A DNA stretch of 64,000 nucleotides from Maritimibacter sp. DP1N21-5 (GTDB taxonomy: Bacteria; Pseudomonadota; Alphaproteobacteria; Rhodobacterales; Rhodobacteraceae), in contig NZ_JAHUZF010000006.1 of the NCBI RefSeq assembly GCF_019218295.1, forward strand, positions 372,001 through 436,000, read 5' to 3'. Of this stretch, positions 1 to 64,000 are shown one piece after another; the stretch's first letter is position 1; each line of letters begins with the position of its first letter. The notes under the pieces were generated by a model that searched no databases, was not told the origin of the DNA, and saw only the letters and a list, made by a program, of their open reading frames with translations. Made by a program: the position numbers and the translations under genes.

Positions 1-1476
1 ATCGCGATCTTTGCCGACTACGATGTGGACGGCGGAAGCTCGGCGGCGCTGCTCATCGACTGGCTGCGGCAGATGGGGCGCGAGGCGACGCTCTACATTC
101 CCGACCGGATCGACGAGGGATATGGCCCGAACATCCCGGCGATGGAGATGCTGGCCGCCCGCCATTCGCTCATCATCTGTGTGGATTGCGGGACGTTGTC
201 GCATGAGCCCATCGCGGCGGCGGTCGCCAAGGGGGCGGATGTGATCGTGCTCGACCACCATCTGGGCGGCGAGACCCTGCCTCCGGCGCTCGCCGTCGTG
301 AACCCGAACCGGCAGGACGAGGTCGACGCGCCGGGCTACCTTTGTGCCGCAGGGGTCGTGTTCCTGATGCTGGTCGAGGCCGGGCGGCAGTTGCGCGAGG
401 CCGGCAAGCGCGGGCCCGATCTCATGGCGATGCTCGACCTCGTGGCGCTCGCTACCGTGGCCGATGTCGCACCACTTGTCGGCGCGAACCGGGCGCTGGT
501 GGTGCAGGGGCTCAAGGTCATGGCGCGGCGGGCGCGGCCCGGGCTGGTCGCGCTGTCCGACGTGGCACGGATGAACGAGGCGCCGCGCCCCTATCATCTC
601 GGCTTCCTTCTTGGCCCTCGCGTCAACGCAGGCGGGCGGATCGGGGCGGCGGACCTTGGCGCGCGGCTCCTGTCGACCACCGACCCGCAAGAGGCGATGG
701 GGCTGGCCGCGAAACTCGACGCGCTCAATTCGGAACGGCGCGAGATCGAGGAACAGGTGCGCATCGCCGCGCTGGATCAGGCCGAGATGCGCGGCCTTGA
801 CGCGCCGCTCGTCTGGGCGGCGGGCGAGGGCTGGCACCCCGGTGTTGTCGGTATCGTCGCCTCAAGGCTCAAGGATTTCGCCCATCGCCCCGCCATCGTG
901 ATCGGCTTCGATGGCGACGAAGGGAAGGGATCGGGCCGCTCGATCTCGGGCGTGGACCTTGGCGCGTCGATCCAGAAACTGGCCGCCGAGGGGCTGATCG
1001 AGCGGGGCGGCGGGCACAAGATGGCAGCAGGCCTGTCGTTGTCACGTGCGCAGCTCGAGCCCGCGATGGCGCGGCTGGCCGAGTTGCTCGACCGTCAGGG
1101 CGCGGGGGCAGGGGGGCCACGCGCGCTCGCCGTCGATGCGCTCCTCATGCCCGGGGCCGCGACGGTAGACCTGATCGAGGCGATCGAAACCGCGGGGCCT
1201 TTCGGCGCTGGCGCACCCGGGCCGCGTGTGGCCTTTCCCGAGGTGAGCATCGGTTTTGCCAAGCGTGTGGGCGAGAAACATCTCAAGGTGAGCCTCGGCG
1301 ACGGGCTCGGCGCGAAGCTCGAGGCCATCGCCTTCGGTGCCTTCGACAGCCCGCTCGGCGCGGCGCTCGAAGGCCACGGCGGTGCGCGTTTCCATCTGGC
1401 CGGACGGCTCGAGATCAATCACTGGAACGGCCGCGCGATCCCGCAACTCCGGCTCGAGGATGCCGCGCGCGCCTGA
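1..1476 (+). CDS. recJ: Single-stranded-DNA-specific exonuclease RecJ (5'-truncated by window edge)
   Basis: RecJ degrades single-stranded DNA 5' to 3' in RecF-type recombination and repair. The frame is open from base 1, so the N-terminus lies outside the window; about 491 residues are visible, against 560-600 usual for the family. In the visible frame, motif I DYDVDG is at residues 6-11, VDCG at 61-64 and the diagnostic DHH at 85-87. These supply the metal ligands of the DHH phosphoesterase core. The DHHA1 signature GGGHKMAAG lies near residue 340, and the remaining C-terminal part fits the RecJ OB-fold. The TGA stop is clean and no frameshift is seen. Identification is by motif order and is firm. 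The next feature downstream is tRNA-Glu on the same strand. Confidence 0.95.
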   Translation: MAIFADYDVDGGSSAALLIDWLRQMGREATLYIPDRIDEGYGPNIPAMEMLAARHSLIICVDCGTLSHEPIAAAVAKGADVIVLDHHLGGETLPPALAVVNPNRQDEVDAPGYLCAAGVVFLMLVEAGRQLREAGKRGPDLMAMLDLVALATVADVAPLVGANRALVVQGLKVMARRARPGLVALSDVARMNEAPRPYHLGFLLGPRVNAGGRIGAADLGARLLSTTDPQEAMGLAAKLDALNSERREIEEQVRIAALDQAEMRGLDAPLVWAAGEGWHPGVVGIVASRLKDFAHRPAIVIGFDGDEGKGSGRSISGVDLGASIQKLAAEGLIERGGGHKMAAGLSLSRAQLEPAMARLAELLDRQGAGAGGPRALAVDALLMPGAATVDLIEAIETAGPFGAGAPGPRVAFPEVSIGFAKRVGEKHLKVSLGDGLGAKLEAIAFGAFDSPLGAALEGHGGARFHLAGRLEINHWNGRAIPQLRLEDAARA

Positions 1477-1648
1477 AGGTGTGGTGGACGGGCCGAGCCG
1501 GGGCGGACGAGTCGCCCCTGCCGCGCATGGCACGTGGTATGGAACGTGTTTCAAAGGACGGGACAGGACGAATGCCCTTGTTTGCAAGGGGTCCCGGCGC
1601 ACCTTCCGGCGCTCGAGAAAAATTCTTCGCAATCCCGGTTTTTTCCTC

Positions 1649-1677
1649 TTGCTCTCCCGCCGCCGTTTTCTTAGAAC
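1649..1677 (+). promoter_or_regulatory. Putative sigma-70 promoter of tRNA-Glu
   Basis: A -35-like TTGCTC (1649-1654) is followed after 17 bases by a -10-like TAGAAC (1672-1677), placing transcription start roughly 12 bases before the tRNA. Both hexamers deviate from consensus, so this is a position-based suggestion. The rest of 1477-1695 shows no coding frame I would support. Confidence 0.4.
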
Positions 1678-1695
1678 CCGCCTCACGCCAAGCGC

Positions 1696-1770
1696 GGCCC
1701 GTTCGTCTATCGGTTAGGACGCCAGGTTTTCAACCTGGAAAGAGGGGTTCGATTCCCCTACGGGCTGCCA
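1696..1770 (+). tRNA. tRNA-Glu (anticodon TTC)
   Basis: A complete cloverleaf can be folded. The 7-bp acceptor stem pairs 1696-1702 with 1760-1766, including a G-U at the first pair. The D arm contains GGTTAGGA. The anticodon stem CCAGG/CCTGG encloses loop TTTTCAA with anticodon TTC at 1729-1731. The T arm contains GGTTCGATTCC, the discriminator is G, and CCA is encoded at 1768-1770. Anticodon TTC reads GAA/GAG glutamate codons. Confidence 0.97.
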
Positions 1771-2055
1771 TTTTCCCGCAGTATCGCCTTCCCATTCCCG
1801 CGTCTGCGGAACCGTCTTGCGTCGTCCCAAGGATCGTTCTGCGATGTCCGCGCAGCGGCGCCCGGCCGTCGCCGCCAAGTCGCGCGCTCATGCTGTCCCA
1901 TCCGAAATATGTCGCAAAAAGAGGCAGTTGCGCACGCGTGCGGTGCGCTGCCCCTTTCAGCCCCGGACGCCCCGCCTCCGACTATTGTCTGGACTTTGGA
2001 AAGGTGAAACTCTGACCGGGACCCAGCGTGCGTTTCCCCAGACCGAAGAGAGCAC

Positions 2056-5000
2056 ATGTCCATCAACGCGGCCATCTACCACCTGACCCATTATGTCTAC
2101 GACCGCCCGGTGCAACTGGGCCCGCAGCTCATTCGCCTGCGCCCCGCACCGCATTCCAGGACCCGGGTGATCTCGCATTCGCTCAAGGTCAGCCCCGGCG
2201 GTCATTTCGTGAACCACCAGCAGGACCCCTATGGCAACTGGCTGGCCCGGTTCGTGTTCCCGGAGCCCGTGCGCGAGTTCAAGATCGAGGTCGATCTGGT
2301 CGCCGATATGACCGTCTACAACCCCTTCGATTTCTTCGTGAACGAAGAGGCGCAGGAATGGCCGTTCGACTATCCCGACGAATTTCTCTCCGACCTGTCG
2401 ATCTACCGCACGCCCGAGCCTCTTAGCCCGAAGGTGAAGGCCTTTGTCGACAGTATCGACAAGACGCCGCGGGGCACGGTGAACATGCTCGTCGACATCA
2501 ATGCCCGGCTCGAGCAGGAGATCGGCTATGTCATCCGGATGGAGCCGGGGGTGCAGACGCCGGAAGAGACACTGACCCTCGCCAAGGGGTCCTGCCGCGA
2601 CACCTCCTGGCTTCTGGTCAACGTGCTGCGGCATCTGGGTTTCGCCGCGCGGTTCTGTTCGGGCTATCTCATTCAGCTCAAGCCTGATCTCGTGTCGCTG
2701 GACGGGCCGGCGGGGACCGATCACGACTTCACCGACCTGCATGCCTGGTGCGAAGTGTTTCTGCCCGGCGCGGGCTGGATCGGGCTCGACCCGACCTCGG
2801 GGCTCCTGACCGGCGAGAGCCATATCCCCCTGTCAGCGACACCGCATTACCGCAACGCCGCCCCCATCGTGGGCGGCTATTCCGCCCCTGCGGACACCCA
2901 GACGACGTTTCACTTCGACATGAAGGTCAATCGCGTTTCCGAGCATCCGCGCATTACCAAGCCCTTCTCGGACGAGGCCTGGGAGGCGCTCGATGCGCTC
3001 GGTCACACGGTGGACGAAGCGCTCGCGAAACAGGACATGCGGCTGACTATGGGAGGCGAGCCCACCTTTGTCTCCATCGACGATTTCGAGAGCGACGAGT
3101 GGAACACCGCCGCCGTGGGGCCGACCAAGCGTGACCGGGCGGATGTCCTGATCCGCAAGCTGCGCGACCGCTTCGCGCCGGGCGGTTTCCTGCATTATGG
3201 GCAGGGCAAATGGTATCCGGGCGAAACCCTGCCGCGCTGGACCTTCTCGCTCTACTGGCGGCGCGACGGCAAGCCCGTGTGGTCCGACGAGACGCTGATC
3301 GCCGAAGAAGGGCAGGAGGGCGCGACGGGGGATCAGGCGAGCGCTTTCATGGAGCGCTTCGCCCAGAATCTCGGGATCGAGCCGGGCCACGTGCAACCGA
3401 CCTATGAGGATCCGGCGGAGTGGATCCTCAAGGAAGCGGACCTTCCGCTCAACGTGACGCCGCGGGATTCCAAGCTCAAGGACCCGGAGACAAGGGCGCG
3501 GATCGCCAAGGTCTTCGCGCGCGGACTCGAAAACCCGGCGGGATTCGTCCTGCCGGTGCAGCGCTGGCAATCCAAGGCCACCGGCACCCGCTGGATGAGC
3601 GAGAAGTGGAAGACACGGCGCGGGCATTTGTTCCTCGTGCCCGGTGACAGTCCGGTGGGATTTCGTCTGCCGCTGGGCAGTCTGCCCCATATCTCGGCGG
3701 CTGATTACCCCTATATCAACGTGCAGGACCCGACCATCGCGCGCGCGCCGCTGCCCGACTATCACGCAAGCCGCGCCGCCGTGATCGCCGAGATCGACCG
3801 GATCGCACGCGAAGAGCTTTCCGCGCCGGAGGTGACCGAGACCCGGGAGCAGCCGGTGTCCGCGGTCAAGGAAGCCGAGGCGACCGAACATCAGGAGATC
3901 GTCGAGCAATACCTCGATGCGGGCGGCGGACGGGTGCGCACCGCCATCGCCTGCGAGCCGCGCGACGGGCGGCTGTGCCTTTTCATGCCGCCGGTCGAGG
4001 CGCTTGAGGATTATCTCGAGCTGATCGCGGTGGCCGAAGGGACGGCGAAATCCCTGAAGCTTCCGCTGCATATCGAAGGCTACACCCCGCCCGGTGACCC
4101 GCGGCTGAACGTGATCCGAGTGGCCCCCGACCCGGGGGTGATCGAGGTGAACATCCACCCGGCGACCAACTGGGCGGAATGCGTGGCGATTACCAACGGC
4201 GTCTACGAGGATGCCCGCCAGTCGCGGCTGGGTGCCGACAAGTTCATGATCGACGGCAAGCATACGGGCACCGGCGGCGGCAACCACGTCGTCGTCGGCG
4301 GCATGACCACGAACGACAGCCCCTTCCTGCGGCGACCCGACCTGCTCAAGTCGCTGATCCTGCACTGGCAGCGCCATCCCTCGATGTCGTATCTTTTCTC
4401 CGGTCTTTTCATCGGGCCGACGTCTCAAGCCCCCCGGATCGACGAGGCGCGGCATGATACGCTCTATGAACTCGAGATCGCGCTCGACCAGATCGGCGGG
4501 CCCGAGGACGGGCCGCCCGCGCTGCCCTGGCTGACGGACCGGCTCCTGCGCAACATCCTGATCGACGTCACGGGCAACACCCACCGGGCCGAGATCTGCA
4601 TTGACAAGCTCTATTCGCCGGACGGACCCACCGGGCGGCTGGGGCTCGTTGAATTCCGGGGGTTCGAGATGCCGCCGGACGCCAAGATGAGCCTGGCCCA
4701 ACAGGTGCTGATCCGGGCGCTTCTGGCCCGCTACGGGGACAAGCCCGCGACGGGCAAGCCGGTGCGTTGGGGCACGACGCTCCACGACCGGTTCATGCTG
4801 CCCTATTTCGTCTGGCAGGACTTCCTCGACGTGCTGCGCGACTTGTCGGCCCATGGCTTCGACATGCGGTCGGAGTGGTACGAGGCGCAGAAGGAGTTCC
4901 GCTTCCCCTTCGCGGGCGAGGTCGAATACGAGGGCGTGCATCTGGAACTCAGGCAGGCGCTCGAACCCTGGCACGTGCTGGGCGAGCGCGGGGCGATCGG

Positions 5001-5451
5001 TGGCACCGTGCGCTATACCGACAGCTCGGTGGAGCGGATGCAGGTGCAGCTGACGGCCACAGAACCTGGGCGCTACATCGTCACCTGCAACCAGCGCGCG
5101 CTGCCCCTGACCCGGACCGACCAAAGCGGGGTGAGCGTGGCGGGCGTGCGCTTCAAGGCCTGGCAACCGGCCGAGGCGCTTCACCCGGTCCTGCCGGTGA
5201 ACGCGCCGCTCGTCTTTGACATTTTCGACACATGGACCGGCCGCGCGCTGGGCGGATGCACCTATCACGTGGCACATCCGGGCGGGCGCAGCTATGACAC
5301 CTTCCCAGTGAACGGAAACGAAGCGGATGCGCGGCGGCTGGCCAGATTCGAGAAGCTCGGCCACACCCCGGGAACCTACTGGCCCGCGCCCGAGGTCCCG
5401 CATCCCGAGTTTCCGATGACGCTGGACTTGCGGCGCAGGTCCGGTCTCTAG
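2056..5451 (+). CDS. Transglutaminase-like protein with C-terminal DUF2126
   Basis: Large protein of 1131 residues. The N-terminal ~100 residues match the bacterial transglutaminase N-terminal domain. A papain-fold transglutaminase core follows, with the catalytic triad visible as C180 (GSCRD), H229 (DLHAW) and D245 (GLDPT). The remainder, about 290-1130, is DUF2126, a region almost always found with this core and without assigned activity. There is no signal peptide or membrane segment, so it is probably cytoplasmic. It begins a tight same-strand cluster with an ATP-grasp/alpha-E protein and a second transglutaminase. Such sets have been proposed from genome comparison to make or modify peptides through amide-bond chemistry, but no substrate is known. 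The family call is firm; function is inference. Confidence 0.9.
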   Translation: MSINAAIYHLTHYVYDRPVQLGPQLIRLRPAPHSRTRVISHSLKVSPGGHFVNHQQDPYGNWLARFVFPEPVREFKIEVDLVADMTVYNPFDFFVNEEAQEWPFDYPDEFLSDLSIYRTPEPLSPKVKAFVDSIDKTPRGTVNMLVDINARLEQEIGYVIRMEPGVQTPEETLTLAKGSCRDTSWLLVNVLRHLGFAARFCSGYLIQLKPDLVSLDGPAGTDHDFTDLHAWCEVFLPGAGWIGLDPTSGLLTGESHIPLSATPHYRNAAPIVGGYSAPADTQTTFHFDMKVNRVSEHPRITKPFSDEAWEALDALGHTVDEALAKQDMRLTMGGEPTFVSIDDFESDEWNTAAVGPTKRDRADVLIRKLRDRFAPGGFLHYGQGKWYPGETLPRWTFSLYWRRDGKPVWSDETLIAEEGQEGATGDQASAFMERFAQNLGIEPGHVQPTYEDPAEWILKEADLPLNVTPRDSKLKDPETRARIAKVFARGLENPAGFVLPVQRWQSKATGTRWMSEKWKTRRGHLFLVPGDSPVGFRLPLGSLPHISAADYPYINVQDPTIARAPLPDYHASRAAVIAEIDRIAREELSAPEVTETREQPVSAVKEAEATEHQEIVEQYLDAGGGRVRTAIACEPRDGRLCLFMPPVEALEDYLELIAVAEGTAKSLKLPLHIEGYTPPGDPRLNVIRVAPDPGVIEVNIHPATNWAECVAITNGVYEDARQSRLGADKFMIDGKHTGTGGGNHVVVGGMTTNDSPFLRRPDLLKSLILHWQRHPSMSYLFSGLFIGPTSQAPRIDEARHDTLYELEIALDQIGGPEDGPPALPWLTDRLLRNILIDVTGNTHRAEICIDKLYSPDGPTGRLGLVEFRGFEMPPDAKMSLAQQVLIRALLARYGDKPATGKPVRWGTTLHDRFMLPYFVWQDFLDVLRDLSAHGFDMRSEWYEAQKEFRFPFAGEVEYEGVHLELRQALEPWHVLGERGAIGGTVRYTDSSVERMQVQLTATEPGRYIVTCNQRALPLTRTDQSGVSVAGVRFKAWQPAEALHPVLPVNAPLVFDIFDTWTGRALGGCTYHVAHPGGRSYDTFPVNGNEADARRLARFEKLGHTPGTYWPAPEVPHPEFPMTLDLRRRSGL

Positions 5452-5490
5452 TGGGCGGACCGACGCGGAATAGGGAGGGAGAAGACAGAC

Positions 5491-7896
5491 ATGCAAACCC
5501 TTCCGACCGCGCTGACGGATGAGGAGTTCGCGCGGCTCCTGGGCGATTACACCTGCCGAGAGGGCGTCGCGGACGAGTTGTTTCAGGCCGACGGCACCCT
5601 CAGGCCGGTCTGGCGTCCGCTCCTCAAGGCGATTGCCGAGATGTCGGGCGAGGAACTCGACTTGTCGACGGCGCGGGCCGACCAGTATCTGCGCGATGCA
5701 GGCGTTTATTTCCGGCAGTATGGCAAGACGGGCTCCGCTGAACGTGACTGGCCCCTGTCGCATCTGCCGCTCGTGCTCGACGGCGAAGAATGGCGCGGGA
5801 TCGAGACGGCGCTGATCGAGCGCGCCGAATTGCTCGAAGCGATGATGGCCGACATCTATGGCGAGGGGCGACTGGTCGCGGATGGCCTCCTGCCGCCCTC
5901 CATGCTCGCCTCGAACCCGGAGTGGCTTCGGCCCATGGTCGGTGTCCGGCCGCGCGGCGGGTATTTCCTGCATCATGTCGCCTTCGATATCGGACGCGGA
6001 CCAGGGGGCGACTGGTGGGTCATGGGCGACCGCACGCAGGCGCCATCGGGATCGGGTTTCGCGCTCGAGACCCGGATGGCCACCAACCGGGCCTTTTCCA
6101 AGATCATCCGGAAGGCCAATGTCAGGCGGCTCGCGAGTTTCTATCGCCATTTCCGCGATGCGCTTCAGGGCATGACGACAACGTCGTCAAGCCGGGTCGG
6201 CATCCTGACCCCCGGGCCGCTGAACGACACCTACTTCGAACACGCTTATATCGCACGCTACCTCGGGTTCTCGCTCATGCAAGGGAGCGACCTGACCGTG
6301 CAGGACGGCAAGCTCATGGTGCGCACCGTGAACGGGCTGAACCCGGTCGAGGTGCTCTGGCGGCGGATGGATTCGGGCTGGATCGACCCGCTCGAGCTTG
6401 AAGAAGGGTCGCAGATCGGCACCCCCGGCATGGTCGACGCGCTTCGCAATGAGGCGTTCACCATGGTCAACGCTTTGGGGTCCGGCGTGCTCGAGGCGCG
6501 CGCGATGATGGCTTTCACCCCGCGCATCGCCCGTCATATCCTGGGCCACCCCCTGACCATGCCGAACATCGCCACCTGGTGGTGCGGTGACGAGGCGGCG
6601 CGCGAGTACGCAATCAAGAACCTCGACCGCATGATCCTTGACGACGCCATGTCGACGCGGCTGCCCGCGGATCAAGGGCCGATGGCGGTTGTCGGCGGCA
6701 CGACGACGGGCGGCAAGCCGGTCAACCCCGACTGGGTGCGCCAGAACGGCGCGCATCTCGCCGCACAGGAAAACCTGTCGCTTTCGACGGCCCCCGCGTT
6801 GGTCAAGGGCCGGCTCGAGGCGCGGCCCATGTCGCTGCGTGTCTTCCTCGCCCGCTCCATCGGCGGATGGCGGGTCATGCCCGGCGGCTTTGCCCGCATC
6901 GGATCGCCCGACACGGGGCACGACGTTGCGATGCAACGGGGCGGGTCGGTGGCCGATGTCTGGGTCGTCTCGGAGAGCCCTGCCGATGCCGACCGGGAAA
7001 CGCTCTTGCCGGCTTCGGGCACCGCCTACAAGCGCTCGGACCTTGGGGTCTTGCCCTCGACCGCGGCCGACAACCTGCTGTGGCTCGGGCGCTATGTCGA
7101 ACGGGTCGAGTTCAACATCCGGCTGATCCGCGCCTATCACCTGAGGCTGGCCGAAATGGGGACCGGGGAATACCCGATCACCGAATTCATCGCGAAACAA
7201 TTGTCCTTCAGCGGGATTGATGCCGCCGAGCCGATCCCGCAGCAGCTGACTGCCGATCTCGCCGCCGCGCTCCGCTCGGCAGGGGCGGTCAGGGACCGCT
7301 TCTCGGTCGACGGCTGGAACGCGCTGGTCGACCTGCAACGCACGCTGGCCGATTTCGCCGAGCGTGTGTCGGCTGGGGACGACGCGGCGCGGGCCTATTC
7401 CGTGCTCCTGCGCAAGATCGTCGGGTTTTCGGGGCTCGTTCACGAGAACATGTATCGCTTCATGGGCTGGCGGTTCCTGAGCCTTGGGCGGGCCATCGAG
7501 CGAGGGCTCGACACGCTGTCGCTCGTGCGGGCCTGCGTGGACGCGAAAGCGCCAGCGGGTGCCTTCGACCTTGCCATCGAGGTCGGCGACAGCGTCATGA
7601 CCCACCGCCGCCGCTATACGGTCGAGACCGACCGGCGCACGGTGATCGAGCTTTTGCTTCTGGACGACATGAACCCCCGGTCCGTGCATCTGCAATTCGA
7701 GGCGCTCAGGGAACATGCCGACTATCTTCCGCACCCCGAGGATGACCGGATGACGCCGTTTCAGGTGCGTGTGGTCGAACTCGTTACCCGGCTCGCCTCG
7801 GTCCGGGCCGAGGACGTGACCGACCGGACGCTCGACCGCCTGATCCGCGACAGCAGCCAGCTCCACATGCTGCTCGACGCGAATTACCTTCACTGA
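5491..7896 (+). CDS. Circularly permuted ATP-grasp protein fused to an alpha-E domain
   Basis: 801-residue protein. The first ~470 residues match the circularly permuted ATP-grasp family (older DUF404/DUF407), with the typical run DRTQAPSGSGFALETRMATNR around residues 174-194 and VVGGTTTGGKPV near 400. The C-terminal ~290 residues, from about 510 (LLWLGRYVERVE), are the all-helical alpha-E domain (DUF403). In many genomes these are two adjacent genes; here they are one polypeptide. ATP-grasp enzymes activate carboxylates as acyl-phosphates and join them to amines, so a peptide or amide ligase role is likely, with alpha-E as a partner domain. It lies 39 bases after the DUF2126 gene, with an AGGGAGGGAG ribosome site upstream, and 24 bases before the second transglutaminase. 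Confidence 0.9.
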   Translation: MQTLPTALTDEEFARLLGDYTCREGVADELFQADGTLRPVWRPLLKAIAEMSGEELDLSTARADQYLRDAGVYFRQYGKTGSAERDWPLSHLPLVLDGEEWRGIETALIERAELLEAMMADIYGEGRLVADGLLPPSMLASNPEWLRPMVGVRPRGGYFLHHVAFDIGRGPGGDWWVMGDRTQAPSGSGFALETRMATNRAFSKIIRKANVRRLASFYRHFRDALQGMTTTSSSRVGILTPGPLNDTYFEHAYIARYLGFSLMQGSDLTVQDGKLMVRTVNGLNPVEVLWRRMDSGWIDPLELEEGSQIGTPGMVDALRNEAFTMVNALGSGVLEARAMMAFTPRIARHILGHPLTMPNIATWWCGDEAAREYAIKNLDRMILDDAMSTRLPADQGPMAVVGGTTTGGKPVNPDWVRQNGAHLAAQENLSLSTAPALVKGRLEARPMSLRVFLARSIGGWRVMPGGFARIGSPDTGHDVAMQRGGSVADVWVVSESPADADRETLLPASGTAYKRSDLGVLPSTAADNLLWLGRYVERVEFNIRLIRAYHLRLAEMGTGEYPITEFIAKQLSFSGIDAAEPIPQQLTADLAAALRSAGAVRDRFSVDGWNALVDLQRTLADFAERVSAGDDAARAYSVLLRKIVGFSGLVHENMYRFMGWRFLSLGRAIERGLDTLSLVRACVDAKAPAGAFDLAIEVGDSVMTHRRRYTVETDRRTVIELLLLDDMNPRSVHLQFEALREHADYLPHPEDDRMTPFQVRVVELVTRLASVRAEDVTDRTLDRLIRDSSQLHMLLDANYLH

Positions 7897-7920
7897 CATC
7901 GTGATTTCATAAGCCGCACA

Positions 7921-8817
7921 ATGCTTTACGACATCCGCCTTTCCATCGACTACCACTATGACGCCGCCGCCGACAGCGGGCGCCATGTGCTTCGAATGCT
8001 GCCGCGCACCATCGAAGGCGTGCAGCGTGTCGTGGCCGCCTCGCTGGACTGTGACCCACTTCCGGTGGAGCGCAGCGACCGTGTCGATTTCTTCGGCAAT
8101 GCCGTCTCGACGCTCCGCTACGACCGCCCCTTGGAGCGCGAGTCCTTTCTCATGCGGGCGCGGGTCGAGCGGTTGCCGGGGCAGGGGACGGCGGGAGCCC
8201 CAACGTCGCTCGGCGCGCTCCCGGCCGAACTCGCCGTGCTTCGCGACATCGGACCCGACAGTCCGCAGCATTATCTCGCACCCTCGCCGCGCGTGGGCTT
8301 CGACGCGGGCGTCACAGACTGGGCCATGACGACCACGGCGGGCGCGTCCGACGTGCGCGACGCGGCCTGGCGGGTCTGCAGCGGCCTTCACGCCGAGATG
8401 GCATTCGATCCCGAGGTTACCGCCGTCGATACGCCCCTGGCCGAGGCCTTTGCCGCCCGGCACGGGGTCTGTCAGGACTTCACCCATATCATGATCGGCG
8501 CCCTGCGCGTGCTGGGCATCCCGGCGGGCTATGTCTCGGGCTTTCTGCGGACAAATCCGCCAGAGGGACAGGCGCGGCTCGAAGGTGCCGATGCGATGCA
8601 CGCCTGGGTCCGGGCCTGGTGCGGCCGTGATGCGGGATGGATCGAGTTCGATCCGACAAACGACATGGTGGCCGGCGAGGATCACGTGGTGGTTGCCTTC
8701 GGGCGCGACTATTTCGACGTGGCACCGATCAAGGGCAACATGCGCACCTCCGGCGGACAGAAGAGCCGTCAGCGCGTCGACATGATCCCACAGGACGAGG
8801 GCGGGCCCGCCACTTAG
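7921..8817 (+). CDS. Transglutaminase family protein
   Basis: 298-residue protein with the bacterial transglutaminase N-terminal domain (about 1-85) and a transglutaminase-like cysteine core. The triad is visible: C184 in HGVCQDF, H227 in MHAWV, and D244 in FDPTND. This is the compact family usually paired with ATP-grasp/alpha-E genes. It is soluble with no signal peptide. It is the third gene of the cluster, 24 bases after the ATP-grasp gene, and probably co-transcribed. In other genomes a proteasome-like NTN peptidase (Anbu) often accompanies these genes, but none is in this window. It may hydrolyse or transfer an amide made or used by the ATP-grasp partner; the substrate is unknown. Confidence 0.9.
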   Translation: MLYDIRLSIDYHYDAAADSGRHVLRMLPRTIEGVQRVVAASLDCDPLPVERSDRVDFFGNAVSTLRYDRPLERESFLMRARVERLPGQGTAGAPTSLGALPAELAVLRDIGPDSPQHYLAPSPRVGFDAGVTDWAMTTTAGASDVRDAAWRVCSGLHAEMAFDPEVTAVDTPLAEAFAARHGVCQDFTHIMIGALRVLGIPAGYVSGFLRTNPPEGQARLEGADAMHAWVRAWCGRDAGWIEFDPTNDMVAGEDHVVVAFGRDYFDVAPIKGNMRTSGGQKSRQRVDMIPQDEGGPAT

Positions 8818-8970
8818 CCCCAAGTTCGACGTTTCTTTTTCTGCGGTCCTGCGCGAAGGTTAACACACGTCCTGCGGGAAGCTGTCCGGACCTAGACCTT
8901 ATGCCAATACCCCCTGCGACCCGCGGTGGTTATGGTCGGGTGAAGCAGTCGATGCAGGGCAGGACGAACC

Positions 8971-9696
8971 ATGGGCATGGCACAAGACGCCGCAAGAGGC
9001 CTGAAGCGAACCACGACCATACGGATGGAGGGCGCCTTGAATTCCGCATTGATCGTAGATGACCACCCGCTTTTCTGCGACGCGCTGTCCATGACGCTCC
9101 GGGCGACCATCGGGATCGCCAACGTGGAAACCCGTGGCACGCTTGAAGAGGGGCTCGCTTATCTCGCCGAAGCGGGACCGACGGATGTGATCCTGCTTGA
9201 TCTGAACCTGCCGGATGTGAACGGGCTCGACGGGCTGGTGCGGTTGATCAAGGCCTGTCCCGAAACGCCGGTGGTCATCGTGTCCTCCGTGTCCGAACCC
9301 CGCGTCGTGCGCTCGGCCATCCGGATCGGGGCGGCAGGCTTCTTGCCCAAGCATTCGCCGCGCGACACCTTTCAGAAAGCCTTCGACCAGATCACACGGG
9401 GCGAGGTATATGTCCCCGAGGACGCGCTGAACGATGCCGACCCGAACGCGCCGCTCTCGGCCCGCGAGGATGCGCTCGTCCGGATCAGCCACCTGACCCG
9501 CCAGCAGGCGCGCATCCTGCAGTTGATCTGCGAAGGGCAGATGAACAAGCAAATCGCCTATGAGCTGTCGATCGCGGAGACCACCGTCAAGGCCCATGTG
9601 ACCGCCATCATGCGCAAGCTCGGGGTGCAGAGCCGCACGCAGGCAGTGCTGATCGCGCAGGAGGCGAACTTCAATTCGCTCCTGCCCGACAATTGA
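8971..9696 (+). CDS. LuxR-type two-component response regulator
   Basis: NarL/LuxR-family regulator. The receiver domain shows D30/D31, phosphoacceptor D77 (ILLDLNLPDVNG) and K127 (FLPKHS); the C-terminal LuxR helix-turn-helix occupies about 177-235. Counting is from the ATG at 8971, which has an AGGA about 8 bases upstream. A TTG at 9037, with GGAGG just before it, would give a more typical receiver start (MNSALIVDDH) and is a serious alternative. It precedes a FIST gene and a soluble hybrid histidine kinase, its likely partner. Known LuxR-type regulators of methanol and alcohol oxidation (FlhR/MxaB, ErbR/ExaE types) and the quinoprotein genes downstream suggest it controls them. Confidence 0.9.
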   Translation: MGMAQDAARGLKRTTTIRMEGALNSALIVDDHPLFCDALSMTLRATIGIANVETRGTLEEGLAYLAEAGPTDVILLDLNLPDVNGLDGLVRLIKACPETPVVIVSSVSEPRVVRSAIRIGAAGFLPKHSPRDTFQKAFDQITRGEVYVPEDALNDADPNAPLSAREDALVRISHLTRQQARILQLICEGQMNKQIAYELSIAETTVKAHVTAIMRKLGVQSRTQAVLIAQEANFNSLLPDN

Positions 9697-9785
9697 CGGG
9701 CCGACAATCGAAGGGGCAGACAACCGACTTGCCAGACAGCTGACGACCGTTCAGGCTGCGCATCGGGGAAGGAGGAGCCCCAGAC

Positions 9786-10976
9786 ATGTCCGGCATCAAA
9801 CTGACGACGCGCACGCCGCTGGCCCACGCGCCCTTCGTGCGCTCGGCCGAAGCCGAGGCCAACGACCCCGGCGCGATCCGCAAGATCTCCAAGGCGCTGG
9901 GTCCGGGGCCGTTTTCGACCGTGCTCCTGTTCTTCTCCTACACGGCAAGCCGGGCCTCGCTTGCCATGCAGCTTCAGAGCGAGTTTCCCAAGGCCCGCAT
10001 CATGGGCTGTTCCACGGCGGGCGAACTGTCGTCGGCGGGCTATGACGAGGGCAAGATCGTCGCCATGGCCTTTCCCACCGATCACTTCGGGGTGGAGACG
10101 CTGCTCGTCCCGAACCTGAAGGCGCTGGCGCCGCAGGACCTGATGGGGGGGCTCATCCGGGCGCGGCAAAACCTCATGCGCCGGCACCCGACCTTCACCC
10201 ATGAATTCGCGTTCCTGCTGGTCGATGGCCTGTCCACCCGCGAGGATCAACTGACCGCCGCGCTGGCCTCGGGATTGGGGGCGGTGCCGCTCTTCGGGGG
10301 CTCGGCGGGCGACGGTGACCGGTTCGAGGAAACCTTCGTCCTCAACGGACACGAGATGATCCAGAACGCCGCCGTTCTCACCTTCTTTCGCACCGATTGC
10401 CCGGTGAAGGTGTTTTCCTACGACCACTTCCAGGCGACCGAGACGCGCATGGTCGTGACCCGCGCCGACCCCGAACGCCGGGTGGTGAAGGAAATCAACG
10501 CCGAACCCGCCGCGCGTGAATACGCCCGGCTCATCGGGATGGACCCGATGCTGCTCGACGATCACGTCTTTGCGGCGAACCCCGTGGTGGTCCGCGTCGG
10601 CGGCAAGCACCATGTCCGCTCGATCAAGTCCTCGGACGAGAACGGAGAGATGACCTTTTTCGCCGCCATCGACGAGGGTGTTGTCCTGACACTGGCCCGG
10701 CCGGACGACATGGTCGATCACCTGTCGCGGGCGCTCGATGATCTGGCGGCGTCCGCCAACCCGGCGCTGATCCTCGCCTGCGACTGCGTCTTCCGCCGGC
10801 TGGAAGCGGAAATGAGCCAGAAGAAGACTGGCGTCTCCGACCTCCTCTCCCGCCACAACGTGCGCGGGTTCTCGACCTACGGCGAACAGATCGGCGCCAT
10901 CCATGTGAACCAGACCTTCACCGGCGTCGCGATCTATCCGCCCGGTGCCTCGCTTGCCGCCGGGGTCGAGCGATGA
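9786..10976 (+). CDS. FIST domain sensory protein
   Basis: 396-residue protein with the FIST N domain (about 25-225, containing GCSTAGELSSAGY and GGSAGDGDRF) and the FIST C domain (about 235-375). FIST domains are predicted small-ligand sensors, possibly for amino acids or related compounds, and often occur beside histidine kinases. No transmembrane segment or signal peptide is seen. GGAAGGAGGAG lies just upstream of the start. Its stop overlaps the start of the hybrid kinase gene by 4 bases (ATGA), so the two are translationally coupled and it probably supplies input to that kinase. Ligand unknown. Confidence 0.9.
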   Translation: MSGIKLTTRTPLAHAPFVRSAEAEANDPGAIRKISKALGPGPFSTVLLFFSYTASRASLAMQLQSEFPKARIMGCSTAGELSSAGYDEGKIVAMAFPTDHFGVETLLVPNLKALAPQDLMGGLIRARQNLMRRHPTFTHEFAFLLVDGLSTREDQLTAALASGLGAVPLFGGSAGDGDRFEETFVLNGHEMIQNAAVLTFFRTDCPVKVFSYDHFQATETRMVVTRADPERRVVKEINAEPAAREYARLIGMDPMLLDDHVFAANPVVVRVGGKHHVRSIKSSDENGEMTFFAAIDEGVVLTLARPDDMVDHLSRALDDLAASANPALILACDCVFRRLEAEMSQKKTGVSDLLSRHNVRGFSTYGEQIGAIHVNQTFTGVAIYPPGASLAAGVER

Positions 10977-13219
10977 GCGACGGATCCATGCCAGACGACC
11001 ACCGACCCTTGCGCTCGGAGGCGCTGCTCAACCCGACCGACAGCCCGGAGCGGACGCGGGACAAGCTCCTGACCATCGTCGACGTGCTGATGAAGCAGGT
11101 GGAGCAGCGCAACGCCGAACATGGCGCGGCCTATGCCCAGTTCCAGCGCGCCGCACTCCTCGAGGAAGAGGTGCGCCAGCGCACCGTGGACCTCGAGCAC
11201 ACGCTCGACCTGCTGTCGGTGTCGAACGCACGGCTGGCCGAGGCCAACCGCGATCTCGGCACTGCACGCCGCAACCTCGCCAACGCGATCGAAACCATCC
11301 AGGAAGGCTTCGCGCTCTTCGACAAGGACGACTACCTCGTCATGTACAACTCGCGCTTCGCGAGCTTCTTTCCCGATATCCGGGCGCAGCTTCGCGAAGG
11401 CCTGTCTTTCACCGAATACGTCGAGATGGTCAGCCAGTCGGCCTTTCTCGACCTGACCGACAAGGACAATTCCGAGGCCTGGGCTCGGCGGCGGCGGTCG
11501 CGCCACCGCGACCGGCATGTGGTGTTCAACATCCACGTCATGGGCGACCGCTGGATGCAGATTTCCGAGCACCGCACGCCTGACGACGGCACGGTGATCC
11601 TGCAAACGGACGTCACCGACATCGTCATGTCCGAACGCGAGGCGCGGGGCCGGATGCTCGACGATCAGGCGCGCATGATCCGCGCGACGCTCGAACATAT
11701 CACGGTGGGCGTCTGCATCTCCAACCGCGAGAACAAGCTCGCCGGGTTCAACCAGCGTCTCGGCTATCTTCTGGGCCTGTCGATGACCCATCTGCGCATC
11801 GGGCGCGATTTCGAGGCGATGTATCAAAGTTTTGCCGAGGACATGACCGAGATTTCGGGTGTCGAAGGCAGCGACATCCGCGCCTGGGTCAAGGGCGAGG
11901 CGCCGCGTCTGCCGATCCGTTTCGAAGTCACCCAGAGGGACCGCCGCGTGCTGGTCGTCTCGGCCGAGGATCTGCCCGATGGCGGCTTCGTGATGTCGGT
12001 CGCGGACGTCACCGCGGAGCGGCGCACGATGGAGGAAATCACCCGCGCGAACGAGAGCCTCGAGGCGCGGGTGAAACAACGCACGCTGGACCTTGAGGAC
12101 GCGCTGGGCAAGGCCGAACGAGCCAACGCAGCCCGGTCACGTTTCGTGGCGGCGGCAAGCCACGACCTGCTTCAACCCCTGTCGGCGGCCAAGCTCTTCG
12201 TTGCCTCCGCCGAGGATGATGCGGCCAGTGACGGGGCCAAGATCGTGCTTCAGAAGGCCCAGAACGCCCTGGCCAGCGTCGAGAACATCCTCTCGGCGCT
12301 GCTCGACATTTCCAAGCTGGAGGCGGGGCATTCCAACCTGTCGATCCTGCCCATCCCGCTGGCCCCGATGATGCGCCAGCTGCGCGACGAATATGCGCCT
12401 GCGGCAGCTGCCAAGGGGATCGACCTGCGCGTGCTGCCATCGACGCAGGTGGTTGAAAGCGATCCGACCTACCTTCGGCGCATCCTCCAGAACCTCATGT
12501 CCAACGCGATCCGCTATACCGAGACGGGCCGGGTCCTTGTCGGCGCGCGGCGCGAAGCGAACGACCGCACCCGGGTCGAAGTCTGGGACACCGGCCCCGG
12601 CATCCCCGAAGGCGAACAACAGCGGATCTTCCAGGAATTCCACAGGCTCGGTGTCTCGGCCTCGGCCAGTGCCGGGATGGGGCTGGGGCTCGCCATCGTG
12701 GACCGGGCCTGCGCCCAGCTTGGCCACCCGATCCACCTGAATTCGGTCGTCGGGCGCGGCACCTGTTTCGGGATCGACTTGCCGGTGACACGGGGCTGGG
12801 GCGCAGCCACGGCGGGGGTGACGCTCGGGCGCACCGATGTGCCGAGCGGGCCCGAACTCGGGGCGGTCGCGCTCCTGATCGAAAACGACGCCGAGTTGCG
12901 CCGGGCAATGACGTTGCTCCTCGAGAAATGGGGCGTGGATGTGATCGACGTCGAGTCCGGGGAAGAGGCGCTCACCCTCATGGCGGACCTCGATATGGTG
13001 CCTGACGTGATGCTCGTTGATTATCAGTTGGGCGAGGGGATGGACGGGCTTACCACCATTGCGAAGCTGCGTGACGCCTATGGCCGGGTGCCGGTCCGGC
13101 TCGTCACTGCCAACCGCTCGCCCGAGGTCGAGGAAGCCGCGCGAAAGGCCGGGGTCGGCGTGCTCTACAAGCCGATCGCGCCACGCGACCTCGAACGGTT
13201 CGTTTCGCGTCCCGACTGA
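10973..13219 (+). CDS. Soluble PAS hybrid sensor histidine kinase/response regulator
   Basis: 748 residues without transmembrane segments. A coiled coil (about 40-100) leads into a PAS domain (about 100-220), a second PAS-like region (235-350) and another coiled coil. HisKA follows with H397 (ASHDLLQP). HATPase_c has N511, DTGPG at 539-543 and GMGLGLA at 568-574. A C-terminal receiver has phosphoacceptor D683 (LVDYQLGEG) and K733. It is translationally coupled to the FIST gene (4-base overlap) and lies downstream of the LuxR regulator, so phosphotransfer to that regulator is the simplest model. The NosR-like gene follows 112 bases later. Confidence 0.92.
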   Translation: MSDGSMPDDHRPLRSEALLNPTDSPERTRDKLLTIVDVLMKQVEQRNAEHGAAYAQFQRAALLEEEVRQRTVDLEHTLDLLSVSNARLAEANRDLGTARRNLANAIETIQEGFALFDKDDYLVMYNSRFASFFPDIRAQLREGLSFTEYVEMVSQSAFLDLTDKDNSEAWARRRRSRHRDRHVVFNIHVMGDRWMQISEHRTPDDGTVILQTDVTDIVMSEREARGRMLDDQARMIRATLEHITVGVCISNRENKLAGFNQRLGYLLGLSMTHLRIGRDFEAMYQSFAEDMTEISGVEGSDIRAWVKGEAPRLPIRFEVTQRDRRVLVVSAEDLPDGGFVMSVADVTAERRTMEEITRANESLEARVKQRTLDLEDALGKAERANAARSRFVAAASHDLLQPLSAAKLFVASAEDDAASDGAKIVLQKAQNALASVENILSALLDISKLEAGHSNLSILPIPLAPMMRQLRDEYAPAAAAKGIDLRVLPSTQVVESDPTYLRRILQNLMSNAIRYTETGRVLVGARREANDRTRVEVWDTGPGIPEGEQQRIFQEFHRLGVSASASAGMGLGLAIVDRACAQLGHPIHLNSVVGRGTCFGIDLPVTRGWGAATAGVTLGRTDVPSGPELGAVALLIENDAELRRAMTLLLEKWGVDVIDVESGEEALTLMADLDMVPDVMLVDYQLGEGMDGLTTIAKLRDAYGRVPVRLVTANRSPEVEEAARKAGVGVLYKPIAPRDLERFVSRPD

Positions 13220-13284
13220 CGCCCCTCACCGCTGCGCGAGCTCGCACGTCACGTCGGAAGCGCCAAGGTCGAAGAGGGCGCTGG

Positions 13285-13300
13285 ACTTTGGTCGTATGGG
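13285..13300 (+). promoter_or_regulatory. Putative regulator-binding motif upstream of nosR-like gene
   Basis: ACTTTGGTCGTATGGG, ending 31 bases before the NosR-like start. The same core (ACTTTGGTC or its complement GACCAAAGT, with a nearby ATGG) recurs at 17901-17972, 20693, 21367, 21390 and 21920, all upstream of genes of the quinoprotein module. Assignment as an operator rests on this recurrence. Confidence 0.5.
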
Positions 13301-13331
13301 CGGGGCCGGGGCGCGGGAGTAGCGTCGCCCC

Positions 13332-15407
13332 ATGTGGAGGATCATCGTCGGTATCCTGTTTTGCGCGGCGCTGGCCGCCTTGCCCGTCCGCGCGGCCGAC
13401 TGGCCGCCGGCGGATCGCGCGACCATCGAAGCGCTGATCGTGCCGCCCTATGCGCTGGGCGAGCCGATGGAGGAACCCGGCGTCTATCACCTCCTGAATT
13501 CCGGCGGCGCCGAGATTGGCTATGCCTTCGAAACCGGACCACTCGCGCCCTTGCCTGGGTTCTCGGGCAAGCCCATCGACATGCTGGTGCTCCTGCAACT
13601 CGACGGAACGATCATCGACGTGCGCTTGATGACCCAGAACGAACCGGTTTTTGTCTCGGGACTGGGCGAGGCGCCGTTCCGCGAGTTTCTCGAACAATAC
13701 CCGGGGCTTTCGATCACCCAGCCGCTGGTCGTGGGTGTGCCCTACGGTGGTGGCGGGTCCGGGTCCGACCTGACCTATCTGGACGGGGTGACCAAGGCGA
13801 CGGCCTCGGTCCGCATCGCGCATGAATCCATTCTCGCAGCTGCGCTTCAGGTGGCGCGCGACAAGATGGGCGGCATGGCGGGGGGCACTCCCGCGCGCCC
13901 GGACATGACCGTGGAAGAGAGCCTGACGTGGCAGGACCTCGTCGACGAGGGCATCGCGCGCCGGCTGACCGTGACCAATGCCGAGGTCGATGCGGCCTTC
14001 GCGGGCACGATCTGGGCCGACGACGATCCGGAGGCGCAGGCGGACCCGGAGGGTCTGTTTCTCGACCTCTGGCTTGTCGACATCGGCGCGCCTTCGGTCC
14101 AGAAGGCGGTTTTCGAGCCAGCCACCGTAGAGGAACTCGCCCGCCTCCGCGCCGTCAGCCCGGATGACGAACCCCTCCTTCTGCTGGACGCTGGCCGTCA
14201 CGGGCTCGTCTCCGAGGATTTCGTGCGCAACACAGCGCCCGACCGGCTGTCGGCGGATCAAGGCGGCTTCCCCGTGGCGCTGCGCGATGCCGACATGTTT
14301 CCGGGCTTCCTCCCCGGCGTGCCCGAGCATGAGACCGCGATGATCCTGCGCGCGGACCGGCGGCTGGGCTTCGACCCCATCACTGACTGGACCCTGAAGG
14401 TGCAGGCGGTGCGCGAACACGGCATGTTCCAGCCCGAGATCGGCGATACCCACTTCACGCTGGATTACGTCGCGCCCGCGCGGTTCTACGTGGTGCCCGA
14501 GGTGGTCAAGCCGCGTCCCGCGTGGCTCGAGGCCATCGTGAACCGCCAGACCGACCTCGCGATCCTGTCGGTGTTCCTCGTCGGTTTGCTCGTCGCCGTG
14601 GGACCGGGGATGCACTGGCTCGCCGCGCGCCGCCATTACACCACAATACGGCTGAGTATCCTCGCCGTGGTCGTGGGTTTCATCGGCTACTGGGGGCAGG
14701 GGCAGCTGTCCATCGTCACCGTGCTCGCCGTCCTGCGTGCGACGGTGGGCGACGGGTCCTTTGCCGTGCTGCTCTACGATCCCTTCTCGCTTCTCGTCTG
14801 GGCGGTCGCGATCCTTGGCTTCGTACTCTGGGGCAGGGGGCTTTTCTGCGGCTGGCTGTGTCCCTTCGGCGCGATGCAGGAATTCGCGCATCATCTGGGG
14901 CGGCTCCTGCGCCTGCCGCAGATCGAGGCCGGTCCCCGGCTCGACGCCTGGCTCAAGCGGTTCAAATACCTGGCGCTCGCCCTGTTGATCGCGGTGGCCT
15001 TCCTCATTCCAGACCGGGCCGAGAAAGCGGCAGAGATCGAGCCCTTCAAGACCGCGATCACCGTCGGGTTCCAGCGTGAATGGTTCTACGCCGCCTATGC
15101 GCTGGGTTGGCTCGTGCTCGGCACAATCTTCTTCAAGGGCTTCTGTCGTTACGTCTGTCCGCTTGGGGCCTTCATGGCGATCGGGGGCCTGCTGCGGGGG
15201 CGCAAGTGGATCGAACGCCGCGCGGAATGCGGCGCACCCTGCCAGCTCTGCCGCGTGAAATGCCAATACGGGGCCATCAAGAAGACCGGCGAGATCCAGT
15301 ATGACGAATGTTTCCAATGTCTCGACTGTGTGACCATCTTCGACGACCCGAAGAAATGCGTGCCGCTGATCGTGGAGACAAGACGTGCCCGGAGGGAGGC
15401 CGCATGA
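13332..15407 (+). CDS. NosR-like membrane flavo-iron-sulfur protein
   Basis: 691 residues. A signal peptide (1-21) precedes a periplasmic FMN-binding domain with the flavinylation-type motif DGVTKATAS at 151-159, where T157 would carry FMN. A long periplasmic part reaches about 395. Membrane helices (about 400-610) follow, with two polyferredoxin motifs CGWLCP (C506, C510) and CRYVCP (C605, C609). The cytoplasmic C-terminus has CGAPCQLCRVKC and CFQCLDC clusters typical of two [4Fe-4S] centres. Architecture and length match NosR (about 720 residues), which sends electrons to nitrous oxide reductase. However, no nosZDFYL is present. Instead the gene overlaps apbE (ATGA) and sits in a PQQ dehydrogenase region, so its electron partner here is probably different. 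It may equally be NirI-like. Confidence 0.85.
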   Translation: MWRIIVGILFCAALAALPVRAADWPPADRATIEALIVPPYALGEPMEEPGVYHLLNSGGAEIGYAFETGPLAPLPGFSGKPIDMLVLLQLDGTIIDVRLMTQNEPVFVSGLGEAPFREFLEQYPGLSITQPLVVGVPYGGGGSGSDLTYLDGVTKATASVRIAHESILAAALQVARDKMGGMAGGTPARPDMTVEESLTWQDLVDEGIARRLTVTNAEVDAAFAGTIWADDDPEAQADPEGLFLDLWLVDIGAPSVQKAVFEPATVEELARLRAVSPDDEPLLLLDAGRHGLVSEDFVRNTAPDRLSADQGGFPVALRDADMFPGFLPGVPEHETAMILRADRRLGFDPITDWTLKVQAVREHGMFQPEIGDTHFTLDYVAPARFYVVPEVVKPRPAWLEAIVNRQTDLAILSVFLVGLLVAVGPGMHWLAARRHYTTIRLSILAVVVGFIGYWGQGQLSIVTVLAVLRATVGDGSFAVLLYDPFSLLVWAVAILGFVLWGRGLFCGWLCPFGAMQEFAHHLGRLLRLPQIEAGPRLDAWLKRFKYLALALLIAVAFLIPDRAEKAAEIEPFKTAITVGFQREWFYAAYALGWLVLGTIFFKGFCRYVCPLGAFMAIGGLLRGRKWIERRAECGAPCQLCRVKCQYGAIKKTGEIQYDECFQCLDCVTIFDDPKKCVPLIVETRRARREAA

Positions 15408-16270
15408 TCACCCGTCGCCGGCTTCTCGCGCTGTCTGCCGCCGCCCTCGTGCCGGTTCCCGCCAAGGCATCTACCGAGTGGCGGGGGCGGGCCTTCGGGT
15501 CCGACGTGTCGCTGTCGCTCACGGGCCAGCGCCAAGAGGTGGACCGGGACCTCGGCAACCTCCTTGCAAGGATGCGCGAGATCGAAGCGACGTTCACGCT
15601 CTATGACCCCGCAGGACCCATGGCGTGGCTCAATCGGAAGGGGCAGGGGGCGCTCTCGCCCGATCTGGAACGTATACTTACGACTTGTGCCACGGTCCAT
15701 TCAGCCACAGACGGTCACTTCGACCCGACGATCCAGAGCCTCTGGGTGGCACTGGCGGAAAACCGAGAACCTGATCAATCGCTCGTGGACTTCTCTCGCG
15801 TCGATGTCGGGGGCGGCGCGGTTCGGTTGTCGCCGGGACAGGCGCTGTCTTTCAACGGCGTCGCGCAGGGCTATGCGGCGCAGGAGTTGCGCGGAATGCT
15901 GGCGGCGCGCGGCTACAGAACCGCAAGGGTCGACATGGGCGAAACCGCCGCGCTCGGCGGGCCGTTCCGGCTCGGAGTCGAAGATCCGGGCGCCGGGCGG
16001 ATCGCCGAGATCACGCTGGCCAATGCCTGTGCCGCGACCTCGTCCCCCGCCGCCATGACGATCGGCGGGCGCTCTCACATCCTGCACCCCCAAGGCGGCC
16101 AGCCGCTTTGGTCCTCCGTCACCGTGATCGGGCCGGATGCGACCCTGGCCGACGCGGCGTCCACCGCCTTCTGCCTGATGCGGGCACCCGACATGGAAAA
16201 GGCCGCGCAATCGCTCGGCCTTTCCAGGGTGCTGTTGGTCGACCGCGAGGGGAACCTCGCGACGCTTTAG
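15404..16270 (+). CDS. apbE: FAD:protein FMN transferase ApbE
   Basis: 288-residue periplasmic flavin transferase that covalently attaches FMN from FAD to a Thr/Ser of FMN-binding domains. The N-terminus (MITRRRLLALSAAALVPVPA) is a twin-arginine-like signal peptide. ApbE signatures follow: HFDPTIQSLW, then FNGVAQGYAAQ, then VDMGETAALGG, and a C-terminal conserved TLADAASTAF. The start is set by the 4-base ATGA overlap with the NosR-like stop, so the pair is translationally coupled. Its obvious client is T157 of that protein. It converges on the binding-protein gene on the other strand, the two stop codons overlapping at 16267-16270. Confidence 0.93.
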   Translation: MITRRRLLALSAAALVPVPAKASTEWRGRAFGSDVSLSLTGQRQEVDRDLGNLLARMREIEATFTLYDPAGPMAWLNRKGQGALSPDLERILTTCATVHSATDGHFDPTIQSLWVALAENREPDQSLVDFSRVDVGGGAVRLSPGQALSFNGVAQGYAAQELRGMLAARGYRTARVDMGETAALGGPFRLGVEDPGAGRIAEITLANACAATSSPAAMTIGGRSHILHPQGGQPLWSSVTVIGPDATLADAASTAFCLMRAPDMEKAAQSLGLSRVLLVDREGNLATL

Positions 16271-17160
16271 CGTTCGGGCGACAGGAACGTCAGCCCATGC
16301 GCGGCAAAGATCGCTTCGATCCGCCCGTCAGCAAGCGCCTTCTCGATGGCGTAGTCCACCGCATAGCCAAGGTCGCGGTGCTGGAAGTTCACCGCCACCC
16401 CCACCGTCCAGTCCGAACGCACGAGCCCCGGATAGGGCGGCACATGCAGTCCGAGCCCCTCGGTCATCCCGGCTTCAAGGACCGCGCGGGGCCCCATGGC
16501 TGCCATGACCTCGCCGCGCACCAGGGTTTCCATCGCGGCCTCGGTGGTCGGGAAGCGCTGCACCCCCGCCACCGGCGCGCCGCGCCCGAGCGACGAGAGG
16601 TAGAAGTCCGAGATCGAATCGTTCTCGACCGCGACCGTGTCGTATCGGAAATAGGCCGGCGTCGGCCCGCCGTCCGGGTAATCGGCCAGCGAATAGGCTA
16701 TGGCCAGCTCTTCGGCGGCATATTGCCCGGTGAAGGCCGCCTGTTCGATCCGGCAGGTCAGGTCGCTGTCATAGGGCACATGCATCATCACGTCGGACAC
16801 GCGCCCCCCCACGACGGCGCCCTTCCAGACGTAGTTGAGCAGATCCGCGTCAAGGTTCTCGCCCGCCTGCACGAGGCGAAAGCGCGGCTCCACGCCGATG
16901 TCCTCGGCGATGATCCGGGCGATCTCGACGTCGATCCCCACGACCTTGCCTTCCTCTTCATAGGACCAGGGCGCGAAATCCTCGTAGAGGGCGAATTCCA
17001 TCCAGCCTTCGTCCACGATGGTGTCGAACTCGCGCCCGATGTTCTGCGCGAAGGTGTTCTGGGGTTTGGGCTGCGGGACGTGATCCTCGCAACGCGCAAA
17101 GGCCGGCCCTGCAATCGCAAGACCGGCCAGAAGGCTCGCAAGAGCGCCTATGCGTGTCAT
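16267..17160 (-). CDS. Quinoprotein-associated periplasmic substrate-binding protein (XoxJ/PedG-like)
   Basis: 297 residues with a cleavable signal peptide (ALASLLAGLAIAGPAFA, about 6-22) and a family 3 solute-binding fold: WMEFALYEDFAPWSYEEEGK then VGIDVEIARIIAEDIGV. Insertions such as GGRVSDVMMHVPYD are characteristic of the MoxJ/XoxJ/PedG branch. Members are encoded beside PQQ alcohol dehydrogenases and are thought to help activate or mature the enzyme rather than import a solute. No ABC permease or ATPase gene is nearby. It is the second gene of a two-gene minus-strand operon, 10 bases after the cytochrome c gene, and its stop overlaps that of apbE. Confidence 0.85.
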   Translation of the reverse strand: MTRIGALASLLAGLAIAGPAFARCEDHVPQPKPQNTFAQNIGREFDTIVDEGWMEFALYEDFAPWSYEEEGKVVGIDVEIARIIAEDIGVEPRFRLVQAGENLDADLLNYVWKGAVVGGRVSDVMMHVPYDSDLTCRIEQAAFTGQYAAEELAIAYSLADYPDGGPTPAYFRYDTVAVENDSISDFYLSSLGRGAPVAGVQRFPTTEAAMETLVRGEVMAAMGPRAVLEAGMTEGLGLHVPPYPGLVRSDWTVGVAVNFQHRDLGYAVDYAIEKALADGRIEAIFAAHGLTFLSPER

Positions 17161-17170
17161 GGCGTCTCCG

Positions 17171-17848
17171 TCAGTGTGCCGCGGACAGTCCGACGGTCAG
17201 GATGTCGCCCGCCGCCTTCCAGCTTGCCGGGTCGTCGTTGATCGTGCGCGCGGCCTCGAAAGCGACCGAATCCGCGACCGGGGCACCGGAGCCGGTCTCG
17301 ACCTGGTCGGCGATCCCCTGCAATTCCGACGCGAGCGACGCCGGATCCGCGACGGTGCCCGACATGAGCTCGTCCCGGATGGCAGCAAGCCGGTCGGCAT
17401 GGTCGTCGAGCTCGCCGTCATCGGGCCGCGTTTCGATATAGGTGCGGATGGCCCAGGCGGCCTTCTGGCCCAGAAGCTCGCCGAAAGCGGGCATCTTGGT
17501 GGTCCCGTTCTGGGTCATGCCGTGCCGGAACCGTTCCACATACCATTCATCGCCATATTCCGCGGCTTCGAGATAGCGCAGATCGGGGGCAAGTCCCCCC
17601 GACACGACGCCCAGTCCATGGCAGCGTGCGCAGTTCTGGTTATAGCCCGACGCCCCGATTTCGACCGCTTTCATCCAGACGTCCTCGCCTGCCGCCTCTG
17701 CACGATAAGGGTTCTCGATCAGCCACTCTTCGCCCACCTCGGGAAGCGCATCGGTGTTGACGGGCTGGGGCGTCACGTCACCGTGGCCATAGGCAGCGCC
17801 GGCAAGGGCGAGCGTGGCGACAGCGGCGAAAATATTGGTCCTGTTCAT
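17171..17848 (-). CDS. Periplasmic cytochrome c (PedF/XoxG-like)
   Basis: 225 residues with a signal peptide (1-20). One haem-binding site CARCH is at 73-77 within GYNQNCARCHGL, and the likely axial methionine is M119 (TTKMPAFGELLG). The segment from GYNQNC to AIRTYIETRPD matches the PedF/c-550 cytochromes that accept electrons from PQQ ethanol dehydrogenases. An extra ~85-residue C-terminal tail without haem motifs is longer than in typical PedF. It heads the operon with the XoxJ/PedG-like gene and diverges from the ABC binding-protein gene across a region with a perfect inverted repeat. Predicted role: electron acceptor of the quinoprotein at 22071. Confidence 0.87.
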   Translation of the reverse strand: MNRTNIFAAVATLALAGAAYGHGDVTPQPVNTDALPEVGEEWLIENPYRAEAAGEDVWMKAVEIGASGYNQNCARCHGLGVVSGGLAPDLRYLEAAEYGDEWYVERFRHGMTQNGTTKMPAFGELLGQKAAWAIRTYIETRPDDGELDDHADRLAAIRDELMSGTVADPASLASELQGIADQVETGSGAPVADSVAFEAARTINDDPASWKAAGDILTVGLSAAH

Positions 17849-17900
17849 GGTGTCCTCCGCAACATTTCGGCCTAGCTAGCCCCGCTTGGTTCGCTCGCGC

Positions 17901-17972
17901 CATTAGACCTTGGTGCAGTTCGCGCCCTGTCGCCGTCTCATTTCCGTGAGCGTGAGACCAAGGTCTAATGGA
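17901..17972. promoter_or_regulatory. 15-bp perfect inverted repeat in the divergent cytochrome/binding-protein promoter
   Basis: CCATTAGACCTTGGT at 17901-17915 is the exact reverse complement of ACCAAGGTCTAATGG at 17958-17972, with centres 57 bases apart. One arm faces each divergent gene: 52 bases from the cytochrome start and 45 bases from the binding-protein start. The arms belong to the ACCAA(A/G)G motif family that recurs through this module, so a shared regulator is likely. Confidence 0.6.
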
Positions 17973-18017
17973 ACGCTCCGGAAACTCCCGCCTAGCTTCC
18001 CTTCAGGAGGAGTTTTC

Positions 18018-19196
18018 ATGAAACAGACCCGGCGCATCATCCATGCGGCGTTCCTTGCCGCCACGGTCCCGCTTGCAGCTTCGGCCGCCGACCTCGTGGT
18101 TCCCGTCGCCTATCTTCGGCTCGAAGAACCGCCCCGGGCGGTGCTCTCGAACCTCGATGCCGTGCCCGAGGATCTTGGCCTCGCCGGGGCTGATCTGGGC
18201 CGTGCGGACAACGCGACGACCGGCAGCTTCATGGGCCACGACTACCAGCTCACCACCGTGTCGCTGCCCCCGGAGGGCGATGTGGTCGCGGCCGCGCGCG
18301 AGCTTGCCGCCGGACACCGCATCATCCTCGCCGATATGCATGCCGAGCGGCTCCTTGCCGTGGCCGACCTGCCGGAACTGGAAGGCGCGCTCATCTTCAA
18401 CGTCTCGAGCGAAGCACCGCGCCTGCGCAGCGAAGACTGCCGCGCGAATGTGTTCCACACCGCGACCGAGGCATCGATGCGGGCGGATGCGCTCATGCAG
18501 GTGCTTCTGGCCAAACGCTGGACGACCCTCGCTCTGATCGAGGGCGAAACCGACGACGACCGCGCACTGGCCGAGACTTACCGCGCCTCGGCCCGTAAGT
18601 TCGGCCTCAAGATCGTGTCGGAAGCCGAGTGGAGCGAAGCCGGCGACCTGCGCCGCTTTGCCTCCCGCGAAGTGCCGCTTCTGACGCAGGGCTTCAAGGA
18701 CCACGATGCCGTTCTCGTCGCCGACGCCGGCGATGATTTCGCCCGCTACATCGAACACAACACCTTCGAACCGCGCCCGGTTGCGGGGGCCACAGGGCTC
18801 ATGCCGCTTGCCTGGGCGCCGGTCGTGGAACAGTGGGGTGCGGCCCAGCTTCAGAACCGGTTCGAGGCGCTTGCAGGCCGTGATATGGCGCCCCGAGATT
18901 ATGCCGCCTGGGCGGCGATGCGTGTGGTGGGCGAGGCGGTGACGCGCACGAACAGCGCCGATCCGGGCGCGCTGCGCGACTATATCCTTGCCGACGACTT
19001 CGAGCTTGCCGGGTTTCAGGGTCGTCCTCTGTCCTTCCGCCAATGGAACGGCCAGATGCGCCAGCCGATCCCGGTCGTGAATGCCCGGGCGCTGGTCGAG
19101 AGCGCGCCGCTTGACGGCTTCGAGCATCAATTCAATCCACTGGACAGCCTCGGGATGGACCGTCCCGAAAGCACCTGCACAGCCTTCGGAGACTGA
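18018..19196 (+). CDS. ABC-type substrate-binding protein, PQQ alcohol dehydrogenase-associated family
   Basis: 392 residues starting at ATG 18018, preceded by AGGAGG (18005-18010). A signal peptide (1-22) is followed by a branched-chain amino-acid-type periplasmic binding fold with two lobes; DLVVPVAYLRLEEPPRA opens the mature protein. The sequence fits the family of binding proteins encoded with PQQ-dependent alcohol oxidation genes. In those systems an ATPase and permease usually follow, but none is in this window. The next gene, a YVTN propeller, starts 1 base after the stop and is clearly co-transcribed. A role in sensing, maturation or product handling is possible; the ligand is unknown. 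Confidence 0.85.
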   Translation: MKQTRRIIHAAFLAATVPLAASAADLVVPVAYLRLEEPPRAVLSNLDAVPEDLGLAGADLGRADNATTGSFMGHDYQLTTVSLPPEGDVVAAARELAAGHRIILADMHAERLLAVADLPELEGALIFNVSSEAPRLRSEDCRANVFHTATEASMRADALMQVLLAKRWTTLALIEGETDDDRALAETYRASARKFGLKIVSEAEWSEAGDLRRFASREVPLLTQGFKDHDAVLVADAGDDFARYIEHNTFEPRPVAGATGLMPLAWAPVVEQWGAAQLQNRFEALAGRDMAPRDYAAWAAMRVVGEAVTRTNSADPGALRDYILADDFELAGFQGRPLSFRQWNGQMRQPIPVVNARALVESAPLDGFEHQFNPLDSLGMDRPESTCTAFGD

Positions 19197-19197
19197 C

Positions 19198-20151
19198 ATG
19201 CTGAAACCTGCCCTTCTTGCCGCCCTCGTCGCGACCCCGGCTGCCGCCTCGGAAATCTGGGTGACCAACGAAAAGGACGACACGATCAGCGTGATCGACG
19301 TCGAAACGCTCGAGGTCACGCGCACGATCCCTACCGGCGAACGCCCGCGCGGTATCACCTTCAACTCGGATCACAGCCGGGTCTACATCTGCGCCTCCGA
19401 TTCGAACGCGGTTCAGGTCATGGACCCGGAAACGGGCGAAATCCTGCACGACCTGCCGTCCGGCGCGGACCCTGAGCAATTCGTTCTTTCGCCCGACGAC
19501 CGCTATCTCTGGATCGCGAACGAAGACGACGCGGTGACCACCGTGGTCGATGTCGAAACCCGCGAGGTCGTGGCCCAGATCAACGTGGGCATCGAGCCCG
19601 AAGGTATGGCCGTCTCGCCCGACGGCAAGATCGTGATCACGACCTCCGAAACCACCAACATGGCGCATTGGATCGACACCCAGAGCCATCAGATTTTCGC
19701 CAACACGCTGGTCGACAGCCGCCCGCGCCATGCGGAGTTCGTGAACGAGGGCAGCGAGCTTTGGGTGAGTTCCGAGATCGGCGGGACGATCACCGTCTTC
19801 ACCACTGGCGACCAGAGCGAGAAGGCCAAGATCCGTTTCGAGATCGACGGCATCCATCAGGACCTCGTGCAGCCGGTCGGGTTCGAGTTCACACCCGATC
19901 ACAAGACCGCCTTCGTGGCCCTGGGGCCCTCGAACCACGTCGCCGTGGTCAACGCGGAGACCTTCGAGGTCGAGGATTACATCCTCGTCGGCCGCCGCGT
20001 CTGGCACATGGCTTTTTCCCCCGACCACAGTCAGCTTTTCACCACCAACGGCGTCTCGGGCGACGTGACGGTGATCGACGTGGCTTCCCGCCGGCCGGAA
20101 AAGACCGTTCAGGTCGGCCGTTTTCCCTGGGGTGCGGCGACCCGGCCCTGA
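19198..20151 (+). CDS. YVTN-repeat beta-propeller protein, PQQ-catabolism-associated
   Basis: 317 residues with a short signal peptide (MLKPALLAALVATPAAA). The mature protein is a seven-bladed propeller of YVTN type: repeated units such as IWVTNEKDDTISVIDVETLE, VVDVETREVVAQINVGIEPE and AVVNAETFEVEDYILVGRR. It starts 1 base after the binding-protein stop. This propeller family is recurrently encoded with quinoprotein alcohol dehydrogenases. It carries no evident cofactor ligands and may act as a scaffold or chaperone in the periplasm. The family call is secure; the molecular role is not established. Confidence 0.87.
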   Translation: MLKPALLAALVATPAAASEIWVTNEKDDTISVIDVETLEVTRTIPTGERPRGITFNSDHSRVYICASDSNAVQVMDPETGEILHDLPSGADPEQFVLSPDDRYLWIANEDDAVTTVVDVETREVVAQINVGIEPEGMAVSPDGKIVITTSETTNMAHWIDTQSHQIFANTLVDSRPRHAEFVNEGSELWVSSEIGGTITVFTTGDQSEKAKIRFEIDGIHQDLVQPVGFEFTPDHKTAFVALGPSNHVAVVNAETFEVEDYILVGRRVWHMAFSPDHSQLFTTNGVSGDVTVIDVASRRPEKTVQVGRFPWGAATRP

Positions 20152-20192
20152 CAGGCCACCCCGCCTGCACCTCTCAACAGAAGGACCTTTCC

Positions 20193-20645
20193 ATGCGTAA
20201 ATTCCTCATCGCGGCTTCCGCGACCCTCGCCCTCACGACTTTTCCTGCCTTCGCGGACGATGATGACGACGACGCCGGATTCGGTATGGCGGGGCTCCTC
20301 TCTGCCACCAACTCCGAGGACCTGCCGCCGATCCTGCTGTCAGCCGGACAGCCCCTTGCCGAGGCGCCGCTCATGCTCAAGTCCGGCACCCATTACGAGA
20401 TCGAGATCGAGGCAGACGGATCGCAGGAACTCGCGCTCGCGGGCGCGGCGTTCTTTCGGGCCATCTGGATCAACGAGCTGGTTATCGAAGGCATCGAGAT
20501 TCGCCCTCTCGGCGTCGACAGCTTCGAGTTCGACGAGGCCGGCACGATGGAGATGAGCTTCATCGCGATCAAGCCGGGCAGCTATACGCTCAGCGTGCCG
20601 CAGGCACGCGGCGACCTTCAGACGCTCCAGATCACCATCGAATAG
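20193..20645 (+). CDS. Small secreted acidic protein of unknown function
   Basis: 150 residues: signal peptide (MRKFLIAASATLALTTFPAFA) followed directly by a run of six aspartates, then a short segment and a predicted beta-rich domain (about 50-150). It lacks the His/Cys/Met set of a cupredoxin, so I do not assign copper binding despite a broadly cupredoxin-like size. The start has AGAAGGA upstream. It lies 41 bases after the propeller and is probably the last gene of that operon. The acidic N-terminus of the mature protein could bind cations such as calcium or lanthanides; that is speculation from composition. Confidence 0.75.
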   Translation: MRKFLIAASATLALTTFPAFADDDDDDAGFGMAGLLSATNSEDLPPILLSAGQPLAEAPLMLKSGTHYEIEIEADGSQELALAGAAFFRAIWINELVIEGIEIRPLGVDSFEFDEAGTMEMSFIAIKPGSYTLSVPQARGDLQTLQITIE

Positions 20646-20659
20646 AACCGACGCGACCC

Positions 20660-20710
20660 GGTCCAATGGGGCCGGGTCGTAGAAAAACCGGCACTTTGGT
20701 CCAATGGGGC
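20660..20710 (+). promoter_or_regulatory. Direct repeats of the module motif upstream of the Sel1 gene
   Basis: GGTCCAATGGGGC occurs at 20660-20672 and again at 20698-20710; the second copy is preceded by ACTTT, giving ACTTTGGTCCAATGGGGC (20693-20710). The second copy ends 41 bases before the Sel1 start, a spacing close to that seen at the other promoters of the module. Copies are 38 bases apart, centre to centre. Confidence 0.5.
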
Positions 20711-20751
20711 GGGGGCAGGGCGCATGGCAAAATATGTGCGGAGGAAACATC

Positions 20752-21336
20752 ATGACCCGCACCCTTGCCGCGCTTGCGCTCGCCGCCTGCACCTTGCTGT
20801 TCGGCGGCATCGTCCTTGCCGAAGACCTCGCCATGGAGATGGGCGAGGAGACCCAAGTGACCGAAGAGGGCACGCTCAACCCCCATGAAATGTCGATGGC
20901 ACGGGTCATGGAGAACATCCGCGACGGACAATCGGACATGGTGCTTTGCTCGACCGGGTATCTCGTTACCAAGTCCGGGCGACACGGGCTCGCCCGGGAG
21001 CTCTTCGAGCGCTGCGCCGAAGACGGCTACACTGGGGCGATGACCTGGATGAGCCAGCTTGACGACCGTGGGCTCGGCGGACCCCAGGACCTCGAAGCCG
21101 CGACCGAGTGGAACCGCCGCGCCGCCGAGGCGGGGGACCCTGTGGGCCAGTTCAACCGGGGTCTCGACCTTCTGCGGGGATGGGGCGTGGCGCAGGACGA
21201 AGCCGCCGGACGCGCGCTGATCGACGAAGCCGCAAACGCCGGACTCCCGGTCGCGGAGCGCATGCGCAGCGCCGGGTACGACCTGGACGAGGTAACGCCG
21301 GACGCCGACGAATGGCGTTATCAGAAGATGTTCTGA
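20752..21336 (+). CDS. Secreted Sel1-repeat-like protein
   Basis: 194 residues from ATG 20752, with GGAGGAA just upstream. A signal peptide (1-23) is followed by Sel1/TPR-like helical repeats (about 75-160): GLARELFERCAEDGYTGAM, then LEAATEWNRRAAEAGDPVGQ, then AAGRALIDEAANAGLPVAE. Such repeats usually mediate protein contacts. It has its own promoter region with two copies of the module motif and lies between the propeller operon and a cytochrome c gene. No enzymatic motif is seen. It is possibly a periplasmic assembly factor for the quinoprotein chain. Confidence 0.75.
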   Translation: MTRTLAALALAACTLLFGGIVLAEDLAMEMGEETQVTEEGTLNPHEMSMARVMENIRDGQSDMVLCSTGYLVTKSGRHGLARELFERCAEDGYTGAMTWMSQLDDRGLGGPQDLEAATEWNRRAAEAGDPVGQFNRGLDLLRGWGVAQDEAAGRALIDEAANAGLPVAERMRSAGYDLDEVTPDADEWRYQKMF

Positions 21337-21366
21337 CGCGTGGCCGGCGACATAGTCTCCATGCGC

Positions 21367-21400
21367 GACCAAAGTCGTAGGAATTCCGAGACCAAAGTCG
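21367..21400 (+). promoter_or_regulatory. Tandem module motif upstream of cytochrome c gene
   Basis: ACCAAAGTCG occurs twice as a direct repeat (21368-21377 and 21391-21400), 23 bases apart, each preceded by G. The first, CGACCAAAGTC, is the exact complement of the core upstream of the NosR-like gene at 13285. The pair lies 84-117 bases before the cytochrome start. Confidence 0.5.
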
Positions 21401-21484
21401 CCCCCGGCGCTTGACCCACGTCAAACGCCCGGCGCCGCCGACAGGTCATCCTTGGGACAACACATCAGTTCCAAGGAGATACCC

Positions 21485-21874
21485 ATGTTTCGCAGCTTCA
21501 TCCTCGCCCTGTCTATCGCAACCGGGGCCCTCGCCTCGCCGGCCCTCGCAGGCGAATACGACACCATCAAGGCCGAGGCCGGTCAGGCGCTTTTTGACAA
21601 GGAATGCCACCGCTGCCATTCGGTCGACGCGGACCGGGCGAGTTACGGCCCGCTTCTGACCGGCGTCGTGGGGCGCGAGGCCGGGACGTTCCCCGACTAC
21701 CCCTATTCCGAGGCGCTTACCCAGGCGCATTTCGTCTGGACGCCCGGCGCACTCAAGGCGTGGATGGAAGACAATGACGCGCTTCTGCCGGGCACCAAGA
21801 TGCGTCATGTGGGGATCGACGATCCGACCGTGCAGGATTTCATCGTGACCTACCTGGAGACCTTGGGCGGCTAG
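21485..21874 (+). CDS. Small class I cytochrome c
   Basis: 129 residues from ATG 21485, with AAGGAG upstream (CCAAGGAGATACCC). A signal peptide (1-22) precedes a single-haem class I fold: CHRCH at 41-45, and the axial-methionine loop PGTKM with M106. Size and PGTKM motif resemble cytochrome c2/c550. It is encoded directly upstream of the PQQ dehydrogenase on the same strand, and is a plausible second carrier between the quinoprotein, the PedF-like cytochrome and a terminal oxidase. It has its own motif-bearing upstream region, so it may be transcribed separately. Confidence 0.9.
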
Positions 21875-21919
21875 GCGTTCCCCGCCGTCCCGAGACGCAC
21901 CCCATTCGGCGCCGTATAG

Positions 21920-21967
21920 GACCAAAGGACGATGCGTTTTCGGGCGGGTCGTAGCGCCAATACGACC
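21920..21967. promoter_or_regulatory. Module motif copies upstream of the PQQ dehydrogenase
   Basis: GGACCAAAGGACGATG begins at 21919, and CCAATACGACC (21957-21967) is the complement of GGTCGTATTGG, a one-base-longer version of the GGTCnnATGG form seen elsewhere. They lie 104-152 bases before the dehydrogenase start. These copies are more degenerate than those at 13285, 17958 and 20698. Confidence 0.4.
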
Positions 21968-22070
21968 TTCTGCCAATTTGCCGCACCCTCCGGCCGGACG
22001 ATCATATGCGTGGCTCGACCTGCGGCGGCACCCTGACCGTCGCCCGAAAAGCATCCATGGGAGGATACAC

Positions 22071-23837
22071 ATGAACAGGTTCGTCAAAGCCGCCGTCGCG
22101 GCGACAATGGCCTTCGCCTTTGCCGCCCCGGCCATTGCGAATGTCACCGAAGAAGACCTCGCCAACGACGCGAACACACCGGAAAACATCCTGACCAACG
22201 GCATGGGGCGTGATCTACAGCGCTACTCGCCAATGGACACGCTGAACAAGGAAAACATCCAGAATCTCGTTCCCGCCTGGGCCTTCTCGCTCGGCGGAGA
22301 AAAGCAGCGCGGGCAGGAAACACAGCCGCTCGTCCACGACGGGATGATGTATGTCACCGGCTCCTATTCGCGGCTTTACGCGATCGACCTCGAGACCGGG
22401 AAGGAAGTCTGGCAGTTCGACGCGCGTCTGCCAGAGGGCATCCTGCCCTGCTGCGATGTGGTCAACCGTGGTGCGGCGATCTATGGCGACAAGATCTATT
22501 TCGGCACGCTCGATGCCCGCATCGTGGCGCTGGACCTCAAGACCGGCGACACGGTCTGGAACAAGAAGATCGCCGAATACAAGGAGGGCTACAGCTACAC
22601 CGCCGCACCGCTCATCGTGGACGGGCTCGTCATCACCGGCAACTCCGGCGGTGAATTCGGGATCGTCGGCGAAGTGCAGGCGCGCGATGCCGAGACCGGC
22701 GACATCGTCTGGACCCGCCCGGTGATCGAAGGTCACATGGGCACGCTCAACGGCGAAGAATCGACCATGACCGGCACGCTCAACGCGACCTGGCCGGGAG
22801 ATATGTGGAAGACCGGCGGCGGCGCGACCTGGCTCGGCGGCTCCTATGACGCGGACACCGACACGCTGGTCTTCGGCACCGGCAACCCGGCGCCCTGGAA
22901 CTCGCACCTGCGCAACGCGGGCACGCCGACCGACGGCAATGCGGGCGACAACCTCTATGCCGCCTCGCGTCTGGGCATCGATCCGGCGACCGGCGAAATC
23001 AAGTGGCACTTCCAGACCACGCCGCGCGAAGGCTGGGACTTCGACGGCGTGAACGAGGTCGTTTCCTTTGTCGATACCGAAGGCAACATGCGCTATGCGA
23101 CTGCCGACCGGAACGGGTTCTTCTACGTCCTTAACCGCGAAGACGGTGCCTTTGTCAGCGCGACGCCCTTCGTGTCGGACATCACCTGGGCCGAGGGCAT
23201 CGACGAGACCGGGCGCCCGATCTACAACGAAGCCAACCGTCCGGGCAACCCGCTCGACGCCGACAAGGGCGAGATGGTCTTCGCCGTGCCCTCGTTCCTT
23301 GGCGGCAAGAACTGGATGCCGATGGCGTTCAGCCAGAAGACCGGGATGTTCTACGTGCCCTCCAACGAATGGGGCATGGACATCTGGAACGAGCCGATCT
23401 CCTACAAGAAGGGCGCGGCTTACCTGGGTGCGGGCTTCACGATCAAGCCGATCTTCGAAGACCACATCGGGTCCCTGAAGGCGATCCAGCCCGAGACTGG
23501 CGAAATCAAATGGGAATACAAGAACGATGCGCCGCTCTGGGGCGGGGTCATGACCACGGCCGGGGGCCTCGTGTTCTTCGGCACGCCCGAGGGTGAATTC
23601 CTGGCGCTCGACGACGAGACCGGCGAAGTCCTGTGGTCCTTCCAGACCGGGTCGGGCATCGTCGGCCAGCCCGTTACCTACGAGATCGACGGCGAGCAGT
23701 ATGTCACTGTGGTCTCCGGCTGGGGCGGCGCTGTGCCGCTCTGGGGTGGCGAGGTCGCGAAGAAGGTGAACTACCTCAACCAGGGTGGCACCGTCTGGAC
23801 CTTCAAACTGCCGCGGCAGTTGGCATCCGCCCAATAA
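22071..23837 (+). CDS. PQQ-dependent alcohol dehydrogenase, lanthanide-type (ExaF/PedH-like)
   Basis: 588 residues from ATG 22071, with GGGAGGA before it. A signal peptide (1-23) is followed by the eight-bladed quinoprotein propeller. PQQ-site features are visible: vicinal disulfide C127-C128, metal ligands E195 (GGEFG) and N272 ([10 protein letters not shown]), and catalytic D323 in WDFDG. D325, two residues later, is the Asp that in XoxF and ExaF/PedH enzymes coordinates a lanthanide; calcium enzymes have Ala or Ser there. Segments such as [16 protein letters not shown] and [20 protein letters not shown] resemble ethanol-type (ExaF/PedH) rather than methanol-type enzymes. It probably oxidises primary alcohols or aldehydes in the periplasm, passing electrons to the cytochromes c encoded nearby. 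A strong terminator follows. No PQQ synthesis genes are in the window. Confidence 0.93.
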
Positions 23838-23867
23838 TCCTCCCGCCACGCGATTGGCGCAACGACT

Positions 23868-23894
23868 GCCCCGCCGGAAACGGCGGGGCTTTTT
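23868..23894 (+). terminator. Rho-independent terminator after the PQQ dehydrogenase
   Basis: GCCCCGCCG (23868-23876), GAAA tetraloop and CGGCGGGGC (23881-23889) form a perfect 9-bp stem followed by five T. It ends the plus-strand module where it converges on the diguanylate cyclase gene. Confidence 0.92.
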
Positions 23895-23913
23895 GCTTGC
23901 GGGTCCGTCGTCT

Positions 23914-24978
23914 CTAGCCTTCGGAGCGGGCGGGGCGCTCCTCGGCATCGCGTCCGCCGGGGCCCACGTCCCCGGCAAGCCGTCCGGCGCGCTCAGGCGG
24001 CAGGCCATGGAAGGTTACCCGCCCACGCCCGGCGGCCTTGGAGGCATAGAGCGCCTGATCCGCGTCGGCATGCATGCGGGCGATGTCCACGGGGTCGTAG
24101 TGCGTCGATTGCACGACGCCGGCAGAGGACGAAATACGGCAAGTCGTGCCACGGAACAAAATCGGCTCTTCCAGGCGGCGGATGATCCGCATGAGGATCG
24201 CTTGCAGACGCCTTTGGTCGACCAGCCCTGCGAAGACGAGCACGAATTCGTCGCCGCCCACGCGCGCCACGGTGTCATCCTCGCGGGTTTCCTCGAGCAG
24301 GATCCGGGCGACGTCGACCAGAACCCGGTCTCCTGCCGCATGCCCATGGGTGTCGTTGACGGCCTTGAAGAAATCGAGGTCGAGATGGGCGAGGGCGAAG
24401 GGCATCGACCGTTCCGCCAGCCGTGACAGCACCACGTCGAGGGCTCGGCGGTTGCGCAGGCCGGTGAGTGTATCGGTGAGCGCCTGTGCCTCGGCCGCCA
24501 TTCGCGCGCCCTGCAACCGTTCGTTCAGGGCGCGGCTTTCGTTCATGGCGGCCATGTTGGCTTCCACGAGGTATAGCAATTCGAGGGTGAGGTCGGTCGG
24601 CGCGAAATCCGACCCGGCAAGATGGTATCGAGACACGGCATCGAGCACGGCGATCCCGAAAGACAGGTTCACGAGCACGTCACCGGTCGGAAGCTGCACG
24701 GGCACGGCAATGAGTTGCGTGCGGTGTCGGTCCCGCAGGCGCAGGTGGATCTTGGTCGAGGAGGAGTTCGTCAACCGGTCGATGAGCCCGGGCCCGCTTT
24801 CACGCCGCAGGTCAAAGGCGTCAGCAACCGGACGCCCGGCAAGGGCCGCTTCCCCGGCAACCTTGATCAGGGTCGGCGCCGCGTGCCGAAGGAATCCGTC
24901 TCGCGACATGCGAAAATGCATGGGCATCAACGCATCGAGAAGGCCGGGGTCGGCCGCGATGGGCGAGAGGACCGTCAC
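23914..24978 (-). CDS. Diguanylate cyclase (GGDEF) with HNOBA-like N-terminus
   Basis: 354 residues. The N-terminal ~135 residues resemble the haem-NO-binding-associated (HNOBA/PAS-like) sensor domain. A short coiled coil (about 140-165) follows, then a GGDEF domain with intact GGDEF at 241-245 and an inhibitory RxxD site (R232-D235) five residues upstream. It should make cyclic di-GMP under product feedback; there is no EAL domain. The start overlaps the stop of the H-NOX-like gene by 4 bases (ATGA), so the two proteins are translationally coupled, as in H-NOX/cyclase pairs that sense NO. No membrane segment is seen. Confidence 0.9.
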   Translation of the reverse strand: MTVLSPIAADPGLLDALMPMHFRMSRDGFLRHAAPTLIKVAGEAALAGRPVADAFDLRRESGPGLIDRLTNSSSTKIHLRLRDRHRTQLIAVPVQLPTGDVLVNLSFGIAVLDAVSRYHLAGSDFAPTDLTLELLYLVEANMAAMNESRALNERLQGARMAAEAQALTDTLTGLRNRRALDVVLSRLAERSMPFALAHLDLDFFKAVNDTHGHAAGDRVLVDVARILLEETREDDTVARVGGDEFVLVFAGLVDQRRLQAILMRIIRRLEEPILFRGTTCRISSSAGVVQSTHYDPVDIARMHADADQALYASKAAGRGRVTFHGLPPERAGRLAGDVGPGGRDAEERPARSEG

Positions 24979-25583
24979 GGGACGGGCCCCGCGCGCGGCA
25001 GGCTGCGGTCGGCAAGGTCGAAATCACGCCCGCGCGCGAAGTCGGTCTTCAGCACATGGATCGAGATGACCTCCCGGTCGTTCTGCGTGCCCTGATGGTC
25101 AAGCAGCACCAGCGCGCCGTAGTCGTCGGCCAGCGCCCGAAGCAGCCCCACGACCACATGTCCCCCGCCCGGGATCGTCCGTCCGCAATCCAGCCGGAAC
25201 GCGCCACCCCCCAGATCGGTAAGGTCGAGGTCAGGCAGCCCGATGTCGGGCACGGCGAGTTGTGCCCGTCCGGGCAAATCCTCAAGCGATTGCAGGAAAT
25301 CCTCGTAGTCGACCCCGCCGAACCGCAGCAGGCGCCGTAGCCTGTGCGCCTGTGGCGAGGCGACGAGATGGGTTCCGAAATCCTCCAGCAAGGCATCGCG
25401 CGGCTTTCCCAGCGCCGCAGCGCAATCGTCCACCAGCCGGTCCATGAGGGCGTCGTCATAGCCGAACATCGCTTCGAAACCGCCCCCGGTCGGGTCGCAG
25501 GCCATGGCACAGGCCGACCAGACATCGGCACCATAGGCGGAGCGAACGAACCCCTCGAAGGAGCGGAAAACTAGGCCGTGCAT
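24975..25583 (-). CDS. H-NOX-like protein lacking the haem-ligand histidine
   Basis: 202 residues from ATG 25583, with GAGG upstream. The fold is that of haem-NO/O2-binding domains: MHGLVFRSFEGFV at the start, then LRRLLRFGGVDYEDFLQSLE at 82-101, and VVVGLLRALADDYG at 143-156. Key residues are missing. The position of the proximal histidine (usually in a DNLH-like motif) is P104 in LEDLPG, with no histidine at 95-115. The YxSxR haem-propionate motif reads L131-D-C133-G-R135, keeping only the arginine. It therefore probably does not bind haem in the usual way. It is coupled to the diguanylate cyclase and may have become a sensor of another ligand or a protein partner. Confidence 0.82.
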   Translation of the reverse strand: MHGLVFRSFEGFVRSAYGADVWSACAMACDPTGGGFEAMFGYDDALMDRLVDDCAAALGKPRDALLEDFGTHLVASPQAHRLRRLLRFGGVDYEDFLQSLEDLPGRAQLAVPDIGLPDLDLTDLGGGAFRLDCGRTIPGGGHVVVGLLRALADDYGALVLLDHQGTQNDREVISIHVLKTDFARGRDFDLADRSLPRAGPVP

Positions 25584-25657
25584 CTGCGAACCCTCGAGAA
25601 ACATCTTCGGTCTATCCGACAGAGGTTAAGGAAGCCCCAATTCGGTCGCTCATGGGG

Positions 25658-26380
25658 TCAGGTCGGGCGCGCCTGCTCGGCGAGCCAGCCGGGCAGGCGC
25701 CCGACGTGATCGAGTGTCGTGTCCGCGTCCAGAAGCTCGCCCGGTCCTGCCGGTCCGGTCAGGACGGCGATGACCGGCATTCCCGCGGCCCGGGCGGCTG
25801 CGATGTCGGCCCTGCTGTCGCCGACCATGAGCACCGCACGGGGGTGCAGCTCCAGATCGGCCGCGATGGACAGGAGCATGTCGGGCGCGGGCTTTGGCGC
25901 CAACCCGTCGTCGGCCGTGCGCACATGGGGCAGGAGCCGGGCAATCCCCGCCTCCTCGAGGTGGCGTTCCGTCGGCAAACGGGAATCGTTGGTGGCGAGC
26001 GCGAGCGCGTAACGTTGCGCCGACAGCCTTCCCAGAAGCCGGACGAGGTCAGTGGCTGGCGCAGGGCGGACCTCCTGTGCCCGCATGACGAGCCAGTCTG
26101 TCAGATCCTCGACATCCCGACCGAGCATCGGGGCCAGGTGGACGGCGGTCTCTGCAATCGTGCCGGATACGGCGGGGCTGCCGGGCGAAAACCGCGCGAC
26201 ACCGGCAGGATCGGGGGGCAGGACGATCCCGAGCGCTTGCCCAAGCCGCCGGGCAAGCTCCATGTCGCCCTCCGCCAGCTCCAGCAGCGCTGCCTGTGTC
26301 CAGCCGCCCCAGGTCGCCGCGAAATCGAAGAGGGTCCCGTCCTTGTCGAAGATGACGGCCCGGAGAGCCGTCACGTCCAA
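25658..26380 (-). CDS. HAD-family hydrolase (phosphoglycolate phosphatase-like)
   Basis: 240 residues. HAD motif I is FDKDGTLFD with nucleophile D12 and D14. The cap is helical, motif II is ALATND near 130, motif III includes KPAPDML near 173, and motif IV is GDSRADI near 198. Size and arrangement fit the phosphoglycolate phosphatase/Gph-like subfamily, but the substrate cannot be read from sequence. Its start overlaps the end of the DUF3572 gene by 10 bases, so they form a two-gene minus-strand operon. The H-NOX-like gene lies 74 bases downstream on the same strand. Confidence 0.88.
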   Translation of the reverse strand: MDVTALRAVIFDKDGTLFDFAATWGGWTQAALLELAEGDMELARRLGQALGIVLPPDPAGVARFSPGSPAVSGTIAETAVHLAPMLGRDVEDLTDWLVMRAQEVRPAPATDLVRLLGRLSAQRYALALATNDSRLPTERHLEEAGIARLLPHVRTADDGLAPKPAPDMLLSIAADLELHPRAVLMVGDSRADIAAARAAGMPVIAVLTGPAGPGELLDADTTLDHVGRLPGWLAEQARPT

Positions 26381-26646
26381 TGCATCTCGCCGCCCGACAG
26401 GACCATGCGCGCGGCCAGGGGATCGCGGTAATCGAGCCCCGTCGCATCGCAGAGCGCAACGACCCAGTTGTCGTCCATCGTCAGGAAATCCAGCACCGCG
26501 CCAAGGGCCTGGTCATCCTCAGCCGCGCGGCGCAGCGACCCGGCGTCGCCCCCCGTCGCGCCAAGGAAAACAGGCAAGAGCTCGTCATTGCCGACCAGCC
26601 AGCCAAGGGCCGTCAGGGCGACTGTCTCGGCACGATCCCGCGTCAT
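26371..26646 (-). CDS. DUF3572 family protein
   Basis: 91-residue soluble protein from ATG 26646, which is preceded on the minus strand by AGGGAAAGATCACC. It matches the alphaproteobacterial DUF3572 family: AETVALTALGWLVGNDELLPVFLGATG, then DDNWVVALCDATGL (described here in pieces). No catalytic or metal-binding motif is seen. It heads the operon with the HAD phosphatase (10-base overlap) and diverges from the PleD-like gene. An upstream in-frame Met exists but would run into the divergent promoter region. Function unknown. Confidence 0.8.
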   Translation of the reverse strand: MTRDRAETVALTALGWLVGNDELLPVFLGATGGDAGSLRRAAEDDQALGAVLDFLTMDDNWVVALCDATGLDYRDPLAARMVLSGGEMHWT

Positions 26647-26740
26647 GGTGATCTTTCCCTCAGATGGAAACGCTTTGTTAACCCTTCTTGGCGAAAGTTG
26701 GAGCCAACGCAACGGATGCGAGTCGAATTTTAGGGATTTC

Positions 26741-28120
26741 ATGAGCGGCAGGATCCTCATAGCCGACGACCTCGTCACCGACCGGATCGCGCTCAAGGCG
26801 CGGCTGGCGCTGGCACGCTACGATGTCGTTCTGGCGCGCACCATGGCCGAGGTGGTCACGCATGTGGAGGCCGGGGTGCCCGACGTGATCCTGCTCGACC
26901 TCGGGTTTCCCGGCGGCGGGCTTGCCGCGTGCCGCCACCTGCGCGCGCTCGCCCCGCTCGCCGATGTGCCGATCGTCATCTATGGCGCGCGAAATGATCG
27001 CGACGCACGGATCGAAGCCTTGAAGGCGGGCGCGGACGAGGTTTTGGCCGGGCTTCCCGCCGAGGTCGAACTGTCGGCACTGCTTCGCTCTATCCTGCGT
27101 GACATGTCGATGCGCGGCGACCTGCTGCGGCGGCGCGACGTGTTGGGCCTCGCGGGGTTTTCCGAACCTGATGCCGGTTTTGCCCCACGTATCCGGGCGG
27201 CGATCGTTACGCCACAGGCGAATGCCGCCGTGATCTGGCGCCGGGCCCTGGCGGAAAGCCTCGGCGGCGATGTGGTGGCCGAGACGGCAGATGTCGCTCT
27301 TGAACCGAAACCGGTGCGGGCGCCGGATGCCTATGTCATCGTCGAGACTCCCGCGCACCCTGGATCGAGCCTCAGGCTGGTCAGCGAACTGCGCGCCCGT
27401 CAAGCGAGCCGTGACGCCGTGATCCTCTACCAGATGTTCGAGGGCGCAAGCGCGACCGCCGATCTTGCGCTTGATTTCGGGGCGAACGCCATCGTGCCAG
27501 GTCCTTTCGACGCGGCCGAACTGGCTCTGCGGCTCGACCGCCTCGTGACCCGGAAACGCGAAGCTGACAGGATGCGCGACGCGCTCGAAGACCGGCTCGA
27601 TCAGGCGCTGCGCGACCCGCTCACCGGGCTTTACAATCGCCGCTATGCCGACGGCTATCTCGACCGCCTTTGCCGGACGCAGGGGGCGGGCCGACCGGAC
27701 AGCTTTGCGCTGATGCTGCTCGACCTCGACCACTTCAAGGGCGTGAACGACCGTTTCGGGCATCTGGCCGGGGATGCTGTCCTGCGCAGCGTTGCGTCGC
27801 GCCTGCGGGCCGAATTGCGGGACTGCGATATGGTCGCCCGCGTTGGCGGCGAGGAATTCCTCGTCGTGCTGCCGGACACCGACAGCGAAACGGCGCGGGC
27901 TGTCGCCGAGCGCCTGCGGGCCGCGGTCGTGTCGCGGGACGTGGCCCTCGGGGCAGAGGGGCGCAGCGTTGCGATCTCGATCTCGGTTGGGGTAGCGGTG
28001 GCGCGCGTGGCCACGCTCGATGGCCGCAGCGCCTACGAGCGGGCGGATCAGGCGCTCTATGCGTCGAAGGCCGCCGGTCGTAACCTCGTCACCTTCGCCG
28101 CAACCCGCAACGCGGCCTGA
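26741..28120 (+). CDS. pleD: PleD-like response regulator/diguanylate cyclase
   Basis: 459 residues with PleD order. The first receiver domain has acidic D9/D10 and phosphoacceptor D53 (ILLDLGFPG). A second receiver-like domain (about 150-280) appears degenerate. The GGDEF domain carries VARVGGEEFLVV and an upstream RDCD inhibitory site. Length matches Caulobacter PleD. Phosphorylation of the first receiver should promote dimerisation and cyclic di-GMP synthesis. The start ATG 26741 gives MSGRILIADD directly. No cognate kinase or divK gene is adjacent. It diverges from the DUF3572 operon. Confidence 0.9.
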   Translation: MSGRILIADDLVTDRIALKARLALARYDVVLARTMAEVVTHVEAGVPDVILLDLGFPGGGLAACRHLRALAPLADVPIVIYGARNDRDARIEALKAGADEVLAGLPAEVELSALLRSILRDMSMRGDLLRRRDVLGLAGFSEPDAGFAPRIRAAIVTPQANAAVIWRRALAESLGGDVVAETADVALEPKPVRAPDAYVIVETPAHPGSSLRLVSELRARQASRDAVILYQMFEGASATADLALDFGANAIVPGPFDAAELALRLDRLVTRKREADRMRDALEDRLDQALRDPLTGLYNRRYADGYLDRLCRTQGAGRPDSFALMLLDLDHFKGVNDRFGHLAGDAVLRSVASRLRAELRDCDMVARVGGEEFLVVLPDTDSETARAVAERLRAAVVSRDVALGAEGRSVAISISVGVAVARVATLDGRSAYERADQALYASKAAGRNLVTFAATRNAA

Positions 28121-28142
28121 GCAGCGGCGTCTGGACCCGGCC

Positions 28143-28676
28143 CTAATCCCGGCCCGGCTCCCCCTTCAGCACGCGCCCGAACCCTTTTTCGAGCTTCTCC
28201 GCCACGGCCTGCCTCTCTTCCGGCGACATTGCGGCGATCTGCTCTGACACCACATCGCGCCCGATCTGGCTGCGGGTCTCGAACATCTGCGACTGCGCCT
28301 CCAGCGCCGCGCGAAACGCGTCTTCGTCGAAACGCTCGGCCCTGAGGAGCGTCAGCATCTCGCCCAGTTGCGCCGCGAACATGCCGCGGTTGTCGGCAAA
28401 GGTGCCCGCACGGCTGCGCATGTCCTCGGTGGCCCGCTCGCGGTAGTTGTCCGGCAAGGCGCGGCCGAAGGGCCCGAGGGCCGGGTCGACCCGCTCGCGT
28501 GGCGTGCGCGGACCAGGATCGCGTCCGGGCGGGCCGTCGCCCAGCCGGGCACCGACCACCAGTCCGACCACCATCAGATTGAGCGTGAGCGATGCGGCCA
28601 GCAGCAGCTTCACCCAGCCGGGCGTGCCGGATCTGGTCGTCGAAGGTTCGGGCCTTTGCGGGGTCTGCTCGGTCAT
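28143..28676 (-). CDS. Periplasmic heavy-metal-sensor-type protein (Metal_resist family)
   Basis: 177 residues with one N-terminal membrane helix (about 21-43, VKLLLAASLTLNLMVVGLVVG) and a helical periplasmic part. The C-terminal repeats around MLTLLRAERFDEDAFRAALE and MSPEERQAVAEKLE fit the Metal_resist/CnrX-CpxP-like group. It starts with a 4-base overlap on the anti-sigma stop, so it is the third gene of the ECF operon. A role in sensing envelope or metal stress for the sigma factor pair is inferred from this context. Metal ligands are not clearly visible. Confidence 0.75.
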   Translation of the reverse strand: MTEQTPQRPEPSTTRSGTPGWVKLLLAASLTLNLMVVGLVVGARLGDGPPGRDPGPRTPRERVDPALGPFGRALPDNYRERATEDMRSRAGTFADNRGMFAAQLGEMLTLLRAERFDEDAFRAALEAQSQMFETRSQIGRDVVSEQIAAMSPEERQAVAEKLEKGFGRVLKGEPGRD

Positions 28677-29068
28677 TGCGCCGCCTCCAGATCAAGCGCC
28701 AGAAGCGCACCATAGCCGGGGGCGAGATCCTCGATCTGGTAGACCTCGTTCGCCGGTGCGAGAAGCCCGCCGGTCACTGTGGACAGAGCCTCGGGCGCGG
28801 CTGCCCCGATCCAGACCCCGGCGACGGCGGCGGTGGCCATCCCGGCAAAGGCGGGCCATCCGCCCACCGCCGCCGCCAGAGCCATCAGGAAAGGCCGCCG
28901 AGACGGTGCGCGCGCGGGGGCAGCACCTTGCCGCGCCTGTGCGATCCGTTCTGCATCCGCCATGATCCGGCCCAGCAACTCGGCCGAGGGCGTCGGTATT
29001 TCGGTCCGCCCCGCCGCGAAGTAGCTTTCGAGCAGATGATCGTCGTCGTTCAGCTCACGTTTCGTCAT
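28673..29068 (-). CDS. Putative membrane anti-sigma factor
   Basis: 131 residues. The N-terminal cytoplasmic part (about 1-55: DDHLLESYFAAGR and LLGRIMADAERIAQARQG) is followed by one or two hydrophobic segments (about 60-95) and a short periplasmic tail. Layout and position immediately after an ECF sigma gene suggest an anti-sigma factor, but no zinc-binding HxxxCxxC is present. Its start overlaps the sigma stop by 14 bases and its stop overlaps the Metal_resist start by 4. The call rests mainly on context. Confidence 0.6.
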   Translation of the reverse strand: MTKRELNDDDHLLESYFAAGRTEIPTPSAELLGRIMADAERIAQARQGAAPARAPSRRPFLMALAAAVGGWPAFAGMATAAVAGVWIGAAAPEALSTVTGGLLAPANEVYQIEDLAPGYGALLALDLEAAQ

Positions 29069-29642
29069 ATCCCAACTCCTCGCGCCGTCCGGACAGGATC
29101 CGGGCCAGCGCTCTCTTGCCGCGTGCAGTCAGGCTTTCGACCGCTTCGACACTAATCTCCATCGTCTCGGCGATCTCCGGGTTCCCCAACCCGTCTAGAT
29201 GCCTGAGTATCACCGCTTCCCTCTGCCGCTCCGGCAGTTCGTCGAGCGCGGCCTGAAGTGCTGTCGCCCGGTCCGCGTCCATCATCCGTGCCGCGACTCC
29301 GGGCGAATCGTCTTCGGGTTCCGGCATGGAGTCCATGTCGACGCCGCGCCGTTTGCGCAGCCGGTCGGTGCACAGATTGGTCGTGACCCGAAAGAGCCAG
29401 GTCGTCACCTTGGCCTCACCCTGGCGCCAGTCGGGTGCGACCTTCCACAGGCGAAGCATCGCTTCCTGCGTCACGTCCTCGGCCTCGGCGCGGTCGCCCT
29501 TGAGCATCCGCGTGGCGAAGCCCAGAACACGCGGCGCAAGACGGGCGGTGAGCAGCATCGCCGCCTCCCGGTCGCCATTCCCATAGGCGACCAGCAGAGC
29601 CTCGTCCGAGACTTCATCGCTTGCGTCCAAAGCCATATCCAT
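29055..29642 (-). CDS. ECF-family RNA polymerase sigma factor
   Basis: 195 residues if started at ATG 29642. Region 2 is clear (DVTQEAMLRLWKVAPDW, then TWLFRVTTNLCTDRLRKRRG) and region 4 has ELPERQREAVILRHLDGLGN and a helix-turn-helix (PEIAETMEISVEAVESLTARGKR, in pieces). A longer frame to 29699 would place a 13-bp perfect hairpin inside the coding region, so I prefer 29642; ATG 29636 is also possible. It is first in an operon with the anti-sigma candidate and the Metal_resist protein. It probably responds to an envelope or metal signal. Confidence 0.9.
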   Translation of the reverse strand: MDMALDASDEVSDEALLVAYGNGDREAAMLLTARLAPRVLGFATRMLKGDRAEAEDVTQEAMLRLWKVAPDWRQGEAKVTTWLFRVTTNLCTDRLRKRRGVDMDSMPEPEDDSPGVAARMMDADRATALQAALDELPERQREAVILRHLDGLGNPEIAETMEISVEAVESLTARGKRALARILSGRREELGYDET

Positions 29643-29664
29643 CGCGTCCGGTTGGTATCCTGTC

Positions 29665-29697
29665 GCCGGTTCCCGCGCAATCGACGCGGGAACCGGC
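29665..29697. repeat. 13-bp perfect inverted repeat before the ECF sigma gene
   Basis: GCCGGTTCCCGCG (29665-29677) pairs perfectly with CGCGGGAACCGGC (29685-29697) around a 7-base loop. It lies 23 bases upstream of the preferred sigma start. There is no T-tract on the minus strand, so it may be an operator or leader hairpin rather than a terminator. Confidence 0.7.
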
Positions 29698-29706
29698 ACA
29701 TTCAGA

Positions 29707-29738
29707 CCGGGGCAGGGCGCGCAAGGCCCTTGCCCCGG
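29707..29738 (-). terminator. Hairpin downstream of the EF-hand gene
   Basis: CCGGGGCAGGGC (29707-29718) pairs with GCCCTTGCCCCGG (29726-29738), 12 bp with one bulged T. It begins 19 bases after the EF-hand stop on the minus strand. No T-run follows, so termination efficiency is uncertain. Confidence 0.6.
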
Positions 29739-29756
29739 AGAGGTGTGTTCCGGCGT

Positions 29757-30446
29757 TCAGTTCGCCTCGGTGTCGGGCGCCGCGTCAGCCGCTGGCGGCA
29801 TCGGCCTGTTGCCCATTCGGCCCTGACCTGCACCGGGACCCCGGCGCTCACCGCCGCGCTCCATCCGCTCGCCGTGACCATTGCCGCGCCGGGCCTTCAT
29901 GGCGTCGAATTCCGCCTTGCTGATCGCCCCGTCGTCGTCGGTGTCGAAGCGGTCGATCATCCGCGCCGCGCGGTCGCCGGTCTGCATTTCCTCGCCCTCG
30001 AGCGTGGCATTCCCGTCCGCATCACCTCGCGCGATCATATGTTGGGCCATCTTCTCGGCCCGCGCGGTCACCTGCGCGTCCGACGGACGACCGGGCACTT
30101 CGCCGGGCGCCGCCCGGGTGACGCGCGCCTCATAGGCTTCGTCGAAGCGCGCGACATTGGCTGCGGTCAGCTCTGACAAGGTCACACTGCCGTCTCCGTC
30201 GGCATCGGCACCGTCGAAAAACGCCTGCGCCCGCGCGGTGAAGTCCTCGGCCGTGATCGACCCGTCGCCGTTTTCGTCGAGATCGGCAAAACTCATCTGC
30301 ATCCCGCCACGCATGCCGTGATCGCGTCCCATGTGACCGCCACCGTGCCGGTCCATGTCCCGGGCCTCCGCCATCGTGACCGAGGCGATGGAAACGGTAA
30401 GGCCGGTGACGACACCGACGGTTGCTATTTTCCAGACGTTCTTCAT
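29757..30446 (-). CDS. Secreted EF-hand calcium-binding protein
   Basis: 229 residues with a signal peptide (about 1-28). Four EF-hand loops are visible: DLDENGDGSITA (56-67), DADGDGSVTLSE (81-92), GDADGNATLEGE (141-152) and DTDDDGAISKAE (168-179). The C-terminus is Gly/Arg/Pro-rich. Two ATGs occur at the start; GGAG lies only 2 bases before the first (30452) but 8 before the second (30446), so 30446 is chosen. It lies upstream of the ECF operon on the same strand, separated by two hairpins. Calmodulin-like periplasmic calcium buffering or sensing is likely. Confidence 0.87.
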   Translation of the reverse strand: MKNVWKIATVGVVTGLTVSIASVTMAEARDMDRHGGGHMGRDHGMRGGMQMSFADLDENGDGSITAEDFTARAQAFFDGADADGDGSVTLSELTAANVARFDEAYEARVTRAAPGEVPGRPSDAQVTARAEKMAQHMIARGDADGNATLEGEEMQTGDRAARMIDRFDTDDDGAISKAEFDAMKARRGNGHGERMERGGERRGPGAGQGRMGNRPMPPAADAAPDTEAN

Positions 30447-30676
30447 GTTCATTTCTCCATTTGGCCGAGGTGTCCTGCCTTGCCTTCCGGCGCTCCAAGC
30501 CAATGTGCCCGACGCCACCTGACATGTTTCTCAAACGAGGCGTCTGCGGGTTTCCGTCGCCGGCGCACCGAATTTTTCCAGCGAGATACCGCCCGCGACA
30601 ATGCGCGCCATGGCCATCCCCGGCCCAAGTCCGCTAAGAAGCGCGAAGCGAACACGATCCCGAAAGAGAAACGACC

Positions 30677-31090
30677 ATGGATGCCGCAATGACGCCGGAG
30701 ATGTCCGAGGTGACCGCGGAGCGCCCGCTCAAGCAGGCGATCTGGCGCGGCTGGCGCAAGAAGTGCCCGGCCTGTGGCACCGGACCGATGATGAAAAGCT
30801 ACCTCAAGGTGCGCGATACCTGCACCGTCTGTGGCGAAGAACTCCATCACCAGCGCGCCGACGACGGGCCTGCCTATCTGACCATCCTCGTGGTCGGGCA
30901 CCTTCTGGTGCCGTTCTTTCACTTCGGTTACGTAAGGTTCCGGCCCGATCCGATGCTGTTCTCGGCTATTCTGGCGGTGCTTGCGGTTGCGATGTCCCTC
31001 TACCTTCTGCCAAGGTTCAAGGGCCTGCTCGTGGGCGTGCAATGGGCGAAACGTCTGCACGGCTTCGGCACGGGGCAGAACGACGACTAG
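30677..31090 (+). CDS. DUF983 family membrane protein
   Basis: 137 residues matching DUF983, common in Alphaproteobacteria. An N-terminal zinc-ribbon-like pair CPACGTGPM (about 30-38) and CTVCGEELHH (48-57) is followed by two membrane helices (about 67-87 and 92-112). It diverges from the EF-hand gene and lies 31 bases before the NUDIX gene, which is probably co-transcribed. The biochemical function of the family is unknown; the two CxxC motifs suggest a bound zinc. Confidence 0.88.
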   Translation: MDAAMTPEMSEVTAERPLKQAIWRGWRKKCPACGTGPMMKSYLKVRDTCTVCGEELHHQRADDGPAYLTILVVGHLLVPFFHFGYVRFRPDPMLFSAILAVLAVAMSLYLLPRFKGLLVGVQWAKRLHGFGTGQNDD

Positions 31091-31121
31091 ACCGGGGCGC
31101 GGGGCCCTTTTGGGGGAACGC

Positions 31122-31832
31122 ATGACCGAGGACAAATCCAGGATCATCCGGGATGCAGCGACCGTGGTGCTGATCCGCGACGCGGAGACCGAGCCGCGCG
31201 TGCTCATGGGTCAACGCGGCGCCAAGGCCGCCTTCATGCCCAACAAGTTCGTCTTTCCGGGCGGTGCGCTCGATGGCGCGGACTGGCACGTGCCGCTGGC
31301 CGAGGCCGGGGCCGAACCCTGCCGCACGCGGCTCGGGGAAGAGGCATCGCCGGGCATCGGTCCCGCCCTTCTTGCCGCGGCGATCCGCGAGCTTTGGGAA
31401 GAAACCGGCCAGATCCTGGGCGAGCCAGGCGACTGGCGCGACGCGCCCGAAGACTGGGCCGATTTCGCCGCCACCGGCCATGTGCCGTCACCCGACGGCC
31501 TCGCCTTTGTTTTCCGCGCGATCACGCCCCCGGGCCGGACCCGTCGTTTCGATGCAAGGTTCTTTCTGGCGGATGCGAAGCGGCTTAAAACCGATCCGGA
31601 CGATTTCTCCCGCGCCTGCGACGAGTTGTCGGCTCTGCAGTGGATCCCGCTCGCACAGGTGCGCGATTTCGACCTGCCCTTCGTGACCCAGGTCGTTCTG
31701 GCCGAGGTCGCCGCGCGTCTTCCCGACGTCGATGCGCCCGAGAGCGTGCCCTTTTTCAAGAACGACGAGGAACAGAGCCGCTTTCTACGTCTGGGCGGCG
31801 TCCATCCGATGGATGCCGTCATGGGGGATTAA
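31122..31832 (+). CDS. NUDIX hydrolase
   Basis: 236 residues from ATG 31122, preceded by GGGGGAA. The NUDIX fold starts with RDAATVVLIRDAETEPRVLMGQRG, then FVFPGGALDGAD. The catalytic helix has the AIRELWEETGQIL core with the expected glutamates; an insertion of ~30 residues lies between the GG and the helix, as in coenzyme A or larger NUDIX subfamilies. It presumably hydrolyses a nucleoside diphosphate derivative; the substrate cannot be deduced. It is followed by a hairpin terminator shared with the converging helicase gene. Confidence 0.88.
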   Translation: MTEDKSRIIRDAATVVLIRDAETEPRVLMGQRGAKAAFMPNKFVFPGGALDGADWHVPLAEAGAEPCRTRLGEEASPGIGPALLAAAIRELWEETGQILGEPGDWRDAPEDWADFAATGHVPSPDGLAFVFRAITPPGRTRRFDARFFLADAKRLKTDPDDFSRACDELSALQWIPLAQVRDFDLPFVTQVVLAEVAARLPDVDAPESVPFFKNDEEQSRFLRLGGVHPMDAVMGD

Positions 31833-31846
31833 GGTTAACGCGCCCT

Positions 31847-31872
31847 CCTTCACTGCTTCATAAATACCTCGG
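31847..31872 (+). repeat. 26-base intergenic repeat, copy 1
   Basis: A 26-base stretch starting CCTTCACTGCTTCATAAATA recurs with one mismatch at 55373-55398. Both copies are intergenic. This one lies between the NUDIX stop and a hairpin. Similar CATAAATACCTCGG strings are common after genes in Rhodobacterales, from general knowledge. Confidence 0.65.
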
Positions 31873-31877
31873 GGAGC

Positions 31878-31901
31878 GCGAGGGGCGGAGCCCCTCGCTT
31901 T
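31878..31901. terminator. Bidirectional terminator between NUDIX and helicase genes
   Basis: GCGAGGGGC (31878-31886), loop GGA and GCCCCTCGC (31890-31898) form a perfect 9-bp stem followed by TTTCCCC on the plus strand. It separates two convergent genes. Confidence 0.8.
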
Positions 31902-31905
31902 CCCC

Positions 31906-34299
31906 TCAGGACTCCAAGCCAGCCTCCGCCATGAGCCGCGCCGCCTCAGCCGCGACCAGCGCCTCACGGCCTGCACCCTCCACCGGGACTTTCCCCGGTT
32001 CGAGAAACAGCGGCGCAGCGAAAGGGGTTACCCGGTCCGCAATCACGTGATCCACCTGCCCCTCGGTCCGCGCGAGCATCTCCTCGATCCTTCCGAAGGA
32101 AATCAGCCCCCGCATCGCCTCTTCCCGCGTGATCCGAAGGAGCAGATGCTCGGGATCATAGCGGTGGAGCGTGTCGTATAGAATGTCCGACGAGAACGTG
32201 GCCTGCCGTCCGTTTGACCGGTGGCCCGGAAAATTCCGGGGCGTGAGATGCGAGATGTTGGCCACCTCCTTGAAGGTCCGCTTCATGAGCGCATTCTTCG
32301 TGAGCCAGGTTTCGAGCCCCTCAACCAACCCCTCGCGGTCAAAGAGGAAGGACGGCTCGGCCACCGGGTGCAGCCCCCAGATCAGGACGGCGTAATCCGT
32401 CGCCACGAAGCCCAGCGGCGCGAGATTCGCCTCCTCCATCCGGTGGGTGAGAAGTAGCCCGAGCGTCTGCATCGCCCCGCGACCGGCAAAGCCATAGATT
32501 GCCGTCTGCGCCCGCCCGTCGTGGGGAAAGCTCTCCACGAGGATGCGCCCGGGCTGGGGCAGGTGGCTCACCTTGCGCTGAAGCCGGATCCATTCGGCGG
32601 TATGTCGCGGCAGGTCCGACAGGTCGTCGCGGTGAATGAGCCGCAGAATCCGGTCCGACAACTGCGTCGAGGTCGAGAACTTGGTGCCGGCGAACACAGC
32701 CACCTTCGGCTCGCGCCCCCGCTCGCGGCTCACCTCCACATGCATTTCCTTGAGGCTCTCGAAACGAACGATCTGGCCACCCATGAGGAAGGTGTCGCCG
32801 GGGGTGAGCGAGGCGGCGAAGCCTTCTTCCACCTCGCCCAACGGACGCCCCGCACCGCGCATCCGCACCTTGAGCGTATCGGTGTCTTGAATGGTGCCGA
32901 TGTTCATGCGCACAAGCTGCGTGGCGCGCGGGTCGCGAAGCTGCCAAAGCCCGTCGGGGCGGCGCATGAGCCGCTGCCAGCGGTCATAGGCCCGGAGCGC
33001 GTATCCCCCGGTCGCGACGAAATCCAAAGCTTCGTCGAACTGCGCCCGCGTGAGGCCCGCATAGGGTCCAGCCCGGCGCACCTCGGCAAAGAGCGCGGCC
33101 TCGTCGAAGGGGCCGGAACAGGCGACGATGAGGATATGCTGGCAGAGCACGTCGCGCGGGCCCGGTCCACGCGGATCGCCGTCTAGGTCGCGCGCATGGA
33201 CCGCCTCGATTGCCGCTTGGCACTCGATCACCTCCCAGCGGTTCGCAGGCACGACGATGGCCTTCGACGGCGCGTTGTAACGGTGGTTCGCCCGGCCAAT
33301 CCGCTGCACGAGGCGCTTCACGTTCTTCGGTGCCCCGATCTGCATGACGAGGTCGACATCGCCCCAGTCCAGACCCAGATCGAGCGTGCCGGTGCAGACG
33401 ATGGCGCGCAGGGTCCCGGCCACCATCGCCGCTTCGACCTTCTGGCGCTGTTCACGGGCCAGCGAGCCATGATGGATGCCGATCGGCAGGTCGTCCGTAT
33501 TGGCAAGCCACAGATTGTGAAAGAAAATCTCCGCCTGCGCGCGCGTGTTGTGGAAAATGAGCGTCGTCTTGTGACGCTTCACTTCCTCCAGTACCTCGGG
33601 GATCGCATAGATCGCCCCTCCGCCGGACCACGGGGGCGGGGCCGATGTGGTAAGCATGCTTACGTCAGGGTCCGGACCGGGGTCGGCGTTGAGCACGGGG
33701 CAACCGCCCGGGATCAGGAAGCGGGCAAGGGCCGGGGGGTCTTCGACCGTGGCCGACAGCCCCACCCGGCGCAGGCCCAGGCGCAGGGTTTCGAGCCGGG
33801 CCAGAGCCAGCATCAACTGATCGCCACGCTTCGACTCCGCCAGCGCGTGAAGTTCGTCGACGATGACACGTTCGAGCCCGGCGAACATGCGCGGCGCGTC
33901 TTCATACGACAGGAGCAGCGCGAGGCTCTCGGGCGTCGTGAGCAGGATTTCCGGCGGATCCACCCGCTGCGCCCTTTTCCGGGTCTGCGTCGTGTCACCC
34001 GAGCGATCCTCGACCCGGATCGGCAGACCCATCTCGGTGATCGGCCCGGTCAGGTTGCGCCGCATGTCTGCGGCAAGCGCCTTGAGCGGCGAGACATAGA
34101 GAGTATGCAGCCCACGGCGCGGTGCCTCGATCAGGTCGACCAGCGTCGGCAGGAACCCGGCCAGGGTCTTGCCTCCACCCGTGGGCGCGACCAGCAATGT
34201 CGCCGGGTCCTCGGCCTTTGCCAGCATCTCGTGCTGGTGCGGGTGCGGGGACCAACCCTTGGCGGCGAACCAATCGGTGAGAATGTTGGGCAGGGACAT
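31906..34299 (-). CDS. Ligase-associated DEXH-box helicase (Lhr-like)
   Basis: 797 residues, superfamily 2 helicase of the ligase-associated DNA damage response group. Walker A APTGGGKT (38-45, K44), motif Ib SPLKALAADMRR, motif II DELH (VDELHALAES), motif III VGLSATVED, motif V around GTLDLGLDWGDVD and motif VI QRIGRANHR are all visible. The winged-helix and Lhr-core C-terminal regions follow. In many genomes the gene sits with an ATP-dependent DNA ligase, a beta-CASP exonuclease and a calcineurin-like phosphoesterase, but none of these is adjacent here. It converges on the NUDIX gene and diverges from DUF4405. Confidence 0.92.
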   Translation of the reverse strand: MSLPNILTDWFAAKGWSPHPHQHEMLAKAEDPATLLVAPTGGGKTLAGFLPTLVDLIEAPRRGLHTLYVSPLKALAADMRRNLTGPITEMGLPIRVEDRSGDTTQTRKRAQRVDPPEILLTTPESLALLLSYEDAPRMFAGLERVIVDELHALAESKRGDQLMLALARLETLRLGLRRVGLSATVEDPPALARFLIPGGCPVLNADPGPDPDVSMLTTSAPPPWSGGGAIYAIPEVLEEVKRHKTTLIFHNTRAQAEIFFHNLWLANTDDLPIGIHHGSLAREQRQKVEAAMVAGTLRAIVCTGTLDLGLDWGDVDLVMQIGAPKNVKRLVQRIGRANHRYNAPSKAIVVPANRWEVIECQAAIEAVHARDLDGDPRGPGPRDVLCQHILIVACSGPFDEAALFAEVRRAGPYAGLTRAQFDEALDFVATGGYALRAYDRWQRLMRRPDGLWQLRDPRATQLVRMNIGTIQDTDTLKVRMRGAGRPLGEVEEGFAASLTPGDTFLMGGQIVRFESLKEMHVEVSRERGREPKVAVFAGTKFSTSTQLSDRILRLIHRDDLSDLPRHTAEWIRLQRKVSHLPQPGRILVESFPHDGRAQTAIYGFAGRGAMQTLGLLLTHRMEEANLAPLGFVATDYAVLIWGLHPVAEPSFLFDREGLVEGLETWLTKNALMKRTFKEVANISHLTPRNFPGHRSNGRQATFSSDILYDTLHRYDPEHLLLRITREEAMRGLISFGRIEEMLARTEGQVDHVIADRVTPFAAPLFLEPGKVPVEGAGREALVAAEAARLMAEAGLES

Positions 34300-34434
34300 G
34301 AGGGGGAAGATAGGTCCCGACGGGCGCGAAAAGAAGATCGAAAAACGTCCACAGGCGCGACGGAATTCCCCAGTCCGAACGTTCAGTTTCCAAGGAACAT
34401 AAGTCGCGAACGTTGCACGAAAGATTGTCCAGTC

Positions 34435-34941
34435 ATGGCGAACCCGTTTTCTTCCAAATCTCTGCGCCCCTGGGCCACGCCGCTAACCATCGCGACGACG
34501 CTCGTCACGCTGGTCTCGGGTGTCCTCCTGTTTTTTCACCTGGCGCCCGGCCTGTCACGACCGGCCCACGAATGGATCGGCATGGTCATGGTGGCGGCGG
34601 TGGCCGCGCATATGCTGCTCAACTGGCGGGCCTTCACGACTTATTTCAAGCGGCCCTTGGGTCTCGGTCTCATCGCTGCGGGTGTGGCGGTGACGGTGGC
34701 CAGCATGGTGATACCCCCGGCGCAACCGGCTGGTGGCAGCCCGGTTGGCATGATCCTGCAGGCGATGAACGGTGCCGAGGTGAGGGTGCTGGCCGATCTC
34801 GCCCATCGCGACGTGACCGAGGTCATCGCGCAGCTGGCAGTAGACGGTATGGCGGCGACGCCCGAGACGACGCTCGCCCAGCTTTCGGGCGGTGACCGTG
34901 GCCGGCAGATGGCGCTGCTTCAGGATATCCTGAAGCCATAG
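34435..34941 (+). CDS. DUF4405-family membrane protein
   Basis: 168 residues from ATG 34435. Three or four membrane helices: about 14-35, 46-62 and 76-95. Conserved histidines include H47 in RPAHEWIGM and H60 in VAAHMLLNW, placed like haem ligands in cytochrome b561-type DUF4405 proteins. The soluble C-terminus (about 105-168) carries LAHRDVTEVIAQL and LLQDILKP, resembling a small helical partner domain. It may be a membrane electron-transfer component. It is transcribed alone, with a strong hairpin after it. Confidence 0.72.
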   Translation: MANPFSSKSLRPWATPLTIATTLVTLVSGVLLFFHLAPGLSRPAHEWIGMVMVAAVAAHMLLNWRAFTTYFKRPLGLGLIAAGVAVTVASMVIPPAQPAGGSPVGMILQAMNGAEVRVLADLAHRDVTEVIAQLAVDGMAATPETTLAQLSGGDRGRQMALLQDILKP

Positions 34942-34993
34942 CGCCTCACGGATCCCGTTCCCCGCCTGTTGCGTTCGATGCGGGGGACGGGTC

Positions 34994-35026
34994 GGCGGTG
35001 CGGGGTTGCGTTCCCCCCGCACCGCC
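34994..35026. terminator. Bidirectional terminator between DUF4405 and AAA+ genes
   Basis: GGCGGTGCGGGG (34994-35005) and CCCCGCACCGCC (35015-35026) form a perfect 12-bp stem with a 9-base loop in a 92-base convergent gap. No T-run is present on either side. Confidence 0.7.
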
Positions 35027-35033
35027 AATCGCG

Positions 35034-36359
35034 TCAGTGAACGATGGTTTCGTCCTTCACGAACATGTTGGCCCAGGCGCGGTCAATCAGTTCCGGCGTC
35101 ATTCTGTACGGAATGCCCTCGAAGTCGCAGATCGCGATCATCTGGTCGATGAGGAACACCGGCTGGTAGTTGGCATAGACGTTGTCGATGGTCGGATACT
35201 TCCGTTTGAGCAGATGGACGAGCGCGGCTTCATCCAGCTTCATCCCCTTCTTCTTCGCCACCAGCGCGAAGATCTTCAGGAAGTTCTCCTGCGACGGGCC
35301 GTCGATCTTGATCTTGAAGAAGATCCGGCGCAGCGCGGCCTTGTCGAAGATGTCGTTGGGGTGGAAGTTTGTCGAGAAGATCACGAGTGTGTCGAAAGGC
35401 ACCTCGAACTTCTCGCCCGATTGCAGCGCGAGAATGTCTTTCGATTCCTCCAGCGGCACGATCCAGCGGTTGATGAGCGCCTGCGGTGGTTCCGCCTGCC
35501 GGCCAAGGTCGTCGACGATGAAGACGCCGCCCGTCGATTTGAGCTGAAGCGGCGCGGTATAGGTGCGCGCCGTCTTGTTGTAGACGAGGTCGAGCATGTC
35601 GAGCGACAGTTCGCCCCCGGTGATCACCGTGGGCCGGTCGCAGCGGACATAACGCCGGTCAAAGGCGTTCGAGGTCCGGCGCAACGACAGCGGATCGTCC
35701 ACCTGATCCTCGGCGGCGGAATGCACGATGGGGTCATAGACGGTGATGACCTGCCCGGAATACTCGATGGCGCGGGGGACATAGATCTTTTCCCCCAGGG
35801 CGTCGCGAATCCCGTTCGAGATCGAGGATTTCCCGTTGCCGGGTGGTCCATACATGAGGATAGACCGACCGGAGCCGACGGCCGGCCCGAGATGGTCGAG
35901 TAGTTCCGGCGGCAGGATCAGGTGACCCATCGCTTCGGTGAGCTGCTTGCGCGTGATCTGTATGTTGCGGATCGACTGGCGCTTCACCTGTTTGGCGTAG
36001 ATATGCATCGGCACCGGCATCGCGCCGTAATATTCCGATTGCGCCAGCGCATCGAGCGCCCGTGCCTTGCCCTGGTCGGACAGGCGATAGGCCATTTCAT
36101 TGCCCGAAGTCGCATGAAGCGTGCCCATGGCTTCCAGAAGCCCGGCGTCGCGCGCGTTGTCGATGAGCTCCTGCGTCACCCGGCTGGGCAGGCATAGCGC
36201 ACGTTCGAGCTGTCCGACGGTGTCGGCGTTCGAGCGAAACATCGTCTTGAGCAGGATGTCCCGCATCATGACCTTGGACAGCCCCGTGTCCTCCATGTTC
36301 CGGCAGGGCGGCGGCGGTTCCACACCCACATCGACCGGGGGGCTTTTCATCATGCTCAT
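35034..36359 (-). CDS. AAA+ family ATPase with N-terminal helical/winged-helix region
   Basis: 441 residues. The N-terminal part (about 45-105) resembles a winged helix with TVGQLERALCLPSRVTQELI. The ATPase core has Walker A GPPGNGKS (171-178) and Walker B GGVFIVDDLG, with a sensor-1-like LVIFSTNF. LRRIFFKIKIDGPS is in the C-terminal small domain. This is a conserved alphaproteobacterial ATPase family sometimes annotated only as ATP-binding protein. No partner gene identifies its substrate; the tad locus begins 1.9 kb away beyond a GT-C-like gene on the opposite strand, so a link is not shown. Confidence 0.85.
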   Translation of the reverse strand: MSMMKSPPVDVGVEPPPPCRNMEDTGLSKVMMRDILLKTMFRSNADTVGQLERALCLPSRVTQELIDNARDAGLLEAMGTLHATSGNEMAYRLSDQGKARALDALAQSEYYGAMPVPMHIYAKQVKRQSIRNIQITRKQLTEAMGHLILPPELLDHLGPAVGSGRSILMYGPPGNGKSSISNGIRDALGEKIYVPRAIEYSGQVITVYDPIVHSAAEDQVDDPLSLRRTSNAFDRRYVRCDRPTVITGGELSLDMLDLVYNKTARTYTAPLQLKSTGGVFIVDDLGRQAEPPQALINRWIVPLEESKDILALQSGEKFEVPFDTLVIFSTNFHPNDIFDKAALRRIFFKIKIDGPSQENFLKIFALVAKKKGMKLDEAALVHLLKRKYPTIDNVYANYQPVFLIDQMIAICDFEGIPYRMTPELIDRAWANMFVKDETIVH

Positions 36360-36506
36360 GGTGCTGGTCTCTGCCCTATTTTTTTCGTTTCGTTACCGGT
36401 TTCGCTTCACGTCGCCACCTCAAACCGCGATTAGCTTTGCGTGACGACGATGCACGATGCATCTTTCGAAACAGTTAAAAACAACCTTGGCAAAAAGAGG
36501 GGCGAA

Positions 36507-38201
36507 ATGGGCAGAATGGGTGGCAAGGACGGGTTTCGTCTGGCTTTGTGGCTTGTCGGGCTGATCGTGGTGCTGGGCGGGGCGGCGATCCTGAAGGGCG
36601 GCTTCTATATCGGCAAGCACGAGGGCGATACGCTCCACATGGTGCAGATGGTGCTGCGCATGGCGGGCGGTGACTGGCCGCATCTGGATTTCGTGACGCC
36701 CATCGGGGTCCTGGCCATGGCACCCATCGCCTGGCTCGTGTCTCTGGGCATGGGCGTGGGTCACGCGATCCTCTGGTCGCAGGTCGTGGTGGCCGTGCTC
36801 CTGCTTCCCGCGACTTGGTATGTGGCGCGCACGCGGTTCGATGGTCTCCTGGCTTTTGCCTTTGCCGGGATCGTCATGGTCCTCACGCTCGCGCTCGTCC
36901 ACGGCGAGGCGGAGCGCGCCGTGTCGATCTCGATGCACTACAACCGCTGGGCCTGGGCCGTGACGTTCGTGGTGCTGGCGGCCGCCATGCTTGGGTCACG
37001 GGCCGAGAACAAGACGCTCGACGGGGTCATCATCGGCGTCGGAATGGCCGCGCTGGTGCTCTTGAAATTCACCTATGCGCTCGCCTTTTTCCCCGCGGTC
37101 CTCGTGGCGCTCATCCAGCGCGGGCAGGGCAGGGCGATCTGGGTCGGTTTACTCTCCGCCGTCATCGTCTTCGCTCTGGTCACGCTCGCCGCCGGAACGC
37201 CGCTCTTCTGGGTCGCCTACCTGCGCGATCTCGCCACGGTCGCTTCGTCGCCGGTGCGGCCGCAACCGGGGCTGCCCTTTGGCGCGGTGGTCGGTGCGCC
37301 GGCCTATATGGCCGGGTCGCTCGCTCTTGTGCTGTCGGTGATCTGGCTGCGCCAATCGGGGCGAAAGGTCGAGGGGCTCGTGATGCTGCTTCTCGTTCCC
37401 GCTTTCTTCTATGTCACCTACCAGAACTTCGGCAACGATCCCCAATGGCTGCCGCTCGTGGCGCTCATATTGCTGGTTCTCGTCCCCGCCCAGGGTTTCA
37501 GGAACGCGTTCGGCTGGGACATGCGCCGGGTCGTGACCTATACGGCGGTGATCATGCTGGCCTTGGGCGCGCCGTCGGTGATCAATCTGGCCTATTCACC
37601 CTTCCGGCACCTTATCGAGGATAGTGATAAGTACACGTCCCTTCTGCCCGGGTCGGGGGCGAACGACGACATCGTGACGCCCACGATCCGCGCCCATCGG
37701 GTGGATGCGAAGATCGCCCTCGACGGTCCCGAAAGCCCTTATTCCGCGTTCTGGGAAGCGGATTTCCGAGAGGGCGAGGATACCGAATGGCGGGGGGAAA
37801 CGCTTGCGAATTGCACTGTCGAGCTTGGCACCGTCGCTTGGTTCAAGACCATCGCAGACGACCTGAATGCGCGTGGTTTGGCGGACGGCAAGACCGCCTT
37901 CGTCGCTGATATTCTGAACGGCTTCTGGCTCTATGGCGCCTTCGAGCCGCTCGAGGGGAACGCACCGTGGTATTACGGTGGGCTTTCCGGCTTCGCCAAT
38001 GCCGATTACCTCCTGGTGCCGCTGTGCCCGCTGTCGACGTCGGTGCGCAAACAGATCCTCGGGGAAATCGAGGGCGTGCCCGCTCACGACGATGAGGACG
38101 GCAACGCGGTTCCGGCGGTCGAGGGGATCGATGCCGATCTCACCGAGGTCGAACGCAATGCGCTCTATATCCTCTATGAGATCGGCGAAATAAGGCAGTA
38201 G
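36507..38201 (+). CDS. Multi-pass membrane protein, GT-C glycosyltransferase-like
   Basis: 564 residues from ATG 36507, chosen because AGAGGGG lies 4-5 bases upstream; a GTG at 36441 would add 22 residues without a clear ribosome site. About ten hydrophobic helices occupy residues 10-370, with a soluble C-terminal domain of ~190 residues. The first external loop has GKHEGDTLHMVQ and then GGDWPHLDFVTPIGVL, the acidic pair and D-F-x-P-x-G pattern seen in GT-C enzymes that use polyprenyl-phosphate sugars. A glycosyltransferase role is inferred from topology and this loop; no closer family is recognised. It converges on the prepilin peptidase gene of the tad locus. Confidence 0.6.
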   Translation: MGRMGGKDGFRLALWLVGLIVVLGGAAILKGGFYIGKHEGDTLHMVQMVLRMAGGDWPHLDFVTPIGVLAMAPIAWLVSLGMGVGHAILWSQVVVAVLLLPATWYVARTRFDGLLAFAFAGIVMVLTLALVHGEAERAVSISMHYNRWAWAVTFVVLAAAMLGSRAENKTLDGVIIGVGMAALVLLKFTYALAFFPAVLVALIQRGQGRAIWVGLLSAVIVFALVTLAAGTPLFWVAYLRDLATVASSPVRPQPGLPFGAVVGAPAYMAGSLALVLSVIWLRQSGRKVEGLVMLLLVPAFFYVTYQNFGNDPQWLPLVALILLVLVPAQGFRNAFGWDMRRVVTYTAVIMLALGAPSVINLAYSPFRHLIEDSDKYTSLLPGSGANDDIVTPTIRAHRVDAKIALDGPESPYSAFWEADFREGEDTEWRGETLANCTVELGTVAWFKTIADDLNARGLADGKTAFVADILNGFWLYGAFEPLEGNAPWYYGGLSGFANADYLLVPLCPLSTSVRKQILGEIEGVPAHDDEDGNAVPAVEGIDADLTEVERNALYILYEIGEIRQ

Positions 38202-38244
38202 GGCGGGGTCGCCCGGGAAATCTCCGCGGGTTCGTCCGCCCTAC
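38198..38244. terminator. Hairpin between the GT-C-like gene and the tad locus
   Basis: GTAGGGCGG (38198-38206) and CCGCCCTAC (38236-38244) are perfect complements bounding the convergent gap. They overlap both stop codons. With a 29-base loop it is a long hairpin, plausible as a bidirectional terminator. Confidence 0.55.
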
Positions 38245-38756
38245 TATTGCCCGGTGAGCCCTGCCCAGACGAGGTACAGCACCATCATGGTGCCAAGGCA
38301 GAGGCCCATCGGGAAATCGTCGCGTTCCCAGCTCTCCCAATGCGGTGTGGCCCGGCGGATCGGTCCGATCCGCTTGGCCGTGCGGTGAAAGACGAAACCC
38401 AGAAGGATTACGGCGGCGAACATGAAGGCGAAGCTGCCAAGGTCCCCGAGCGCGATGAAGGGCGCCATGACGGCGGCGTATTTCGCGTCACCCGCACCCA
38501 GAAGCCCGACCGCGTTCATCACGAAGCCAAGGATCAGCACCACGAGAAGATGCACGTAACGCCAGCCATAGGTCATCCAGTCCCAGGCGCCATAGAGCAC
38601 GAGGCCAGCGCCAATGACCGCGAAGACGAGGAACTGCGCCATGACCGCCTTGTTGCGGATCTTCATTGTGGAAAGGTCGCTCATCGCCACCCAGGCCGCG
38701 ATCGGGATCACGAAGGGCAGGAAGACGAGGGCGACGAAACTGTCCTGCGCGCTCAT
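38244..38756 (-). CDS. cpaA: Prepilin peptidase TadV/CpaA (A24 family)
   Basis: 170 residues, membrane aspartyl protease that cleaves the leader of Flp pilin. The two catalytic aspartates are D27 (AMSDLSTMKI) in the first cytoplasmic loop and D90 in the GAGDAK motif. About six membrane helices; the size fits the short TadV/CpaA form without the methylase domain. It is the last gene of the minus-strand tad locus in this window and overlaps the preceding TPR gene by 4 bases (ATGA). Confidence 0.9.
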   Translation of the reverse strand: MSAQDSFVALVFLPFVIPIAAWVAMSDLSTMKIRNKAVMAQFLVFAVIGAGLVLYGAWDWMTYGWRYVHLLVVLILGFVMNAVGLLGAGDAKYAAVMAPFIALGDLGSFAFMFAAVILLGFVFHRTAKRIGPIRRATPHWESWERDDFPMGLCLGTMMVLYLVWAGLTGQ

Positions 38757-39616
38757 CCGGCAGACACGTTCGCGTCGAGGGCCCGCATCGCGCGCACGGC
38801 TTCCTCGAAATGCTGCGGATGGGTGTCGATGGCTTCCTGCAGAAGCGTCTTGCCCATGACGACGTCGCCCCGCTTGATCGCGGCGAGGGCCAGCGTGTGC
38901 AAGAGTTGCGCGCGCTCGATCTGGCTCATGTCGATGACGGGCATGTCGTATTTGCCCTGCGCGCCCCGCGCCATGACGAGGTTGTTCTTGGCGGTGAACA
39001 TCGACGGGTCATAGGTCAGGGCCTCGCCGAAGAGTTTCTCGGCCCCGCCGTAGTCCCCGCGCGTGAGCTTGGAGAAGCCCCAGTTGTTGAGCGTTCCGGC
39101 CGGCTGCGTGGTCAGACCCACGGCCGTCTGGTAGAAGCTGTCGGCCTTCGACCAGTTCTGTTCACTGTCCGCCACCATCGCCTCGAGCCGGTAGCGCCCG
39201 AAGGTCTCATGCGTCGGCGGGATCCGGTTCAGTTCGGACTTCGCCCGGGCCCAATCGCCAGCCCGGATGAAGGCGTCGGCCAGTTCGACCCGGTCTTCCG
39301 CCGTGCCTTCGGGTGAATTGGCGACTTCTTCCCAGACCCGTGCCGCTTCGCCTGGCTTCTTGGCCTTGATCAGCGACTTCGCGAGACCACGCTTGAGGTC
39401 CATGCGTTCGGGGTGTTGGGCCGATGTGCGCTGAAAATAGGCGACCGCCTCATTGGGGTCGCCGACCGTCAGCATGATGTCGTTGAGGTTCGACTCGTCG
39501 ATGACGTTCACATCGGCGACGGCGCGCTCGACTTCTTCGTCGGACATCTGTTCCTGACAGGCGCCAAGCGCCAGAAGGCTCGCCGCGGCGAGTGAAATCA
39601 CGAATGGATGGCGCAT
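38753..39616 (-). CDS. TPR lipoprotein (TadD-like)
   Basis: 287 residues. A lipoprotein signal (MRHPFVISLAAASLLALGAC, lipobox cysteine at 20) precedes a series of TPR helices: AVAYFQRTSAQHPERMDLKRG, AARVWEEVANSPEG, and GGAEKLFGEALTYDPSMFTAK (in pieces). TadD-type TPR lipoproteins act as pilotins for assembly of the Tad secretin. It overlaps the peptidase gene by 4 bases and follows another TPR lipoprotein gene, the two probably arising from duplication within the operon. Confidence 0.85.
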   Translation of the reverse strand: MRHPFVISLAAASLLALGACQEQMSDEEVERAVADVNVIDESNLNDIMLTVGDPNEAVAYFQRTSAQHPERMDLKRGLAKSLIKAKKPGEAARVWEEVANSPEGTAEDRVELADAFIRAGDWARAKSELNRIPPTHETFGRYRLEAMVADSEQNWSKADSFYQTAVGLTTQPAGTLNNWGFSKLTRGDYGGAEKLFGEALTYDPSMFTAKNNLVMARGAQGKYDMPVIDMSQIERAQLLHTLALAAIKRGDVVMGKTLLQEAIDTHPQHFEEAVRAMRALDANVSAG

Positions 39617-39676
39617 ATGCCTGCGTCCTTTACCTGCTCCCGGAAGGCTCCCTGAAGTGCGCCGATTGTTCGGCGT

Positions 39677-40249
39677 CTACTGCGTCCCGAGCAGGAGATA
39701 ATCCCCGCGCCCACGACGCATCAGGGCGAATTCCGCCTCTTTTACAGGCTCATCATATGCGAGGTTCTGTTGCTTTGCGAGCGCAAGTTCAAGGTTTTGG
39801 CGGATGGAGTCCGATTTGCCACTGTCCGCTCCGAAGGCGATCTTGAACACGCGCACGGCCTCGCCGATCTGCCCGGTTTCGATCAGAACGACACCCAGGT
39901 TGTTCCAGGCCGGAGCGAAGGTCCCGTCCTTCTCGACGGCCTGCCGAAGAAGCGTTTCGGCCTGACCGAGGCGCCCCAGTCGCAAGTTGGCCGATCCCAT
40001 CGCTGACAAGGTATCGACCGAGATGCCGTCCTCGGCGGCGGCACGCAGATAGGCCTTGAGCGCCAGTTCGTATTCGCCCGCGTCCATGAGCCGGTGGCCC
40101 ACGATCAACCCGTCGACGCTGTCTTCCCCGCCGACCCGCGCATCGGGCGCATAGGCGTTCCCGCCACGGTTCCCCAGCCCCGTCCCGGTGTCGGAACAGG
40201 CGGCGAGGGTCAGAACGGCGAGTGCCGTGAGGATGCGATGGTGCCCGAT
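39677..40249 (-). CDS. TPR lipoprotein (TadD-like) with apparent ATC start codon
   Basis: The TPR part is plain: GEYELALKAYLRAAAEDGIS, AETLLRQAVEKDGTFAPAW, then IGEAVRVFKIAFGADSG. The first standard start (TTG at 40108) would begin inside it. Read upstream in the same frame, the codons give a good lipoprotein signal, GHHRILTALAVLTLAACSD, with no stop and no ATG/GTG/TTG. An ATC codon at 40247-40249 sits about 8 bases after AAAAGGG on the minus strand, so initiation at ATC would give a 190-residue lipoprotein. Alternatives are a TTG-started cytoplasmic fragment or a sequence error. It lies in the tad operon after tadC. Confidence 0.65.
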   Translation of the reverse strand: MGHHRILTALAVLTLAACSDTGTGLGNRGGNAYAPDARVGGEDSVDGLIVGHRLMDAGEYELALKAYLRAAAEDGISVDTLSAMGSANLRLGRLGQAETLLRQAVEKDGTFAPAWNNLGVVLIETGQIGEAVRVFKIAFGADSGKSDSIRQNLELALAKQQNLAYDEPVKEAEFALMRRGRGDYLLLGTQ

Positions 40250-40293
40250 GGCGCGGCCCTTTTCGTAGGAGCCGCGCCGGGGTTCGGGTTGGC

Positions 40294-41265
40294 TCAGAAG
40301 CTAACGCTCTTGAGGGTCTTATACACCTCGTAGACCGACGGGCCAATGAGGATGATGAGAAGCGGCGGCACGGTGAGCAACATCGTCGCGAGCGTCATCT
40401 TGGTGGGGAGCGTGTTGGCCTTTTCCTCGGCCCGCATCACGCGCTTGTCGCGCATTTCGCCCGCATAGACCCGAAGCGATTCCGCGATCGAGGTGCCGAA
40501 GGTCGAAGACTGGATCAGCACCGTGACGAAGGAGGCCACGTCGGGCACGCCGGCCCGTTCGGCCATGTCGCGCAGCACCTGGATACGGTCCTTGCCGGCC
40601 TTCACCTCCTGCGCGACGATCTCGAACTCATCGGCCAGCGCCGGATAGCCGGCACGGATTTCGCGCGCCACCCGGATGATCGACTGGTCGAGCGACTGAC
40701 CGGCTTCCACGCAGACGAGCATCATGTCGAGCGCGTCGGGGAAACCGTTGACGATCTCTTCCTTCCGGGCCTCGACCCGGCGGGTGATCCAGTATTTCGG
40801 GGCCATATACCCCACACCGGCGGGCACGATCACGGTCAGCATCGTCTTCTGGGTCGAGACGTCTTCGGCGTTCACCAGCCAAGCATAGAGCACGCCGAGC
40901 ACGAGCATGCCGATCCCCAGGGTGAACTGGAAGAAGTGGAAGGTGCGCACCGCATTCTTGCCGGGGTAACCCGCCTGCAAGAGCTTCAACTGCAGGGCGG
41001 AGTATTCCTCCTTGTCCTGCGGTTCGAGAAAGGCCTTGTATTTCTCGAGCTTGTCGCCCATGCCGCCCTGCTTCTTGCGCAGCGCAATGTGGTCCTCGGG
41101 CTTCATGTCCCGCTGTTTCTTGAGCTTGGTGAGCGGGTCTTCTTCCTTCTTCAGCATGAAGGGAATGGTGCCCACGATCAGCAGAAGGCCAAGGCCGCCC
41201 ATCGCCATCAGCGGGCCGAAGGGGCCGAACCTGTCGATCAGGATCTGATTCAGGGTGTCGAGCAT
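40294..41265 (-). CDS. tadC: Tad pilus inner-membrane protein TadC (T2SSF family)
   Basis: 323 residues with the type II secretion F domain (about 170-300). Hydrophobic helices lie near 15-35, 105-122, 140-158 and at the C-terminus (MLLTVPPLLIILIGPSVYEV). The diagnostic segment MMLVCVEAGQSLDQSIIRVA is at about 181-200 (continues VAREI). TadB and TadC form the membrane platform that couples the TadA/CpaF ATPase to pilus growth. It starts 10 bases after the TadB stop. Its own stop lies 44 bases before the unusual TPR start. Confidence 0.93.
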   Translation of the reverse strand: MLDTLNQILIDRFGPFGPLMAMGGLGLLLIVGTIPFMLKKEEDPLTKLKKQRDMKPEDHIALRKKQGGMGDKLEKYKAFLEPQDKEEYSALQLKLLQAGYPGKNAVRTFHFFQFTLGIGMLVLGVLYAWLVNAEDVSTQKTMLTVIVPAGVGYMAPKYWITRRVEARKEEIVNGFPDALDMMLVCVEAGQSLDQSIIRVAREIRAGYPALADEFEIVAQEVKAGKDRIQVLRDMAERAGVPDVASFVTVLIQSSTFGTSIAESLRVYAGEMRDKRVMRAEEKANTLPTKMTLATMLLTVPPLLIILIGPSVYEVYKTLKSVSF

Positions 41266-41275
41266 CGTTCCGTCC

Positions 41276-42244
41276 TCAGACCTTGATGTTGGTGAGCATC
41301 TTCATGACGAAGTAGTTCGCCACGAGAAAACCGAAACAGACGAGCGCGGCAGGGATGAAGGCCCCGGTTTCCTTCACCTCGTCGTAATAGCCGGGCTGGA
41401 TCACGTTGATCATCACGATGGCGAGGATCGGAAAGCCCGACAGGAAGGTGCCCGACCATTTCGCCTCGGCCGTGATCGCCTTGACCCGGCGGAAGAGCTT
41501 GAAGCGCGAGCGGATCACCTTGGCCAGGCCATCGAGGATCTCGGCCAGGTTGCCGCCAGACGTTTGCTGGATCGTCACGGCCACGGCGAGAAAGCGAAGA
41601 TCCTGCATGTCCATGCGTTCGGCCATGGCCTTCAACGCCTCGCCCATGTCGCGGCCATAGGCGGCCTCGTCCGCGATGACGCCCATTTCTGTGCCCAGCG
41701 GATCGGGCACTTCCTTGGCTACGATCTGGATGGCAGAGGTGAAAGGGTGTCCGACACGCAGACTGCGCACCATGAGCTCGACCGCGTCGGGAAGCTGCTC
41801 CTCGAACATCGACATGCGCTTCTTTGCCTTGCCGTTGATCCAGACATAGACGCCGCCAATGCCCATCGCGACGCCCAGAAGGATGCGCACGCCAAGCCCG
41901 GCCGAGGTGCCGACCGAGAGGCCCACATAGGCCACGACGGAAAGCCCGGCCATGAGCATCATGATCTGCTTGGGCGTGAAGGCGATGTTGGCTTTCTGCG
42001 CCTTCTCCGCCAACAGCGAGTAAAGCGGCAGCCCCTTGGCGTCCATGTGCTGGTGCATCTCCTTGCGAAGCTGTTCCAGCACCTGTTCGCGCCGCGTGCC
42101 CTTCTCGAGCATGTCGAGACGGCGGTTGACGCGGCTGTTCAAGGAAATCGACTTGCCGAAGACCGTCAGATAGATGCCTTCGACCAGCACGAGCACGGCG
42201 ACGAAGATCACGCCGTAGATGATGAGATCCGATGAAAACGGCAT
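41276..42244 (-). CDS. tadB: Tad pilus inner-membrane protein TadB (T2SSF family)
   Basis: 322 residues from ATG 42244 (MPFSSDLIIYGV), 5 bases after the CpaF stop. An in-frame extension upstream would overlap cpaF and is not used. N-terminal helix at about 7-25, paired helices around 90-130, a T2SSF domain with LPDAVELMVRSLRVGHPF, and C-terminal helices around 265-315. Forms the inner-membrane platform with TadC. Part of the cpaF-tadB-tadC core whose order is conserved in Tad systems. Confidence 0.93.
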   Translation of the reverse strand: MPFSSDLIIYGVIFVAVLVLVEGIYLTVFGKSISLNSRVNRRLDMLEKGTRREQVLEQLRKEMHQHMDAKGLPLYSLLAEKAQKANIAFTPKQIMMLMAGLSVVAYVGLSVGTSAGLGVRILLGVAMGIGGVYVWINGKAKKRMSMFEEQLPDAVELMVRSLRVGHPFTSAIQIVAKEVPDPLGTEMGVIADEAAYGRDMGEALKAMAERMDMQDLRFLAVAVTIQQTSGGNLAEILDGLAKVIRSRFKLFRRVKAITAEAKWSGTFLSGFPILAIVMINVIQPGYYDEVKETGAFIPAALVCFGFLVANYFVMKMLTNIKV

Positions 42245-42249
42245 CGGCG

Positions 42250-43752
42250 TTACTCCGCAGCCATGGGTTCGAAGATCGACGGGGGAAGATCGTATCCCCA
42301 CTGACGGAACCGTTCCGAATAATGCGACCGCACGCCGGTGGCGGTGAAGCGCCCGATGATCTTGCCTTCCGGGGTCAGACCCATGCGCTGGTAGCGGAAC
42401 ACCTCTTGCATCGAGATGACGTCGCCCTCCATGCCCGTGATCTCGGTGATCGATACCATGCGGCGCGAGCCGTCCTGAAGGCGCGAGGCCTGCACGAGAA
42501 GGTTGACGGCGCTTGCGATCTGCGAGCGCACGGCCTTGAGCGGCATTTCGATCCCGGCCATGGCGACCATGTTCTCGAGGCGGGAGATCCCGTCGCGGGC
42601 GGAGTTGGCGTGGATCGTGGTCATGGACCCATCGTGGCCCGTGTTCATGGCCTGCAACATGTCGATGACCTCCTCGCCGCGCGTCTCGCCGACGATGATC
42701 CGGTCCGGGCGCATCCGAAGCGCGTTCTTGAGACAGTCGCGCTGGGTCACGGCACCCTTGCCCTCGACGTTTGCCGGGCGGCTTTCCATCCGGCCCACGT
42801 GGGTCTGTTGCAGCTGAAGTTCCGCCGTATCCTCGATGGTCAGGATGCGTTCCGAGTTGTCGATGAAGGACGAGAGCGCGTTGAGCGTCGTCGTCTTGCC
42901 CGAGCCGGTCCCGCCCGAGACGATCACGTTCAGACGGCAGGCAACGGCGGCCTGAAGATAGGCGGCCATCTCCTCGGAGAAAGCGCCGAACTGGACGAGG
43001 TCGTTGATCCCGAGCTTGTCCTTCTTGAATTTCCGGATCGAGACGAGCGAGCCGTCGACCGCAATCGGCGGCACCATGGCGTTGAAGCGCGATCCGTCCG
43101 CCAGACGGGCGTCGACCGCCGGGTTCTGTTCATCGACGCGCCGGCCCACCGCCGAGACGATCTTGTCGATGATGCGCAGCAGGTGGCGTTCGTCCTTGAA
43201 GGTCACATCGGTCAGGGTGAGCTTGCCCGCCCGTTCGACGAAGACCTGCTTCGGCCCGTTCACCAGAATGTCGTTGATGCTGTCGTCTTTCAGAAGCGGC
43301 TCGAGCGGACCGAGCCCGGTCACCTCGTCGAAAAGCTCGGCGACCAGCACCTGCCGTTCATCGCGGTTGAGAACCACGTTCATCTCGGCCAACGCTTCCG
43401 AGGCGATGGCCTGGATCTCGGCGCGGAGCTCTTTCTCCTGCGCGGTTTCGAGCGCTGCGAGGTTCAGGCTGTCGAGCAACTGCTTGTGCAGCTCGACCTT
43501 GATTTCCATCAGCCGTTCCTTGCGCTTCTTTTCCTTGTCCTCGGGCGTCGGCGCAGCGGCCACCTTGGGGTTCGCCGGGCGCGCGCCCATCAGGGGCTTG
43601 GCCGAACGCGCGGGGGCTTCAGCAGTGGGCACGGCGGTCGGTTTCGGGGCCGGGGCCGCAGGTTTCGCACCGCCCTCGATGGTTTCGAGGCGGGGCGCTG
43701 CCCCTGGCAGTTTCGCGGGGCCGGAACCGGATTTTTTGTACTTGGAGAACAC
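42250..43752 (-). CDS. cpaF: Tad/Cpa secretion ATPase CpaF (TadA)
   Basis: 500 residues, VirB11-like secretion ATPase powering Flp pilus assembly. The N-terminal ~100 residues are Ala/Pro-rich and variable. The ATPase has Walker [10 protein letters not shown] ([16 protein letters not shown]), an Asp box ([12 protein letters not shown]), Walker B around [14 protein letters not shown] and a His box ([14 protein letters not shown]). Length and motifs match CpaF/TadA. It follows cpaE by 10 bases and precedes tadB by 5, so the block is one transcription unit. Confidence 0.95.
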
Positions 43753-43762
43753 TGGTCAGCTC

Positions 43763-45040
43763 CTACTTCGCCTTTTTCTTCTTCTTCGCGACCGCCGCCT
43801 CCGGCGCGCTGATCGCATGAAGCTGTTGGGCGAGTTTCTGGATTTCCTTGCGAAGGGGGTTCTTGGTCGCGGCTTCGGCCAGCGGAACACCGTGGTCGCC
43901 CGCCTGCACCACGGGCTTGAGCCCGTCCGGCAACTGCACGTCGATCTTGATGTCGAGGCTGTCGGCCAGACGCTTCACACGCCCCTTGCCGTTGATGTCG
44001 GTGAACTTCGGCGCCCGGTTCAGCACATAGCGCAGCTTTTCGTGCGGAAGCTCTTCTGACTTCAGGGCCCGGATCATCCGCAGGGTGTTCTGCGCCGAGC
44101 GCATGTCGAGTTCGATGGTCGCGAAATAGACATGAGCCGCCGTGAGCACGCTTTCGGTCCATTGCACCACGGTCGTGGGCATGTCCACGATCACGAAGTC
44201 GAAATTCGCGCGCGCCTTGGCGATCACCGCCATGATGTCCTCCGACGACACGATGTCGAGCGGCAACATGTCGGCGGGGGAGGTGAAGACGTGAAGGCGC
44301 TCGTTGAAGGTCAGGAGCCCGGCCATGAAGCTGTCGTCGTCCATCGACGAGGTATCGCTCAGCAGTTCGTAGATCATCTCGCGGCGTGGCAGGTCGAGAT
44401 AGGTCGACACGCTGCCGAACTGCAGATCGAGGTCGATCAGACAGACACGCGGGCCGTCAACCTTCGCGATGGTCGCAAGCTCCCAGGCGAGGTTCACGGC
44501 AAGCGTCGTGGCCCCGGTGCCCCCGGCGAGCCCTTGGACGGCGATCAGCACACCCTCGCGGTCGGTTTCCGACACGGCGGGACCGCGCGGTGCCTCGACC
44601 ACGGGCGGCGGCGGTGGCTCGACCACTTCGGGCGTGCGCAGCCGGACGATGGCCTCGTGCAGCGCGCCATCGGGAAGCGGGTAGGGAATGAATTCCTCGG
44701 CGCCCACCTTGAGCAGCTGGTGCAGGGCGATGGGGCTGACCTCTTCCGCGATGACGAGCGCCTTGATGTTGCGCGCGGTGGCCTGGCGGATGACTTCGGC
44801 GATCTTGGCGAGGTTGGGTTCGTCCTCCTCGTCCATGGCGATGGCCACGAATTCGAGATCGGCGCTTTCTGGTTGTTCGAAAAAGGTGAAGGCGTCCTCG
44901 AGTGACAGGTCACCCCAGGCTTCGCCCATTTCGGCTTCCATGTCCTCGATCAGGAGATCGAACGCCTGCACGTCGCGCGAAATCGTGCAAGCGACGATCG
45001 GCGCAGGATCCTGTTCAAGGGCGAGGGGGCTACCACTCAT
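43763..45040 (-). CDS. cpaE: Tad pilus localisation ATPase CpaE (TadZ)
   Basis: 425 residues from ATG 45040, preceded by AGGAAGAC on the minus strand; the much longer open frame upstream has no homology and is not used. An N-terminal receiver-like domain (about 20-130) is atypical and lacks a clear phosphoacceptor pocket. A MinD/ParA-type ATPase domain follows (from about 165): a deviant Walker A VQGLAGGTGATTLA, then VCLIDLDLQFGS and FVIVDMPTTVVQW. CpaE/TadZ marks the assembly pole of the pilus. It precedes cpaF by 10 bases. A terminator lies between this gene and the OmpA gene, so it probably heads a second transcript. Confidence 0.92.
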   Translation of the reverse strand: MSGSPLALEQDPAPIVACTISRDVQAFDLLIEDMEAEMGEAWGDLSLEDAFTFFEQPESADLEFVAIAMDEEDEPNLAKIAEVIRQATARNIKALVIAEEVSPIALHQLLKVGAEEFIPYPLPDGALHEAIVRLRTPEVVEPPPPPVVEAPRGPAVSETDREGVLIAVQGLAGGTGATTLAVNLAWELATIAKVDGPRVCLIDLDLQFGSVSTYLDLPRREMIYELLSDTSSMDDDSFMAGLLTFNERLHVFTSPADMLPLDIVSSEDIMAVIAKARANFDFVIVDMPTTVVQWTESVLTAAHVYFATIELDMRSAQNTLRMIRALKSEELPHEKLRYVLNRAPKFTDINGKGRVKRLADSLDIKIDVQLPDGLKPVVQAGDHGVPLAEAATKNPLRKEIQKLAQQLHAISAPEAAVAKKKKKAK

Positions 45041-45260
45041 GCCGTCTTCCTTCTCACTCACAACCCGCCGGTGGCCTCTTGCGGCCAACGCCTTGTGGCG
45101 CTCCGGTCGGATGCCGTCCGACTCGACGCCGGACGGTCTGCTCCCAAGACTGAAACTCGCAGCCAAACGGGGCAGCATTTTGGCGCAACCCGTCAAATTA
45201 TGCGGTGAATTGGGACGATAGCGGGTATTCGCACCGGGCTGTTTCGCAGGCGGGAACAAG

Positions 45261-45292
45261 AAAAAGATCCGCGCCTTTCGGTCACGGATCCT
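45261..45292 (-). terminator. Terminator after the OmpA-like lipoprotein gene
   Basis: On the minus strand GGATCCG and CGGATC flank a 13-base loop (plus positions 45266-45271 and 45285-45290), followed by TTTTTCTTG. It lies about 40 bases after the OmpA stop and would separate the secretin transcript from cpaE. Confidence 0.7.
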
Positions 45293-45332
45293 TGTAGTCC
45301 TGTTCCGACAGCGCCCCTCGCGGGTGGGCAGA

Positions 45333-45998
45333 TCAGCCGCCGCTGGCGCCCGCCGTGAGCTCGCCCAGCCCGCCCTGGACCGCCGGGGCGGGGGCAGCGC
45401 TGTTGACGTATTCGCGGAAGATGACCTCGGCGTATTTGCCGTTCAGGATCAGGGGTGCATCCTGCACGAAGCCCGAAACCTCGGTCACGGTGCGGCGGTT
45501 GCGTTCTTCCGGGTTCTGGGTCTGGATCAGCGGTTGCGTCTCGCCAAAGGACACGACCGCCTCGAGCCGCGACTTGGAAATGCCGCGTGCGGAGAAGTAG
45601 TTGACCACGGCCTGTGCCCGGCGCAGCCCGAGCTGGCGGTTATAGGCGTCCGATCCCACGAGGTCGGTGTGTCCGTAAACCCGGAAGGTGACTTCGGGGA
45701 ATTGCCGGATGAAATGCGCCTGCTGGTCGAGGATGCGCGCCGCTGTCGCGTCGATTGCGGCCGAATTGAAGGCGAAGTTGATCGTGTCCGGCACCTCGCG
45801 GTTGAAGCGCTGGGCGAGGCTCACGACATGGCTCAACTGCCCGGTGTGGATCAGGTAGTTGTTGCGCGTGCTCTCACCAAAGCTCGCATCAAAGATGTCC
45901 GCGCCCGCCTCGCGGTCGAGTGCCGCGGGATCGCAGGCGGCCAAAAGCGCGATGGCCGAGGCGGCGGCGATGAGTCTGGGTGTCGTCGAAAGGGCCAT
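45333..45998 (-). CDS. OmpA-family lipoprotein of the tad locus
   Basis: 221 residues. Lipoprotein signal with lipobox ALLAAC (cysteine 22), then an OmpA-like peptidoglycan-binding domain (about 70-180): NFAFNSAAIDATAARILDQQ, VYGHTDLVGSDAYNRQLGLR with the peptidoglycan-contact Asp and Arg. It starts 3 bases after the secretin stop and takes the position occupied by cpaD in Caulobacter-type loci. It probably anchors the secretin to the cell wall. Confidence 0.88.
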   Translation of the reverse strand: MALSTTPRLIAAASAIALLAACDPAALDREAGADIFDASFGESTRNNYLIHTGQLSHVVSLAQRFNREVPDTINFAFNSAAIDATAARILDQQAHFIRQFPEVTFRVYGHTDLVGSDAYNRQLGLRRAQAVVNYFSARGISKSRLEAVVSFGETQPLIQTQNPEERNRRTVTEVSGFVQDAPLILNGKYAEVIFREYVNSAAPAPAVQGGLGELTAGASGG

Positions 45999-46001
45999 CG
46001 C

Positions 46002-47444
46002 TCAGTCCTCCATCACATAGCCGTAGGAGCCGGTGAAATCCTGCCGCGCCACTTCGCCTGCCGCGCCAGTTGTGGGTCGGTTCGGAGCGGCCGTGCGCCC
46101 GTGCAGGAAGAGGTCGGCCTCGCTCGGCGGCTTGATCCGGTCGGTGGGCAGCGCCAGCGCCTCGCCCCTTGTGGGGGTCACGAGATGCGGCGTCACGATG
46201 ATGACCAGTTCCGACTGCGACCGCTCGTAATCGGCCGAACGGAAGAGCGCGCCCAGCACCGGCACGTCGCCCAGCCACGGCACCTGTCCCGAAAGATCCC
46301 GGAAGTCGTCCTGCAGAAGTCCTGCGATGGCAAAGCTCTGCCCGTCGCGCAGTTCCACCGTGGTCGCCGTCTCGCGACGACGGAAGGACGACACCTGGAT
46401 GCCTTCGCCCACCGTGACCGAGGTATCGAGCCCCGACACGGCAGCGGTCATTTCAAGGTTGATGATGTCCTGATCCACCACTCGGGGGGTGAAGGAGAGT
46501 TCGACACCGAAGGGCTTGTATTCGATGACGATAGCGCCCGAAGTACCCGCGTAGGAGGGCACCGGGTATTCGCCACCGGCCAGGAAGCTCGCTTCCTGTC
46601 CCGACAGCGCGGTCAGGTTCGGTTCCGCCAGGGTGCGCACCATCCCTTTGCTTTCAAGGGCTTCCAGCATGACGGCGAACTGCAGGGCGCCGGCATTGAA
46701 GCCGAAGGTGAAGGCGCCGGTCCGGTCGTTTCCGGTGTTGATGAGGTCGCCGGCGCTTGCCGCGTCGAGCGCGCCGGAACTCGCCAATGCGCCTGTTCCC
46801 AGTGTCGAGCCCAGACCACCGAGCGGGCCGGTGCCGGGTACCGTGCCACCCACGCCCATGGAGGCGGACAGAGATTTCGTGACCGAGCGTTGCATCTCGG
46901 CGAAGCGGACCTTCAGCATGACCTGCTGCGTGCCGCCGACCGACATCAGGTTCGACACCTTGTCGGGCGCATAGCGGTTGGCCAGATCAAGCGCACGGTC
47001 GAGCGCGGCGATGGAGCTGACGGTGCCCGAGAGCACGATGCCGTCATTGGCGGTGCGCACCTCGATTGGCTCGCCCGGCAGGATCTGGCGCAGGCGCTCC
47101 TTGAACTCGGAGAGGTCCGGCGTGACCTGCACTTCGACGTTGGCGATCAGCGATCCATCGACGCCCAGAAGGGTCAGCGTTGTGCGCCCCTGGTTCTTGC
47201 CAAGCACATAGATGGTGCGATCCGAGAGGGTCGAGATATCGGCGATGCCCGGGTTCGCGATGGAAATTTCCGCGAAAGGCGAGTCGCTTTCGACGACCAC
47301 GGCCCGGTTCATGGGGACATTGAGTGTGTCCGCGACGCCACCATCCATGATCCTGAGCGATTGCGCCTTGGTTGCGGTCGGCACGCTTGCCACGCAGAGT
47401 GCAAACCCCGTGAGGGCGGCCTTCAGAAAACGGTCAAATCCCAT
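46002..47444 (-). CDS. cpaC: Tad pilus outer-membrane secretin CpaC (RcpA)
   Basis: 480 residues with a signal peptide (1-27). An N-terminal pilus-assembly domain (FAEISIANPGIADISTLSD) and a BON-like domain (about 105-170) precede the secretin domain (about 245-420) with VPSYAGTSGAIVIEYKPFGV and VPWLGDVPVLGALFRS. It forms the outer-membrane channel for the Flp pilus. It is followed 3 bases later by the OmpA lipoprotein and separated from cpaB by 350 non-coding bases. Confidence 0.94.
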   Translation of the reverse strand: MGFDRFLKAALTGFALCVASVPTATKAQSLRIMDGGVADTLNVPMNRAVVVESDSPFAEISIANPGIADISTLSDRTIYVLGKNQGRTTLTLLGVDGSLIANVEVQVTPDLSEFKERLRQILPGEPIEVRTANDGIVLSGTVSSIAALDRALDLANRYAPDKVSNLMSVGGTQQVMLKVRFAEMQRSVTKSLSASMGVGGTVPGTGPLGGLGSTLGTGALASSGALDAASAGDLINTGNDRTGAFTFGFNAGALQFAVMLEALESKGMVRTLAEPNLTALSGQEASFLAGGEYPVPSYAGTSGAIVIEYKPFGVELSFTPRVVDQDIINLEMTAAVSGLDTSVTVGEGIQVSSFRRRETATTVELRDGQSFAIAGLLQDDFRDLSGQVPWLGDVPVLGALFRSADYERSQSELVIIVTPHLVTPTRGEALALPTDRIKPPSEADLFLHGRTAAPNRPTTGAAGEVARQDFTGSYGYVMED

Positions 47445-47794
47445 GTGATCCTGCCTCTCTGATCACGTCATACTGCTCGTTACCCGGTGTTTTCAAAGCC
47501 TTAGCCAAGATCCCGGTTTCAATTCACGTCCCTCGGGACGCCGCCTGTTCAGGGTCTTTCGCCCGGGTTAGCCCGGATCATTCGCCCCATAGTGCCGGCA
47601 ACATGCGGCACAAAAAGCTTTTTTGCAAGAATCAAGGGCTTGAGGGCCAATTTTCCTGCGGATCTGTGTCTCTCGCGGCGTCTTTTGATCTGCCAGCTGC
47701 GGCCGGTCGGATATTGGTCGTGCGGGACGTGGCTGTTGGAAAAGCCAAGGGCGACCCGGTCGGATCGCCCCTCTGTACTTTTGTCGCTTCGCCT
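47445..47794. other. 350-base gap between cpaC and cpaB with hairpins
   Basis: No coding frame is supported. The left half holds an inverted repeat GTGCCG (47592-47597)/CGGCAC (47606-47611) followed by an A-tract and AAAAAGCTTTTTT. The right end holds the cpaB terminator. cpaC therefore probably has its own promoter here, reading leftwards. Confidence 0.5.
47741..47770 (-). terminator. Terminator after cpaB
   Basis: On the minus strand GGGCGA and TCGCCC (plus 47749-47754 and 47765-47770) form a 6-bp stem with a 10-base loop, followed by TTGGCTTTTCC. It lies 24 bases after the cpaB stop. Confidence 0.6.
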
Positions 47795-48646
47795 TCAGGA
47801 CGGGCAGGGGATCTGGACTTCCACGATCTCGTTGCCCTTGCGGGTGCGGATCGTGCATTTCTCCTCGGCCACTGGCGCTTCCACCTTGGTCTCCTCGATG
47901 CCGAGGAGCGAGTTCTGGTCGACTTCCACCGCTTCCACCACGGTTTCGTCGAGTGTTCCGACAAGGGCGAGCGCCATGCGGCCCGTGGCTTGCGCCTGTG
48001 CGAGGGTCGCGACCACCTCGGGGGCGGCTTCGACCGTGACGGTGCGTGCCACGGTGGGCGTCGCGCGGTCCTGGTCGGCGGTCTGGTCGATGGCGATGAT
48101 GCGCACGTTCGTCTGGATGAGCTTGGTCACGTCCTGCGTGGTTACGCTGTCATTGACCGAGCGGCCCGTCCAGTAGATGTCCACGCGGTCGCCCGGGCGC
48201 AGAAAGCCCGACACGCCCGAGGCAACGTCCACGTTGATCGCGAAGGCGCGCATGCCGGACGCGAGGCGGGCGGACACGCCAGCATCCTCGCCGGCTCCCG
48301 TCACCTTCGTCTCCATGAGGACTTCGTTCGCGTCCATCGAGCGGAGCACCGTGCGGAAGCGTTTCTCGCCCTGCGGGAAGACCTGATCGATGTTCGAGAA
48401 GACACCGGCGGGCAGCGAGGCGGTCGGGAACTGCACGATGCGGATGTTTTCGTCCGTCACGCGTTCACCATAGGCCAGCGTGTTGTTGACCACATAGACG
48501 TCTGTCAGCTCGATCTCGGGTCCGCGGTTCGCGCGTTCGGCGGCCAGGGCGGCCTGATAGTTGCCGATATAGTCTTTGGCCATGTAAACGGCGAAGCCGG
48601 CAAGGCCGATCCCGACGATCAGGACAAGTCCGAATACTGCTCGCAT
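47795..48646 (-). CDS. cpaB: Flp pilus assembly protein CpaB (RcpC)
   Basis: 283 residues with one N-terminal membrane helix (about 3-22). An SAF-type domain follows (NNTLAYGERVTDENIRIVQF) and the conserved LRPGDRVDIYWTG near 150-162, then a Flp assembly domain. The C-terminus has a short Cys-containing tail (CTIRTRKG...IPCPS). CpaB/RcpC is a periplasmic protein that stabilises the secretin. AAGGAAACGAT precedes the start. It lies between the flp genes and cpaC, each separated by terminators. Confidence 0.93.
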   Translation of the reverse strand: MRAVFGLVLIVGIGLAGFAVYMAKDYIGNYQAALAAERANRGPEIELTDVYVVNNTLAYGERVTDENIRIVQFPTASLPAGVFSNIDQVFPQGEKRFRTVLRSMDANEVLMETKVTGAGEDAGVSARLASGMRAFAINVDVASGVSGFLRPGDRVDIYWTGRSVNDSVTTQDVTKLIQTNVRIIAIDQTADQDRATPTVARTVTVEAAPEVVATLAQAQATGRMALALVGTLDETVVEAVEVDQNSLLGIEETKVEAPVAEEKCTIRTRKGNEIVEVQIPCPS

Positions 48647-48883
48647 ATCGTTTCCTTTCGCTCTCGATCACCGGGCCCGGCGACGCCGCGCGTCGTGAAA
48701 TGGTCCAAACGGTGGTCTCTGCGCCCTGTCTGCCGGAAGAATACGGCGAAAATCTGGACAAAGCGTGAATTGATGTCCTTTTCCCGCAGGATGCTCAACA
48801 ATCGACGACAGGCTCGGAGGCTTGGGTTTTCCGGCTGTCCGCGTGATGTCGCGCGCGGGTCTGTAGCTGGTCCTAAAATTGGG

Positions 48884-48917
48884 AAAGGGCCGCATCTGGT
48901 TCAGACACGGCCCGTTT
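48884..48917 (-). terminator. Terminator after the flp genes
   Basis: On the minus strand AAACGGGCCG and CGGCCCTTT flank a 15-base loop (stem at plus 48887-48892 and 48908-48913). It lies about 23 bases after the flp stop. It would limit read-through from the highly expressed pilin genes into cpaB. The remaining 237 bases up to cpaB show no further gene. Confidence 0.75.
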
Positions 48918-48939
48918 CCGGAGGTATCAGGCGTGACCC

Positions 48940-49131
48940 TTAGTGGGTCATGATCGTCATGGCCGAGAGGTTCGACGAGATCTTGTCGGCGAGCGACGTG
49001 GTGCCGCCGGAGACCGAGGTCAGAACGGCGATGCCGAGGCCGACGATGGCGGCGGTCAGCACGACCCAGTCCACGGTGACGGCGCCGTCTTCGTCTTTGT
49101 TGAAGCGTTTGATGAAGTTCATGAGTTTCAT
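48940..49131 (-). CDS. flp: Flp-type IVb pilin, copy 1
   Basis: 63 residues. A short basic leader (MKLMNFIKRFNKDEDG) ends in the Gly cleaved by the prepilin peptidase, followed by AVTVDWVVLTAAIVGLGIAV, a 20-residue hydrophobic stretch. At mature positions 5-6 it has D-W instead of the E-Y common in Flp pilins. Residues 15-63 are identical to those of copy 2. It is the second of a tandem pair, 43 bases apart, each with its own ribosome site. It is the major structural subunit of the adhesive pilus. Confidence 0.93.
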   Translation of the reverse strand: MKLMNFIKRFNKDEDGAVTVDWVVLTAAIVGLGIAVLTSVSGGTTSLADKISSNLSAMTIMTH

Positions 49132-49174
49132 GTCTTTAGTCCTATTGAATGAGTGTTGTCTGAAGGCGCGACGC

Positions 49175-49366
49175 TTAGTGCGTCATGATCGTCATCGCCG
49201 ACAGGTTCGACGAGATCTTGTCGGCGAGCGACGTGGTGCCGCCGGAGACCGAGGTCAGAACGGCAATGCCGAGGCCCACGATGGCGGCGGTCAGAACCAC
49301 CCAGTCAACGGTGACCGCACCGTCTTCTTCAGCGCGGAATTTGTTTGCAAGCTTGATCAGTTTCAT
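49175..49366 (-). CDS. flp: Flp-type IVb pilin, copy 2
   Basis: 63 residues from ATG 49366, with GGAGGG 7 bases upstream on the minus strand. The leader MKLIKLANKFRAEEDG differs from copy 1, but the mature pilin is identical, including D5-W6 and the C-terminus SNLSAMTIMTH. The nucleotide sequences of the two mature parts are also nearly identical, with scattered silent changes, which points to recent duplication or gene conversion. It is the first gene of the tad locus, preceded by a long AT-rich leader. Confidence 0.93.
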   Translation of the reverse strand: MKLIKLANKFRAEEDGAVTVDWVVLTAAIVGLGIAVLTSVSGGTTSLADKISSNLSAMTIMTH

Positions 49367-49375
49367 CTCTTGTCC

Positions 49376-49723
49376 CTCCGAAAGGATCATTGGCTAGTCA
49401 GTTTTTCTACCCTTGTCAGAACCCTCGAACCGCCTGTGAACCGATCCGCTGCCCTGCTTGGATGATGCGTTTATCCGGGTCGATCTGGGCAGGATTTGGG
49501 CAAGGGTTAGGTGTTTTTGGGCGGGCTTGGAAAACCGGACGTTAATGACTTAAGTATCTGAAAATACTATTAAAGTTATTTTAACTTTTTTGTTCGTACA
49601 CAGGTTTCCCGGGATCGGTGAGGCGGGAATCACTTAAGGTCGAAGGAAAAACTGGCCCTTAGCGCGTGAATTTGCGATGCTGCGTCAAAAGAAGAATGAC
49701 GAGCAGCACAGGTTTTCGCGAAA
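49376..49723. promoter_or_regulatory. AT-rich divergent regulatory region upstream of flp
   Basis: This 348-base gap separates the flp genes from the lytic transglycosylase. About 49540-49595 is strikingly AT-rich against the surrounding GC-rich DNA. It contains AGTAT-CTGAAA-ATACT (hairpin) and AAAGTT-ATTT-AACTTT (hairpin). It probably holds the strong flp promoter and regulator sites; exact hexamers could not be fixed. Confidence 0.6.
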
Positions 49724-50752
49724 ATGCGAGACGTTCTGGTAACTCTTTGGGGGGTTGCGTTCCTGCTTGCCGGCCCCGCGGTCGCGCAGGACGAGGAGGG
49801 CGTGGGCGCCTTGCCGCCACCCGTGATGGGCGCGGTCTCCACGCGGGATGTGACGCAGGAGTGGGAGGCGGCCAACCAGCCCGGTGCACCTGAAGTGGCC
49901 CAGGAGAGGGCACAACAGCCAGCCGAAGTCGCCCAACCCCCGGCGGCCGCGCTGCCACCAGACGGGCCGCGCTTCGTCGCTGCGCCGCCGGCGGACTTCA
50001 CCTTCCGGCGCATCGCCGCCCCCGCAGCGGGCACCACGGGGCGTATCACGGTTCAGATCGACCCTGACGAACAGGCACGCCTGCGCGCCGCCGCCCGCGC
50101 CGAAGCCGAGGCCCGGCTCGCATCGCTCACGCCCATGGCCGAGGACCCGGTGCCCGGCGCAGCCCCGATGCCCTTCGACTGGTTCTGGGGCACCGTGTCG
50201 CCCAGCATCGAGGGCGGGGGCCCGGTCAACGTGGCCCGCGCGCTCCGACTTCTGGAAACCGACAGCCAGATCGATCCGCCCCGGCTTCAGCACATGCAGG
50301 ACATTGCCCGTGCCTATGGCCCGCAGATCCTCATGGCCACCGTGGGCACCACGATCTCGCCTGCGCTGGTGCTCGCGCTCATTTCGGTCGAAAGCGGCGG
50401 TGTCGCGACGGCCGAAAGCGAAAAGGGCGCGCAGGGGATCATGCAGCTCATCCCTGATACCGCCGCGCGGTTCGGCGTGGCCGACGCCATGGACCCGGCG
50501 CAGAACATCAAGGGCGGCGTCGCCTATCTGGACTGGCTCATGGGCGAGTTCCAAGGTGACGCGATCCTGTCGCTCGCGGGCTACAACGCGGGCGAGGGGG
50601 CCGTGGGCGCGAACGGCGGTGTCCCGCCCTATGCTGAAACGCGGGCCTATGTGCCCAAGGTTCTGAACGCCTGGCGGGTGGCGCGGGGGCTTTGCGTCAC
50701 GCCGCCGGAACTGCTGACGGACGGCTGTGTCTTTGCCGTGAACGGGATTTGA
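49724..50752 (+). CDS. Lytic transglycosylase (SLT domain)
   Basis: 342 residues with a signal peptide (1-21), a Pro/Ala-rich linker (to about 150) and a C-terminal SLT lysozyme-like domain. The catalytic glutamate is in ALISVESGGVATAE, followed by GAQGIMQLIPDTAARFGV and AGYNAGEGAV. It cleaves peptidoglycan to anhydro-muropeptides. Diverging from the pilus locus, it may open the cell wall for Tad pilus passage, a common arrangement. The next gene begins 2 bases after its stop, so they are likely co-transcribed. Confidence 0.9.
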   Translation: MRDVLVTLWGVAFLLAGPAVAQDEEGVGALPPPVMGAVSTRDVTQEWEAANQPGAPEVAQERAQQPAEVAQPPAAALPPDGPRFVAAPPADFTFRRIAAPAAGTTGRITVQIDPDEQARLRAAARAEAEARLASLTPMAEDPVPGAAPMPFDWFWGTVSPSIEGGGPVNVARALRLLETDSQIDPPRLQHMQDIARAYGPQILMATVGTTISPALVLALISVESGGVATAESEKGAQGIMQLIPDTAARFGVADAMDPAQNIKGGVAYLDWLMGEFQGDAILSLAGYNAGEGAVGANGGVPPYAETRAYVPKVLNAWRVARGLCVTPPELLTDGCVFAVNGI

Positions 50753-50754
50753 GA

Positions 50755-52209
50755 ATGAACATAGACTTGACGTTGAAGAAGCCGCTCGTTCTCGACGTGG
50801 ACGGCACGTTCCTGCGCACGGACTTGCTGTTCGAGACCTTCTGGGCGGGGCTGGGGCAAAATCCATGGGCCACACTGTCTGCATCCGTGCGCCACATCCG
50901 CAACCCGGCACGGCTCAAGGCCGAGCTGGCGGCTCTGGGGCAGGTGCGCACCGATCTGATGCCGGTCAATGAAGACGTGATGACCGCGATCCGCACGGCC
51001 CAGGCCGAGGGGCGCGAGGTTGTGCTCGCCTCGGCGTCGAACGAGGCGCTGGTGCAAAGGCTCGCACAGGATCACGGGTTGTCGGCGCGTGTCCTCGCGT
51101 CGACCGCGACCAGGAACCTGAAGGGCACGGCCAAGGCGCAGGCGCTGGTCGAGGCCTTTGGTGAAGGCGGGTTCGACTACGCCGGGAACGAAGCCGCGGA
51201 CATGGCGATCTGGTCCCATGCCCGCCGTGCCATCGTGGTGGGAGACGAGGCTTCTGCGCGGAAGATGGAGGCCGCCGGCAAGCCGGTGATCCGCGTGGCA
51301 AGCGGGCAAGCGCCCGCGAAGATCCTCAAGGCGCTTCGACCGCATCAATGGGTGAAGAACGTCCTGCTCTTCGTGCCGCTGCTGGCCGCACATGACTTCG
51401 GCCTGACGACCATTCTTCTCACGCTTCTTGGCATGGCATCCTTTTCGCTGGCTGCGAGCTCGATCTATGTGGTGAACGACCTCCTCGACCTCGAGGCCGA
51501 CCGCCTGCACGTCAAGAAACGCCACCGTCCCTTCGCGAGCGGCGCCGTGCCCATTGCGCGCGGTATGGCGGCGGGGCTGGCCTCGGGACTCGTCGCGGTG
51601 CTCATCGCGCTCTGGCTGTCGCCCGCCTTCCTTGGCGTGGTCCTGCTCTACATGTCTCTCTCGCTCGCCTATTCGCTCCGGCTCAAACGGATGCGTTGGA
51701 TCGACATCGCGGTGCTCGCAGCACTCTATACGCTCCGGGTCGTGGCCGGGGCGCTTGCGGGCGGGGTATATGTCTCGGGCTATCTGCTGGTCTTCATCTT
51801 CCCGGCCTTCCTGACGCTTGGCTGCGTCAAACGTCTGACCGAGGTGACGCTCGCCGAGACGGACGCGCGGCTGCCCGGTCGGGGCTATGGCAAGCCCGAC
51901 CGGAGCGACCTTCTCAATGTCGCTGTGCTGGGCGTGGCAGCAGCGCTGATCAACTGGCTGCTCTATTCCTTCACCGAACAGGCCGAGAGCCTCTATCCCA
52001 CGCAATGGCTCATCTGGCTGTGCCTTGTTCCGATCACCTGGTGGCTCGTGCGGATGGTGCGGCTTGGGTATCAGGGCCGGATGGACCATGACCCCATCGT
52101 CTTTGCGCTGCGCGACAAGCGGGGGATCGGTCTCATGCTGATCGTGCTCGCGCTGATGTTTCAGGCGGCAGGGCTTTGGGAGGCGTGGATGGGCGGCGTC
52201 ATCGGCTGA
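50755..52209 (+). CDS. HAD phosphatase-UbiA prenyltransferase fusion (DPPR synthase-like)
   Basis: 484 residues. The N-terminal ~190 residues form a HAD-type phosphatase: LVLDVDGTFL with D14 and D16, then VLASASN, and GDEASAR. From about 195 (LRPHQWVKNVLLFVPLL) a UbiA prenyltransferase follows with the first Asp motif NDLLDLEADRLHVKKRHRP and a second around 385. The UbiA part is of the decaprenyl-phosphate phosphoribosyltransferase (DPPR synthase) type. With the HAD domain it could transfer phosphoribose to a polyprenyl phosphate and remove the 5-phosphate. The DprE-like genes downstream support this. Start ATG 50755 lies 2 bases after the transglycosylase stop. Confidence 0.85.
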   Translation: MNIDLTLKKPLVLDVDGTFLRTDLLFETFWAGLGQNPWATLSASVRHIRNPARLKAELAALGQVRTDLMPVNEDVMTAIRTAQAEGREVVLASASNEALVQRLAQDHGLSARVLASTATRNLKGTAKAQALVEAFGEGGFDYAGNEAADMAIWSHARRAIVVGDEASARKMEAAGKPVIRVASGQAPAKILKALRPHQWVKNVLLFVPLLAAHDFGLTTILLTLLGMASFSLAASSIYVVNDLLDLEADRLHVKKRHRPFASGAVPIARGMAAGLASGLVAVLIALWLSPAFLGVVLLYMSLSLAYSLRLKRMRWIDIAVLAALYTLRVVAGALAGGVYVSGYLLVFIFPAFLTLGCVKRLTEVTLAETDARLPGRGYGKPDRSDLLNVAVLGVAAALINWLLYSFTEQAESLYPTQWLIWLCLVPITWWLVRMVRLGYQGRMDHDPIVFALRDKRGIGLMLIVLALMFQAAGLWEAWMGGVIG

Positions 52210-52239
52210 CGCCTCCCCTATTGCGGGACGCAGGCAGGA

Positions 52240-52977
52240 TCAGACCGAAAGCTTCTTGAACAGCCGCTCCGGGATCGACCGGATGATGAGCATGATGTAG
52301 CGCCAGAAGAAGGGTGTGTAGATCACGTCCTTCCTCTTCTCGACCGCCTTCAGGATGTCTTCGGCCACCTTCGACGGAGGGGCAACGAGGAACATCCCCT
52401 CGATCCCCCAAGTCATCGCCGTGTCGACGAAGCCGGGCTTCACCGTGACCACATGGCCACCCGAGCGGGTAAGCCGGTTCCTCAGGCCTGAGAGATAGGT
52501 CGCGAGACCCGCCTTGGCCGAACCATAGACATAGTTCCCGATCCGCCCCCGATCGCCCGCCACGGATCCGACGCCGACGACCGTGCCGCCGGCGCGGGCC
52601 TCCATATGGGGGGCGAGCGCCTGCAGGAACTTGGCAGGGCCGGTGTAACTGTCGGCCACGACGCCGTCGATGAGGCCGGGATCGGCGTCGATGGCAGACT
52701 GCTCAGGCATCGACCCCACGAAGACGGCGGCATTGATCATGCCGTCCTGCGCGAGCGCGGCCTCGATGATGGGGGTGAATGTGGCTGCGTCTCGTGCGTC
52801 GAAACGAACGGCCTTGGCCGAAGCGGCGCCTCGTGCCGTCAGATCGACGGCGGCGCCATTCAGGTCGTCCATGTCGCGGCCCGCGAGCAGGACATGGGCG
52901 CCCTGTTCGGCCACGGCGCGGCCGAAGGCGCGGGCCATGGAAGAGGTCGCGCCGAGAATGATCCAGGTCTGATTCAT
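52240..52977 (-). CDS. SDR oxidoreductase (DprE2-like)
   Basis: 245 residues, short-chain dehydrogenase with Rossmann motif LGATSSMARAFGRAVAEQG at 8-26, VGVGSVAGDRG and the catalytic YGSAK (GNYVYGSAKAG). It is followed by hydrophobic C-terminal residues. ATSSMARA and overall length match the decaprenylphosphoryl-2-keto-pentose reductase DprE2. It overlaps the DprE1-like gene by 4 bases (ATGA), the same pairing as in mycobacteria. Predicted reaction: NAD(P)H reduction of the 2-keto intermediate to the arabino epimer. Confidence 0.85.
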   Translation of the reverse strand: MNQTWIILGATSSMARAFGRAVAEQGAHVLLAGRDMDDLNGAAVDLTARGAASAKAVRFDARDAATFTPIIEAALAQDGMINAAVFVGSMPEQSAIDADPGLIDGVVADSYTGPAKFLQALAPHMEARAGGTVVGVGSVAGDRGRIGNYVYGSAKAGLATYLSGLRNRLTRSGGHVVTVKPGFVDTAMTWGIEGMFLVAPPSKVAEDILKAVEKRKDVIYTPFFWRYIMLIIRSIPERLFKKLSV

Positions 52978-54299
52978 TGCGCCGCTCCTTCTCCGCTCTG
53001 GCGCAGGCCGAGCCTTCGCACCATGTTCGTCATGAGATCACCACCCGGATCGGCTTTGGCGGCCTCGCGGGCCCAGTCCTGCCATTCCGGATACATGCCC
53101 TTGATCGTTTCGCCGGGGGCAAGACTGTCCTTGGCAAGGTAGAGCCGCCCTCCGGCTTCAGCGGTCATCGCCTCCAGTTCCTCGATCAGCTTCACGGCGC
53201 GGGCGCGATTGGGGAAATCAACGGCGAGCGTGTAGCCCTCCATGGGGAAGGACAGCATTCCGGCCCGGCCCGGTCCCATGCGCTTGAGCACGGCGAGCGG
53301 CGAGCCGAGGCCGGAGCGGGCGATCTTGCCCATCATCCGTCCGAGGGCCTCGGTCTGGTCCGACGGCACCACGCATTGGAACTGATGAAATCCGCCCTTT
53401 CCATAGAGCTTGTTCATCGCGTGGACCTTGTCGAGCGGGAAGAAGAACTCTTCCAGCCGTTTGACCGAGTTCCGGCCTGCCTCTGGCACGCGGCGGAAGT
53501 ACCCTTCGTTGAAGGCGCGCGCGAAGAGGGAGTTGGAGAAGAGCCCGATGGCCACGGGAACCGATTTCGCCTTTGAGGGCGCGGGCAGCGGGGCGTCGGT
53601 CAGTTCGGCTTCCTCGAGGATGCCGCGACCCATGGTGGCGCCTTTCGCCTGAACGTCGATCCAGCTCACGGCATAAGTGGCGGTCGAGGCTTCGAGTGCC
53701 TCGATCTGGTCTTCCCACGACATGATGCGCCGTTCCGACACACGCATGGCGGGGCCGGGCGTCGGCTTCATCTGGAGCCGCGCCGACAGGATTACGCCGG
53801 TCTGGCCGATGCCTCCCAGCGTGGCACGAAAGAGCGTCTTGTTGCGCTCCGGGGTCGCGGTGACCCTTTTGCCGCCGGACATGAGCGTGACGGCCAGCAC
53901 ATGCGCGCCGAAGCTGCCTTCGACATGGTGGTTCTTGCCATGCACGTCGTTGGCAATGGCACCGCCGATGGTGGCGAAACCGGTGCCCGGAACGACTGCC
54001 GGAATCCAGCCTTTTGGGGCGAAGAGACGAACGAGATCGGCCAGCGTGACCCCGGCCTCCACCTCGACGATGCCCGTGGCGGGATCGAAGGCGATGATCT
54101 TGTCCATCCGGGTCATGTCTATGGCGCGGCCCCCGTCGTTCAGGGGACTGTCGCCATAGGAGCGTCGGTTGCCGAAGGCCGGCGCGGGGGCCTCTTCGAG
54201 GATCTTGGCGAGGGTGGCGGCGCGCTCGGGTCGGGCGATCTCGCCCTTGGCCTTGTGCACATTGCCCCATGCGGCATATTCAGTGGTTTTCCAGAGCAT
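52974..54299 (-). CDS. FAD-linked oxidase (DprE1-like)
   Basis: 441 residues, vanillyl-alcohol-oxidase-fold FAD protein. The signature RRSYGDSPLNDGG near residue 43, VPGTGFATIGGAI near 105 and DVHGKNHHVEGSFG near 120 closely follow DprE1 (decaprenylphosphoryl-beta-D-ribose 2-epimerase oxidase subunit). It should oxidise the 2'-hydroxyl of a polyprenyl-phosphate ribose before reduction by the coupled SDR. Its start lies inside the end of the membrane-protein gene (20-base overlap), so three genes form one minus-strand operon. Confidence 0.88.
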   Translation of the reverse strand: MLWKTTEYAAWGNVHKAKGEIARPERAATLAKILEEAPAPAFGNRRSYGDSPLNDGGRAIDMTRMDKIIAFDPATGIVEVEAGVTLADLVRLFAPKGWIPAVVPGTGFATIGGAIANDVHGKNHHVEGSFGAHVLAVTLMSGGKRVTATPERNKTLFRATLGGIGQTGVILSARLQMKPTPGPAMRVSERRIMSWEDQIEALEASTATYAVSWIDVQAKGATMGRGILEEAELTDAPLPAPSKAKSVPVAIGLFSNSLFARAFNEGYFRRVPEAGRNSVKRLEEFFFPLDKVHAMNKLYGKGGFHQFQCVVPSDQTEALGRMMGKIARSGLGSPLAVLKRMGPGRAGMLSFPMEGYTLAVDFPNRARAVKLIEELEAMTAEAGGRLYLAKDSLAPGETIKGMYPEWQDWAREAAKADPGGDLMTNMVRRLGLRQSGEGAAQ

Positions 54300-55290
54300 T
54301 TTCGTGTGTCTTCGACTGTTTTTCAGCGATTGGGAAAAGAACGAGACCGATCAGGATCGCGAACCAGAGCGTGGTCACGCGGATGATCGCGGTGGCGGGG
54401 ATCGAGGTTTCGAGGCCGACACCCTCGAGGCTGAGAAGCGCGATCATCGCGGCCTCTGCTCCTCCAACCCCGCCCGGCGCGCCGGTGAGACCACCGGCAA
54501 GCGTCGCGAAAACGAAGATCGCGATCGCCTTGGCAAGGCCGATGTCGGCGCCCATCCAGACGAGGAGCAGGTGAAAGGCGTAGCCTTCTGCAAACCAGCC
54601 GATCAGGCCGATCACCGTGGCGAGCCCCATGAGAGCGGGGGCCGAGAACACCTCGAGCGACCGGGCGGCGCGACGGACGCGCGCGAAAAGCCGGTCGAAC
54701 CGCCCGGTGAGGCGATGACCCGTGGTGGCGAGCTTCAATAGGATCGCGGGCCGCGTGGCGACGAAGGCACCCAGAAGGGCGAGGATCGTCACCGGGATCC
54801 CCCCGGCGATGCCGGTCGTGGAGAAAGCGAGCGCGAGCCCCAGGATCACCGCCATGGCGGCGAGGTCGGAGGCCCGATCGACGAGCACGAGGGGCGCGGT
54901 CCGCTCGAAGGGCCAGCCGCTCATACGCCGGATCCAGCGCATCCGCACAAGCTCGCCCACCCGGCCCGGTGTCACGCTCATCGCGAATCCACCCAGAAAG
55001 TGGAGCGCGTTCGTGGCGAGGCGTAGGGGCAGGCCCAGCTTGCGCGCAAAGACATGCCAGCGCAGTGCCCGGAAGCCGTAGTTGAAGAGCGACAGTCCCA
55101 GAAGTGCTGCGAACTGCCATGGCGCCAGCTTCAGAAGCTGCGCCTTGGTCTCCTCCCACCCCGTCGCCGCTGCCGCGCCGATCAGGCCCACGACGACGAG
55201 CAGGATCAATCCCGCCAGCAAGGCGCGGTCGCGCCATCTGCGGGTCTTGCCGGGGGCCATCGCGGGCGAAGAGGACTCGGTCATCGTCAT
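54280..55290 (-). CDS. YbhN/lysylphosphatidylglycerol-synthase-TM family membrane protein
   Basis: 336 residues from ATG 55290 (55284 also possible). About eight membrane helices make up the UPF0104/LPG-synthase TM fold, with FAMSVTPGRVGELVRMRWI near 105-123 and LTGAPGGVGGAEAAM near 274-288 as the conserved loops. In other lineages such proteins move or accompany polyprenyl- or lipid-linked sugars. Here it heads the operon with the DprE1/DprE2-like genes, so a transporter for the polyprenyl-phosphate pentose is a reasonable inference, not proven. Confidence 0.8.
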   Translation of the reverse strand: MTMTESSSPAMAPGKTRRWRDRALLAGLILLVVVGLIGAAAATGWEETKAQLLKLAPWQFAALLGLSLFNYGFRALRWHVFARKLGLPLRLATNALHFLGGFAMSVTPGRVGELVRMRWIRRMSGWPFERTAPLVLVDRASDLAAMAVILGLALAFSTTGIAGGIPVTILALLGAFVATRPAILLKLATTGHRLTGRFDRLFARVRRAARSLEVFSAPALMGLATVIGLIGWFAEGYAFHLLLVWMGADIGLAKAIAIFVFATLAGGLTGAPGGVGGAEAAMIALLSLEGVGLETSIPATAIIRVTTLWFAILIGLVLFPIAEKQSKTHENALENH

Positions 55291-55372
55291 TGGCCCCGAT
55301 CTAGAGACGGATTGGGGCGATAATAAGGTGCTGTTTCGCAAATCGAAACGACCAATCCCGGCAATCCGCCTG

Positions 55373-55398
55373 CCTTCACTGCTTCATAAATACTTCGG
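55373..55398 (+). repeat. 26-base intergenic repeat, copy 2
   Basis: Matches the copy at 31847-31872 at 25 of 26 positions (mismatch T for C near the 3' end). It lies between the membrane-protein start and allE. Unlike copy 1 it does not directly follow a plus-strand gene. Confidence 0.65.
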
Positions 55399-55468
55399 AA
55401 GGGTCTGGGAGGATCGCCATTGTTGCGCCATTGGTCCGAGCGACAATGGCGATGCCCTCCCAGCCGGT

Positions 55469-55533
55469 CGGATTTCGCGCAAGCGAAATTCGACTAACAA
55501 AAGGACAGCCGGATTTCGCGCAAGCGAAATTCG
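55469..55533. repeat. Two exact 24-base copies of a palindromic element
   Basis: CGGATTTCGCGCAAGCGAAA plus four more bases occurs at 55469-55492 and again at 55510-55533, 41 bases apart. Each copy is a hairpin (ATTTCGC-GCAA-GCGAAAT). The second lies 4 bases after the allE stop on the minus strand. They may be terminators or copies of a small dispersed palindrome. Confidence 0.75.
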
Positions 55534-55537
55534 GTCC

Positions 55538-56380
55538 TCAGAACGGCAGCGCCGCGTGGCGGTTCACGTCCTTGTAGAGCAGATAGCGGAACGGCTCCGG
55601 CCCGGCGGCATAGCAGGCCTGCGGACAGAAAGCGCGCAGCCACATGTAGTCGCCCGCTTCGACCTCGACCCAGTCCTGGTTGAGCCGGTAGACCCCCTTG
55701 CCCTGCAGCACGAAAAGACCGTGCTCCATCACATGGGTCTCCATGAAGGGAATTACCGCGCCAGGGGTGAATTCCACGATGGTCACGTGCATGTCGTGGC
55801 GGGTGTCGAGCGGGTCCACGAAACGGGTCGTGGCCCAGGCGCCATCGGTGCCGGGCATCGGGTGCGGGGGGTGGTCACGTTCGTTGGTGAAGAAGGGCTC
55901 GGGCGTGTCGATGCCCTCGACCCTGTCATAACGCTTGCGGATCCAGTGGAAAAAGGCCGGTTCGGTCCCGAGGTTTTCCACCGTGTAGTCGGTGCCCGGC
56001 GGGAGATAGGCATAACCGCCCGGTCCCATGCGGTGGACCTCTTCGTCCGCCGTCTTTACCCAAAGCTCGCCACGGGTCACGAAGAGCACCGCTTCCGCCT
56101 CGCGGTTGGTTTCGGGCCGGGCTGAGCCGCCACCCGGGGCGACCTCGAGAATGTAGTGCGAGAAGGTTTCCGAGAAGCCGGTCATCGGGCGTGAAATGAC
56201 CCAGACCTTCGTGTTTCCCCAGAAGGGAAGCGCGATCAGCACGATGTCGGTCATCGTCCCGCGCGGCAGGACCGCGTAGGCCTCGGTGAATACGGCTTTC
56301 GAGGTGCCGCCCGACAACAGGTCGGATTGCGGGGGAAGCCCCCCGGGCGGCGTGGCATAGGACCGCGGTACCAATGTCAT
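55538..56380 (-). CDS. allE: (S)-ureidoglycine aminohydrolase
   Basis: 280 residues, two cupin domains. AEAVLFVTRGELWVKTADEE and PPGTDYTVENLGTEPAFFHW lie in the first; THVMEHGLFVLQGKGVYRLN with the metal-binding His/Glu lies in the second. It converts (S)-ureidoglycine to (S)-ureidoglycolate and ammonia using a bound divalent metal. At the start, AAGGAG abuts ATG 56380 directly but lies 6 bases before a TTG at 56374, so the true start may be that TTG. The much longer open frame upstream shows no homology. It is separated from allA by glpD and a molybdenum enzyme. Confidence 0.9.
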   Translation of the reverse strand: MTLVPRSYATPPGGLPPQSDLLSGGTSKAVFTEAYAVLPRGTMTDIVLIALPFWGNTKVWVISRPMTGFSETFSHYILEVAPGGGSARPETNREAEAVLFVTRGELWVKTADEEVHRMGPGGYAYLPPGTDYTVENLGTEPAFFHWIRKRYDRVEGIDTPEPFFTNERDHPPHPMPGTDGAWATTRFVDPLDTRHDMHVTIVEFTPGAVIPFMETHVMEHGLFVLQGKGVYRLNQDWVEVEAGDYMWLRAFCPQACYAAGPEPFRYLLYKDVNRHAALPF

Positions 56381-56470
56381 CTCCTTGCAAGTCCGTCTGC
56401 TATAGGCAAATCGCGCCCGCAAGCCAAGAGCACTGTTTGCACCTGCAGCATGACGCCCTACATTGAAGAC

Positions 56471-57961
56471 ATGGTTGAGACGGTTGATCTTTTCGTCATC
56501 GGGGGTGGCGTCAACGGATGCGGGATCGCGCGGGAGGCCGCAGGGCGCGGGCTCCGTGTGACGCTGGCCGAGATGGGGGATCTGGCGCAGGCGACGTCCT
56601 CGGCCTCCTCGAAGCTCATTCACGGCGGGCTGCGCTATCTCGAGTTCTACGAGTTCCGCCTCGTGCGCGAGAGCCTCGCCGAGCGGGAGAAGCTGCTCGC
56701 GGCACTGCCTCATATCGCCTGGCCCATGCGCTTCGTGCTGCCGCATCACGACGGGCTTCGGCCCGACTGGATGTTGCGGGCCGGACTGTTTCTCTACGAC
56801 CGATTGGGCGGGCGGGGTCTGCCGCCGACGCGACGGATCGACCTGCGCACACATCGCGCGGGGCAGCTCCTGTCGCCGAAGTTCCGATACGGGTTCGAGT
56901 ATTCCGATGCCTGGGTGGACGACGCGCGGCTCGTGGTTCTGAACGCCCGCGATGCGGCACTACGGGGCGCGACCATCCTGACCCGGGCGTGGGTCGTCTC
57001 GGTCACGCGCCACGCCGCCCATTGGGAGATCAAGGTCGAGCGGGACGGGCATGTAGAGACGCTTTTCGCCCGCAGGCTGGTCAATGCCGCTGGTCCCTGG
57101 GCGGGCGAGGTCAGCCGGACCACGGGCGCGTCGCACAAGGTGCGGCTGGTGCGCGGGTCCCATGTCGTCATTCCGCGTCTGCCGGGGCACGACCAGCCCT
57201 ATATCCTGCAAGGCGGCGACGGGCGCATCGTTTTCCTCCTTCCTTACGAGGATGACTTCACCCTGATCGGCACGACCGAGGCCGAGCATAAGGGTGACGC
57301 GGGCCATGCGGTCTGCTCGCCCGAGGAGGTCCGTTATCTGGTCGATTTCGTGAACGGCTACCTTGCGACCCCGATCTCGACCGAGGATGTCGTCTGGACC
57401 TATTCCGGCGTGCGACCTTTGATCGAAGGCGAGGGCGACGCCCGATCTGCTTCACGCGACTACCAACTCGACTACGATGACAGCGCCGCGCCGCTTCTGA
57501 CCGTGCTCGGGGGCAAGCTCACCACCTACCGAAAGCTCGCCGAGAATGCCTTGGGCTTCATGGGGGTCGGCGGGCCGTGGACCGCGCGGGCGCCTCTGCC
57601 CGGCGGCACCTTCGACCGGCGCGCCCTGCCTTCGATGCTCGCCGATCTGCGGGCGAAGTATCCGTTCCTGACCGAACGCTGGGCCCGGCGGCTCCTGCGG
57701 AGTTATGGCACCGATGCCGAAACGATCCTTGCGGGCGCAAGCTCGGCCGAAGCGCTGGGCATGGATTTCGGCGCCACCCTGACCGAGGCGGAGGTGCGAT
57801 TCCTGATGCGCAACGAGTTCGCCCAAACGGCCGAGGACGTGCTCTGGCGCAGGTCGAAACTCGGACTTCGGCTGGATACCGAGGCGGTCGTCATGCTCGA
57901 TGATGCGATGGCGCGCATCGCCTCTGGACCGCCGGACAGGGCCCGCGTCGCCACCGGCTGA
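56471..57961 (+). CDS. glpD: Aerobic glycerol-3-phosphate dehydrogenase
   Basis: 496 residues from ATG 56471 (MVETVDLFVIGGGVNGCGIA), the usual GlpD beginning; an ATG at 56450 is less well placed. The FAD-binding GGGVNG is at 11-16, then SSASSKLIHGGLRYLEFYEF at about 44-63, and LTVLGGKLTTYRKLAENAL in the later substrate region. It oxidises glycerol 3-phosphate to dihydroxyacetone phosphate and reduces quinone at the inner membrane. No other glp genes are nearby. It sits as a single gene within the ureide region, diverging from allE. Confidence 0.93.
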   Translation: MVETVDLFVIGGGVNGCGIAREAAGRGLRVTLAEMGDLAQATSSASSKLIHGGLRYLEFYEFRLVRESLAEREKLLAALPHIAWPMRFVLPHHDGLRPDWMLRAGLFLYDRLGGRGLPPTRRIDLRTHRAGQLLSPKFRYGFEYSDAWVDDARLVVLNARDAALRGATILTRAWVVSVTRHAAHWEIKVERDGHVETLFARRLVNAAGPWAGEVSRTTGASHKVRLVRGSHVVIPRLPGHDQPYILQGGDGRIVFLLPYEDDFTLIGTTEAEHKGDAGHAVCSPEEVRYLVDFVNGYLATPISTEDVVWTYSGVRPLIEGEGDARSASRDYQLDYDDSAAPLLTVLGGKLTTYRKLAENALGFMGVGGPWTARAPLPGGTFDRRALPSMLADLRAKYPFLTERWARRLLRSYGTDAETILAGASSAEALGMDFGATLTEAEVRFLMRNEFAQTAEDVLWRRSKLGLRLDTEAVVMLDDAMARIASGPPDRARVATG

Positions 57962-58281
57962 CACTGCCCGTTTCCCCCTTGTCCCATTGGCTTTTGCAAT
58001 TTGCACGAGTGATTGACGCAATACCCCAATGAAAATGGGGTTTGCGGGACAGCTTCATCTGCCGAAATGCTTCCCCGACCTGACATCCTGCGACTAACGT
58101 CAAAGGCGGTGGTCAGGTCGAGACCTGTATCAGCCTGGTGCCGACACATGCTCGCACGGTTCTTGGAGGGACCGTCGCGGGGAGGACATGAAACGATGCG
58201 CCCGGGTCACGACCTGATCACTCACCCGCGCCGGGTGATGCAATCGGATGCACGTAGATGCACCAGGGAGGAACATAACAA
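57962..58281 (+). promoter_or_regulatory. 320-base upstream region of the molybdenum hydroxylase operon
   Basis: No gene is supported. A TTGACG (58013) could be a -35 box, and CCCCA (58024)/TGGGG (58036) form a small hairpin just after it. AGGGAGGA precedes the iorA-like start by about 10 bases. A regulator site is likely but no known operator is recognised. Confidence 0.4.
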
Positions 58282-58743
58282 ATGGCGATCACACTCAACA
58301 TCAACGGAAGCGCGCATGAGGTGGATGCGCCCGAGGACATGCCGCTTCTCTGGGCGATCCGCGATGTGCTCGGCATGACCGGGACCAAGTTCGGCTGCGG
58401 TGTCGCGTCCTGCGGGGCCTGCACGGTCCATGTGGACGGCGAGCCGACCCGCGCCTGCCAGACTCCCATCGGAAGCGTGGGTGAGGCCGCCGTGACCACC
58501 ATCGAGGGCCTGTCAGGTCCGGTGGCGCAAGCGGTGCAATCGGCATGGCAGGATCTCGACGTCGTTCAATGCGGCTACTGCCAGTCGGGCCAGATCATGA
58601 GCGCGGTGGGTCTTCTGACCGAGAACCCCAAGCCCGACGATCAGGCCATCGACGATTACATGTGGGGCAACGTCTGCCGCTGCGCGACCTATACGCGCAT
58701 CCGGGCCGCGATCCACGAAGCATCCAGCCGAATGGAGGCATGA
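58282..58743 (+). CDS. [2Fe-2S] subunit of a molybdenum hydroxylase (IorA-like)
   Basis: 153 residues with two [2Fe-2S] clusters. The plant-type cluster uses C39, C44, C47 and C59 (CGVASCGAC). The second uses C97, C100, C132 and C134 (CGYC and CRC). It is the small subunit of xanthine-oxidase-family enzymes of the isoquinoline 1-oxidoreductase type. It has no signal peptide and is probably exported with the Tat-dependent large subunit. It lies 1 base before the large-subunit gene. Confidence 0.92.
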   Translation: MAITLNINGSAHEVDAPEDMPLLWAIRDVLGMTGTKFGCGVASCGACTVHVDGEPTRACQTPIGSVGEAAVTTIEGLSGPVAQAVQSAWQDLDVVQCGYCQSGQIMSAVGLLTENPKPDDQAIDDYMWGNVCRCATYTRIRAAIHEASSRMEA

Positions 58744-58744
58744 C

Positions 58745-60892
58745 ATGAACATTCGCACAACGCGCCGGGGTTTCATGACCGGGGCCGCCGCGGCAGGGGC
58801 CGCGCTGGTCGTCGGGATCAACCCCAAGGGAAGCTGGGCCGCCGCCCATGGCGGTGAGTTCATACCGAACCCCTTCGTCCGGATCGACGGTGACGGCACC
58901 GTGACCGTGATCCTCAAGCATTTCGAGATGGGGCAGGGCACCTCGACCGGGCTCACCACGCTTCTGGCCGAGGAACTGGACGCCGACTGGGAGACGATCC
59001 AGATCGAATTCGCGCCCGCCGATACCGTGACCTACATGAACACGCTCATGGGCGTGCAGGGTTCGGGCGGGTCGACCGCCATCGCCAACAGCTTCATGCA
59101 ATACAGGGAAGCGGGGGCGGCGGCGAAATCGCTGCTCGTCATGGCGGCCGCCGAGGAATGGGGTGTCGAGGCGGGCACGATCACGGTTGAGAAAGGCATG
59201 CTCTCTTCGGGCGACCACTCTGCCTCCTTCGGCGAGATGGCCGCGCTCGTGAAAGAGGGCGCTACGCCGAACCCGGTGCTCAAGGACCCGAGCCAGTTCA
59301 CCCTGATCGGCACCGACCATATCCCGCGCAAGGACAGCCTGGCCAAGACGACGGGCACCGCGACCTTCGCCATGGACGTGATGCCCGAGGGCGTCGTCTA
59401 TGCCGTCATGCAACGCTCGCCAAAGTTCGGGGGCACCCTCGTGTCCTTCGACGATGCGGCGGCCCGCGAAGTGCCGGGTGTCGTCGACGTCAAGGAGACG
59501 CCGATGGGCGTCGTGGTCTATGCCACCAACACCTGGGCGGCGGAGCAAGGGCGTCAGGCGCTTGCCGTCGAATGGGACTTCGCCAATGCTGAGACCCGGT
59601 CGACGTCGGACATGGAGGCCGAGTATCTGGCCGCTCTGGACGGCGAGGGCCTGCCCGCACGGACCGAAGGCGATGCGGCCGCGGTCCTGGCCTCGGCGGC
59701 CAAGACCATCGAGGCGGAGTTCCACTTCCCCTTCCTCGCGCATGCGCCGATGGAGACGCTCAACAGCGTGGTGCAGATCGCGGATGGCAAGTGCCAGGTC
59801 TGGGACGGCTGCCAGTTCCACACGGTCACGCAAGGCGCCGTGGGTGCGGTGTCGGGCGTCGGGGCCGAGAACACTTCGATCGAGACCGTCTATGCCGGGG
59901 GCTCGTTCGGGCGTCGTGCGAACTTCAACTCGGACTACGAGGTCGAGGCGACCATGGCCGCGCTCGCGCTGGGTGATGGCCGCCCGGTCAAGCTCGTCTG
60001 GACGCGGGAGGACGACGTGAAAGGCGGGTATTACCGGCCAATGGTGGTGCATCGCGTGAAGGCGGGGGTGACCGAGGACGGCAACCTCGATGCCTGGCAT
60101 TCGTCGATCGCGACCAAGTCTATCTTCACGGGCACGCCGATGGGCGACGCGGTGGTGGTGAACGGTGTCGACGTCTTCTCGGTCGAGGGCGTGGCGGATA
60201 CGGAATACACCATTCCGAATTTCGCCGTGGACCTGCGCAACATGGAGACACCGGTGAGCGTGCTCTGGTGGCGCTCGGTCGGCCATTCGCATTCCGGCTA
60301 CGCCATGGAGGTCGCCATGGACATGGCCGCCGAGGCCGCCGGGCGCGATCCGGTGGAGTTTCGGCAGACGCTGTTGGCCAATGAACCGCGGACGCTGGCG
60401 GTGCTCAACCTGGCCGCCGAGAAGGCGGGCTGGGGCGGCGAACTGCCCGAGGGCCGGGGGCGCGGTGTCGCGGTGCACAAGAGCTTCAACACACGCGTGG
60501 CGCAGGTGGCCGAGGTTTCGGTCACCGACGGCAAGGTGAAGATCGAGCGTATCGTGGCCGCGGTGGATCTGGGCGTCGCGGTAAACCCGGACGTCATCCG
60601 GGCGCAGGTGGAAGGGGCCATCGGCTATGGCCTTGGCCATGCCATGCGCCAGAAGATCACCTTCACGGAAGGCGAGGTCGACCAGTCGAATTTCCCGGAC
60701 TACGAGCCGCTCCGAATGTCCGACATGCCGGAGATCGAGGTGCATATCGTCCAGTCGACGGAGGCACCGACCGGGATCGGCGAGCCGGGTCTGCCGCCGG
60801 CGGCACCTGCGGTGGCCAATGCGATCTATGCGGCCATGGGCAAGCGGGTGATGCGCCTGCCGATGGTCGACGACGGGATCGAGTTCGCCTGA
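58745..60892 (+). CDS. Molybdopterin-binding subunit, isoquinoline 1-oxidoreductase-like (IorB-like)
   Basis: 715 residues. A twin-arginine signal ([17 protein letters not shown]) indicates folded export to the periplasm. Molybdopterin-binding motifs of the single-chain type are visible: [20 protein letters not shown] at about 40-59, [14 protein letters not shown] near 102, [13 protein letters not shown] near 382 and [14 protein letters not shown] near the C-terminus with the active-site Glu. It should hydroxylate an aldehyde or N-heterocycle. The usual third cytochrome c subunit is not encoded next to it. Substrate unknown; purine-related use is possible only from its neighbours. Confidence 0.87.
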
Positions 60893-60928
60893 GGGGTTGC
60901 GCGCGACGCTTCGCGCCGCGCGCGGCAG

Positions 60929-60949
60929 GCGGGGGGCTGCGCCCCCCGC
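60929..60949. terminator. Terminator between the molybdenum enzyme and allA
   Basis: GCGGGGGGC (60929-60937), loop TGC and GCCCCCCGC (60941-60949) form a perfect 9-bp stem between two convergent genes. No T-run follows. The rest of the 165-base gap shows nothing else I can support. Confidence 0.7.
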
Positions 60950-61057
60950 ACCCCCTGCTCAGGGTATCGTGAGGTTGGGACGCACAGGATCCGGCGTCGC
61001 CCTGTGTGGTGGCGTCGGATCTTACGTATTTGGGGAAAGATGAAAGGGGTGGCAGCT

Positions 61058-61540
61058 CTAACCAGTGACGATATAGGGCGTGTCGAACCAGTGTTCTTCG
61101 AGATTCGCACCGGGGCCGACGCGGTCGACGACGGCGAAGAGGCCGGGGGGCGCGAGCGGCGTGAGGACGCCGTGCCATGTGCCACGGTTCAGGTTGATGC
61201 CTTGGCCCGGTGCGGTGCGAAAGGCGAGCGGCGTGCCGGGGGTGCCGTTGTCATCCGGGGCAACGATGACGAGGAAGGACGCCTCGTACATCGGGAGGAA
61301 GGCTTGCGAGCCATCCGGGTGGCGTTCGACGAGGTCGAGCGTGTAGGGGAGCGCGCGGGGTTCTGCCTTGAAGATCGAAATGGCCGCGCGGCCGTCGGCG
61401 AAGTCGAGCGTGGCGCGGTCGTGGTAGCGTCCGCATTTTCCCTGATTGATGATCTTGTCGGGCGCGCCGGTCGCGTCGAGGATCTGGCCGAAGGGAGCGA
61501 AGGCCTCGGGCGTGAGGGGCTCGATCTTGATGGTCGTCAT
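61058..61540 (-). CDS. allA: Ureidoglycolate lyase
   Basis: 160 residues from ATG 61540, set by a 4-base overlap with the puuE-uraD stop. The AllA cupin-like fold is shown by TPEAFAPFGQILDATG near 9-24, SIFKAEPRALP, VERHPDGSQAFLPM and NRGTWHGVLTPL. It splits (S)-ureidoglycolate into glyoxylate and urea, the last step of the ureide path. It is translationally coupled to the gene upstream. Confidence 0.93.
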   Translation of the reverse strand: MTTIKIEPLTPEAFAPFGQILDATGAPDKIINQGKCGRYHDRATLDFADGRAAISIFKAEPRALPYTLDLVERHPDGSQAFLPMYEASFLVIVAPDDNGTPGTPLAFRTAPGQGINLNRGTWHGVLTPLAPPGLFAVVDRVGPGANLEEHWFDTPYIVTG

Positions 61541-62952
61541 GGGAGCAGCGCCTTCAGCCGGTGGAGCGCAATTCGCTCGACCTGTCGGCAGGCTTCGGAA
61601 AACTCGGTCTCGGTGTCGTTGTCCACGCGACGGCGGAAGGCGTTGAGGATCCCCTGCTTGTCGTGGTCGCGCACCGCGATGATGAACGGAAAGCCGTGTT
61701 TTTCGACATAGGCAGTGTTGAGCCGGGTGAAGGCGTCGTGCTCCTCGACGGTGAGCGCATCGAGCCCGGCGGAGGCCTGTTCCTCGGTCGATTCGGCCGT
61801 GAGCCGCTTGGCGGCGGCGAGCTTGCCGGCGAGGTCGGGGTGGGCGGTGAGAACGCCCAGACGCTCGTCGTGGGAGGCGGCGCGGAACTGCCGGGTGAGC
61901 GCGGCGTGGAGGCCAATCGCGCTGTCGTGGGCGGGGCCTATCTCGGCCTCCCACGCGCGTTCGGCGATCCAGGGGGAATGTTCGAAAATCGACCCGAACT
62001 TCGCCACGAAGGCAGGCTTGTCCAGCGCGGATGGTGCGATAAGTCCAGCAGGCGGATGGGTCGCCGCCCAATGTTCGGCGATGTCGATCCGGCGCGGGGT
62101 CCAGACGCCCTCGAAGCTCTGGATGTAGTCGATGAAGCGTTTGAGCCCCATGACCCGCCCCGGCCTGCCGACGAGGCGGCAGTGAAGACCGACCGACATC
62201 ATCTTGGGCGAGCCCTCCAGCCCCTCGGCGTAGAGCGCGTCGAAGCTGTCCTTGAGGTATTGGTAGAAATGCTCGCCGGTGTTGAAGCCCTGCGCGGTTG
62301 CGAAGCGCATGTCGTTGGCGTCCATGGTGTAAGGGATGACGAGCTGGTCGCGCGCGCCCACCTTCAGCCAATAGGGCAGGTCGTCGTCCACGGTGTCCGA
62401 GACATAATCGAGCGTGCCCATCTCGGCGGCGATGCGGATCGTGTTCATAGAACAACGCCCGGTGTACCAGCCGCGCGGCGGGGTGCCGGTGACGAGCGTG
62501 TGGAGGCGGTAAGCCTCGTCCATCGCAGCGCGTTCGTCGGCCTCGGGCATGTCCTTGTGTTCGACCCACTTGAAGCCATGCGAGGCGATCTCCCAATCGG
62601 CGTCCAGCATCGCGGCGACCTGTTCGGGCGAGCGGGCGAGCGCGGTCGTCACGCCATAGACCGTGGGCTTGATCCCCGCCCGTGTGAACAGGCGGTGGAG
62701 CCGCCAGAACCCGGCCCGCGCGCCGTAGTCATAGACCGATTCCATGTTCCAGTGCCGCTGGTCCGGCCAGGGGGCGGCGCCGACGATTTCCGACAGGAAG
62801 GCCTCGGAGGCGGCGTCGCCATGCAGGATGTTGTTCTCGCCGCCCTCTTCGTAGTTCACAACGAACTGCACCGCGATCCGCGCCCCGCCGGGCCATTGTG
62901 GATCGGGAGGGTTCGCTCCATAGCCACGGAGGTTGCGCGGGTATCTGTTCAT
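61537..62952 (-). CDS. puuE: Fused allantoinase (PuuE) and OHCU decarboxylase (UraD)
   Basis: 471 residues from ATG 62952. The first ~300 residues are the polysaccharide-deacetylase-like allantoinase PuuE: MNRYPRNLRGYGANPPDPQW, then VVNYEEGGENNILHGD, DWEIASHGFKWVEH and SVGLHCRLVGRPGR. Residues about 310-471 are 2-oxo-4-hydroxy-4-carboxy-5-ureidoimidazoline decarboxylase: FGSIFEHSPWIAERAW and the diagnostic HGFPFIIAVR. One polypeptide thus catalyses decarboxylation of OHCU to (S)-allantoin and its hydrolysis to allantoate. It overlaps allA by 4 bases and diverges from uraH. Confidence 0.93.
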   Translation of the reverse strand: MNRYPRNLRGYGANPPDPQWPGGARIAVQFVVNYEEGGENNILHGDAASEAFLSEIVGAAPWPDQRHWNMESVYDYGARAGFWRLHRLFTRAGIKPTVYGVTTALARSPEQVAAMLDADWEIASHGFKWVEHKDMPEADERAAMDEAYRLHTLVTGTPPRGWYTGRCSMNTIRIAAEMGTLDYVSDTVDDDLPYWLKVGARDQLVIPYTMDANDMRFATAQGFNTGEHFYQYLKDSFDALYAEGLEGSPKMMSVGLHCRLVGRPGRVMGLKRFIDYIQSFEGVWTPRRIDIAEHWAATHPPAGLIAPSALDKPAFVAKFGSIFEHSPWIAERAWEAEIGPAHDSAIGLHAALTRQFRAASHDERLGVLTAHPDLAGKLAAAKRLTAESTEEQASAGLDALTVEEHDAFTRLNTAYVEKHGFPFIIAVRDHDKQGILNAFRRRVDNDTETEFSEACRQVERIALHRLKALLP

Positions 62953-63137
62953 GCTCTGCCCTTCATCGGTCCTGGTCGCTCGCGGATTGCCCAAGCGAAA
63001 GGCAAAATCCGCATCAAGGAGTAAGCGCTTGTGAATGCTTTGGAAACGGTTTTCACTCAGGCGCAGGGACCGGCCATGATCCGGGCCGGGACGAATGAAC
63101 ATAGACATGGGCATTCAAGGGACAGGATGACCAGACA
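62953..63137. promoter_or_regulatory. Divergent puuE/uraH control region
   Basis: The 185-base gap drives puuE-allA leftwards and uraH-puuD rightwards. An imperfect dyad GGAAACGGTTTTC sits near 63040-63052, within GTGAA...TTTCAC, reminiscent of LacI/GntR-type operators. No regulator gene is adjacent, so this is only a candidate. Confidence 0.35.
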
Positions 63138-63491
63138 ATGAGCGGATATCTGACGACACATGTGCTCGACACCGCGCGGGGCTGCCCGGCGGCGGGCTTG
63201 CGCATCGACCTTTTCCGGCTGGTCGGCGAGGCGCGCAGTCATGTGCGCAGCCTCGTCACCAATGCGGACGGACGCACCGACGAGCCGATCCTGCCGAAAC
63301 CGGACTTCGAGCCGGGCACCTATGAGCTTCTGTTTCACGCAGGCGCCTATCTCGATGCGAGCGGGGTCGCCCCGGAGGAGCCCCGCTTCCTCGACGTGAT
63401 CCCGATCCGTTTCGGCATGTCGGAGGAGAGCCACTATCACGTGCCGCTGCTGCTTTCGCCCTTCGGGTTCTCCACCTATCGCGGGAGCTAG
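63138..63491 (+). CDS. uraH: 5-hydroxyisourate hydrolase
   Basis: 117 residues, transthyretin-related protein. N-terminal [14 protein letters not shown] contains the catalytic His, the middle has the conserved Arg (RSHVRS), and the protein ends in the diagnostic YRGS tetrapeptide (114-117). It converts 5-hydroxyisourate to OHCU, the substrate of the UraD half of the divergently encoded fusion. There is no periplasmic signal, so it acts in the cytoplasm. puuD begins 4 bases after its stop. Confidence 0.95.
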
Positions 63492-63495
63492 AGCG

Positions 63496-64000
63496 ATGCT
63501 GATGACCATCTTCCTCGACTGGCTCGAACTGGCGGTGCGCTGGACCCATGTGATCACAGCCATCGCCTGGATCGGATCGTCGTTCTATTTCATCGCTCTG
63601 GACCTCGGGCTGCGGCCGGCCCGCGATGCCGACAAGGGCGTGGGGGGCGAGGCCTGGCAGGTGCATGGCGGCGGGTTCTACTTCATCCAGAAGTATCTGG
63701 TGAGCCCGGCGCGGATGCCCGATGAACTGACCTGGTTCAAATGGGAGAGCTATGCGACCTGGCTCTCGGGCGCGGCACTTCTCATGCTCGTTTATTGGGT
63801 CGGGGGCGAGATGTATCTCGTCGACCAGCACAAAATGGAAATGCCGCTCTGGCTGGGCATCGTGATTTCGGCCGCCTCGCTGACCGTTGGCTGGCTGGTC
63901 TACGACCGGCTCTGCAAATCGGGACTGGCGGAGAAGCCGACGCTGCTCATGGTGCTTCTGTTCCTGCTCCTCATGGCGATGGGCTGGGGCTACAATCAGA
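63496..64000 (+). CDS. puuD: Membrane urate hydroxylase PuuD (3' end beyond window)
   Basis: 168 residues visible. The N-terminus MLMTIFLDWLELAVRWTHVI, then AIAWIGSSFYFIALD, and VHGGGFYFIQKY match PuuD (urate oxidase, DUF989), an integral membrane enzyme usually ending in a cytochrome c domain. At least four helices are visible before the edge. It oxidises urate to 5-hydroxyisourate, passing electrons to the respiratory chain. An ATG at 63502 is an alternative start. It forms an operon with uraH; the cytochrome domain would lie outside the window. Confidence 0.92.
   Translation, partial: MLMTIFLDWLELAVRWTHVITAIAWIGSSFYFIALDLGLRPARDADKGVGGEAWQVHGGGFYFIQKYLVSPARMPDELTWFKWESYATWLSGAALLMLVYWVGGEMYLVDQHKMEMPLWLGIVISAASLTVGWLVYDRLCKSGLAEKPTLLMVLLFLLLMAMGWGYNQ

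Follow-up and report, generated by a model that had tools for sequence, protein, structure and literature searches.

A conserved dyad motif upstream of quinoprotein module genes in Maritimibacter and related Rhodobacterales is a candidate binding site for an AgmR-type regulator

Results

The window analyzed here, a 64,000-nucleotide stretch of the Maritimibacter sp. DP1N21-5 genome (contig NZ_JAHUZF010000006.1), contains a quinoprotein gene module that includes, on the forward strand, a LuxR/NarL-type response regulator resembling ErdR and AgmR (positions 8971 to 9696; Response_reg and GerE domains). The regulator scored 173.5 bits against the ErdR model NF041830, which has a cut-off of 390, and is therefore not ErdR itself; it is 241 amino acids long with an uncertain start codon, and its listed homologues mostly have 219 to 240 amino acids. 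It is followed on the same strand by a NosP-like FIST sensor protein (9786 to 10976; FIST and FIST_C; 386.4 bits against NF041558, below the cut-off of 450), a NahK/ErcS′-like hybrid histidine kinase with PAS, HisKA, HATPase, and receiver domains (10973 to 13219), and a NosR-like membrane 4Fe-4S protein (13332 to 15407; Fer4_5; 444 bits against NF046105, below the cut-off of 1000). Overlapping the NosR-like gene is an ApbE-like gene (15404 to 16270, forward) that has no NCBIfam match and is paired with the NosR-like gene in 32 of 37 loci; the name ApbE comes from our own reading of the protein.

Two genes lie on the reverse strand: a periplasmic binding protein that is PedG/XoxJ-like by position (16267 to 17160; weak matches to amino acid-binding proteins) and the cytochrome c-550 gene pedF (17171 to 17848; TIGR04494, 194 bits, cut-off 122). 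Divergent from pedF, the forward strand encodes a PedA1-like PQQ_ABC_bind substrate-binding protein (18018 to 19196; TIGR03863, 458.9 bits, cut-off 413.6), a PedA2-like, PQQ-dependent catabolism-associated beta-propeller protein (19198 to 20151; TIGR03866, 511.7 bits, cut-off 287.3), a 150-amino-acid protein that recurs in the module and matches no NCBIfam or Pfam family (20193 to 20645), a Sel1-repeat protein (20752 to 21336; Sel1, 23.5 bits, below the cut-off of 30.7), a class I cytochrome c (21485 to 21874; Cytochrom_C), and a PQQ-dependent dehydrogenase of the methanol/ethanol family (22071 to 23837; TIGR03075, 764 bits, cut-off 480).

A preliminary description of this DNA had proposed that a short core sequence unites the promoters of the module, and every site that it named was found in the sequence. 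The core is present but is really a 10-bp dyad, GACYWWRGTC (4-bp arms flanking 2 bp), with nnAT after it, and its two strands read ACTTTGGTC and GACCAAAGT. The strict form, ACYWWGGTCNNATGG, occurs four times in the window, at 13285 (+), 17900 to 17914 (−), 17957 (+), and 20693 (+), versus a mean of 0.01 in 100 dinucleotide shuffles, and the whole 3.86-Mb genome has five copies, four of them inside the module. Sites were said to end mostly 31 to 110 bases before the gene; the distance to the start codon is 32 to 51 bp for the four exact sites and 85 and 108 bp for the cytochrome c pair.

Upstream of the NosR-like gene, the dyad site GACTTTGGTCGTATGG (13284 to 13299, +), identified by exact motif and matrix score, has a weak tandem partner, GCCAAGGTC (13261 to 13274, +), 23 bp upstream, which scores 8.7 against a matrix threshold of 9.46. 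The footprint CTGGAC-TTGGTCGTAT was found in 7 of 7 aligned Maritimibacter/Celeribacter sequences of this promoter, and a −10-like TAGCGT (13320 to 13325, +) lies 36 bp from the dyad's first base. The copies near 17901 and 17958 had been described as arms of one inverted repeat; both are real, but they are two complete, outward-facing sites (17900 to 17914 and 17957 to 17971), one for each divergent gene. The pedF site CACCAAGGTCTAATGG (17900 to 17915, −), again detected by exact motif and matrix score, has the −10-like TAGCTA (17873 to 17878, −) at 37 bp, and the site of the ABC binding-protein operon, GACCAAGGTCTAATGG (17956 to 17971, +), which has the highest score in the window (22.2), has TAGCTT (17993 to 17998, +), likewise at 37 bp.

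The Sel1 gene is preceded by the dyad CACTTTGGTCCAATGG (20692 to 20707, +), with a −10-like CAAAAT at 20728 to 20733, and by the half copies GGTCCAATGG (at 20660) and GGTCGTAG (at 20675), which together span 20660 to 20682 (+), the latter 23 bp ahead of the main site. Pattern search, matrix, and alignment all identified two dyads, GACCAAAGTC, upstream of cytochrome c (21367 and 21390, spanning 21367 to 21399, +); no −10 was found at the fixed offset from the dyad in this promoter of the window. A 23-bp spacing thus recurs at 13262/13285, 20675/20698 (GGTC positions), and 21367/21390. Upstream of the PQQ dehydrogenase are a degenerate dyad, GACCAAAGGA (21920 to 21929, +), conserved in Maritimibacter/Celeribacter, and a degenerate site in promoter position, GACCTTCTGCCAAT (21964 to 21977, +), which adjoins the previously described 21957 and has GATCAT (22000 to 22005) 36 bp on. 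The window's own dehydrogenase sites fall below the matrix threshold (7.1 versus 9.46); orthologous dehydrogenase promoters have GACCATTGTGCAAT with a GATaaT-like element.

An unsupervised motif search in 45 related upstream regions recovered the motif with the consensus TnCGACCAWRGTCCAAT. Its log-likelihood ratio was 401 to 404, compared with 53 to 70 in three shuffled sets, for which the search was shallower (at most 100 seeds and 6 iterations; the real set had 160 seeds, the best six of which were then run for 60 iterations). The training set included the window and one locus of paralogous type (L070), the sole member of the 45 below threshold. The resulting matrix was trimmed from 18 to 14 columns, and the threshold of 9.46 is the 99th percentile of 2,000 coding 250-mers. 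Eight near-duplicate loci (L034, L046, L055, L059, L060, L062, L068, and L071) were removed before the de novo, matrix, and −10 counts, and loci of low identity or with unplaced starts were also left out; near-duplicates were kept in the counts for pqq loci, paralogous modules, and cytochrome FNR boxes.

Among promoters outside the training set, the matrix matched 30/30 for the NosR-like gene (Fisher P = 9e-33 versus controls), 29/36 for the PQQ dehydrogenase (P = 1e-25), 9/20 for cytochrome c (P = 9e-9), and 7/31 for Sel1, in close relatives alone (P = 2e-5). The motif is thus conserved in orthologous promoters, and the proposed inclusion of a NosR-like protein in the regulon is supported. 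Unrelated genes were not hit equally often: regions upstream of internal genes of the module gave 1 match in 143 (SBP2, 1/42; HK, 0/20; beta-propeller, 0/47; hyp150, 0/34). The regulator's own promoter showed weak enrichment (4/24 above threshold). Because PedF and the ABC binding protein have one common intergenic region, PedF is not an independent test; among pedF loci of the host's family drawn in a phylum-wide search, two of six were below threshold (L125, 0.9; L135, 9.4), and outside the family 7 of 24 pedF promoters were above threshold and 17 below. Eight pedF promoters of one family that is Pseudomonas-like by gene order had at best a weak variant, ACCAAAGCAGnAT.

A search for the perfect 18-bp dyad in 80 family genomes gave eight places in seven genomes, of which three fell in the module, one preceded another NosR-like gene, and two were in the coding sequence of an amino acid-binding protein; this search was too strict, and the matrix was therefore used instead. 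With up to one mismatch, the motif has 28 matches in the host genome, versus 8 for the reversed pattern. Outside the module, surroundings were read for one exact and three full-dyad matches. The fifth exact ACYWWGGTCNNATGG copy is carried by the start of an ORF that we read as FolE2/MptA. As promoter sites, the other full-dyad matches were rejected in two of three cases, which fall within ORFs; the third (C2:88243) precedes another LuxR regulator gene by about 460 bp. At the host's second PQQ_ABC_bind locus there was a single match of at least 10, overlapping the end of an unrelated ORF.

The promoters share a fixed geometry. In 34 of 108 promoters, the dyad's first base is followed at 36 to 37 bp by a −10-like TAnnnT element; offsets 14 to 34 total just 2, and there is no conserved −35 element. 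If transcription starts 7 bp past the −10, the dyad would be centered near −44. The −10 signal of pedF is weak across relatives.

These data bear on readings in which the dyads are not regulator sites. The bare 9-mer with up to one mismatch gives weaker evidence than ACYWWGGTCNNATGG: its 14 matches in the window compare with 6.7 expected, 1 of 100 shuffles gets to 14, and some one-mismatch copies lie inside ORFs (e.g., at 5119, 16105, and 24211). This roughly twofold enrichment and the degenerate copies in ORFs would fit a chance or compositional repeat of a GC-rich genome, but the near absence of the 15-mer from shuffled sequence, the conservation in promoters outside the training set, and the fixed −10 spacing leave that explanation a negligible probability. 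As inverted repeats in intergenic DNA, the dyads might instead act in leader RNA as terminators, attenuators, or processing sites. We regard this as very unlikely, given that they precede −10-like hexamers at fixed spacing and have such short arms, and that the outward-facing pair at 17900/17957 would be upstream of both transcripts.

The LuxR-type regulator at 8971 had been put forward as the protein that binds the motif, and it remains a candidate. It is the genome's best ErdR-family match, at ~173 bits. A regulator at E of 1e-40 or better is present in 32 of 35 module genomes (P = 2e-15, in a count that mixes paralogous module types), and one of at least 51% identity is present in 26 of 35 (P = 4e-10); 13 of 45 regulator-bearing genomes have no module. 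Because regulator and module are often linked, the genomes are related, and module types are mixed, co-occurrence should carry less weight than its P value would indicate. In 13 paralogous modules, the site is essentially absent (ABC binding protein, 1/13; PQQ dehydrogenase, 0/12; cytochrome c, 1/7), and in 7 of the 13 the regulator is only 40 to 44% identical. The recognition helices of the paralogous regulators show only modest differences; the helix at one locus (L160) differs too, yet that locus retains the sites.

The comparison with dozens of relatives suggests that the motif is a docking site for the neighboring regulator. It is conceivable that it is bound by a different regulator, such as a NarL-type response regulator encoded at another place in the genome, and that the local trio controls something else: the ErdR model has 18 matches in the host genome, paralogous trios exist in relatives, and NosP/NahK of Pseudomonas aeruginosa feeds a biofilm pathway (PMC12997753). 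We consider this unlikely, since the runner-up in the ErdR family reaches 82.6 bits versus 173.3 and since the regulator co-occurs with the module and the site is nearly missing from the paralogous modules.

Discussion

The CrbR/ErdR motif ACTU, which controls the acetate genes acs and actP in Pseudomonas fluorescens and other Gammaproteobacteria (PMC5715377), is an imperfect inverted repeat of 17 bp whose core and flanks are those of the motif reported here (e.g., TACTACCAAAGTCTAAT and CGCTACCATGGTCGAAT). Its regulator is of the same response regulator family as the candidate here, and it has the same orientation and position just upstream of the core promoter, the position here being derived from −10 offsets. 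On the published ACTU list, the Rhodobacteraceae matrix gave the same orientation in 23/23 sequences and a random P of ≤0.01 in 19/23; one of the four that missed this value appears in print with 16 letters. All four genes with demonstrated CrbR regulation (acs, the actP operon, 5625, and 0110) had P ≤ 0.0009. The targets differ, being quinoprotein rather than acetate genes here, and the locus of the host's best acs match (L161) has no score above 7.6 anywhere (threshold, 9.46). The ACTU-type site, which was described in acetate use, may be an older motif of this family, tracking the regulator and not the pathway.

From the computed motif, its conservation, geometry, and co-occurrence, and its match to the CrbR motif, we infer binding, a phosphorelay, activation, and an inducing signal as follows. 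The motif is probably the binding site of the 8971 to 9696 regulator, through which genes of the quinoprotein module would be switched on by class II activation. The regulator, which is encoded with a NosP-like FIST sensor and a NahK/ErcS′-like kinase, would belong to the AgmR/PedR1/ErdR family; once phosphorylated, its dimer would bind TnCGACCAWRGTCCAAT roughly 44 bp ahead of the start of transcription, take the place of a −35 element, and bring RNA polymerase to the −10, whose distance from the dyad's first base is 36 to 37 bp. Jointly induced genes would be those of the NosR-like/ApbE-like operon and of the two divergent operons (pedF and PedA1A2-like), Sel1, cytochrome c, and, by way of its degenerate sites, the PQQ dehydrogenase. 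The inducing signal could be an alcohol, NO/heme, or redox state sensed via the FIST protein.

The same regulator might instead use these sites as repressor or dual-control operators. One study reports that erdR deletion in P. aeruginosa raised the expression of most tested targets and lowered that of PA3235 (PMC9927353). A dyad near −44, upstream of the −10 and without a conserved −35, is in an activator position, however; activation by CrbR depends on its site at that same position (−52 to −36; PMC5715377), and AgmR has been described as activating the ped cluster (PMC12997753). We consider repression quite improbable and favor activation.

Our best reading is that the module represents the counterpart, in Rhodobacterales, of the quinoprotein regulon of AgmR/PedR1, with an ACTU-type site and with the NosR-like/ApbE-like operon included. 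As in the AgmR/PedR1/ErbR regulon of Pseudomonas, which comprises the ped/exa cluster and the pqq operon (PMC12997753), the regulator gene is accompanied by NosP- and NahK-like genes in the neighborhood of PedF, PedA1A2, and the PQQ dehydrogenase; the 8971 regulator is 42% identical to the regulators of two loci judged Pseudomonas-like from their gene order. The pqq operon of relatives also has sites: one was found upstream at 12 of 17 PqqB loci (8 of 13 without near-duplicates), and in 7 of those 8 relatives the pqq operon is divergent from NosR and has a separate site facing pqq. The ACTU match, the inclusion of pqq among the putative targets in relatives, and the fixed geometry of the promoters go beyond the preliminary description. 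The outcome gives quinoprotein alcohol oxidation in marine Rhodobacterales a concrete regulon that can be tested. It also offers a candidate binding site for regulators of the AgmR-type branch, a branch for which our literature searches found no published site. Shared promoters and the divergent pqq operon in relatives tie a NosR-like iron-sulfur protein to PQQ metabolism.

This protein resembles NosR of N2O respiration in its 4Fe-4S membrane architecture and ApbE-like partner gene but reaches only 444 of the required 1000 bits and is not linked to nosZ: the host's NosZ-like gene (455 bits, below the model cut-off of 625) is ~0.89 Mb away on the same contig. The NosR homologue beside that gene is 29% identical to the one in the window, and no site scoring at least 11 occurs in 19 kb of the NosZ-like locus. 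The host genome has no pqqB or pqqE match over cut-off. We speculate, as a possible but doubtful extension, that a NosP-like, heme/NO-responsive FIST sensor acts through the NahK-like kinase on the AgmR-type regulator and so directly couples NO or redox state to the quinoprotein regulon of alcohol oxidation, with the NosR-like/ApbE-like flavoprotein as a dedicated electron or maturation partner rather than a denitrification component. The Maritimibacter-type clade would then keep the regulon without pqq synthesis genes, and its cells would therefore use scavenged PQQ.

The Rhodobacterales regulon differs from that of Pseudomonas in adding the NosR-like/ApbE-like pair, Sel1, and a cytochrome c gene preceded by an FNR-type box; the two Pseudomonas-like loci (39 kb each) had no NosR-like match. 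The FNR/Anr-type box, TTGACCCACGTCAA, lies upstream of the window's cytochrome c at 21411 to 21424, and its pattern, TTGAN6TCAA, is present in 13 of 22 orthologous cytochrome c promoters (near-duplicates kept) versus 0 of 293 other upstream regions.

A dyad site in the promoters of the quinoprotein module

The quinoprotein module runs from a response regulator gene at 8971 to the end of a PQQ dehydrogenase gene at 23837, in a genome of 3.86 Mb given as 99.8% complete (window, G000:C6:372001-436000). NCBIfam and Pfam models identified three regulatory genes, encoding an ErdR-family LuxR-type regulator (8971-9696), a NosP-like FIST protein, and a NahK/ErcS'-like hybrid kinase. Further module genes encode a NosR-like protein (13332), cytochrome PedF (17171), a PQQ_ABC_bind binding protein (18018), a PQQ-associated beta-propeller, a cytochrome c (21485), and a methanol/ethanol-family PQQ dehydrogenase (22071); the Sel1 protein (20752) scored below the Pfam cut-off. 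At 23034-23057 the dehydrogenase reads WDFDGVNE, with an Asp two residues past the catalytic Asp, which we take to be a mark of lanthanide-dependent enzymes. The closest named relatives in our comparison are also Maritimibacter, namely a REDSEA MAG (L055; binding protein 88%, regulator 97%) and M. alkaliphilus HTCC2654 (L021; 73%).

All sites named in the preliminary description, which saw a shared cis-motif in this module, are present in the window. In the 64 kb, the strict pattern ACYWWGGTCNNATGG is matched exactly four times, each time upstream of module genes (mean of 0.01 in 100 dinucleotide shuffles of the window), and genome-wide five times, the fifth at the start of an ORF read as FolE2/MptA. 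Allowing one mismatch, the whole genome yielded 28 matches versus 8 for the reversed pattern, and single degenerate copies therefore mean little; the 9-mer by itself was only modestly enriched. At L075 (G000:C2:88243), a full-dyad copy with one mismatch precedes another LuxR-type regulator gene by about 460 bp. A second PQQ_ABC_bind/beta-propeller locus in the genome (L101, G000:C3:23500-43400), with ABC transporter, pentapeptide, and cytochrome-like ORFs by our reading, has no promoter copy of the motif.

Conservation in related promoters

For comparison we used 54 loci that a single binding-protein scan of named genomes had yielded, the other module genes being placed by tblastn. A de novo EM search, to which the motif was not supplied, recovered GACCAAGGTCCAAT from the sequences upstream of 45 binding-protein genes, after removal of near-duplicates, with a log-likelihood ratio of 401 to 404, versus 53 to 70 for three shuffled control sets, which were searched less deeply than the real set. 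The threshold of the matrix trained on these regions, taken as the 99th percentile of scores in 2000 coding stretches, was exceeded upstream of the NosR-like gene in 30/30 loci, PQQ dehydrogenase in 29/36, cytochrome c in 9/20, and Sel1 in 7/31, and in 4/24 promoters of the regulator itself. PedF promoters were above threshold in 42/42 cases, which we do not count as a test because this region is common to PedF and the training set. Upstream regions of operon-internal genes served as controls and seldom matched (SBP2, 1/42; kinase, 0/20; beta-propeller, 0/47; hyp150, 0/34). The shared motif first proposed from the window is thus borne out in the same promoters of relatives, and the matrix does not hit equally often at unrelated places. 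In seven aligned Maritimibacter/Celeribacter promoters, the NosR, Sel1, cytochrome, and PQQ dehydrogenase sites stand out as footprints, some of them degenerate.

Perfect dyads were also seen at two other loci. One (L096:1501-1518) precedes a NosR-like gene with 55% identity, and neither the binding protein nor the regulator was found in that genome at the thresholds used. The other (L099:1501-1518) precedes a TorD-like ORF whose neighbours resemble formate dehydrogenase accessory genes, and this ORF is a possible further regulon member.

The candidate regulator

We surveyed co-occurrence across the family in 120 genomes, each from a different genus. The binding protein was over the cut-off in 35, the regulator was found at E 1e-40 or better in 45, and both in 32 (p 2e-15), counts that mix module types. 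Regulators at least 51% identical were present in 26 of the 35 module genomes and in 12 genomes that lack the module (p 4e-10).

The site is all but missing from 13 paralogous modules (binding protein, 1/13; PQQ dehydrogenase, 0/12; cytochrome, 1/7). Seven of these 13 carry a diverged regulatory trio whose regulator is 40 to 44% identical. The helix ETTVKAHVTAIMRKLGV, common to 11 aligned regulators of the window's module type (of 30 loci with one), shows only modest differences in the paralogous regulators. A locus from another alphaproteobacterial family (L160), with a regulator 56% identical and two changes in this helix, retains the NosR-like gene, the ApbE-like gene, and dyad sites. In five paralogous modules (L073, L074, L140, L070, and L144), the binding-protein gene is preceded by sequences like CCAATACTTTTGGCGCATTGCG, which may be the variant site of the modules' own regulator.

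The site resembles the ACTU motif, which CrbR needs to activate acs in P. fluorescens and which is positioned at -52 to -36 (e.g., TACTACCAAAGTCTAAT; PMC5715377). Scored with our matrix, the 23 sequences in Table 4 of that source had a random probability of ≤0.01 in 19 cases and ≤0.001 in 15, and all 23 scored in the same orientation. CrbR and ErdR are alternative names for one regulator (PMC12997753). ErdR is the best model for the window regulator (173.5 bits, under the cut-off of 390), the next-best match in the genome scoring 82.6. In Pseudomonas, AgmR/PedR1 activates the ped cluster and the pqq operon and has NosP- and NahK-like gene neighbours (PMC12997753), as does the window regulator. 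Six ped loci from other proteobacterial families, with regulators 41 to 44% identical, have NosP- and kinase-like genes in five cases within the stretch read. Given the motif, the model match, and the gene neighbours, we read the system, from sequence, as a putative AgmR/PedR1-type regulon with an ACTU-type site. Deletion of erdR in P. aeruginosa raised most promoters tested (PMC9927353), and activation by the candidate regulator is therefore likely rather than certain. By title and abstract, with most subscription papers outside the search, we found no published description of the site in Rhodobacterales or of a NosR-like regulon member.

Promoter geometry

The geometry set comprised 108 gene-facing sites above threshold in binding-protein, pedF, NosR, and PQQ dehydrogenase promoters, with at least 50 bp left. 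In 34 of them TAnnnT starts at offset 36 or 37, counted from the dyad's first base, and in 43 at offsets 35 to 38; offsets 14 to 34 together account for only 2. The 36-37 signal comes mostly from the binding-protein (21/28) and NosR (8/11) sets; PQQ dehydrogenase promoters peak at 38 (5/28), and pedF shows little signal. The window hexamers are TAGCTT (binding-protein operon), TAGCTA (pedF), TAGCGT (NosR-like), CAAAAT (Sel1), and GATCAT (PQQ dehydrogenase), and of these only TAGCTT and TAGCGT agree with TAnnnT. Assuming a transcription start 7 bp beyond the -10, the dyad would be centred near -44. We saw no -35 consensus in these promoters, and the overall arrangement is that of a class-II activator.

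The pqq operon and the NosR-like gene

Our search for pqq genes covered PqqB, PqqC, and PqqE. A site lies upstream at 12 of 17 PqqB loci (8/13 without near-duplicates), and in 7 of the 13 deduplicated loci a separate site faces the pqq operon (scores 14.2 to 17.1). In L030, L031, L043, L044, L052, L072, and L103 the pqq and NosR-like operons diverge, and each has a dyad site of its own. No site was found at two pqq operons of paralogous modules (3.4 and 4.1), and none above threshold at those of L028, L033 (8.6), and L150.

Neither pqqB nor pqqE was over the cut-off in the window's genome (99.8% complete, PQQ dehydrogenase module present). Among the 120 genomes pqqE passed in 27, including 23 of the 35 that carry the binding protein; the 12 lacking a full pqqE over the cut-off include the window's genome and one with a fragment at a contig end (G119). 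The four genomes whose regulators are closest (G097, G042, G117, and G104) are also among these 12. We therefore infer that the NosR-like promoter may be a remnant of an ancestral divergent pqq/NosR promoter.

By the model score (444 of 1000), the NosR-like protein is not the NosR of N2O respiration. Elsewhere in the genome, a NosZ-like gene (455 bits against a cut-off of 625) occurs with a different NosR homologue, and that locus has no dyad site of score 11 or more in 19 kb.

A possible second input at the cytochrome c promoter

A perfect FNR/Anr-type box, TTGACCCACGTCAA, lies at 21411-21424 upstream of the cytochrome c gene. The pattern TTGAN6TCAA, presumably FNR-type, occurs in 13 of 22 orthologous cytochrome c promoters versus 0 of 293 other upstream regions, which suggests FNR/Anr-type oxygen control of this gene as a second input.
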